Of a stretch of 37,403 nucleotides of DNA, positions 1 to 37,403 are shown in pieces. Made by a program: the position numbers and the translations under genes. Each line of letters begins with the position of its first letter. The stretch's first letter is position 1. The notes beneath the pieces are model-generated. The model had not been told where the DNA came from and searched no databases. It saw only the letters and a program-made list of their open reading frames with translations. This DNA is from a virus. The stretch spans positions 1-37,403 of IMG/VR virus record IMGVR_UViG_3300025132_000114. One strand, written 5' to 3'.

Positions 1-200
1 CTTACATAGATAGAATTTATATGTGGATTATGAGTAGCTCAAAGCGTGGTAAAAGAATTACACAAGCTGCTCTAGGTGAAGCATATGATATAGGCTACAA
101 CAAAGGATTGGTTGATAGTGCTGCAAAGTTTAAAGGTAAGAAATACGCTAAGAAAGTATCTAAACTACTAAAGAACAAGTATGGCAAAGAAAAAGTATAA
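1..200 (+). CDS. C-terminal part of a small phage protein of unknown function (5' end outside window)
   Basis: The frame is open from base 3 to a TAA at 198-200, with no stop at the window edge. The visible peptide starts YIDRIYMWIMSSSKRG and ends in a basic tail (KKVSKLLKNKYGKEKV). An internal ATG at 21 could start a 59-aa protein. However, if the window ends are joined, this frame continues exactly in frame from the truncated gene at 37145, giving a 152-aa protein with an N-terminal membrane segment, an acidic middle and a basic C-terminus. I prefer the joined reading. No family was recognised. The next small gene starts inside its 3' end. Confidence 0.6.
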   Translation, partial: YIDRIYMWIMSSSKRGKRITQAALGEAYDIGYNKGLVDSAAKFKGKKYAKKVSKLLKNKYGKEKV

Positions 201-279
201 AGTTTGGACATCAACTTGGTTCGATGGTAAAAAAATTAAAAGCAAAAAACACGCAAAGGAAATTATATGTCAGCAATAG
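181..279 (+). CDS. Tiny basic protein, 32 aa, hypothetical
   Basis: ATG at 181 reads MAKKKYKVWTSTWFDGKK and stops at TAG 277-279. It overlaps the previous gene by 20 bases and the next gene (ATG 267) by 13. This matches the dense overlapping style of the window. The product is Lys-rich with two Trp-containing turns and has no recognised domain. The SD is weak (AAGAACAAG). It may be real because it fills the gap between two genes exactly, but a chance frame cannot be excluded. Confidence 0.4.
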   Translation: MAKKKYKVWTSTWFDGKKIKSKKHAKEIICQQ

Positions 280-518
280 ATAATGCATCACCTGGTTCAG
301 AAATGTACAACCAAAAAATGCAAGGCTCTAGAAATAGACCAAATATGATGCTTAGAAAAAAAGATAAAGTTGCTGATCAAAATTCTGAAACACCTATTGT
401 AGATGAGCTAACCAATGTATTAAAGACCTGGGAGACTAAATCCTACCCTAACGACAAAGCTAGATGGCAAGAGTACACAACAGACATAGCAAACCTTCTT
501 ACTAAATACCAAGGATAA
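267..518 (+). CDS. Small hypothetical protein, 83 aa, with LRKK motif
   Basis: ATG 267 is preceded by AAGGAAATT as SD. The 83-aa product has a polar N-terminus, a PNMMLRKKDKV segment at about residues 25-35, and a helical C-terminal half (VDELTNVLKTWETK...). The LRKK segment recurs in the small proteins at 3675 and 4459. The stop overlaps the start of the next gene as TAATG, which suggests translational coupling. Its function is unknown. Its place just before the terminase block suggests a virion or assembly role, but that is inference. Confidence 0.7.
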   Translation: MSAIDNASPGSEMYNQKMQGSRNRPNMMLRKKDKVADQNSETPIVDELTNVLKTWETKSYPNDKARWQEYTTDIANLLTKYQG

Positions 519-1942
519 TGGCAGACAGTTACGGTAAAGTAAGTAATATATCAGGCTACGATGAGCTACGTAAGGTAGCACGTTCTGGTGAGCGTATTGT
601 AGACACACAGGCACTCCTAAAAAAAATAAAAGACGCAAAAGTGATGCGTAATCAACGCAAGTCTATTGCAATGTCTGATAAACAAAAAGCAAATATTAAT
701 AAACCTAGAGCAAAAGATATTGTCGATGAAAAACTAACCCAAATCTATCTTAAAGGTAAAGACGTAGTAGAAAAGGGTAAAGATTTTATAGATGACAAAG
801 TTATACAACCAGCTAAAAATATATATAACGATATTGAAGATGCACAGTTAAGAGCTAAATACTTAAAAGATTTAGAGGAACAAGAAAGGTTAGCATCAGG
901 TGAAAGTGCTGAGGTAGAAACAAAAGCAGAATTTCAAGCTAGAATAGATGCTAAACGTAAACAAGATAACCCACCAGTAAGTGAAGAAATACCTGATTCA
1001 GAACAAGTAACATACGAAAACAGATTAAAAGGTGCTAAGGCAGATGTACAAGAATCAATCAAAGACATAAAATCTGCACCAGGTGAGTTTGCAAAAGATT
1101 TTAAGGAACAAATAGCAGACCCAATAGACAGAGGGTTACGTACATCACCTAACTTAAGATTATTAAAACGTGGTGTATTGCCTATGACTATGATGAAACG
1201 TGGCGAAATATACGAGCTACTAGGTGAGGTTTTAACTAATCAAGATTTAAGTGAAGAAGATAGACAACGTATGATCAGCGATATACAACAAGAACTACGT
1301 TATAGTTCATCAATGGCAGGTAGCAGAGAAGGCACAGAACAAAGACCTAGACCAATAGCTGATAAAATAAAAAAATTATTTGAAAAGCCAGAACCAAGAA
1401 ACGCATTTGAAATGGATGAGGTGGTAGTTAGACCTGAGAAAGATGCACCACAATCTAAACTTAAACGTCCTGGACAAAGATTACAAGAAGCTGTTGATGC
1501 ACTGCGAAACCAGGAAACCCAAGACAGTCCTAAACAAAAAGCTGTAATAGATACCATAAAAAAATTTGAAGGTGGTAATAGGTCAGATACACACAACAAT
1601 CCAGGAGCAGTTATATATACTCCAGGTATGGAAAAACTAGCTGAAGAACTAGGTATAAGTATAGAAAGAGGTAAAGAATTTAAAGGATCAGATGGTAGAG
1701 AGTACAACACAATACAATTCGCTAATAAAGATGATGGTGCTAAACTACTATCTAGGTTAATAGAAACTAAGATATCAGACCCTAAGTACAATAACTTTAC
1801 AAGTAAGGATGACGTTAAGAAGTTTGTAGAGGAGTACACAGGACTTGATGCTGATTCATCTACTGTAAAGAACTACACAGATGATATGTGGAAGAATATG
1901 AGTAAGATTAAAGGTGGTTTTATAAGTATGAGGTCTAATTAA
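518..1942 (+). CDS. Putative structural protein with C-terminal NNPG-type (lysozyme/transglycosylase-like) domain
   Basis: This is a 474-aa protein started at ATG 518 by a TAATG overlap. Residues 1-330 are charged and helix-rich, with long Lys/Glu stretches (KGKDVVEKGKDFIDDK) and no recognised fold. The last 130 residues contain IKKFEGGNRSDTHNNPG, then GMEKLAEELG and a phenylalanine/isoleucine-rich stretch ending in KNMSKIKGG. An FEG followed by NNPG recurs in phage virion proteins that are often annotated as muramidase- or transglycosylase-like. From that I infer a peptidoglycan-acting or peptidoglycan-binding C-terminus on a virion protein. I see no signal peptide. The family assignment comes from motif memory and is tentative. 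Confidence 0.55.
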   Translation: MADSYGKVSNISGYDELRKVARSGERIVDTQALLKKIKDAKVMRNQRKSIAMSDKQKANINKPRAKDIVDEKLTQIYLKGKDVVEKGKDFIDDKVIQPAKNIYNDIEDAQLRAKYLKDLEEQERLASGESAEVETKAEFQARIDAKRKQDNPPVSEEIPDSEQVTYENRLKGAKADVQESIKDIKSAPGEFAKDFKEQIADPIDRGLRTSPNLRLLKRGVLPMTMMKRGEIYELLGEVLTNQDLSEEDRQRMISDIQQELRYSSSMAGSREGTEQRPRPIADKIKKLFEKPEPRNAFEMDEVVVRPEKDAPQSKLKRPGQRLQEAVDALRNQETQDSPKQKAVIDTIKKFEGGNRSDTHNNPGAVIYTPGMEKLAEELGISIERGKEFKGSDGREYNTIQFANKDDGAKLLSRLIETKISDPKYNNFTSKDDVKKFVEEYTGLDADSSTVKNYTDDMWKNMSKIKGGFISMRSN

Positions 1943-1943
1943 A

Positions 1944-2273
1944 ATGGAAACCTCAGAACAGGCTAAAAACAGGCAAAAGAACGGTCAATTTGCACCAGGA
2001 CAATCAGGCAATCCAGGTGGTAGACCTAAGTCTGGAGCTACTATAATAGATAAATTTAGAGAAAACGAAACATCACAGGTTGTGATAAATAAGCTCTTTG
2101 AAATAGCAAGTACACTTAACACAGATGATGAGCATAAAGAAGCGATGAGTGCAGCTAAGGTAATAGTTGACAAATTGATACCATCACTAAAGTCTCAAGA
2201 GATTAGGATGGATATTGATAACGAACGTGGATTTGTGTTTATGCCAGAGCAGAAGGCAAGTGACAAGCAATAA
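1944..2273 (+). CDS. Candidate terminase small subunit (DUF5681-like N-terminus)
   Basis: This 109-aa protein lies directly upstream of the large terminase gene, the usual place for a small terminase. The N-terminus has NGQFAPGQSGNPGGRPK at about residues 13-29. This is the GQSGNPxGRPKG signature of the DUF5681 type often seen in phage DNA-packaging loci, and it resembles an AT-hook. A helical middle (IIDKFRENETSQVVINKLFE...) and a hydrophilic tail follow. DNA recognition during packaging is inferred from position and the basic Gly-rich motif, not from a proven family link. The large terminase start lies inside its 3' end. Confidence 0.55.
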   Translation: METSEQAKNRQKNGQFAPGQSGNPGGRPKSGATIIDKFRENETSQVVINKLFEIASTLNTDDEHKEAMSAAKVIVDKLIPSLKSQEIRMDIDNERGFVFMPEQKASDKQ

Positions 2274-3666
2274 TACTTTGTGGAAACCACACCCTGGTCC
2301 ACAAACTTATGTACTATCAGTAAGTGATGTATATGAAAATTTGTATGGTGGAAGTCGCGGTGGCGGAAAAACAGACGCAGGTATCGTATGGCTACTAAAG
2401 CATACTGATAACCCAGACTTCAGAGGACTAGTAATAAGACGTAATAGTATAGACCTTACAGACTGGATAGATAGGGCACAAAGGATGTACCCAACAGCAT
2501 CTATAACTGGTCAACCACCTACAATAACCTTCCCATCTGGAGCCAAAATACGCACAGGGCATCTGCAAAACGAGAACGCATTTCAGCGTTATCAAGGTCA
2601 CGAATACCAAAGGATAGTAATTGAGGAGTTGACTCAAATACCTGATGAGCAACAATACTTAAAATTAATTAGTAGTTGCCGATCAACAGTCCAAGGTATA
2701 GCACCACAAGTATTTTGCACAACGAATCCTGGAAACCAAGGACACGCTTGGGTAAAAGCAAGGTGGCGTATAGGCGATAAAGCATCTAATAAAGCATTTA
2801 AGGACCCTATAAGTGGGAGGTATAGAATGTATGTACCAGCAACTATTGACGATAATCCAACGCTCGTCAAAAACGACCCAGATTATGTGGCATTTCTAGA
2901 ATCACTTCCAGAACCACTACGCTCTGCCTGGCGTTCAGGCGATTGGGACGTTTACGCAGGACAGTTCTTCACAGAGTTTACAGATAAGAAGCACGTGATA
3001 ACAGAGTCTAGAGCTAAGGAACTAGGATATGGTTCACATATAAACCACAGGTATATGGGTATTGATTGGGGTTACGCGGCACCTTTTTGTTGTTTATGGG
3101 TAGAGGTTACAAGAGATAATAAAGTTTTTGTATATAGAGAGTTATATGGTAACGAAAAGCATCCAGGTGAATGGGGTGAGGAGATATCTAAAATAAATCA
3201 AGAGGACGATGTTGTGATGGCTTTAGGTGACCCATCGATGTGGATACGTAATCCAATGTCGTGGAATAATCCAGCTACAACAATGTATAGTGATAAGTCA
3301 ATAGCATTAGCTTTGATGGATTCAGGTGTGTCTAACTTACAACCTGCTAACAATAATAGAATAAATGGTTGGAGAAATATGGCACAGTTGATGCACTTTG
3401 ATGAAGGTATAGAGCCAAATTTTTATGTCATAAAAGGTAGTTGCCCTAATCTACTAAGAACTATACCACTTATGATCAGGGATGAGAAGAACCCTGAAGA
3501 TTTAGATACAACAGCTGAAGACCACGCAGTGGATGCGTGTCGATATGCTTTAACAAGTGTAGTTGCACCAACTAAGAGTAAGAAAGATAAACCGATCTTG
3601 CAACAACAGATTGATACTCTGATGATGCCAGAGGAAGAAAATTGGAATTATGATTTTAATAAGTAG
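2260..3666 (+). CDS. terL: Terminase large subunit (ATPase and nuclease for DNA packaging)
   Basis: The packaging motor protein threads DNA into the prohead and cuts it. Numbered from GTG 2260 (468 aa), the visible motifs are Walker A GGSRGGGKT at 30-38, Walker B IVIEE at about 119-123, coupling motif VFCTTNP at about 151-157, and RNase H-like nuclease acids in MGIDWG (D269), ALGDPS (D324) and DHAVDACRYAL (D421/D425). All key residues are present. The frame extends upstream to TTG 2215, but GTG 2260 with AGAAGG just before it is a better start. The first 14 bases overlap the small terminase candidate. Confidence 0.93.
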   Translation: MTSNNTLWKPHPGPQTYVLSVSDVYENLYGGSRGGGKTDAGIVWLLKHTDNPDFRGLVIRRNSIDLTDWIDRAQRMYPTASITGQPPTITFPSGAKIRTGHLQNENAFQRYQGHEYQRIVIEELTQIPDEQQYLKLISSCRSTVQGIAPQVFCTTNPGNQGHAWVKARWRIGDKASNKAFKDPISGRYRMYVPATIDDNPTLVKNDPDYVAFLESLPEPLRSAWRSGDWDVYAGQFFTEFTDKKHVITESRAKELGYGSHINHRYMGIDWGYAAPFCCLWVEVTRDNKVFVYRELYGNEKHPGEWGEEISKINQEDDVVMALGDPSMWIRNPMSWNNPATTMYSDKSIALALMDSGVSNLQPANNNRINGWRNMAQLMHFDEGIEPNFYVIKGSCPNLLRTIPLMIRDEKNPEDLDTTAEDHAVDACRYALTSVVAPTKSKKDKPILQQQIDTLMMPEEENWNYDFNK

Positions 3667-3674
3667 AGGTAATA

Positions 3675-3824
3675 ATGCATAAAGAAGAAAAAAAAGGTGT
3701 AGCATCTATGAAGAAACATAACAGTAAACCAAAGACTAAAAGCTATGGTAAAGTAACTAAACCTAAGATGGTTTTACGTAAGAAAAAGAAAGTAAAATCA
3801 GAGGGTGGCTCAGGTAACTACTAA
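3675..3824 (+). CDS. Tiny Lys-rich protein, 49 aa, GGSGNY C-terminus
   Basis: ATG 3675 follows AGAGGTAATA. The 49-aa product is very basic, carries KPKMVLRKKKKV near the C-terminus and ends in EGGSGNY. The stop overlaps the next start (TAATG). The LRKK motif recurs in the proteins at 267 and 4459, and the GGSGNY tail recurs in the next protein. No family was recognised. The composition suggests nucleic-acid or capsid binding, which is an inference only. Confidence 0.65.
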   Translation: MHKEEKKGVASMKKHNSKPKTKSYGKVTKPKMVLRKKKKVKSEGGSGNY

Positions 3825-3826
3825 TG
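3804..3826 (+). repeat. First copy of a 23-bp near-identical repeat encoding GGSGNY-stop
   Basis: These bases match 3971-3993 at 21 of 23 positions. Each copy encodes GGSGNY, the stop codon, and the overlapping ATG of the next gene. It looks like a duplicated gene junction rather than a mobile repeat. Confidence 0.75.
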
Positions 3827-3991
3827 GGAGCAGGTAACACTAACCCAAATTTAGAAGATAATACTCCTGACTTACAGCAAACAGGACCTATTCATAAGGG
3901 TGGTCACAAAGATATGCGTAAGAAAAAGAAACTAAAGAAGTTACTTGCTTTGAAAGCTATGAGAGAAGAAGGTGGGTCAGGTAACTATTAA
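3824..3991 (+). CDS. Tiny basic protein, 55 aa, GGSGNY C-terminus
   Basis: ATG 3824 overlaps the upstream stop by one base and the gene ends with another TAATG overlap at 3991. The N-terminal half is polar (MGAGNTNPNLEDNTPD). The C-terminal half is strongly basic (MRKKKKLKKLLALKAM) and forms a probable amphipathic helix before the EGGSGNY tail. The tail copies that of the preceding protein at both protein and DNA level, so the two genes probably arose by duplication of at least their 3' ends. Function unknown. Confidence 0.65.
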   Translation: MGAGNTNPNLEDNTPDLQQTGPIHKGGHKDMRKKKKLKKLLALKAMREEGGSGNY

Positions 3992-3993
3992 TG
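3971..3993 (+). repeat. Second copy of the GGSGNY-stop gene-junction repeat
   Basis: This copy pairs with 3804-3826 and has two differences, one of them (TAC/TAT) synonymous in the Tyr codon. It again ends in the start codon of the next gene. Confidence 0.75.
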
Positions 3994-4281
3994 TCTAAAA
4001 CACCAGCTTGGCAAAGAAAAGAAGGCAAGAGTAAAAGTGGTGGCTTGAATAGAAAGGGTATAGCATCTTATAGAAAAGCTAACCCAGGCTCTAAGCTAAG
4101 TATGGCAGTGACTACTAAACCATCTAAGTTAAAGAAAGGTAGTAAGTCTGCATTAAGAAGAAAGGCGTTCTGTAAAAGAATGTGTGGTATGAAAAAACGA
4201 TTAACAAGTGCTAAGACTGCTAACGACCCAGATAGTAGAATAAATAAGTCACTTAGAAAATGGAACTGTAAATGTTCATAA
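3991..4281 (+). CDS. Small basic Cys-containing phage protein, 96 aa (DUF6321-like)
   Basis: The start is a TAATG overlap. The order of motifs is PAWQRKEGKSKSGGLNRKG at the N-terminus, then KAFCKRMCGMKKRLTSA and KTANDPDSRINKSLRKWNCKCS at the C-terminus. This layout (AWQRKEG, FCxRMxGMK, SLRKWNC) matches a small conserved protein of marine and other tailed phages that I recall as DUF6321. The family name is from memory. The five Cys residues could bind a metal, but no family role is known to me. It sits in the terminase-portal interval with other basic proteins. Confidence 0.75.
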   Translation: MSKTPAWQRKEGKSKSGGLNRKGIASYRKANPGSKLSMAVTTKPSKLKKGSKSALRRKAFCKRMCGMKKRLTSAKTANDPDSRINKSLRKWNCKCS

Positions 4282-4291
4282 GGATATAATT

Positions 4292-4456
4292 ATGAGTTTA
4301 TACGAAAATATAAATAAAAGAAAGAAAGCAGGTACTAGTAGGTCTAAGGCTAACTCTACTATATCTGATAAAAATTATGCTAATATGAAAAAAGGTTTTC
4401 CAAATAGTAAAAAGAATAAAAGAAAAGCTAAACTTAAGAAGATTTATAAAGGTTAA
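4292..4456 (+). CDS. Tiny Lys-rich protein, 54 aa (MSLYENINKRKKAG type)
   Basis: ATG 4292 follows AAGGATATAATT. The N-terminus MSLYENINKRKKAGTSRSK and the YANMKKGFP motif at about 29-37 resemble a small protein often found between terminase and portal genes of phages. The C-terminus is almost all Lys, Arg and Asn. It ends two bases before the next ATG. No function is established. Its strong positive charge suggests DNA or scaffold contact, which is an inference. Confidence 0.7.
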   Translation: MSLYENINKRKKAGTSRSKANSTISDKNYANMKKGFPNSKKNKRKAKLKKIYKG

Positions 4457-4458
4457 TT

Positions 4459-4650
4459 ATGGCTAAGATGATACTTAGAAAAAAGAAATCTATGAACTAC
4501 GAAGGACTTAGTGAGCGTCAGAATAAAGCACTATCAAAACATAGTGTGCATCACTCTAACAAACATATGAATATGATGGCATCTCTTATGCGTGAGGGTA
4601 AAACATTTACTGAAGCACATAATATAGCGATGTCGAAGGTAGGTAAATAA
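4459..4650 (+). CDS. Small basic phage protein, 63 aa (LSERQNKALSKHS type)
   Basis: ATG 4459 starts MAKMILRKKKSMNYEGLSER. The centre, QNKALSKHSVHHSNKHMNMM, is His-rich, and the C-terminus is GKTFTEAHNIAMSKVGK. This pattern (ALxxHSxHHSxKHM... GKxFxEAHxxAM) recurs in small phage proteins next to portal genes. Its function is unknown. The stop overlaps the portal ATG (TAATG), so it is probably co-translated with the portal. Confidence 0.7.
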   Translation: MAKMILRKKKSMNYEGLSERQNKALSKHSVHHSNKHMNMMASLMREGKTFTEAHNIAMSKVGK

Positions 4651-6434
4651 TGCCCGATCAATACGATGTAGCAGGTAATACAGAGAATATGAGTACAGCT
4701 AACAGGTACGAACCATCTGTAGAAGAAACTAGAAAACTTAAGATGCTTAATGGTATGTTTCAGGCAGCTAAGAAAGCTAAGTCACATAAGATTAAAAGAT
4801 GGAGACGTAACGAAGAATTGTACAACGGTGACTTCTTTAAACCTTTTAACCTACCAAAGTATAAATCTAGAATTGTAGCCAACACAATACACAGTACGCT
4901 TGAGACTATCTACTCCATCCTTACAGATAGGTTTCCTAAAGTGGATATAATGCCAAAGAGGGAAGACCAAATCAAATCAGCCAGGATAGCTCAGGACGCT
5001 GTTGACAGTGAACTGGATAAAAGAAAAGCAGGTAAAGCCATCAATATGATGAAAAGAGATGGGTTACTATATGGCAACGGATTTGTCAAAGTAATATATA
5101 ACGAAGGTAGGGCATCTTTTGTGGTGCCTGATGTATACACTGTGTTCTTTGACCCTCTGGCTACAGAAATTGACAACGCAAAGTACGTAACATTTGCAAC
5201 ACCTACGTACCTAAAAGAAGTTAGAAAGATGTTTGAGAATGGAAAGTTTGTAAAGCCTGAAGGTTCTATGGATGAGTACAGGTCTTTTATAAGAGATAAA
5301 GACGATACTGAGGACTCTATATCGCAGGTAACTACAGCATCTGGTGGTACTACAGGTGTATCAAGTGGTATGAGAACTGACTACGTAAGTAAATCACCTG
5401 CGTATGATCAGTCAGAAGAAGGTAAGGGTGTGTATGGTGGGCAAGTATTATTAAAGGAATGCTGGTTCTGGGAAGGTGAAAAACTAATGTTAGCTACCTG
5501 GGCAGGTAAGGTATTACTACAATTAGTAGAGTCACCATACGAGGATATACCTCTAGTTATGTTTAAGAATTACGCAGATGCACATCACCTATGGGGTAAG
5601 GGTGAGCCTGAGATTATCGAAAGTTTATCTGTAGGTACAGCAATACTATTATCACAAGGCATAGATAATATTATATACCACGGTAACCCTGCTATGATTA
5701 TGAGCAAGTCTCTAGCTAAAGAGGTAGGTAATAGACCAAGCGATAAGCCTGGTAAAGTTTACTACACTAATGGACCACACGAACAAATACAAAGGCTAGA
5801 TGCAGGTAATATGTCCTCATCTACCTTACCTATGTCGCAAACACTAATGCAGATGACAGATACAGTAAGTGGTGTACACGATATTACACAAGGTCGTAAT
5901 CCATCAGGCGTTACTGCATCACGAGCTATACAGCAATTACAAGAGGCATCGCAGCAAGTAATTAGAGCTAAAGAGCGTGAGGTAGGCACAGATGCTATAC
6001 TAGACTTATATAAACTAACCCTAAAATTATTACATAGGAACTACGAAGAAGCTATAAGCGTAAGAAAATTTGCACAGGATGGTGCAGGATATGAATTTGA
6101 ACAAGTAATGCCATATGACATAGACTCTGATATGGACTTTAAGTACGTACCAGGTAGTAGTTTACCTGAGTCAAGAGCAAGTCGTATGGATCAGGCGATG
6201 GACCTAATACAAATGGGTCTACTTGACCAAGAAAAGTTTTGGAGATGGACACAGAAAGATATCTCTCAAGAGATACTAGACGAGATATTAGAGCAGAAAA
6301 AACTTGCTGTTGAGCAAATGCAGAAGGATATGCAAACAATGCAACAATCCACGAACCCTGCTGATATAGAGAATGCACAACTAAGACTAAGGGAGGGTAT
6401 GGGTTTTGGCAGACAGCAAACTGAAGAAGAATAA
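4650..6434 (+). CDS. Portal protein
   Basis: The 594-aa portal forms the ring at the capsid vertex through which DNA passes. The order of segments fits podovirus (P22-type) portals: an N-terminal helical clip/wing region with KIKRWRRNEELYNGD, a MKRDGLLYGNGFVKVIYNEG strand, PDVYTVFFDPLA, WFWEGEKLMLATWAGKVLL, a KNYADAHHLWGKGEPE segment, a long stem region with VSGVHDITQGRNPSGVTASRA, and an acidic, Gln-rich C-terminus. Position downstream of the large terminase supports it. The start is fixed by the TAATG overlap. The 3' end overlaps the next small gene by 29 bases. Confidence 0.9.
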   Translation: MPDQYDVAGNTENMSTANRYEPSVEETRKLKMLNGMFQAAKKAKSHKIKRWRRNEELYNGDFFKPFNLPKYKSRIVANTIHSTLETIYSILTDRFPKVDIMPKREDQIKSARIAQDAVDSELDKRKAGKAINMMKRDGLLYGNGFVKVIYNEGRASFVVPDVYTVFFDPLATEIDNAKYVTFATPTYLKEVRKMFENGKFVKPEGSMDEYRSFIRDKDDTEDSISQVTTASGGTTGVSSGMRTDYVSKSPAYDQSEEGKGVYGGQVLLKECWFWEGEKLMLATWAGKVLLQLVESPYEDIPLVMFKNYADAHHLWGKGEPEIIESLSVGTAILLSQGIDNIIYHGNPAMIMSKSLAKEVGNRPSDKPGKVYYTNGPHEQIQRLDAGNMSSSTLPMSQTLMQMTDTVSGVHDITQGRNPSGVTASRAIQQLQEASQQVIRAKEREVGTDAILDLYKLTLKLLHRNYEEAISVRKFAQDGAGYEFEQVMPYDIDSDMDFKYVPGSSLPESRASRMDQAMDLIQMGLLDQEKFWRWTQKDISQEILDEILEQKKLAVEQMQKDMQTMQQSTNPADIENAQLRLREGMGFGRQQTEEE

Positions 6435-6597
6435 GGGATTAACCTTACGAGAATGGTGTGTAAGCAATGGATACCCAGGAGTCACTGAGGAATGCATCCT
6501 TTCTGCAAAACAGTCTAACAATCCAAAAGTAGCAAGAATGGGTAGTAATGCTCAAATGGTAAGTAATGTTAAACAACGTAAAGTATATGGGAGATAA
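6406..6597 (+). CDS. Small basic hypothetical protein, 63 aa (TTG start)
   Basis: The start is TTG 6406 with GGGAGGG at 6391-6397, eight bases upstream. It lies inside the portal 3' end. The product begins MADSKLKKNKGLTLREWCV and continues with a helical region, two Cys and PKVARMGSNAQMVSN. No family was recognised. The basic N-terminus resembles that of the next protein (AKLKKKKG), which hints at a shared origin. Confidence 0.65.
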   Translation: MADSKLKKNKGLTLREWCVSNGYPGVTEECILSAKQSNNPKVARMGSNAQMVSNVKQRKVYGR

Positions 6598-6599
6598 CT

Positions 6600-7094
6600 A
6601 TGGCGAAAGCTAAACTAAAAAAGAAAAAAGGTATAAAAGCAAAAAGTAAGGGACCTGCAAAGTCAGCTCCTAAAAGTAGAGGTAAAAGTAGTGCAAGACA
6701 ATCAAGACTAGCACAAATCTTTAACCCAGCTTTTAATGTAAAAACAACTAGAGAAGCTGAACAGCTAGGTAAGAATGCTAATATATATTCAGAAAGAGGG
6801 TACCACATTACAGGAAGCCTAAGAAGACCTACTTTCAATGCAGGACTACCTGGTCGTGATACAAGATTTATTATGGCAGGTACTTTAGGCAGTAGAGGAA
6901 CAGAGCTTAATAGAGGAGGTAAACTTGAAATATCAAGTAGAGCAGGTGTTGATAGAGAAAAAACAGATGCCTTTAATCTAGCATTTGGTAGCTACTTACA
7001 AGGTAGAAGACAAAGTGCTGTTAAGATGGAAGGTACAACCTATAAAGCTGATTTTGTAAAAAATAACGTAATGCTTAAACCTGTAAGAACTTAA
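6600..7094 (+). CDS. Hypothetical basic protein, 164 aa
   Basis: ATG 6600 is separated from the previous stop by two bases. The first 45 residues are almost all Lys, Ala, Gly and Ser (MAKAKLKKKKGIKAKSKG...), a low-complexity basic tail. The remainder is more ordinary, with FNPAFNVKTTREAEQLG, YHITGSLRRPTFNAG and FNLAFGSYLQGRRQ. Its position between portal and scaffold suggests head assembly. A histone-like tail that contacts DNA or scaffold is possible, but nothing proves it. Confidence 0.65.
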   Translation: MAKAKLKKKKGIKAKSKGPAKSAPKSRGKSSARQSRLAQIFNPAFNVKTTREAEQLGKNANIYSERGYHITGSLRRPTFNAGLPGRDTRFIMAGTLGSRGTELNRGGKLEISSRAGVDREKTDAFNLAFGSYLQGRRQSAVKMEGTTYKADFVKNNVMLKPVRT

Positions 7095-7102
7095 TGTATA
7101 AT
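7074..7102 (+). promoter_or_regulatory. Candidate internal promoter upstream of the scaffold/capsid genes
   Basis: A perfect TATAAT lies at 7097-7102 in the 45-bp gap after the 6600 gene. A poor -35 (TTAAAC, 3 of 6) lies at 7075-7080. Extra transcription of capsid genes from a local promoter is common in phages. In such AT-rich DNA a chance TATAAT is quite possible. Confidence 0.3.
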
Positions 7103-7139
7103 AATTTGAAAAACCAAGACCAACCCAAGGAGGTGTCTT

Positions 7140-7967
7140 ATGCCAAATCCCTATAGTAAAGTAGAGGTAACTGAAGAAGACTTAAAAGATTATAAGTTGT
7201 CTTCAGAAGAACCAACTGATGTAACTCCACAGGAGCAATATGAAGCATCGGATGGAGCAGAGGAATCTGCAAACATAAGTGACGAGATTGACTTAAACGA
7301 TTATGAGTTAGTGATCGGCGATGACGTATTCAGCTATGATGATATACAGACTTGGCGTGAGGCTGCTGACAATCAGACGAATTGGCAACAGTCAAATACT
7401 CAAAAAGCTCAAGAACTCGCACCTATGAGAAAGTTGTTCAACGCACTAAACGAAAGCGAAGACCTAAGAGGACACATCAAGAACTTCTATGAAGACGATG
7501 TAGATACTTATAACTCGTTTGGTTTAGATAATAGGTATGCTATGGATTCTGTTCCTGAACAACAAGAACAGAGTGCTAACCCAGAATACGAGGACTTAAA
7601 CGAAAGATTAAGTGTATTTGAGGAAGAAAAAGGCATACAGGAGCTAGAGCACGGACTAGATGATATAATAAGAGACAATCAAAATTACTTTGAGTCAGAT
7701 GACGATGAGTTAGATTTCTTAGATTATATGATTGAGACTGGAGTGCAGGACTTTGATCAGGCATTCAAGATGTGGTCTTATCCTAAGATGCAAGAACAAC
7801 TAGAGTCTTTCAATAAGATGAAAGGCAATGTAGAGCGAAATAGAGGAGTAGTGCAGACTACAGAAAATGGAGCTAAAGAGGTTCAGCAACCTGAACGATT
7901 CAATAGCTACAAAGAAATTAGTGCTGGACATCCTGATATCGCTAAATATGGTAACTTAACAGAATAA
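7140..7967 (+). CDS. Putative scaffolding protein
   Basis: This 275-aa protein lies directly before the major capsid gene, the normal place of the scaffold. ATG 7140 follows AAGGAGGTGTCTT, one of the strongest SDs here. The protein is very acidic throughout (DEIDLNDYELVIGDD, ESDDDELDFLDYM) with predicted helices and a Gln-rich centre. The C-terminus, with RFNSYKEISAGHPDIAKYG, is less acidic and could be the capsid-binding end. Scaffolds vary too much in sequence for a family match, so the call rests on position and composition. Confidence 0.75.
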   Translation: MPNPYSKVEVTEEDLKDYKLSSEEPTDVTPQEQYEASDGAEESANISDEIDLNDYELVIGDDVFSYDDIQTWREAADNQTNWQQSNTQKAQELAPMRKLFNALNESEDLRGHIKNFYEDDVDTYNSFGLDNRYAMDSVPEQQEQSANPEYEDLNERLSVFEEEKGIQELEHGLDDIIRDNQNYFESDDDELDFLDYMIETGVQDFDQAFKMWSYPKMQEQLESFNKMKGNVERNRGVVQTTENGAKEVQQPERFNSYKEISAGHPDIAKYGNLTE

Positions 7968-7988
7968 AAATATAAAAGGAGAAATAAG

Positions 7989-9083
7989 ATGTCTTTAAAT
8001 TATGATAGCTTATCTGCCTTGACTAAGGATAAATTCCTACCAATATTGATTGATAATATTTTTAACTCTAATGTTTTGACGCTAAAACTTTTAAAGGATG
8101 CTGAAAAACTAGATGGTGGTAAAAAGATTATTACTCCAATAGAGTATGGAACTAACTCAGCTCAAGGATTCTTCTCTGGTTATGATGTTTTAGATACAAC
8201 TCCATCTGATCCAATTACAGCTGCTGAGTGGGACTGGAAACAGGCTTACGCTAGTATTACTATAAGTGGTGAAGAAGAATTGAAAAATAGTGGAGACAGT
8301 GCAGTATTGTCTTTGCTAAAATCTAAAATGCGTAACGCAGAGAAATCGCTTAAGGATTTGTTTGGCACTAAATTATTTGGTGGTACAACAGCTCCTGGAG
8401 CAAAAGAAATATCGTCACTAACTGGTTTTGGAGCTATAAGCAACACAACACATAACGATGATGCTTTATACGACAACCCAGCTGGTACAAGCACATTTCA
8501 CGCTGGTGGTAATATTGATAACTGTATTATTGGTTACAATAGAAGCCTAGGTGGAATTAACTCTGACGATTATTCTTGGTGGGATTCAAAAATCGGTACA
8601 TTTGCTGATAAACAAACTACAGTAACAGATGCTTTAACTTTCGATGAGATGACAGCTACAACAAATGGTGTTGCTGCTATGGTTAGAGAGATGACTCAGG
8701 CATATGGTGCTGCTACAATAGACAACGACCATCCAGACTTGATTGTTGTGCCACAGGTTATATTCGATGCATACGAATCTAGCTTACAGGCTAACAAGAG
8801 ATGGGAAGGTGATGCTATGTTAGCAGATGCTGGATTCCAAACTTTAAGATTTAAAGGAGCAAGTGTTGTAGTAGACTCACACGCACCAGCAGGTTCGATG
8901 ATTATGCTTAACACTAAATACCTTGATTTTAAAGTACATTCAAAGCGTAATTTTACGTTTGAAAACTTTATGAAACCAATTAACCAGGACGCTCGTGTAG
9001 CCAAGATATTCTGGATGGGACAGTTAACCTGTACTAATCCTAGAATGCAAGTTGGTATCGTGGGTGGACCTACAACCCATTAA
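7989..9083 (+). CDS. Major capsid protein (HK97-fold)
   Basis: The 364-aa protein has the size, position and composition of a podovirus major capsid protein. ATG 7989 has AAAGGAGAAATAAG upstream. Visible features are an N-terminal helical region (LPILIDNIFNSNVLTLKLLKD), an EYGTNSAQGFFSGYDVLDTTP loop, a KSLKDLFGTKLFGG helix-loop, and a C-terminal A-domain-like part with DLIVVPQVIFDAYESSLQ, MIMLNTKYLDFKVHSKRNF and RMQVGIVGG. No N-terminal protease-cleaved delta domain is apparent, in agreement with a separate scaffold gene. Confidence 0.9.
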   Translation: MSLNYDSLSALTKDKFLPILIDNIFNSNVLTLKLLKDAEKLDGGKKIITPIEYGTNSAQGFFSGYDVLDTTPSDPITAAEWDWKQAYASITISGEEELKNSGDSAVLSLLKSKMRNAEKSLKDLFGTKLFGGTTAPGAKEISSLTGFGAISNTTHNDDALYDNPAGTSTFHAGGNIDNCIIGYNRSLGGINSDDYSWWDSKIGTFADKQTTVTDALTFDEMTATTNGVAAMVREMTQAYGAATIDNDHPDLIVVPQVIFDAYESSLQANKRWEGDAMLADAGFQTLRFKGASVVVDSHAPAGSMIMLNTKYLDFKVHSKRNFTFENFMKPINQDARVAKIFWMGQLTCTNPRMQVGIVGGPTTH

Positions 9084-9094
9084 GGAGGTATAAT

Positions 9095-9577
9095 ATGAGT
9101 TTTAGTTCAGATGTAGTTGTGCCTCACGGTTATGACGAAACAAGCTCAACACCAAAGTTTAACCTAGGACAAGTTTCTTGGTCAGATGATGGTAAGGCTT
9201 TTAAATATGTGCAATTTGCAGATGGAATTGCAACTATCGCAGGGCATGTTATGTGTTATGATGCTGCCCAAATTAATGGGTATGTTGTAACAAACGACAG
9301 GTCTGATGATGACAATTCAGTATTAGTAGCAGGTGTATGTCTGGCAGTAATTGATTTAAATGTAACCACTCCACAATATGGATGGGTACAGGTATCTGGA
9401 TACTGTGCTAACATATCAACTGATGGTGATGTCTCTGAAGGGGAATCTTTAGTTCCTGGAGCAACAGATGGTCAAGCTGATACAATGGCAGCAGGAGCAG
9501 AGGACCATGTCTTTGCTATTGCTTTGTCAACTGATACAGGTAACTTGACAGATGGTATTCTAAGAGGAATACTTTAA
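9095..9577 (+). CDS. Putative capsid decoration/stabilisation protein
   Basis: ATG 9095 has AAGGAGGTATAAT upstream, only 11 bases after the capsid gene. The 160-aa product is rich in Gly, Val, Ala and Asp, with predicted beta strands. Its QYGWVQVSGYCANIS motif is typical of small proteins encoded next to capsid genes (the DUF2190-like or decoration group). A trimeric outer decoration protein is the best guess. It could instead be a head fibre base. No catalytic motif is present. Confidence 0.65.
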   Translation: MSFSSDVVVPHGYDETSSTPKFNLGQVSWSDDGKAFKYVQFADGIATIAGHVMCYDAAQINGYVVTNDRSDDDNSVLVAGVCLAVIDLNVTTPQYGWVQVSGYCANISTDGDVSEGESLVPGATDGQADTMAAGAEDHVFAIALSTDTGNLTDGILRGIL

Positions 9578-9602
9578 AATAAGTTAAGTTGGATTATCTT
9601 AT

Positions 9603-9624
9603 GGGAGGGCGTAAAAACCCTCCC
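9603..9624 (+). other. Strong stem-loop after the capsid/decoration genes
   Basis: GGGAGGG (9603-9609) pairs perfectly with CCCTCCC (9618-9624) around an 8-base loop. It stands out in such AT-rich DNA. It is followed by A residues, not a T-run, on the + strand, so it is not a standard intrinsic terminator. It may protect the 3' end of the abundant capsid mRNA or dampen transcription, but this is inference. Confidence 0.6.
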
Positions 9625-9641
9625 AAAAAATTAAAGGAAAT

Positions 9642-10799
9642 ATGAACGGATACAAACAAACAAAAATAGCAATAGGCGACACTGTAGAGATTTTAGGTAC
9701 AGTTGCAGATGGTATATATGAAAATGGTACCTACACTTTTGGATTTTGGTCTGTTCGTGTTCCTACAGTACAGTTTGATAGTAACGCAAGAAAGATATAT
9801 ATAGATTTAGAATTTAAGAAAAGTACGACAAGTAAATATGTTGACGTAGAGTCAATGTTTGGTCTAGCAGGAAGCACAAAACCAGAGATCAGACCTTACG
9901 TACAATTACAACAAGAAAACGATACAGCTAATACAATAATTTTTCAAGACGATTCTACAGGAACAACTTTTTCACAAGCTATTATAGATGGTTTAATAGA
10001 ATGTAAAAGATATAGAACATCAGCATATTCTGGTTTTGATTTACCTAATAACGATAAGTGGCACAAAGAAAGAGTAACCTTGAATATAGATAAGATAGCT
10101 AAGGAAAACACATCTGGACAAAGATTTGATTTATTAAGTTATGTAGATAGAACAGGTACAAGTTTATCCAATTTAAATGTTTCAATAGCTTTTGAGGTAG
10201 ACCCAGGTAGCTCTTATGATTTTGCTCAATTAGATAGCGATGAATCTAAAATATTATTTACAGCTGTTATAGAAGATATAAATTTAGAAAAAGAAAAAAA
10301 AGACTACACACCTAGAAGCGTTGGCAGTGCATACAATATATTGACAGGCGAAGGTATACAAAATCAATATTTAGTGTGGGGTGAACCTGAAAACGTAAAA
10401 AAACTACAAAGAGGTAACTTTAACGTAGTTCTAGGTGAAAGCGAGATAGATGGACTTACACCTGATGGAACCTTTACTACGCATACACAGATGGCGTATT
10501 CTAACAGTGCTTGGGATTTAGAGGTATCTGTAGATGGAGGTTCTAGTTGGGCAGCATTTGAATCAGAGGCAGCATACACATTTGGTGCAGATGCTAACGA
10601 GAATTTTTCAGATACTAACGGTATATGGTTTCACAGCGATGTACTTATAAGTGATTATGATGATACAACTATCACGAATTGCAATAACTTGTATATGGGT
10701 GATATGTTATTTAGATGGGCACCAAGTGAACTACACTTTTCAGGTGCAAAAAAAGATTATTACTACAAAATAAAAGACAACTTTGAAGACAAAATATAG
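9642..10799 (+). CDS. Structural protein of unknown type, 385 aa
   Basis: ATG 9642 has AAAGGAAAT as SD. The protein looks beta-rich (YENGTYTFGFWSVRVPTVQF, KIYIDLEFKK, YVQLQQENDTANTIIFQDD). Its C-terminal part has WDLEVSVDGGSSWAAFE and ends in RWAPSELHFSGAKKDYYYK. It lies between capsid and fibre-like genes, so a virion protein (neck, head fibre or tail appendage) is likely. No family was recognised and no enzyme motif was seen. Confidence 0.65.
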   Translation: MNGYKQTKIAIGDTVEILGTVADGIYENGTYTFGFWSVRVPTVQFDSNARKIYIDLEFKKSTTSKYVDVESMFGLAGSTKPEIRPYVQLQQENDTANTIIFQDDSTGTTFSQAIIDGLIECKRYRTSAYSGFDLPNNDKWHKERVTLNIDKIAKENTSGQRFDLLSYVDRTGTSLSNLNVSIAFEVDPGSSYDFAQLDSDESKILFTAVIEDINLEKEKKDYTPRSVGSAYNILTGEGIQNQYLVWGEPENVKKLQRGNFNVVLGESEIDGLTPDGTFTTHTQMAYSNSAWDLEVSVDGGSSWAAFESEAAYTFGADANENFSDTNGIWFHSDVLISDYDDTTITNCNNLYMGDMLFRWAPSELHFSGAKKDYYYKIKDNFEDKI

Positions 10800-10807
10800 G
10801 AGAAAGT

Positions 10808-12076
10808 ATGGCAGATTTATCAAGTAAAACGCTAAAACAAGCACAACCAGGTCTACTGCATCTTGACAACGGAGGTACACCAATAGACGCAAGTGCAACT
10901 GCAAGAAGGGTAGACGGTGGGGGTGGTACAGATACTGCCTTATACCTATCAACAACGAGCTTAGGAGTGGGTGTAACACCTACAGAAGAACTACACGTAA
11001 AAGGTACTGGCACAACTACTTTAAAAATAGATAGTCCAGCAGCTAACGATGCAGAGCTAAAGTTTGCAGACAATGGAACAGATAAGTGGAACATTTATAT
11101 GGACGATGATGATGACCATAAATTAAAATTTATAGCAGACGATAATGGAGATTTAATAATAGCTACCTTTGATAAGGATGGGTTGTTTGGAATTGGAACT
11201 GCTAACCCTACAAGAGAGCTAGATGTGCACTTTGCAGGTGCTGATACTGGAGTAGGGGTTGTATGTTACTCAGATACAACTGATCATAACGCAACGATAG
11301 TATTTGAAAAGTCACACTCTGATACTATGGGAACAAACGCAGCTACAATAGATACAGAGCTAATAGGAGAACTTTTATACGCAAGTAACAATGCGTCAGG
11401 ATTTGTTCACGCAGCTAAATTACAAGTAATACAAAACGGAGCTCACTCAACAAAAGCTCCTGTTGATTTAGTTTGGATGAATAACAATGGAAGTAGTTTT
11501 GTAGAGATATGGAAAATTGATAAAGATGGTAATATGGCACTAGGTACTAGAGCTGCACAAGCTACAGACCTAGGAACCACAACTTTTGACATACAAAAAA
11601 CAGGTGACCTTATAGTAAACTGGGAATCAGACGATGATGACGTTCTATTAACTTTAGACTCGCACACAAGTAAAGACTCTAGTATACAATTTAAAACAGC
11701 AGGTGCAACTGTTTACACACTATTTAAAGATGGCTCTGATTCTAATAGTTTAAATTTTGTTAACGGAGCAAATGCATTCCTTTACGTGAATCAAAGCACA
11801 GGGAAGATGAACATAGGACACGCAGTAGACCAGAATGTAGATGACGCTTTAGTTAATATAGAAAATACAAACAATGCGTTTGGACACGAGGTGCTACAAA
11901 TAAAACAAGCTGATGTAGATCAGGCTTTTATTAACTTTGATGGAACATCTGCATCTTCTGGAACTGCAAACTCTATAATAGAAGACTCTACAACAGATGA
12001 CGCAAAGTTTGGAGCAATAATGGTAGAGATTGAAGGAGTAAAAAAATGGATAAGGTGTTACAATGGACCATCATAA
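10808..12076 (+). CDS. Tail-fibre or tailspike-like protein
   Basis: The 422-aa product begins at ATG 10808 (TAGGAGAAAGT SD). It contains repeats typical of phage and bacterial fibre proteins: LGVGVTPTEELHVKG at about residues 56-70 and FGIGTANPTRELDVHFAG at about 130-147, with VYTLFKDGSDSNSLNFVNG further on. These GxGxxxPTxxLxV units usually form a trimeric beta fibre. A stretch of five Asp (DDDDD) lies at about 99-103. The C-terminus, IMVEIEGVKKWIRCYNG, resembles the short end strands of fibre knobs. Host recognition is the probable role. The end overlaps the next small gene. Confidence 0.7.
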   Translation: MADLSSKTLKQAQPGLLHLDNGGTPIDASATARRVDGGGGTDTALYLSTTSLGVGVTPTEELHVKGTGTTTLKIDSPAANDAELKFADNGTDKWNIYMDDDDDHKLKFIADDNGDLIIATFDKDGLFGIGTANPTRELDVHFAGADTGVGVVCYSDTTDHNATIVFEKSHSDTMGTNAATIDTELIGELLYASNNASGFVHAAKLQVIQNGAHSTKAPVDLVWMNNNGSSFVEIWKIDKDGNMALGTRAAQATDLGTTTFDIQKTGDLIVNWESDDDDVLLTLDSHTSKDSSIQFKTAGATVYTLFKDGSDSNSLNFVNGANAFLYVNQSTGKMNIGHAVDQNVDDALVNIENTNNAFGHEVLQIKQADVDQAFINFDGTSASSGTANSIIEDSTTDDAKFGAIMVEIEGVKKWIRCYNGPS

Positions 12077-12233
12077 AGCACTAGAAAATTTAAAAAAACA
12101 ATTAGAAACTAACTATCAGCAAAAGTTTAAGATACTTGGAGCTATAGAGGTATTAACGCAACTTATAGAAGGAGAGAAAGAAGATGACAGGAAATCAGAT
12201 GCTGACGCTGCTGTCCCAGAAAGTAGAGGATGA
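12063..12233 (+). CDS. Short helical protein, 56 aa, preceding adaptor gene
   Basis: ATG 12063 lies in the last codons of the fibre gene. The product begins MDHHKALENLKKQLETNYQQ and forms one probable coiled coil to about residue 36, followed by a charged tail (EGEKEDDRKSDADAA). Its stop lies inside the adaptor gene at 12184 in another frame. Small LKKQLE.../GAIEVLTQL helical proteins of this kind are common near phage tail genes. The role is unknown. Confidence 0.55.
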   Translation: MDHHKALENLKKQLETNYQQKFKILGAIEVLTQLIEGEKEDDRKSDADAAVPESRG

Positions 12234-12870
12234 AGCAAATACCCTGCTAACTGCTGATGAAAAAACACTAGCAATAAACCACGCACAAGTAAAAGTTGCA
12301 TCACTTGTAGATAAAAGCTATCTACATCCACTAGAAACTTTACAAACAAGCGTAGCAGTAAGCTCTGGTAGTGTTGATTTATCTGGTATAGGTATATTTG
12401 ACAATATGCTACACAGAAAAATAGAATTAATTAAAGTATCTAACACAGCGTCTGAGGATGCGTATATACACATAATAGACTTTGAAGAAATACATAAATT
12501 ACAGAACAAATATTACGAAGACACTAATATGGATAGCACATATAATTATGCAGGACACGCTTACTTATGGGGTACTGTACTGTATGTTAAACCGTCCAAT
12601 GTCTCTAGTATCGATATATATTACTATAAAAAACCTACTAGCTTTGTGACTGCTGTTTCTTCACCAACAACACAAAGTCTTTCTACAGAATGTGAGCTTG
12701 ACCCTATACTACACGAACCTGTAGTCGATATAGCAGCATCAGATATATTCTTTAGAGACAATAAAGATGGTAGAGCTAGGGCATCTTTTGAGAATGCAAT
12801 AGCTATTATAAATGTAGCAAATCAAAGAGAATTAGACGTAATAGAAAAAGGCACAGGACTTAAAGCATAA
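12184..12870 (+). CDS. Putative head-tail adaptor-like protein (first of two)
   Basis: ATG 12184 has AAGGAGAGAAAGAAG upstream. The 228-aa protein starts with helices (MTGNQMLTLLSQKVEDEA), then has beta segments with SGSVDLSGIGIFDNMLHRKIELIKV and YAGHAYLWGTVLYVKPSNVSS. It ends in a helix with LHEPVVDIAASDIFFRDN and KASFENA-like residues. The order (N-terminal helices, beta core with a Y-x-GxxLYVKP strand, C-terminal helices) resembles podovirus adaptors such as T7 gp11 or P22 gp4 types and the second protein at 16646. The assignment rests on layout and position, so it is moderate. Confidence 0.55.
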   Translation: MTGNQMLTLLSQKVEDEANTLLTADEKTLAINHAQVKVASLVDKSYLHPLETLQTSVAVSSGSVDLSGIGIFDNMLHRKIELIKVSNTASEDAYIHIIDFEEIHKLQNKYYEDTNMDSTYNYAGHAYLWGTVLYVKPSNVSSIDIYYYKKPTSFVTAVSSPTTQSLSTECELDPILHEPVVDIAASDIFFRDNKDGRARASFENAIAIINVANQRELDVIEKGTGLKA

Positions 12871-15800
12871 TGCAAAAAATAGAAATTCCATTCCAAGACC
12901 TAGGTATAAATACTGAGGTCGATGACGATCAGAACCCTGGATATACTAGGCAAGAAAGAACTAACTTTATTAATGGTAAAGTAGAAAAAATTAAGGGTTT
13001 AGCTAACCAACAATTATCTGGAATTAATATGGACCCAGATATAGTTAAGTTTTGGAAATTTGAGGACAAAGAGTATTTCTTAGTAGTAGATAACTATACA
13101 GGTCAAATATACAAGTTTAATAAAGATTTATCTAGTCCTGAGCTATTATACACAGCAACAGGTGGAGCTCTTAGAGTTGATATAGAAGGTAATAAGGCTA
13201 TAATATACAACCTTGGTCAATCACCTTTAGTCTCTGTAGTAATTGATAGGAATATGTACCACGGTATAGTAGGAGGTGGTAATTATCCTAAATTTAATGG
13301 TAGTTTTTTAGATTGGAACAGAGTAAGAGTTTTTGATGACGTTGCGTCACCATCTGCTGGTAAAAAATTATTTAAAATTGACCAAATAAATAAAGATAAT
13401 TTAATCAATGCTGAAAACGAGGTTAAAAAATTTACTGCTATTTGTGAATTTAGTAGACCCTTATTGCATTATTTTGGTAATTTCAAACGTCCAACCTCAG
13501 CATCAGTAACAGAGGTTCGTAATTTAATAGTATATGAGTCTTACACATCAGGATACTTGGAAGGTGGACCCTATTATTACAGGTATTCTCTTATATTTGA
13601 TGGTGAGCAAGAAACTGAGTTATCTGAAAGTGTTATAGATTCTGCAAATTTAGGAATTGATGGAGAAAATGGCAAAGGAATATTTGAGGGTAATTTTACT
13701 ATAGATATAGGAAATTCTTTTGTAGATGGTTCTTTTTACCCTGGTAACCCTAGAGTCACAGGCGTAAATATATATCGCTCTACAGACACAAATGGCTCAC
13801 TCCCAAACTCTTTTAAAAAAATAATAACAGCGTCTACATTAGGAGCAAAAGCTGATTTAAATACTATAAGCACAACAACAGGCACATCAAAAAACTTTTT
13901 TTATGACCAATGTGATTTTACACAGCTAGGTGTTACATCAAGTGACTATGTATACCAAGGAGGTGTAGGAGATATATCTGAGGTAGAACCTTTAAATACT
14001 TTAAACGATAAACAAGAAGGTTTATTAAAATTAAGCTCAAGCACTTTAGGTGGAGGTAAAGGAGCTCATCCAAAAATGGTTGATTATACAGTTGAAAAAT
14101 ACGAGGGATTTACTGGCTCCCCAACTGATCTACCTATAGATAAAAATATAGACGCTGAGTATGTAATTGTAAATAGAGATTTAAGGACAGCGAATACAGG
14201 TGGCAATGGTGTATATTGGTGTGCAGAGCAAAACGGACTAAACGACCCAACAGGTGCAGCAACATTTAGAAAGGGCACAGCATCAGATGCACCTACTTTA
14301 GTAGACCATACGCAAGATGCAGATGGATTTACAACATACACAGGTTCAGCAGGAAGTTTAAGTTACGGTGGGGACACAGTTGAAAACACTGCACAAAATG
14401 TAGGTTTTTTTGGTAGAAATGTACATTCACATATAAGAATAGAGCCAGAACCTTCAAGTAATTTTGGTTTTGTTACAGCGTCTTTTAATGGAACGAGTCC
14501 AGGAGCTTTAGATGTTGGAGAGGAATATTATTGGGAAGCCTGGATATCGACACCTCCTACAGATGATGTAAGTATTATTTTAGCAGCTTATACAGGTGGT
14601 TCTTTGCCAGTACAATCTGGATTTGCTTGGCACGGAAATAGCCAATTATTACAACAGGTATCTAGTGTGCAAAATTCTGGTGTAGGTGAAAGGCGTATAA
14701 AGGTAAGTGGATATTATACACCAACTAACGCAAATTTTTATCTTATGATGTTTCCTACAGATATTACATATACAGAACACGTAGCAAGTCCAGCTTGGGT
14801 GGATAAAACAAATAGTGGAAGTTTTTGGAATAATTCATACTGGAATAATTCAGATTGGAATGTTCACGCAAGGTGCAATCTTTACGAATTTTTAATCACA
14901 AAATCTGCTAATATTAAAAGGAGTGGAACGTCAGGGTGTAGTTTAGGATACTATAGTAACGAATTTAATGTTATAGGTGATGATAGTTTACAGAATAATA
15001 TTTTTACAAGTGCAACATCTAGTAGAGGATATTCTACAACAAACGATAGTTTTGGTTGGGTTGCAGGTAACTATGGTAAATGTGTTTTGCCTTGGAAAAA
15101 AAATACAGGTCTTTCAGATGATAATTTATGCAATAAACCAAGTGTAAATAATAATGTTGGTACCACAACTTGGAAAATGTACAGTGGTGGATATAATGCG
15201 TATAACACATTACATCAATTTAATAGTAATATACCTGATTGTGAGGGCGATGGTATATTAAATATTACACCTAACTACTCTTATAAATATAATGTTGAAG
15301 AAAGTGGGGGTTTAGATAATATAACTAACAATATAAAAATTGATTTTAATTTCACAGATAACGGAATTGCAGATGGAGCTGATCATCCTGGGACTCTTAC
15401 TTTAAGCACTGATGTAAGGTACAAATACCAAGCTAACCACATAGGTCGTAGATTTGTAGGAAATATTATTATAAATGGTGACACAGATGACTCTGAAACG
15501 CACGAAGATTTTATTATGTATAGTGAGTTGGGTAACTCTGATGTAATACCTATAGCTAATTTTATAAAACTAAACGATTTAGATGGTGGTCAAATTACAG
15601 GATTAGCTAAGAGTTTAGGAGATTTAGTAGCACTTATGGAAAGAGGTGTCTTTATATTATCTATACCAAGCACAGATATAACACAGTGGACACTAACAGA
15701 GGCGTATAGAGATATAGGATGCACTGCACCAGATAGCGTACTAGAGTATAATAACGGTGTGTTTTTTGCAAACGAAACTAATTTCTATTATTTAGATTCA

Positions 15801-16499
15801 GGAAGAAGATTAATATCTCTAGCAAATTCTTGGTTAAACACATACCAACAATACTTTAGAGAAGGTGGTATATCACAAGTTATAACTAACCCTAACAAGA
15901 ACGAACTTATATTAATTATAAACAATTTTACATATGTTATGAGCCTTAACGGTTTTGAAGAAACTGCAAGGTGGCATAAAAGTATACAGTCAGCTGTAGC
16001 TGATGGGGATTGGGGTGAAGCAGGAATAGAAGATTTTGGTGATCAGGTTAATGTAAAATACGTAGTAGACAATTTTAAACAACTATACAAATTTGAAGAA
16101 AGATTACTAGATTTTAAAAGAGACTTAGTATTACACTCTTTAGATGATACTGCTAGTGATGCGTATACGAACAATACAGAGTATGGATTAGTTATAGAAA
16201 CACCTTTTCAAAAACTCACAGATTTAGACTCAAATTCAATAGTAAGAAAGTTTAATTTAAGGTACAATTCCATAGACGATATAACTTTAGAATTTTATGT
16301 AGATGGAGATGCGTCTACTATTGCTAAAACAATAACTATACCAGCATCATCTACACTAGCTAATTATGACGATAATGTAGATTTTACTTACGAGGCAAAC
16401 ATAAAATTAAGAGCAAATAGAATAAAAATTAAAATTAGTACACCTGAATCTAGTAATACACTAACATCTATAAGGAGATTAGAACTTGAGGTCGACTAG
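12870..16499 (+). CDS. Tail nozzle-like protein with carbohydrate-binding-like insertion
   Basis: This 1209-aa protein starts by a TAATG overlap. The N-terminus MQKIEIPFQDLGINTEVDDDQ and the ERTNFINGKVEKIKGLANQQL segment match the start of podovirus nozzle or stabilisation proteins (T7 gp12 or P22 gp10 groups). Near the C-terminus, LGDLVALMERGVFILSIPS and DIGCTAPDSVLEYNNGVFFA are typical of their beta-propeller. Between about residues 490 and 680 lies a different block with EEYYWEAWISTPPTDD, FAWHGNSQLLQQV and tandem WNNS units that looks like a jelly-roll carbohydrate-binding module. The protein probably closes the tail and contacts the cell surface. The insertion is my inference. Confidence 0.7.
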   Translation: MQKIEIPFQDLGINTEVDDDQNPGYTRQERTNFINGKVEKIKGLANQQLSGINMDPDIVKFWKFEDKEYFLVVDNYTGQIYKFNKDLSSPELLYTATGGALRVDIEGNKAIIYNLGQSPLVSVVIDRNMYHGIVGGGNYPKFNGSFLDWNRVRVFDDVASPSAGKKLFKIDQINKDNLINAENEVKKFTAICEFSRPLLHYFGNFKRPTSASVTEVRNLIVYESYTSGYLEGGPYYYRYSLIFDGEQETELSESVIDSANLGIDGENGKGIFEGNFTIDIGNSFVDGSFYPGNPRVTGVNIYRSTDTNGSLPNSFKKIITASTLGAKADLNTISTTTGTSKNFFYDQCDFTQLGVTSSDYVYQGGVGDISEVEPLNTLNDKQEGLLKLSSSTLGGGKGAHPKMVDYTVEKYEGFTGSPTDLPIDKNIDAEYVIVNRDLRTANTGGNGVYWCAEQNGLNDPTGAATFRKGTASDAPTLVDHTQDADGFTTYTGSAGSLSYGGDTVENTAQNVGFFGRNVHSHIRIEPEPSSNFGFVTASFNGTSPGALDVGEEYYWEAWISTPPTDDVSIILAAYTGGSLPVQSGFAWHGNSQLLQQVSSVQNSGVGERRIKVSGYYTPTNANFYLMMFPTDITYTEHVASPAWVDKTNSGSFWNNSYWNNSDWNVHARCNLYEFLITKSANIKRSGTSGCSLGYYSNEFNVIGDDSLQNNIFTSATSSRGYSTTNDSFGWVAGNYGKCVLPWKKNTGLSDDNLCNKPSVNNNVGTTTWKMYSGGYNAYNTLHQFNSNIPDCEGDGILNITPNYSYKYNVEESGGLDNITNNIKIDFNFTDNGIADGADHPGTLTLSTDVRYKYQANHIGRRFVGNIIINGDTDDSETHEDFIMYSELGNSDVIPIANFIKLNDLDGGQITGLAKSLGDLVALMERGVFILSIPSTDITQWTLTEAYRDIGCTAPDSVLEYNNGVFFANETNFYYLDSGRRLISLANSWLNTYQQYFREGGISQVITNPNKNELILIINNFTYVMSLNGFEETARWHKSIQSAVADGDWGEAGIEDFGDQVNVKYVVDNFKQLYKFEERLLDFKRDLVLHSLDDTASDAYTNNTEYGLVIETPFQKLTDLDSNSIVRKFNLRYNSIDDITLEFYVDGDASTIAKTITIPASSTLANYDDNVDFTYEANIKLRANRIKIKISTPESSNTLTSIRRLELEVD
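14826..14862 (+). repeat. Tandem 15-bp repeat encoding WNNSx units
   Basis: Two 15-base units (TGGAATAATTCATAC and TGGAATAATTCAGAT) and a partial third encode W-N-N-S-Y, W-N-N-S-D, W-N-V within the nozzle protein. Slippage could make the unit number vary between relatives. Confidence 0.75.
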
Positions 16500-16635
16500 T
16501 ATATCAAGAAACCCACAAGATGCACAAACTAAACAACTTCTAGTAAAGTTAGAAACAATATTAAGAGATATAGAAATACAGGTAGGAAATTTAGAGAAAA
16601 GAGTTAGGGCACTAGAAGGTCCTATGGGTAATTAA
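16486..16635 (+). CDS. Short coiled-coil protein, 49 aa (TTG start)
   Basis: TTG 16486 has AAGGAGAT upstream at 16472-16479 with eight bases between AGGAG and the start. It overlaps the nozzle stop by 14 bases. The product runs MRSTSISRNPQDAQ and then LLVKLETILRDIEIQVGNLE with KRVRALEGP, a clear heptad coiled coil. It sits just before the second adaptor-like gene, as the 12063 gene sits before the first. The SD and the coiled coil make it a likely gene in spite of its size. Function unknown. Confidence 0.55.
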   Translation: MRSTSISRNPQDAQTKQLLVKLETILRDIEIQVGNLEKRVRALEGPMGN

Positions 16636-16645
16636 GGAGATATTT

Positions 16646-17233
16646 ATGACTTGGGAAAAACTAGCAGATAGATGTAATTTATTCATAGACGCAGATAAGA
16701 ATTTATTAATAAATCTACTAAGAGAGGCAGAGGTAGAATTAACAAGAAAAGTAAACATACTAGAGAACGAATACTCTGTAACTGCATTACAAGAGGTAAA
16801 ATTTTATGGTTTACCAGATGATTATAAGTCTATGATTACAGTATTAGTCGAAGGTGACCACAAAAGACCTATGACTGATGATGAATTTTTTTACGACACA
16901 GATAACCAATTACACACAGGAACCCCATCAGGGTACTCTGTTAGAGGTAATAATATATTCTTCTCACAAAGACCTAATAAAGGCGATAAAATTAAAATAG
17001 TATACAACAGTCTAGCACAAGTAGATAAAGACTCTAAACCACATCAATCTAGTCCTGTAATACCTACTGTATACCACAAGGACTTGTGCAACTACGCTAT
17101 TGCGATAGCAGCTGCTAAAGAAATGCCTACAATGTACGATAAACACTGGAACCTTTGGTTAATAAGCATAGAGGATGTAAAGAACGAGATTGCAGATAGA
17201 GAACTACTTTATAATATGAAGGAGGAAATTTAA
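16646..17233 (+). CDS. Putative head-tail adaptor protein (second of two)
   Basis: ATG 16646 has AAGGAGATATTT upstream. The 195-aa protein has an N-terminal helical part (WEKLADRCNLFIDADKNLL), the strand LPDDYKSMITVLVEGDHKR, then GTPSGYSVRGNNIFFSQRP, NKGDKIKIVYNSL, and a C-terminal YHKDLCNYAIAIAAAKE helix. A G-P-x-x-Y...GNxIxFxxxP...I.I.Y core followed by a Cys/Tyr helix is typical of the podovirus adaptor between portal and nozzle. The product stops in a TAATG overlap with the next gene. I am more sure of this adaptor than of the first. Confidence 0.65.
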   Translation: MTWEKLADRCNLFIDADKNLLINLLREAEVELTRKVNILENEYSVTALQEVKFYGLPDDYKSMITVLVEGDHKRPMTDDEFFYDTDNQLHTGTPSGYSVRGNNIFFSQRPNKGDKIKIVYNSLAQVDKDSKPHQSSPVIPTVYHKDLCNYAIAIAAAKEMPTMYDKHWNLWLISIEDVKNEIADRELLYNMKEEI

Positions 17234-17862
17234 TGTCTTTTTTAATACCAGCATTGAATGTTATAGGTAGTATAGCACAGCACAGAAAAAATAAAAAAGC
17301 AATTAATCAAGCTAAGAAGATGACCTCATCTGAAAGAGCGTATAGAGATAGATTGCAAAAAAGGTCTGAGCAAGGCGACCCACAATTTGAGCAAACACGT
17401 AATAGGGTTATGAGTGGTATACGAAATGTAGCACAAGAAGCACAAGGTCAAAATATAAACCAGGCTCTACAGATGGGATTGCAAGATTCTGTTATAGCAC
17501 AGGAGCTTAGATTACGAACAGATTCAGCTACTATGAAACAAATATCAGAGTCTTCACAAGAACTAGCACAAGCTAACCAACAAATTAAAGAACAAGCACA
17601 ATCTGACTTAGATCAGTTTAACCTACAAAGAGATGATAGAATTAGACAGCTTAACTTACAAAGAACACAGAGCAGTAACGCTGCACTTTCTAATATACTA
17701 GGTAGCGTAGGTGATGCAGCTGTAGGTATTATGAATAGAAACAAACCACAGATACAAAGTTTTGGTGGAGGGTATAGCGTAACAAGAGGTGGTAAAACAA
17801 CATTGTTTGCACAGAAAAAAGATGCAAATGGTAATATTACATACGAAGAAGTAAGTCCATAA
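17233..17862 (+). CDS. Internal virion/ejection protein (P22 gp7 or T7 gp14 type)
   Basis: The 209-aa protein starts at a TAATG overlap. The N-terminus MSFLIPALNVIGSIAQHRKN is hydrophobic. The middle (about 60-150) is a Gln/Ala-rich helical stretch (NINQALQMGLQDSVIAQEL, AQANQQIKEQAQSDLDQFN), and the C-terminus has LGSVGDAAVGIMNRNKPQ and a Gly-rich tail. This combination of N-terminal hydrophobic helix and long Gln-rich coil fits the small internal core or ejection proteins that leave the head with the DNA. No enzyme motif is present. Confidence 0.6.
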   Translation: MSFLIPALNVIGSIAQHRKNKKAINQAKKMTSSERAYRDRLQKRSEQGDPQFEQTRNRVMSGIRNVAQEAQGQNINQALQMGLQDSVIAQELRLRTDSATMKQISESSQELAQANQQIKEQAQSDLDQFNLQRDDRIRQLNLQRTQSSNAALSNILGSVGDAAVGIMNRNKPQIQSFGGGYSVTRGGKTTLFAQKKDANGNITYEEVSP

Positions 17863-18594
17863 ATGGCTACTGTTACACTTACAAAAGATATTAGCAACGA
17901 AACTATACAAAAGTTTATGGAGCAAAACGCTAATTTTAAGAAACAAGAGAAAAAAACAGCAGAGCAGCTAAAGTCTGAGCGAGAAAAAAGACAAGCGTAC
18001 ATAGAAGTTAATTATCCAAGTTTTGAAAAATACAAACCCCTTATAGGTAATAAAATAAACCTAGAGGCTAGAATTGGTGATTTAAAGAAAGACCTAGGAA
18101 CCATAGAAAAAAACATAAGAACCAAAATAAAAGATTATTATAAGTCTAATTTACCTGCAAATACACCAATTACTGAAGAAACACCTACAACAATTAAAGA
18201 ACATTTAAATAGTAAGTATTTTAATTTTAATAATTGGTACAACAGTTTAGAAAGATTGGATAAAGAGGAAATAGATTCTTACTATAATACTCTTGAAGAA
18301 TTATATACCTGGAGCTCTCAACCAGAGATAGACGATGAGTTTAGAGATGAGTACACAGAAACACCTGCTGTATTGTTTGATAAAATATTGTTGTCGCAAA
18401 ATGCAACAGGACTAGGTAGTGGAACACAAGCTGAAAAAGCTAATGCACTTATGGCAGCTATACAATGGGAGTATGTAGAATCAAACTCACGTATTAAAAA
18501 ATATAAATTAAACACGGTATACCACTTTAAAAACGGTAGTTTTATGTATGTTGGTGGTGAACCTACAAACATTAAAAGTTGGATAAGACAATAA
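17863..18594 (+). CDS. Putative internal virion protein, 243 aa
   Basis: ATG 17863 directly follows the previous stop. The protein begins with coiled coils (QNANFKKQEKKTAEQLKSER, LEARIGDLKKDLGTIEKN) and ends in a compact region with TGLGSGTQAEKANALMAAIQ and FKNGSFMYVGGEPTN. No domain was recognised. It lies among the ejection-type genes and is translationally coupled to the next by TAATG, so a role in the internal core is likely but unproven. Confidence 0.55.
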   Translation: MATVTLTKDISNETIQKFMEQNANFKKQEKKTAEQLKSEREKRQAYIEVNYPSFEKYKPLIGNKINLEARIGDLKKDLGTIEKNIRTKIKDYYKSNLPANTPITEETPTTIKEHLNSKYFNFNNWYNSLERLDKEEIDSYYNTLEELYTWSSQPEIDDEFRDEYTETPAVLFDKILLSQNATGLGSGTQAEKANALMAAIQWEYVESNSRIKKYKLNTVYHFKNGSFMYVGGEPTNIKSWIRQ

Positions 18595-21500
18595 TGTCAG
18601 TAACAAGATTATACGATATAGGTAAGTACAAAGATATAACTGGTTTAGAAAAAGACCAAAACGAATCGCTAAAGCTGCACTACAATGTTATGGTAGAGCG
18701 ATCAGATGATAAACAAAAAAAGTTCTTAGGTGATTGGAATAACTTTTCTAAAAACTTTACGCATCCTGACTCAGCTGCAACATACGTAGAAAAATTAAGA
18801 GAGGTAGGTGTTGTACAAAAAAACGCAGAATATTACTCAAATATGTACACACCAAGAAAGGTTACAACAGTTGGAGTATCACCAGACTCTGTAATAAAAA
18901 ACTACGAGTTTAAAGACAATGTTATAAAAAAAGAGATAGATGGTGTGGATAGGACTTTTGGTTTAGCTAGAATAGTTAACGATACAACAGATATAGTAAC
19001 TGATAAAAAAACAATAAATTTAATAGATAAAAGTATTGGTGCTGCTAGTGAATTACCTTTGTATTTTCTTATAAACCAAGAAACTCCTATCAATATGGAA
19101 AATATCTTAATAAAGAATTATTCTAACATATTGAGTGGGAAAGGTCTAATAAAAAAAGCAAATAAAAATGTTGTTATTGATGCATTTAGTGAAGGTAAAA
19201 CAAAAAGCACAGAATTAAAACATCCACTAGCATTTAAAAAAGGTGATATAGAGAACACAGATTTAAATCAAACTGAATACGAAGTATACCAAAGTATGCA
19301 ACGTATGAACCATAAATTTGATATAAACCATATAACTGAAAACCCAGAAGATTTTAAAAAAGACATATCAAACAGTTATTTTTTTACAAAAGCACACAAA
19401 GACAAAAGATTTAACAACGATGCAGTTGATGTAAATTTAACAGAACTAAATTCTGAGCTTAAAGACGTTTTAAAAGACTATGTGCAAAACTCTACATACC
19501 CACCAAGCACAAAAGAACTATTACTAAACTTTGTAGAAACAGAGGTTTTAGCAAGTCAAATAAAAGATTTTGGACCTACCTTTGGAACAGATAAAGAAAC
19601 GATGAAGAAAGTAGGAACAAATGGATACTACGATAGAACCTTGTATAATATCTTTGATGAAAACCACGAGCTTAATCAATTTTATTTACCTATAGATATG
19701 AACGGAGATAAAGTTTATACAATAGAAGATGATGAGGCGAGGCAAGATACGTATAATCTTATGAAAAGTTATTTAGAGGACGAAGAAACAAAACACCTTG
19801 TGCCTAAATATTTATTAAATAAAAAAGGGCAACTAAAAAACTTTACAACTAACCCAAACCTTAAATATTATTTACCAGGTTCAGCACCTGTAACAGACAT
19901 AGAAAAAGATGAGATGTTTGACCAAAGACAAGATATTTTAAATTTTTTAAAACAAGACCCAGAGCTTGTAGGTACACTGAAAACAATATACGAGAAATAT
20001 GAGAGTACACGTAGTAACGAATACTACAATAACAACGTAAGGCAAATGCTAAAAAAAGAGTCAGATAATTTTGCAGAGGCACAGTATAACAAAATAATAG
20101 GTCACTTACAAAAAAATAACTTTTTAGCAGAAGGCTTTGCTTACGTTGACACAGAAACAAAAGAAATAGTAACACCTGACAATTTAGAAAAGATAACAAA
20201 ACAATACAGCGAGTTAGCGTATTATAGGGAAAATATTGATCAGTTAAACAATATAATAGAAGGTAGAAAGTTAGGTATGGATGACCCTATGTACAGAGGC
20301 ACTAAAACTGTGCTTGAGGCTTTTGCTGCTGGTGCAGATGCATTTACAGGAGGCTTATCCACAGCAGCTCTTGAAATGTTGCCAAAAGAGATGAGAGATA
20401 TTTATTTACAAGCAAAGGACGTAAGAACTTTTCACAGTTCTATGATGGAAACATACCCACACTACAAGAAGTGGGTCAAGGCTAATCAAAGCAACCTACA
20501 TAAAAGTACAGATGTAGGTATAGATGGCAGTGCAGTAGCCTTAAATGTAGCAGGTTTTATGAAATTTATGAAAGGTGTTAACAAGTATGGTAACCCACTT
20601 GTTCCAGGATTAGGTTCAAAAATGTCACTACAAACTCGTCAGATGCTTAAATCAGGAGCAATATTCTCTGGATATAACGCAGTTACTAGCACCTTTAACC
20701 CTGATATACCTATTGGATTTTATAAAGAAAGAACGCAAACAGGTTACAGCGACTACGCTTGGAACGATAGTGCTAAGGACTATATGCTTAAAATAGGACC
20801 ACAAACACTTACATCTTTTGCTTTTGGTATGTTATTTCCTAAACTACAAAATGTGGGTGGAAATGTTAATACTGTTGGTATGGCACAGATGGGCAAAGAA
20901 GACCCAATGGCTACATTTAAAGCAGCTACAACATTTTTAACACAGGTAGGGGTTCTTACAGGTGGTACTACAGGTGAGCAATTAATTGCACAATCGATGA
21001 TAAACTACACTAACCAATTTACAGATGACTACCAGGGAGAGCCTGTAAGTCTACAACAAGCGTTTAGTATGGGAGTAGAACAAATATTTGAAGATGGTGA
21101 AGGTAACTTTGACCCATCTAACTTAGCAGCTAACGCAACATTTATGTTTTTCTTGCACGGTACAGGTAATTATAAAAGATTTGATTTTAGAAAAAACAAA
21201 AAAGTATTAGACGATTTATATAAAAACAAAGTAGACTTTGAAGTAGCACCTGGTGGACAGGTAAAAAAAGCACCACCTATTTCTGTTAAAGAATATACAG
21301 CACGTGAGAACTATGTTAACGCAGAGAGGCACAAACTTATGGTAGATTGGGCAGATGAGATAGTGAAAAACCACGAGGTACCTGCTTGGGTAAAAAAAGG
21401 GTACAAAGGCACTCCTGATGAAAATCAAGCTGTATATAATTGGTTTAGAAATTATTACCAAAAACCTGATGTATTATTTAGTAAAATACAAGAATTATTA

Positions 21501-21977
21501 GTTAAATTTGAAGGTAAGAAAATAGCTATACCTGTAGAGCAAAAAGGAACAGGAAAAATTACAAACTTAATAGTAGATTACAGAAAACCTAAAAAAACAG
21601 AAAAGGGTATTATTGGTGACGAAAATAACCCAGCAGCTAAAGATGCATCTTATGAATATTTTACAAAAAATTTAAGAGAACTTAGAGATAGATATGAGCA
21701 AGTTTACAACGCATACAGACAAGACCCTACAAAGGTAGATATAAAACAAATGCAAGATGCCTACGATGAGGTGATGGATATGTACTACACTAACTTATTT
21801 ATACACGGTGATTACAAGAGCATTCCTGATCCACAATCTAGAAAGGCTACATACAGAGTAGTAAACATAGGTGGAAAGGAATATTTATACGACCCACTTA
21901 CAGGATTAAGAGACAATTTGCCACCAGAGCTTAAGATAACTAGGGAGTTTGGTGGATTAGGAGATAAAGTAGAATAA
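18594..21977 (+). CDS. Large internal virion protein, 1127 aa
   Basis: I chose ATG 18594 (TAATG overlap) over an in-frame TTG at 18579. The first ~580 residues are helical and charged. From about 590 to 830 there are several weakly hydrophobic stretches (TVLEAFAAGADAFTGG, GSAVALNVAGFMKFMKG-like, KIGPQTLTSFAFGMLFPK, FLTQVGVLTGGTTGEQL) that may insert into membrane. The last ~300 residues are polar again and end in a YLYDPLTGLRD segment. Large size, hydrophobic middle and position among ejection genes suggest a T7 gp15/gp16-like role in moving DNA into the cell. No catalytic motif was recognised. Confidence 0.55.
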   Translation: MSVTRLYDIGKYKDITGLEKDQNESLKLHYNVMVERSDDKQKKFLGDWNNFSKNFTHPDSAATYVEKLREVGVVQKNAEYYSNMYTPRKVTTVGVSPDSVIKNYEFKDNVIKKEIDGVDRTFGLARIVNDTTDIVTDKKTINLIDKSIGAASELPLYFLINQETPINMENILIKNYSNILSGKGLIKKANKNVVIDAFSEGKTKSTELKHPLAFKKGDIENTDLNQTEYEVYQSMQRMNHKFDINHITENPEDFKKDISNSYFFTKAHKDKRFNNDAVDVNLTELNSELKDVLKDYVQNSTYPPSTKELLLNFVETEVLASQIKDFGPTFGTDKETMKKVGTNGYYDRTLYNIFDENHELNQFYLPIDMNGDKVYTIEDDEARQDTYNLMKSYLEDEETKHLVPKYLLNKKGQLKNFTTNPNLKYYLPGSAPVTDIEKDEMFDQRQDILNFLKQDPELVGTLKTIYEKYESTRSNEYYNNNVRQMLKKESDNFAEAQYNKIIGHLQKNNFLAEGFAYVDTETKEIVTPDNLEKITKQYSELAYYRENIDQLNNIIEGRKLGMDDPMYRGTKTVLEAFAAGADAFTGGLSTAALEMLPKEMRDIYLQAKDVRTFHSSMMETYPHYKKWVKANQSNLHKSTDVGIDGSAVALNVAGFMKFMKGVNKYGNPLVPGLGSKMSLQTRQMLKSGAIFSGYNAVTSTFNPDIPIGFYKERTQTGYSDYAWNDSAKDYMLKIGPQTLTSFAFGMLFPKLQNVGGNVNTVGMAQMGKEDPMATFKAATTFLTQVGVLTGGTTGEQLIAQSMINYTNQFTDDYQGEPVSLQQAFSMGVEQIFEDGEGNFDPSNLAANATFMFFLHGTGNYKRFDFRKNKKVLDDLYKNKVDFEVAPGGQVKKAPPISVKEYTARENYVNAERHKLMVDWADEIVKNHEVPAWVKKGYKGTPDENQAVYNWFRNYYQKPDVLFSKIQELLVKFEGKKIAIPVEQKGTGKITNLIVDYRKPKKTEKGIIGDENNPAAKDASYEYFTKNLRELRDRYEQVYNAYRQDPTKVDIKQMQDAYDEVMDMYYTNLFIHGDYKSIPDPQSRKATYRVVNIGGKEYLYDPLTGLRDNLPPELKITREFGGLGDKVE

Positions 21978-24900
21978 TGTCAAAAAGACCCTTAAAATCA
22001 ACGTATAACTACAAACCACAAACAGCTAAAAGACCTACAAAGCTAGAGGACTTAGGTAGCTTTGATTATGATGCGTTTCCTAACGTAAAACCAATAAACG
22101 ATTTTAGAGCAGATATTAATGGTCAAGAGTATTTAGTATTTGAGGTAGATGGTACGTGGTACAAAGAACCGTTAAATATAGAAGAACAATCCTACGATAC
22201 ACCTGATGTAAACGTATTTGAGAACCAATCTGGTATAGATGCAATAAATAAAAACAACAACTTTAATAACCCACTTAATGTAGGCGTAGATGACTACGCA
22301 CCTTTTAACGCAAACGAACTACCTACAGATGAAAGTAATTTAGGGTTAGAGCAAGAAGGTATAGGCTTTTTAAAAGAAGAAGGTCTAGCACCAACACACC
22401 TAGAAAATATACACGAGCACAACAGAAATTTGACTTACACCGATAACTTATCTATTAAGTTTATGGATAACGATTTAGTAGAGGTATTTACAGAGGATAA
22501 TGTAGATCAGCAAATAGTAGTACAACCAGATGGCAGGGAGATGCTAGTAGAAACAATAGCTGACTACCCTGTAGGTGCACTAGACAATTTTTTAATAAAA
22601 GAAGGAGACCCTCAGTATGAGCCAGGAAAAAGAAATTGGCGTATCCCAATCGCAGCAGAAAACTATGAACCAGACCCCAAAAACCCGTTACAAACTAAAG
22701 TTACCTTATCTAGAAACTCTGGCATTGGAGATTACATCGAAGATGCGATTGTTGAACCAGTCTTACAAGGGATTAGGGCAACAGAGCCAGAAGTCTACAA
22801 AAGACTCTCAGATTGGGCAGATGGACAAATTACAAAATTCAGAGAAAGGCTAGGTATACAATTATACGGAACAAACGAACTAATAAGTAAATTATACACA
22901 GCACAAAGACTAGGTCATAAAAGTCAAGATGTAATGGACGTGTTTGAAAAAACAGGCTTGTTGTTACCAAGCGATTTAGTTGATATATTAGATAGCATAG
23001 TAACTACATCTAGAGAAGGACGTACTAATATAGAGGTTTTAAAGAATGGTCCTGATCACATAAACCAAATACCTGCATCTAACAAAATACTAGAAACAGA
23101 CGCACCTGAAGGAAAGCCTGTAAGATATTCTATTAAGGATATGAAGAAAGAAGACAGACAGCGTATGGTTAATAGTGGTAGAGCAGGAGGTTTTATAGGC
23201 AAGGACCCTGTAACCTGGAGACACGCAGCAAAGGAAATAGAACCTTATCACGAGATACTTGACTATGGTGCAGGTAAAAATGCAAGGCAAACTAAAAAAT
23301 ATCAAGCAGAGGGTTTTAACGTCAATGCCTGGGATTTACCTGAGAACCAAGCAACTACCTTACACGACCCACAAGCATTAAGAAAGAGATACGATTACGT
23401 AGTAGCTAGTAACGTAATAAATGTGCAACCAAACATAAGCTCAGTTAAGAATGTATTAGATGAGATATACAGTGTAACAAACCCAGGGGGTAAGGTTGTT
23501 TTAAACTTTCCTAGCTCCCCACGCAATAGCAATCTTACACCAGCTGGGTTAGAGAAAATGCTTAACAGAATATTTGAGGGTGTTAGGAAAGTAGATGGAA
23601 CCACATCTAGTCCTGTATTTGAAGCTAGACGTAGAGTTAAGGGAGTACGTAAAAAAGAACAAGTAGCTGAAATGTTAGATAAGATAGTTGATATAGATTA
23701 TAAGAACGATTTAGAGGTTGAAAATTATGCAGTAGCACAAGCTATGAACGATATAGTAACATTGCTCGAAGACCCTACTTTTAGATTAAACGACCAACTA
23801 GAATGGTACGGAGAAGAAATATCTGATGCTATGGATATTGTATCTCTAGAGCCAGGTATGCAGATAATAAAAGAAAAGCCAGAATATGAAATGTTATTTA
23901 AAACATTACTTGGTATTACAAGTCAAGGTATTGGACCTATGGCACAATTCCAGTGGTCTGTAGATTTAACAAAACACTTTATAAAAACAGACAAATTTAG
24001 ATACGGTAAAAACACAAGTGGAAAAACTGTTTTAAAGGCAAAAAATTTAGAAAACGAATTAAATACTGTAGGTGTATTAGCAGGAGGTGTTGTTGCTACA
24101 CAAGCAAAAAGAATAGAAACTTTAATAAACGAATTTGGAATCCAAGGTGCTATGGACTGGATGGTAACACCTATAACTGGTTATGGAATAAAAGATTGGA
24201 GCGTATCTAATGGTTTTTCAATACCTGGTCATATTAAAAAAAATAAATCAACTTTAGAAAAAACTTACTATGGTGCAAATATGTTTGGTCCAAAGATAGG
24301 CAGGTATATCTTAGGTATTTATGGATTTGACTCTGAAGCTGTGTATGATCAGTGGTGGACATCTACTTGGAGACGTTGGTTAGGCAAGATGTTTAGAGTT
24401 AATAAAGAAGGTGAGTTTATTTTAGACAAAAAGGGTGAAAAAATAATACGTCAATCGCCTGAAGGTCAAGAAATTATAATAATGGATAAAGTAATAGATA
24501 GAGTTGCAAATGCACTATCAAAAGAGTTAAATTATCCTTTTACAAGAATGCAAATACAAGCACTTTTATGGGAGTATGAAAAGGTTTTATGGGAAAACCT
24601 AGGACAGAAACCAGAGCTTAGTGTTAATTATAAAAACGCAGCTATGATAAGAGCTGAAAGGTTAGGTTACGCAGATGAATATGCCACATCCCAAAGTCTT
24701 AGAGACGCTATTAAAGCTAAGGTCAGAAATTTCTATAGAACCAGCGAAGCTGTCAAAAGCATTGAAGAAGGCGTTAAAACAGGAAGGGTTAGAAACTTAC
24801 TTAAGAAAAGATACTCCTTCAAAGTAAAAAGTTCTACAGATGTAGAAAACGTAGACCCTCTAGAATCTCCAATATATTACCCACAACTACAAAAGGTATT

Positions 24901-27900
24901 ACCTAGATTAATAGAAGACAATGTAAGTATACCTAAAAACAAATTTATAAAAACCTTAAAAGACTTAGGTGTCTCTAAGCTAGAGATATCTGATCTTGAA
25001 ATAAAAGATTTTATTAAAGAAAATAAAGGTGATACTATAAATCTTGACGATTTTCAAATACATTTTGATATTTTAGCTAACTTATCTATAGAGTCAACAA
25101 TTACTGGCGAAACTTATAAAGATTGGTTAAAAAGGATGAAAAAAGATTGGAATCTTGAAGAATCTGATATCCCTGTAAATGTTAGAGAGTCGTTTTCAAA
25201 AATATATACTAAGGTTTTTATGATATCCTCAGACAATCTTCTTACAAAATCAAGGGTAACATTTAGTTTACATAGAACAAAAAAAGGTGAAAAGATTGCA
25301 ATTTTAGATGGTATAGAGTCAGTTGCTAAAGACACACAAACTATGATAGATATGTTAGACGGTGAAGTTATAGCAACAAAAAAAATGCAGGAAAACACTA
25401 ATAATGTTTCAAAAATTTCAGTAAAAGAATATTTAAGACAGGCTACACAAGCAGGTGCAGATTATGTTTATGTGAAAAACAACTTAGAAAATGCAAACAC
25501 AAATATTATAAGAGATGAATTGTTTAAATATTTAGGTGACAAGATTGTACCAGAGAAAGAGGTAGAGGTAGATTTTAAACCTAGAAAATTATACCACGGT
25601 ACATACGCTGAATTTGATAACTTTAATATGGAATATGGAGATATAGGGTTGCATTTTGGAACTACTAGACAAGCACTAGACAGATTATCTAATTTAGATA
25701 CAGAGGGTCTGATAAAAAAATATCCAAATAGATTAATAAAAGTAGAACTAAATATTAAAAACCCACTACGTATGAAAGATATTGGGGGTTGGAACGAGTT
25801 AGAAGACTTTATGGAAACAATAGAAAATTTAGATGGAGTAGATGTAGACGCTTTAGATTTTTTTAACTACGAGGATTACGACCTATCTTTCGATGGGTTT
25901 AGAAGGTTTTTAATTGATCAGGGATATGATGGAATTGTATATAGAAACGATTATGAAGGAGTAAGAGAAGATAAAGATGCAACAGCCTCTTTATTAGAAT
26001 CTGATCCAGAGTTTTACGAAGGAACTACTGTACAGGATGAATCTTCTAAGTCTGACTCTTATATAGCTTTCGATAAAAGTCAAATAACTATTATAGATGA
26101 GCTAAGAGACCCACTTATTTTAAAGAACACATACACTCACCCTAAAAAACGATTTAGTATGAAAATAAGCGATGACGCTACACCACCTCCAAAAGAGGTA
26201 TATGTAGATAAAACAGATAGTGATTTACCTACCTGGAAGAAAGACGCACTAACCATAACTAGGAATAACTTAAATAGTATTAAGAAAACAGGTGGGTTTA
26301 CAAAAGACTTACTAGAAACTATAGACACTAGATTAAAATTAATAGCACCTAACCTAGAAAGCAAACTTAGAAAGTTTGAAATGGAACTAGGAATACAAAC
26401 AAACGAAAATCTTTTAAAACTTGCAAACTTTAAAGATAAAGTATTAGACAAGCTGTCAAAAGAAAAAAGATTACAATTAGAGTTAGCACTAGTTAACGCA
26501 GATGAAAGTATGGTAATTGACGTAATAAACGATTTACCTGATCAAGTATCAATAAATGCGTTCCAAGCTATAGAAGATTATAGAGAAATGTTAGACGAGT
26601 TTCATCAAAGAGCTCTCAACACAGGTTATGATATAGGATTTAGAAATTATTATTTCCCAAGAAGGGTTAAAGATTTAGATGGATTACTTACATTATTAAA
26701 TAAAAATAATCCAAGGTCTTCTGGCGTTATAACACAAGCTATTGCAGAAAAAGAAAGAAACTTAGGTAGGTCGTTAGATGATGATGAGCGTAGAGGATTC
26801 ATATCAAATATGATTAGAGGTTTCAATGTGATTGCTGGTAAACCTGGAAACTTAAAAGATAGAAGAATAGAGCATATTGATATGGAGATGTATAAAAACT
26901 ATTACGAAGATTTTTTAACTGCTAACGAAAAATACATTACAGGTATGGTTAGAACTATAAAAAGACAAGAGTTTTTTGGTAAAGGTGACGATAACGTAGA
27001 CGATATAGGAGGAGCAGTAGCAAGGTGGATGGGACAAGGGCAGTCTCCTGAAGAAATAGATAAGTCCAGTATGTTCAAACAACCTATAAATAAAGATGAT
27101 TCTCTTGATATGGAAGAACCTATTATACCACCAAACATAACACCTGATGAACAACAGCAAATTATAGATATATTAAGAGCTCGATTTAATTTTAGAGCAG
27201 CACACGGATTTGTTTCACCTATGAAAAATGTTTTATATGCTATGACTATGGGTAAAATAACATCTGCAATGCAACAGTTTGGAGATACTGCTTGGTCTTT
27301 TCATAGTGCAGGTTTTACACCTACAATAAAAGCAATATTACAAACACTTGTACGTAAAAACATATTAACTAAAGAAGATTTAGGTATAGAAAGAATTGCA
27401 GCTGAATTTAATAGAGTTGATAAGACAGGAAAAGCATTAGACTTTATATTTAAGGCAGTAGGTCTTGATGCTATGGATAGGTTAGGTAAAGAAACTTTAG
27501 TACAAGCTGAGTACGATAAAATGCGTAAACAAGCTAAAATAATATCAACAGGTAAATCTAGTTTTGTTTTAGATGAACAAAAGAAAAGAAACTTTTATGT
27601 TAAGCTATTACAAACATTTGAGTCTGAGCAAGTAGCTGATCAAGTAATCAAAGATTTATCCGAAGATAAGATGACAGAAGATATTAAGTTTTTAATGTTC
27701 TGTAGGTTATGCGATGTGCAACCAGTGACACAATCACAGGTACCTGTTAAATATTTAGACTCACCTAATGGAAGGATTGGTTATCAGCTAAAAACTTTTA
27801 CACTTAAACAATTTGATAATTATAGAAGAACAGGCACAATAAGAATGTCTAATGGACTATCTTTAATGGACGAAGGTAGAAAACAAAAAGAAGAAGGTGA

Positions 27901-28858
27901 GAAAACTAATAACAAAACAAAAATAGAAGATGGTAAAAGATTAATAAGAGAGGGTAGAAAAGAATACGCATCTGCATTTGGTAGTTTAGTTAGGCTGTTA
28001 GCAATATTCTTTGCTACAGATACAGCTGCAAATGTTGCAAAAGATTACGTTATGGGTAGAGAGGTAGACTTAGAAGATTATGTAGTAGATGGTATATTTA
28101 GATTATTTGGATTCTCTAGGTACATAATATACACTGGTAAAAGAGAAGGATACGGACGTGCTTTATTGGAACAATTCATACCGTTTGGTTTATTTATATC
28201 ACTAGAGGGTAAGGCAGAAAGAGATTTAACTAAATTATATAAAGTTTGGAAAGGTGAAAAAGAGTGGAGTGAAACATACTTTGAAACACCTAACATTGTG
28301 CCTGTTGCTGATTGGGTAACTCTTGGATTAAATGCATTCGATAAAATAGCAGGAACAGATACAGCGAAAGAGGTGCCACTAGGTAAAACATACTACTGGT
28401 GGTATGGAGGTGGTAAGAAAAAGCAATTAGAAAGAAATATAAAAACTATAGCAGACGCATCTAAAGAAGGACTTAAAACATACGATACTTATGAAAAAGT
28501 ATTAGACGCAGAAAGGCATTTGAATAGAGATTTAGCTGATCTACAATCAATGCACGTTTTAGATGACGCAGATAGAAAGTCAACTATAAAGTCTTTTTAC
28601 AATAATATATTAAAGGAATTAAAAGATAGAAAGTCAGGTTTGCAAGGTGAAGATGCTAATGTGTATACAGATGATGAGCTTAATACACTAACCCAAGTTT
28701 TACAAAGAATGGTGTCTATAGGTCTTAAAAGTAGAGATAATGCAAGAAAAACTTATAAAGACATATTAAGTAAGTATGTACCATCTCAAAAAGAAAAGGA
28801 ACAAAAGCGACAGGAAGAAGGTCTCAAATTTAAGGAGTTATATGAGGAGGCTAACTAA
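21977..28858 (+). CDS. Giant polyvalent ejection protein with methyltransferase- and ADP-ribosyltransferase-like domains
   Basis: This 2293-aa protein, the largest here, starts by TAATG overlap. Domains in order: (1) a SAM methyltransferase-like fold at about 395-560 with ILDYGAGKN at 427-435 (motif I), YDYVVASNVINVQP at about 471-484 and NPGGKVVLNFPSS at about 502; (2) a helical block at about 760-870 with FGPKIGRYILGIYG and QWWTSTWRRWLGK; (3) a short module at about 985-1030 (FIKTLKDLGVSKLEISDLEI) resembling one widespread in polyvalent proteins; (4) an ART-like domain at about 1200-1372 with LYHGT (H1207), LHFGT, GYDGIVY and SDSYIAF; (5) a helical C-terminus with a hydrophobic segment near 2000. 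It is probably injected with the genome and acts on the host or on restriction. The domain calls are by eye. Confidence 0.75.
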   Translation: MSKRPLKSTYNYKPQTAKRPTKLEDLGSFDYDAFPNVKPINDFRADINGQEYLVFEVDGTWYKEPLNIEEQSYDTPDVNVFENQSGIDAINKNNNFNNPLNVGVDDYAPFNANELPTDESNLGLEQEGIGFLKEEGLAPTHLENIHEHNRNLTYTDNLSIKFMDNDLVEVFTEDNVDQQIVVQPDGREMLVETIADYPVGALDNFLIKEGDPQYEPGKRNWRIPIAAENYEPDPKNPLQTKVTLSRNSGIGDYIEDAIVEPVLQGIRATEPEVYKRLSDWADGQITKFRERLGIQLYGTNELISKLYTAQRLGHKSQDVMDVFEKTGLLLPSDLVDILDSIVTTSREGRTNIEVLKNGPDHINQIPASNKILETDAPEGKPVRYSIKDMKKEDRQRMVNSGRAGGFIGKDPVTWRHAAKEIEPYHEILDYGAGKNARQTKKYQAEGFNVNAWDLPENQATTLHDPQALRKRYDYVVASNVINVQPNISSVKNVLDEIYSVTNPGGKVVLNFPSSPRNSNLTPAGLEKMLNRIFEGVRKVDGTTSSPVFEARRRVKGVRKKEQVAEMLDKIVDIDYKNDLEVENYAVAQAMNDIVTLLEDPTFRLNDQLEWYGEEISDAMDIVSLEPGMQIIKEKPEYEMLFKTLLGITSQGIGPMAQFQWSVDLTKHFIKTDKFRYGKNTSGKTVLKAKNLENELNTVGVLAGGVVATQAKRIETLINEFGIQGAMDWMVTPITGYGIKDWSVSNGFSIPGHIKKNKSTLEKTYYGANMFGPKIGRYILGIYGFDSEAVYDQWWTSTWRRWLGKMFRVNKEGEFILDKKGEKIIRQSPEGQEIIIMDKVIDRVANALSKELNYPFTRMQIQALLWEYEKVLWENLGQKPELSVNYKNAAMIRAERLGYADEYATSQSLRDAIKAKVRNFYRTSEAVKSIEEGVKTGRVRNLLKKRYSFKVKSSTDVENVDPLESPIYYPQLQKVLPRLIEDNVSIPKNKFIKTLKDLGVSKLEISDLEIKDFIKENKGDTINLDDFQIHFDILANLSIESTITGETYKDWLKRMKKDWNLEESDIPVNVRESFSKIYTKVFMISSDNLLTKSRVTFSLHRTKKGEKIAILDGIESVAKDTQTMIDMLDGEVIATKKMQENTNNVSKISVKEYLRQATQAGADYVYVKNNLENANTNIIRDELFKYLGDKIVPEKEVEVDFKPRKLYHGTYAEFDNFNMEYGDIGLHFGTTRQALDRLSNLDTEGLIKKYPNRLIKVELNIKNPLRMKDIGGWNELEDFMETIENLDGVDVDALDFFNYEDYDLSFDGFRRFLIDQGYDGIVYRNDYEGVREDKDATASLLESDPEFYEGTTVQDESSKSDSYIAFDKSQITIIDELRDPLILKNTYTHPKKRFSMKISDDATPPPKEVYVDKTDSDLPTWKKDALTITRNNLNSIKKTGGFTKDLLETIDTRLKLIAPNLESKLRKFEMELGIQTNENLLKLANFKDKVLDKLSKEKRLQLELALVNADESMVIDVINDLPDQVSINAFQAIEDYREMLDEFHQRALNTGYDIGFRNYYFPRRVKDLDGLLTLLNKNNPRSSGVITQAIAEKERNLGRSLDDDERRGFISNMIRGFNVIAGKPGNLKDRRIEHIDMEMYKNYYEDFLTANEKYITGMVRTIKRQEFFGKGDDNVDDIGGAVARWMGQGQSPEEIDKSSMFKQPINKDDSLDMEEPIIPPNITPDEQQQIIDILRARFNFRAAHGFVSPMKNVLYAMTMGKITSAMQQFGDTAWSFHSAGFTPTIKAILQTLVRKNILTKEDLGIERIAAEFNRVDKTGKALDFIFKAVGLDAMDRLGKETLVQAEYDKMRKQAKIISTGKSSFVLDEQKKRNFYVKLLQTFESEQVADQVIKDLSEDKMTEDIKFLMFCRLCDVQPVTQSQVPVKYLDSPNGRIGYQLKTFTLKQFDNYRRTGTIRMSNGLSLMDEGRKQKEEGEKTNNKTKIEDGKRLIREGRKEYASAFGSLVRLLAIFFATDTAANVAKDYVMGREVDLEDYVVDGIFRLFGFSRYIIYTGKREGYGRALLEQFIPFGLFISLEGKAERDLTKLYKVWKGEKEWSETYFETPNIVPVADWVTLGLNAFDKIAGTDTAKEVPLGKTYYWWYGGGKKKQLERNIKTIADASKEGLKTYDTYEKVLDAERHLNRDLADLQSMHVLDDADRKSTIKSFYNNILKELKDRKSGLQGEDANVYTDDELNTLTQVLQRMVSIGLKSRDNARKTYKDILSKYVPSQKEKEQKRQEEGLKFKELYEEAN

Positions 28859-29193
28859 TGGACATACTCGCAGTGTTGGAGCAGTTTGGACTACCAGTGG
28901 CTATGTTGGTGGCTTTTGGTTACTATATATGGCGACAGAACCAGTGGATACAAAACGACCTAACAAAGGACATACATTCTAAATTTAATAGAATACACGA
29001 TGTTTGTGATAAGGACTTGCGTAATATTATTATAGCACTGATCAATAACGCTAAGAAAAACGAAATACGTTTAGCATCTATTGAACGCAGCCACAAAGCA
29101 GTTATAGAAGTTATAGCAAAGTTAAGTGGTAATGGTCTTAAGCATAAACTACAGAATATTCTAAAAAGAGAAGAAACAGAAGACGATTATTAA
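28858..29193 (+). CDS. Holin-like or spanin-like small membrane protein, 111 aa
   Basis: ATG 28858 overlaps the giant gene's stop (TAATG). Residues about 8-25 (EQFGLPVAMLVAFGYYIW) form one clear membrane helix, followed by a charged helical region to the end (IRLASIERSHKAVIEVIAKL). One N-terminal membrane segment with a long helical tail fits small holins (BhlA/UviB-like, T7 gp17.5-like) or an Rz-type spanin. It follows the late genes, while the lysozyme lies at 33072. No motif decides between these options. Confidence 0.5.
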   Translation: MDILAVLEQFGLPVAMLVAFGYYIWRQNQWIQNDLTKDIHSKFNRIHDVCDKDLRNIIIALINNAKKNEIRLASIERSHKAVIEVIAKLSGNGLKHKLQNILKREETEDDY

Positions 29194-29209
29194 CTAAGGA
29201 GAAAATCGA

Positions 29210-29410
29210 ATGGAACTAGTAGACGTACTAAAACAAGCAATCAATAGTAAGTTAGATAAATTGAAAAGCGAAGAAGTTAGACAAGAAATCGTTGATAAAT
29301 GGAACAAAGATATTAATATTCCTATTATAAACGAAAAAACTGAAGGCAAAATATTATCTGCTTTACTTGATTCTTTTCTAGCTATAGTAGATAAAGTTAT
29401 AAAAAAATAA
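29210..29410 (+). CDS. Small helical protein, 66 aa, unknown
   Basis: ATG 29210 has AAGGAGAAAATCGA upstream. The product is two amphipathic helices (LKQAINSKLDKLKSEEVRQE and ILSALLDSFLAIVDKVIKK) with the pair NIPIINEKTEG between. The second helix is hydrophobic on one side and could touch membrane. It is the last gene before the early leader, so it ends the late unit. Small proteins of this pattern (SKL..., INIPxxNE) occur near phage lysis genes, but the role is unknown. Confidence 0.55.
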   Translation: MELVDVLKQAINSKLDKLKSEEVRQEIVDKWNKDINIPIINEKTEGKILSALLDSFLAIVDKVIKK

Positions 29411-29417
29411 CTTTTAC

Positions 29418-29446
29418 TTGTAAGAAATCCAAATATTCCCTATTAT
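29418..29446 (+). promoter_or_regulatory. Candidate early promoter
   Basis: TTGTAA (29418-29423) and TATTAT (29441-29446) are 17 bases apart, matching four and five of six sigma-70 consensus bases. It lies in the 100-bp gap between the last late gene and the first recombination gene. The -10 falls inside the left arm of a perfect 12-bp inverted repeat, so the promoter could also be under operator control. Transcription would begin near 29452-29454. Confidence 0.5.
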
Positions 29447-29474
29447 TAGATGTCGTTAATTTTAATAATAGGGA
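29437..29474 (+). promoter_or_regulatory. Perfect 12-bp inverted repeat overlapping the early -10 (operator or RNA stem)
   Basis: TCCCTATTATTA (29437-29448) is the exact reverse complement of TAATAATAGGGA (29463-29474), with a 14-base spacer. As DNA it could be an operator for a dimeric repressor across the candidate promoter. As RNA in transcripts that read through from the late genes it would form a stem. No T-run follows, so I do not call it a terminator. Confidence 0.65.
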
Positions 29475-29507
29475 GACTTGGAAACAAGCTCCTCCAACTA
29501 AGGAGGG
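29471..29507 (+). promoter_or_regulatory. Alternative RNA hairpins that expose or hide the SD of the annealing-protein gene
   Basis: Hairpin A pairs GGGAG (29471-29475) plus CTTG (29477-29480) with CAAG (29485-29488) plus CTCCT (29489-29493) around a GAAA tetraloop, with one bulged A. Hairpin B pairs CCTCC (29491-29495) with GGAGG (29502-29506), which is the SD of the gene at 29511. A and B share bases 29491-29493 and cannot both form. GGGA (29471-29474) is also taken by the 12-bp stem at 29437-29474. This is seen in the sequence. The regulatory reading is inference. Confidence 0.5.
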
Positions 29508-29510
29508 TTT

Positions 29511-30149
29511 ATGAATAACTCAAAAGAAAACTTAAAACTATGGAATAGCGTTTGTGTCTCAGATGCTAATTTTGTAAAACCTGTAAACTATGGCAAAAGA
29601 AAGTTTGACGCTATAGATGCTCAATATCAATTAAGGAATGCTACTAATTTGTTTGGACCTATGGGAATAGGTTGGGGAACAAAAGATTCTAACTACCAGG
29701 TAATAGATAATATCGTTATATACACAGCAAAGTTGTGGTATGTATGGGAAGGTAAGGAAGGGGTAACTGAAATAGCCTCTGAGTGTACAGTAAAAAACGA
29801 TTGTATTAAGTCTGTTACTACTGATGCTTTAACTAAAGGATTGAGTAAACTTGGTTTTAACGCAGATATATTTTTAAATCAATTTGATGGAAATAAATAT
29901 GAAGGTGCTGATCCCTCTAGCCAAGTCTCCGTAACGACAAGCCTTGAAGAAGGTTGGCACCTTCAACCTATTGGGTTTGGTAAGTATGAACAAGAATCTT
30001 GGAAAGATGTATCAAGTAAAGATTCTGGATACATAGCGTGGATTGCTAAAAATAGCGATGAACCTGAGAACATTGAAAAAGCCAATAAATGCCTACAAGC
30101 TATCGCTAAGAAAAAAGCAGACGCTATGAAAGCAAAAGGGGGTGCGTAA
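29511..30149 (+). CDS. Single-strand DNA annealing protein (Rad52/ERF-like)
   Basis: The 212-aa protein has LWNSVCVSDANFVKPVNYG at the N-terminus, FDAIDAQYQLRNATNLFGP and IGWGTK next, then NDCIKSVTTDALTKGLSKLG and FNADIFLNQFDGNKY. The order W...V, AIDAQYQ-x-x-x-ATxLFGPxG and KSVTTDALTKxLSKLGFNADI is typical of phage Rad52-type or related annealing proteins, which pair complementary strands during recombination. The exonuclease gene directly follows (TAATG), the usual phage recombinase partnership. The C-terminal ~60 residues are polar and Lys-rich. Which annealing family it belongs to cannot be decided by eye. Confidence 0.65.
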   Translation: MNNSKENLKLWNSVCVSDANFVKPVNYGKRKFDAIDAQYQLRNATNLFGPMGIGWGTKDSNYQVIDNIVIYTAKLWYVWEGKEGVTEIASECTVKNDCIKSVTTDALTKGLSKLGFNADIFLNQFDGNKYEGADPSSQVSVTTSLEEGWHLQPIGFGKYEQESWKDVSSKDSGYIAWIAKNSDEPENIEKANKCLQAIAKKKADAMKAKGGA

Positions 30150-30934
30150 TGTACCCTAAAGCTATAAACGATGTTCAGGTGGGTAGAATATATGAGATAG
30201 CAGAGGGCACGTTTGTGCCTTCTGTTACTACTGTTATACAGTGGGGATGCCCAATGCCTATACACTTATTAAATTGGATTATAACTACATCTAAAGGTGA
30301 CCCTGATAAGTATTGGAATACTATTAATAAAGATGCACAAGTTGGTATAGATGCACACAACTGGGTTGAGTGGTTTGCACAAAAACAAATGGGTGAGAAT
30401 GTAGGCGATAAATACTACGATGTAGTTTTAAATAACGAACCACTACAAAAAGCACTTACTTGTTTTATGGGTTTTTATATAAAGCACAAACCTAAATTTT
30501 TAGAGGTAGAGACACCACTATTCCACAAAGATATTCCTTACGCTGGTAGAATCGATGCAGTAGCAGAGATAGATGGAGAGATTTGGTTGTTAGACTACAA
30601 GACATCACGTAGTGTAGATAAGGACATTAAAATGCAAATGCAATTATCAGCTTATGCAGAACTATATGAAAAGATAGGTAAACATAAAATAGATAGAATT
30701 GGTGTTGTACATTTAAAAAAGACTTTTGTTCCAGGCAAAGATGGTTTTCCATCAAATAGAAATAAATACTTATACGAGTACAAGCGTGACGATAGTCTTA
30801 TGAAGAAAGCACTTGATACCTTTAATTTATTTTATGATCAGCTAGACAAAAGTGGTAACCCAAAAATAAAACCTCAACTTATTTCTGACTTTGGAAATTT
30901 CTTTGATGCTTTGATTGAGAGTGAGAATGTATAA
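30149..30934 (+). CDS. RecB/Cas4-type PD-(D/E)XK exonuclease
   Basis: This 261-aa protein partners the annealing protein. It has PSVTTVI early, a conserved helix with His70 and Glu74 (AHNWVEWF), then YAGRIDAVAEIDGEIWLLDY with K151 next and TSRS after. The core is D136, D149, K151 and the QLSAYAEL helix (Q165). This GxxD...(x)nDYK...QLxxY pattern is the catalytic signature of Cas4/RecB-family nucleases. It would make single-stranded ends for annealing. All core residues are present. The stop overlaps the next start. Confidence 0.8.
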   Translation: MYPKAINDVQVGRIYEIAEGTFVPSVTTVIQWGCPMPIHLLNWIITTSKGDPDKYWNTINKDAQVGIDAHNWVEWFAQKQMGENVGDKYYDVVLNNEPLQKALTCFMGFYIKHKPKFLEVETPLFHKDIPYAGRIDAVAEIDGEIWLLDYKTSRSVDKDIKMQMQLSAYAELYEKIGKHKIDRIGVVHLKKTFVPGKDGFPSNRNKYLYEYKRDDSLMKKALDTFNLFYDQLDKSGNPKIKPQLISDFGNFFDALIESENV

Positions 30935-31640
30935 GGATAAAGTTCAGGGTGTTTTTATACACCATAGTTTTTTTGAGATAGAAGACCTATCCCTGCCACA
31001 AAAGTTAATCTACGCTAAGGTATGTGACCTTGATAACGAAAAAGGCTGTTACGCATCGAATATGTACTTTTCTAAGCTATTTAAAATATCTACAAGGCAA
31101 GTAAGCACACACATAAATAACTTGGTTTCTAAAGGTTACGTAACATCAAAGTTTGTTTACAAGTCTGGTACAAAAGAAATAGATTACAGGGTATTGAACA
31201 CTACTTCTACAGGTGTAGATGAGTTACGTAAAAAAGGGTATGGAAGAACTATTCCAATAAGTAAAGATAATACTAATAATAATATTAAAGAAAGAGAGCA
31301 AAAGTTCATCCAAGAGGTTAAATCTTTTGAAAAATACAAAGATATTGCTAATGCGTTTATAAGACATTACACAGAACCTAATAAGTCTAACACTAAAATG
31401 TTATGGGAATTACAATCAACCTGGAGCACAAGTAGAAGATTAGCAACTTGGTTAGATAGAGATAGTAGGTGGAATAAGAAACCTACAGCTACTACCGAGT
31501 ATAAGCGAGACAGTACTTCTAAGTTCTTCGTTGCCTATTGCAATACCTGTAACACATCTGATTTTTATGACAAGTTTGAAATAAGGCAAGATAGTAGATG
31601 TTGTAATGCAGGGTTAATGCCTGAAAGGAGAGTTGGGTGA
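30927..31640 (+). CDS. Winged-helix replication-type protein with C-terminal Cys cluster
   Basis: I prefer ATG 30927 (237 aa), which overlaps the exonuclease stop, over an upstream TTG. Residues about 22-95 form a winged helix: LSLPQKLIYAKVCDLDNEKG, then NMYFSKLFKISTRQVSTHIN and NLVSKGYVTSKFVYKSG. This matches the N-terminal domain of phage replication-organiser and DnaD-like proteins. The tail contains YCNTCNTSDFYDKFEIRQ and RCCNAG, a possible zinc-binding cluster. DNA binding at an origin is the likely role, but no helicase-loader motif is clear. Confidence 0.6.
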   Translation: MYKDKVQGVFIHHSFFEIEDLSLPQKLIYAKVCDLDNEKGCYASNMYFSKLFKISTRQVSTHINNLVSKGYVTSKFVYKSGTKEIDYRVLNTTSTGVDELRKKGYGRTIPISKDNTNNNIKEREQKFIQEVKSFEKYKDIANAFIRHYTEPNKSNTKMLWELQSTWSTSRRLATWLDRDSRWNKKPTATTEYKRDSTSKFFVAYCNTCNTSDFYDKFEIRQDSRCCNAGLMPERRVG

Positions 31641-31888
31641 AAGAAGAACATTTTAACATAGAATGGATAAGATTACAGGAAATTAAAAAAGAACGCATAG
31701 AGGAATGTCTTAAACATCCAGAGTTAATTGGAGACTTAATAGATGATATAGAGATATTTAAAATAGAACAAAGACGCAGGGACTTTCAGTTTAGGAAGGC
31801 TACAGAGGACTTGCGTAGATTAGACACACGAGTTAAAACACTCGAAGAAGAAAACCAAAAACTAATAGGGGAGCTAGGCAAACGATAG
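31637..31888 (+). CDS. Small coiled-coil protein, 83 aa
   Basis: GTG 31637 overlaps the previous stop and is preceded by AAGGAGAGTTGG. The product is a helix-rich acidic/basic mix (WIRLQEIKKERIEECLKHPE) ending in a heptad coiled coil (LRRLDTRVKTLEEENQKLIG). No function was recognised. Its place among replication and recombination genes suggests an accessory or dimerisation role. Confidence 0.6.
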   Translation: MKEEHFNIEWIRLQEIKKERIEECLKHPELIGDLIDDIEIFKIEQRRRDFQFRKATEDLRRLDTRVKTLEEENQKLIGELGKR

Positions 31889-31895
31889 GAGAACT

Positions 31896-32378
31896 ATGGT
31901 ATCTAGCTATACAAAGTTACAGCACGATTGTGTGGTAGCTGAAAAACAAGAAAAACCTTTTAAAGAAAAAATAGAAAAGGTTTGGAATGTAGAACTGAGA
32001 AAAGATATAAGACAAAAAGTAGGCAGCAGGAATATGTCTTTTATTGATTTTATGGTTATTAAACCAGGAACTGATATAGTTATGGGTTATGTAGAAATTA
32101 AGTCTGCGACTAAGAACTATAAGTTTTATCCTGATTATGTTATAGACCATAGCAAGATGGCTAAGATTAGATTAAAATATTTGGAGTCTAATAAGCCTGT
32201 ATATGTAGCAACAAGATTTAAGGATGTGGATATGGTTTACGAGTTTAACCCTACACACAGCTTTAGAATAGAACACAAAGGTAGAACAATTCAAAAGAGA
32301 TCAGAGTATGATCAGAAAGAGGTAGAATACATACCTATGGAATTGTTTAGACAACTAGATAAAATAAAATGGAGATAA
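31896..32378 (+). CDS. PD-(D/E)XK nuclease, possibly Holliday-junction resolvase-like
   Basis: ATG 31896 has ATAGGAGAACT upstream. The 160-aa product has a nuclease-like core at residues 45-75: RNMSFIDFMVIKPG with D51, then MGYVEIKSATKNY with E67 and K69. A short D...ExK strand pair on a small protein resembles T7 endonuclease I-type, VRR-NUC-type or other restriction-like nucleases. The flanking helices (HSKMAKIRLKYLES) are ordinary. It sits in the recombination module, so branch cutting is a fair guess. The exact family is not visible. Confidence 0.6.
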   Translation: MVSSYTKLQHDCVVAEKQEKPFKEKIEKVWNVELRKDIRQKVGSRNMSFIDFMVIKPGTDIVMGYVEIKSATKNYKFYPDYVIDHSKMAKIRLKYLESNKPVYVATRFKDVDMVYEFNPTHSFRIEHKGRTIQKRSEYDQKEVEYIPMELFRQLDKIKWR

Positions 32379-32380
32379 AA

Positions 32381-32695
32381 ATGCAAAAGAAATACGAGCC
32401 AATAGAAATACTTAACTTAAAAAAACCAGAAACTCCAGGCAAGTGGGGAAAGGTAGTAGCAATCTTTGATTTAAAGATTATGGGATTTATGGAAATCAAG
32501 GGATGCAAGTACATAGATGGTGAGAAAGGTTTTTTCTTAGCGTTTCCAAGCAATAAAGGTAAGGATGACAAATTCTACAACACTATATGGACAGACGATA
32601 GAGATGGTATTGGACTAGCTTTTAGGCAGGATGTTGAGAATGCACTAGCTAACCAAATAGACCTTGATATAACACAAGAGGAAGTGGTGTGGTAG
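32381..32695 (+). CDS. SpoVG-like protein
   Basis: ATG 32381, with GGAG six bases upstream, is preferred over ATG 32369 (104 aa). The pattern fits the SpoVG fold: KWGKVVAIFDLKIMGFMEIK, then GCKYIDGEKGFFLAFPSNKG and KDDKFYNTIWTD. SpoVG-like proteins bind nucleic acid in bacteria. In phage early regions they sometimes occur with recombination genes. The C-terminus (QIDLDITQEEVVW) is acidic. The match is by eye on a short domain. Confidence 0.6.
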   Translation: MQKKYEPIEILNLKKPETPGKWGKVVAIFDLKIMGFMEIKGCKYIDGEKGFFLAFPSNKGKDDKFYNTIWTDDRDGIGLAFRQDVENALANQIDLDITQEEVVW

Positions 32696-32922
32696 ATATA
32701 CAGCAAACAATAGAAAACAAGCATCTTAAAAGCATAAACTCTGACTTATCTGCTAAACTTAGTACAGTGGCATTAGAGTTGGAAAAATGCAAACAAATAA
32801 TTAAGATGGTAAAAACTGTTTTAGAAATTAACACAAATAATACTACGCAAAATTTATTACGTGAAATTTCAAAACTAGAGGGAGAAAACAATGTTGAAAT
32901 TGAGCCTAAAAAAAACCTTTGA
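32689..32922 (+). CDS. Small coiled-coil protein, 77 aa
   Basis: GTG 32689 overlaps the previous stop and has GAGGAAGTG upstream. The product (ENKHLKSINSDLSAKLSTVA, LEKCKQIIKMVKTVLEIN) is one long helix and ends in EIEPKKNL. No family was recognised. It overlaps the next gene by 32 bases. Confidence 0.5.
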   Translation: MVDIQQTIENKHLKSINSDLSAKLSTVALELEKCKQIIKMVKTVLEINTNNTTQNLLREISKLEGENNVEIEPKKNL

Positions 32923-33082
32923 GATACCAGAGGATGAATTTGACACCTGGTGCAGGAGTCATAGAATAGGTAGAAAACTAGGTAGGCAGGTACTAAGAGA
33001 CAATATTGAAGACGCAGCAGCTCAGGCATTGGAGTTTGAGCTGCAACAAACTAAAAAAATGGAGCTATTATATGATAGGTGA
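32891..33082 (+). CDS. Small basic protein, 63 aa
   Basis: ATG 32891 has AGGGAGAAAACA upstream. The product MLKLSLKKTFEIPEDEFDTW is followed by RSHRIGRKLGRQVLRDN, a basic helical segment that could bind DNA, then AAAQALEFELQQTKK. No domain was recognised. Its end overlaps the lysozyme start. Confidence 0.5.
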   Translation: MLKLSLKKTFEIPEDEFDTWCRSHRIGRKLGRQVLRDNIEDAAAQALEFELQQTKKMELLYDR

Positions 33083-33602
33083 TATGAAAGTATACGACCC
33101 AGCAATGGAACACATATTAAAGTTTGAGGGTGGATATGTAAACGACCCTGATGACCCAGGTGGAGAAACAAATTTTGGTATATCTAAAAAAGCATACCCT
33201 GATGTTGATATGAAGAATATGACAGAGCATAGGGCAAAAGAAATTTACTACAACGATTATTGGTTAAAGTTTAAAGTTGATCGGCTACACCCTGAATTGC
33301 AAATTATCTTTTTTGATATGTGTGTGAACATAGGTGGTAGTGGTGCAACTAAAATACTACAAAAAACAGCTAACCAAAAACTAAACAAGAAACTTAAAGT
33401 AGATGGTAAAATAGGAATCAAAACAATAGGTGGTTCTAAAGTTGTGAACGCTGATCGCTTAACAACAGGTAGAATCAAGTATTACTCAGAGTTAGTCGCT
33501 AAAAAAACCAAGTTAGATAAATACTACTATGGTTGGATAAGGAGAACATTACAGGCGTGGCAAAAGACAAAAAATCTAAATCTCCAAAATCACCTTACTT
33601 AG
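33072..33602 (+). CDS. Endolysin: GH108 lysozyme with C-terminal peptidoglycan-binding-like domain
   Basis: The lysozyme cuts the glycan chain of peptidoglycan to release progeny. ATG 33072 (176 aa) has GGAG at 33061-33064. An upstream TTG extension would run into the previous gene. FEGGYVNDPDDPGGETNFGI at 18-37 carries the GH108 catalytic Glu (E19) in the typical EGGYxxxPxDPGGxTNxGI motif. ALKE-like RAKEIYYNDYWLKF follows at about 54-67. The C-terminus KLKVDGKIGIKTIG resembles the peptidoglycan-binding domain of this family (about residues 95-170). There is no signal peptide, so release needs a holin. Confidence 0.9.
   Translation: MIGDMKVYDPAMEHILKFEGGYVNDPDDPGGETNFGISKKAYPDVDMKNMTEHRAKEIYYNDYWLKFKVDRLHPELQIIFFDMCVNIGGSGATKILQKTANQKLNKKLKVDGKIGIKTIGGSKVVNADRLTTGRIKYYSELVAKKTKLDKYYYGWIRRTLQAWQKTKNLNLQNHLT

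Positions 33603-37403: not shown

What the first reader, a model, noticed from the sequence alone, without database searches (positions are those of the whole stretch)
21977..28858. Giant ejected polyvalent protein with methyltransferase-like and ADP-ribosyltransferase-like domains
Seen: in one 2293-aa frame there is a SAM-binding-type motif (ILDYGAGKN, 427-435) with YDYVVASN and NPGGKVVLNF in the right order, and about 770 residues later LYHGT, LHFGT, GYDGIVY and SDSYIAF, in the order of ART-like domains of polyvalent proteins. Established: polyvalent proteins of phages and conjugative elements combine such domains with LPD modules and are delivered with the DNA. Inference: here it lies at the end of the ejection-protein block, so it would enter the cell with the genome and modify DNA or host proteins before any phage gene is expressed.
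Basis: partly seen in the sequence, partly recalled or inferred. Interest (0 to 1): 0.8.

Follow-up and report, generated by a model that had tools for sequence, protein, structure and literature searches.

The report
Giant phage ejection protein with enzymes
A short-tailed phage carries one very long protein, probably fired into the host with its DNA, that holds a methyltransferase, a conserved domain of unknown function and an ADP-ribosyltransferase; it is a new arrangement of a known kind of 'polyvalent' phage protein rather than a new kind of system.

Summary
The 2293-aa frame (21977-28858) is real and sits last in the tail/ejection-protein block of a podovirus-like genome. Both domains are real. 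The methyltransferase (about 402-576) scores E 1.3e-13 with a profile built without it, and its model matches 315 PDB chains at E<=1e-3. The ADP-ribosyltransferase (about 1194-1374) is a member of Pfam ART-PolyVal (34.4 bits, cut-off 31.2, when scanned alone).

Three corrections. It is related to Pfam DUF7178, has a confident AlphaFold model with no match in the PDB, and occurs with an ART in 49 of 75 giant phage proteins examined that carry it. (2) The ART site is not H-Y-E: the strand-2 tyrosine is histidine, invariant in 56 non-redundant relatives, giving H1207-H1226 with D1318 and E1327. (3) 'Modifies DNA' is not supported: the methyltransferase lacks a DNA-methyltransferase catalytic motif and its nearest folds act mostly on small molecules or RNA. 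No LPD module is detectable.

Entry into the cell is inferred from gene position and known ejection proteins; nothing here shows virion incorporation. It is a new mosaic of a kind described in 2017. None of 122 other giant proteins examined has all three domains.

The parts
21977..28858 (+). Whole giant ORF, 2293 aa: putative last ejection (gp16-position) protein of polyvalent type
   Evidence: positional counterpart of giant ART proteins in MW202640, MW202722, PQ492659 and G004
21977..23146 (+). N-terminal region, residues 1-390, no family match
   Evidence: nothing; no relatives among collected loci
23180..23704 (+). Class I SAM-dependent methyltransferase domain, residues ~402-576 (motif I ILDYGAGKN 427-435, acid D453, motif IV-like ASNVINV, NPGGKVVLNF)
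   Evidence: Pfam Methyltransf_12 E 0.0012; phrog_4752 E 8.7e-4; window-free profile E 1.3e-13; AF2 pLDDT 72.9, Foldseek PDB E 6.4e-7, probability 1.00, 315 chains at E<=1e-3
23687..24571 (+). DUF7178-like domain, residues ~571-865; G771, K773, G775, D791 and W793 invariant in 44 sequences
   Evidence: 278 relatives in IMG/VR; invariants; DUF7178 hits in 21 of 44 members, best 3.4e-5; AF2 pLDDT 88.9, pTM 0.85; window-free profile E 9.4e-31
25556..26098 (+). ART-PolyVal ADP-ribosyltransferase domain, residues ~1194-1374, H-H variant (H1207, H1226, P1263, D1318, Y1322, N1324, E1327, S1361)
   Evidence: PF18760 34.4 bits against cut-off 31.2 when scanned alone; 280 relatives; conservation in 56 sequences; window-free profile E 4.9e-38
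26099..28855 (+). C-terminal region, residues ~1375-2293, no family match; one hydrophobic segment at 2000-2018
   Evidence: only one near-identical relative, 86% over 1707-2293
16646..17233 (+). Tail adaptor / virion structural protein (195 aa)
   Evidence: phrog_2941 E 1.2e-8
17233..17862 (+). Small ejection-protein candidate (209 aa), size and position of T7 gp14 / P22 gp7
   Evidence: related to the syntenic 200-aa protein of G004, phmmer E 4e-6; sizes in PMC8954989
17863..18594 (+). 243-aa protein of the block, unknown
   Evidence: no significant family
18579..21977 (+). 1132-aa protein of the block, position of T7 gp15 (tunnel protein), unknown by sequence
   Evidence: no family; position only

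Best explanation
The ORF is the last ejection protein of a podovirus-type phage (the T7 gp16 position), built as a polyvalent protein. SHOWN by sequence or model: a class I SAM methyltransferase domain, a DUF7178-like domain and an ART-PolyVal domain, in that order, with the SAM-binding loop and the ART family's invariant residues kept. INFERRED: (a) it is packed in the head and leaves through the tail during DNA entry, its long C-terminal part helping to build or anchor the channel at the inner membrane; (b) once in the cytoplasm, before any phage gene is expressed, the ART uses host NAD+ to ADP-ribosylate a host macromolecule, as T4 Alt does, and the methyltransferase modifies a non-DNA substrate (RNA, protein or small molecule); (c) the DUF7178-like domain works together with the ART, because the two co-occur in most giants that carry it.
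For: Window-free profiles find all three domains at E 1.3e-13, 9.4e-31 and 4.9e-38, with clean shuffled controls. Foldseek of the methyltransferase model against the PDB: 315 chains at E<=1e-3. PF18760 matches all 37 ART members tested, the window above its cut-off. Residues H1207, G1224, H1226, P1263, G1316, D1318, Y1322, N1324 and E1327 are 100% conserved in 56 non-redundant relatives. The DUF7178-like domain sits with an ART in 49 of 75 giants that carry it. Gene order hub, adaptor, ~200 aa, mid-size protein(s), giant ART protein is shared with three named podophages and, allowing for differences, with G004, whose capsid is 47% identical and which has a ~2326-aa ART + LPD38 protein. T7/P22 ejection proteins and polyvalent proteins as background: PMC8954989, PMC5512222.
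Against: No virion proteomics. The N- and C-terminal parts (about 1300 aa) match nothing, so the link to gp16-like channel formation rests on position, size and one hydrophobic stretch. No peptidoglycan hydrolase and no HExxH processing peptidase in the protein. The ART lacks the strand-2 tyrosine of the described H-Y-D active site. The methyltransferase model is moderate (pLDDT 72.9) and its substrate is unknown.
Confidence: 0.72

Rival explanations
1. The protein is mainly a structural ejection/channel protein, and the enzyme domains are inactive remnants or serve only as folded spacers.
For: Both enzyme domains deviate from canonical motifs: GKN instead of GKG in motif I, and H instead of Y in ART strand 2. 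The methyltransferase is diverged from its relatives at its C-terminal end.
Against: The ART change is shared and invariant across 56 relatives, which indicates selection and not decay. GKN also occurs in L326. Motif I, its acid and the motif IV strand are kept.
Confidence: 0.15
2. The protein is not ejected: it is made late and acts inside the producing cell, or stays in the particle as a tail/head structural part.
For: No proteomic evidence of virion location or ejection; ARTs can also act later in infection, as T4 ModA and ModB do (PMC9503650).
Against: Location in the late structural block with overlapping start and stop codons; the same position and size class in podophages, which need ejection proteins to cross the envelope.
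Confidence: 0.13
3. The middle domain (571-865) is a helix-hairpin-helix (HhH-GPD) DNA glycosylase, because GPKIG...D-x-W resembles the Lys and Asp sites of endonuclease III.
For: Pattern and spacing recalled from endonuclease III; K773 and D791 are invariant.
Against: A confident model gives no glycosylase among the 50 best PDB matches, best E 0.3; profile comparison with HhH-GPD proteins gives probability 0.1%; GPKIG lies inside a helix in the model.
Confidence: 0.04

Closest known systems
Phage polyvalent proteins (Iyer et al. 2017, PMC5512222), e.g. the ART-bearing giant of Roseovarius Plymouth podovirus 1
   Same: Very long single polypeptide combining unrelated enzyme domains, ART-PolyVal domain, encoded with head/tail genes of a portal-terminase phage, predicted to enter with DNA.
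   Different: No RNA polymerase, zincin peptidase or detectable LPD module; the methyltransferase is not the DNA-adenine methylase/SNF2 pair of that paper; the ART has H for the strand-2 Y.
Giant proteins of podophages ctEw122 (MW202640, UOF79766), ctQRb9 (MW202722) and Limnohabitans phage DC33 (PQ492659)
   Same: Same gene position, 2792-3209 aa, carry the DUF7178-like domain (22-26% identity) and a PolyVal-type ART.
   Different: Their ART has the classical Y and lies upstream of the DUF7178-like domain; no methyltransferase of this type; C-terminal parts not detectably related.
IMG/VR contig 3300023192_002062 giant ORF (locus L024)
   Same: Closest relative of the middle domain (35% identity) and the same H-H ART, in the same order.
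   Different: A different, unidentified domain replaces the methyltransferase; it ends in LPD38.
T7 gp16 / P22 gp16 / N4-type vRNAP ejection proteins
   Same: Last and largest protein of the ejection block; predicted to cross the envelope with the DNA.
   Different: No sequence similarity found; no transglycosylase or RNA polymerase domain; comparison is by position only.
T4 Alt
   Same: A packaged phage ADP-ribosyltransferase acting at once after injection (model for function).
   Different: Alt is of the R-S-E clade and a separate protein; here the ART is H-H with D/E inside a giant protein.

Membership tests
Polyvalent proteins (phage type) | Two or more unrelated enzymatic domains in one long polypeptide | tested here: met
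   Methyltransferase and ART in one 2293-aa chain
Polyvalent proteins (phage type) | Encoded with portal-terminase structural genes | tested here: met
   TerL, portal, capsid, adaptor and the giant ORF on one strand
Polyvalent proteins (phage type) | Linked LPD modules or zincin-like peptidase (common, not obligatory) | tested here: not met
   No LPD in Pfam scan to E 10; LPD38-region profile finds nothing convincing; no HExxH
Polyvalent proteins (phage type) | Delivered into the host with the DNA | not testable with these tools
   Needs virion proteomics or delivery assays
Pfam ART-PolyVal (PF18760) | Score above the curated cut-off | tested here: met
   34.4 bits against 31.2 when the domain is scanned alone; whole protein 26.8 bits, below it
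Tox-ART-HYD2 clade of polyvalent ARTs (PMC5512222) | H (strand 1), Y (strand 2), D (strand 5) active site | tested here: not met
   H1207 and D1318 kept; Y replaced by H1226, invariant in 56 relatives
Class I SAM-dependent methyltransferases | Rossmann-like fold with glycine-rich loop after strand 1 and acid at the end of strand 2 | tested here: met
   Motif DYGAGKN, D453; alternating strands and helices in the model; Foldseek probability 1.00
DNA methyltransferases | Catalytic DPPY/NPPY or PCQ motif | tested here: not met
   Motif IV position reads ASNVINV
DUF7178 (PF23802) | Profile match | tested here: inconclusive
   21 of 44 family members match, best E 3.4e-5; the window itself does not
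HhH-GPD DNA glycosylases | HhH-GPD fold or profile similarity | tested here: not met
T7 gp16-type ejection proteins | Sequence or fold similarity to gp16 | not tested
   Position and size fit, but the C-terminal part has too few relatives for a useful model

The most novel reading that the evidence does not exclude
A widespread subfamily of phage-ejected ARTs uses an H-H active site with invariant D and E instead of H-Y-D. In part of this group it works with a dedicated partner domain (DUF7178-like) that may select or present the substrate, so the pair would be a distinct early-infection effector module, possibly acting on nucleic acids or small molecules, not proteins.
Probability: 0.25. Interest if true: 0.55.

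Novelty: new member of a known kind. Interest (0 to 1): 0.38.

Why it matters
It adds a podovirus giant with a methyltransferase, a DUF7178-like domain and an ART in one chain to the polyvalent proteins, and shows that the middle domain, so far without a function, travels with ARTs in most of the giants that carry it. The H-H variant and the short list of invariant residues give direct targets for testing what these presumably ejected enzymes modify, for which I found no experiment in the papers read here.

Tried and rejected
HhH-GPD glycosylase for the middle domain: suggested by the GPKIG...D-x-W pattern, not supported by Foldseek or profile comparison. LPD38-type or ctEw122-type C-terminus: iterated profiles from 14 and 53 giants give no convincing match. 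A repeated helical module seen next to ARTs in Dolichospermum phage Dfl-JY45: profile finds nothing in the window. One alignment over methyltransferase, middle domain and ART for a joint model (A4): inspected, found misaligned, discarded. PDB by sequence profile for the middle domain and the ART: nothing meaningful. C-terminal relatives in IMG/VR and in named phages: only one near-identical contig. Terminase relatives in named phages did not place the genome usefully. Anti-phage defence models: none in the giant.

Full report
WHAT IS THERE. The window is a whole IMG/VR virus record of 37,403 bases, 35% G+C, with no terminal repeats found. Genes on the + strand read: large terminase (2215-3666), portal (4650-6434), capsid (7989-9083), a 228-aa stopper-like protein, a 1209-aa hub-like protein, a 195-aa adaptor-like protein (phrog_2941), then 209, 243, 1132 and 2293 aa, followed by a small membrane-type protein, recombination and replication genes, endolysin, NinG and a C5 DNA methyltransferase. 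No sheath, tube or tape-measure match was found, so this looks like a short-tailed phage. The 2293-aa ORF 21977-28858 starts with ATG, overlaps both neighbours by one base and has no internal stop.

ARE THE DOMAINS REAL. A first Pfam scan gave two sub-threshold hits: ART-PolyVal E 9.7e-6 and Methyltransf_12 E 0.0012. I therefore collected relatives and rebuilt profiles without the window protein. Scored as if against 24,736 models, the window then gives E 1.3e-13 (methyltransferase), 9.4e-31 (middle domain) and 4.9e-38 (ART); the reversed sequence and 50 shuffles give nothing better than E 0.59. The relatives were aligned together with the window before its row was removed, so these values are slightly generous.

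METHYLTRANSFERASE (about 402-576). Relatives with the motif LDYGAGK[GN] and a second motif xNVxNV lie mostly in other giant phage proteins (L179, L224, L324, L325 and others). L324, the closest (38%), joins it to a tRNA-nucleotidyltransferase-like head, DUF192 and acetyltransferase-like domains. The AlphaFold model (13 sequences, pLDDT 72.9, pTM 0.70) has the alternating strand-helix order of class I enzymes and matches 315 PDB chains at E<=1e-3. The nearest are small-molecule methyltransferases, TehB, NodS and a tRNA methyltransferase; one DNA enzyme (TaqI) appears at rank 49. The motif IV position reads ASNVINV and not a DNA-methyltransferase DPPY/PCQ. The genome has a separate C5 DNA methyltransferase at 34331-35524.

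ART (about 1194-1374). Scanned alone it passes the PF18760 cut-off (34.4 against 31.2 bits), and all 37 relatives tested match that family. 280 relatives were confirmed in IMG/VR and 80 fetched. In 56 non-redundant members H1207, G1224, H1226, P1263, G1316, D1318, Y1322, N1324 and E1327 are invariant and S1361 is 98% conserved; the window has all of them. Some of these positions were inside the search patterns, but H1207, P1263, E1327 and S1361 were not, and many members with H1226 do not fit the pattern that contained it. Aligned with classical PolyVal ARTs, some of them from the same proteins, H1226 falls exactly on the strand-2 tyrosine. The published active site for this group is H-Y-D (PMC5512222), and the three great ART clades are named H-H-h, H-Y-[EDQ] and R-S-E (PMC9503650). 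This is an H-H variant that keeps the acidic residues.

A THIRD DOMAIN (about 571-865). It is shared with the syntenic giants of ctEw122, ctQRb9 and DC33 and confirmed in 278 IMG/VR stretches, 80 of them fetched. Over 44 sequences G771, K773, G775, D791 and W793 (among others) are invariant (571 added to alignment numbering). 21 of 44 members match DUF7178 weakly. The model is confident (pLDDT 88.9, pTM 0.85) yet has no PDB match below E 0.3. In the viral structure library its 15 best hits (E<=1e-3) include giants annotated with ART-PolyVal, polyvalent-associated or RelA/SpoT domains, with small stand-alone phage proteins following at higher E-values. I suspected a DNA glycosylase from the GPKIG...D-x-W pattern; two tests did not support it.

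HOW COMMON IS THE COMBINATION. Among 123 giant proteins (122 others and the window), 75 carry the middle domain and 49 of these also an ART; 7 carry the methyltransferase type, 3 of them with an ART. Only the window has all three. This set was gathered by searching for the domains, and some proteins are cut by contig ends, so the counts describe association and not abundance.

DELIVERY AND FUNCTION. In named podophages and in G004 (long contig, capsid 47% identical) the same slot after hub, adaptor, ~200-aa and mid-size proteins holds a giant ART protein; G004's also has LPD38. Sizes 209, 1132 and 2293 aa fit, loosely, the outer-membrane pore, tunnel and inner-membrane proteins of T7 (196, 747, 1318 aa; PMC8954989). 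No sequence link to those proteins was found, and the C-terminal 900 residues match nothing. I therefore take ejection with the DNA as likely (about 0.75) but not shown. If so, the simplest reading is an early effector: ADP-ribosylation of a host macromolecule, with T4 Alt as functional model, plus methylation of a non-DNA substrate.

VERDICT. It is a new mosaic within a known kind (phage polyvalent proteins, 2017), with two points of some interest: the H-H ART subfamily and the ART-associated DUF7178-like domain.

Noticed in passing
window 518-1942: 474-aa ORF upstream of the terminase with no family match; its C-terminal part (KFEGGNRSDTHNNPGA...) resembles small phage wall-active domains by eye. 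It could be the missing wall hydrolase of the virion.
   Followed up: no
window 34331-35524: C5 DNA methyltransferase (phrog_116 E 3e-84), separate from the methyltransferase domain of the giant protein.
   Followed up: partly
window 1944-3666: Large terminase preceded by a small protein of the type found before terminases (phrog_26239/4114); the nearest named TerL is only about 40% identical, so the phage is far from named ones.
   Followed up: partly
L324 (IMGVR 3300009706_001761): A single ORF of over 2100 aa joins a tRNA nucleotidyltransferase-like head, HD domain, methyltransferase, DUF192 and acetyltransferase-like domains: an unusual polyvalent protein.
   Followed up: partly
L024 giant ORF residues ~430-640 and L015 giant ORF: An unidentified enzyme-like domain (HDxxGH ... 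RGEENAWxxH) occurs in several giants; in L024 it precedes the middle domain, in the place of the methyltransferase.
   Followed up: no
L016 (PQ492659, Limnohabitans phage DC33): The record's taxonomy line says Inoviridae (filamentous), but its genes are those of a 39-kb podovirus with a 3125-aa polyvalent protein; probably a labelling error.
   Followed up: no
L018 1998-2411 (Escherichia phage 121Q gp404): A stand-alone 137-aa protein of jumbo coliphages is an H-H variant ART like the one in the window; it could be a convenient small model enzyme.
   Followed up: no
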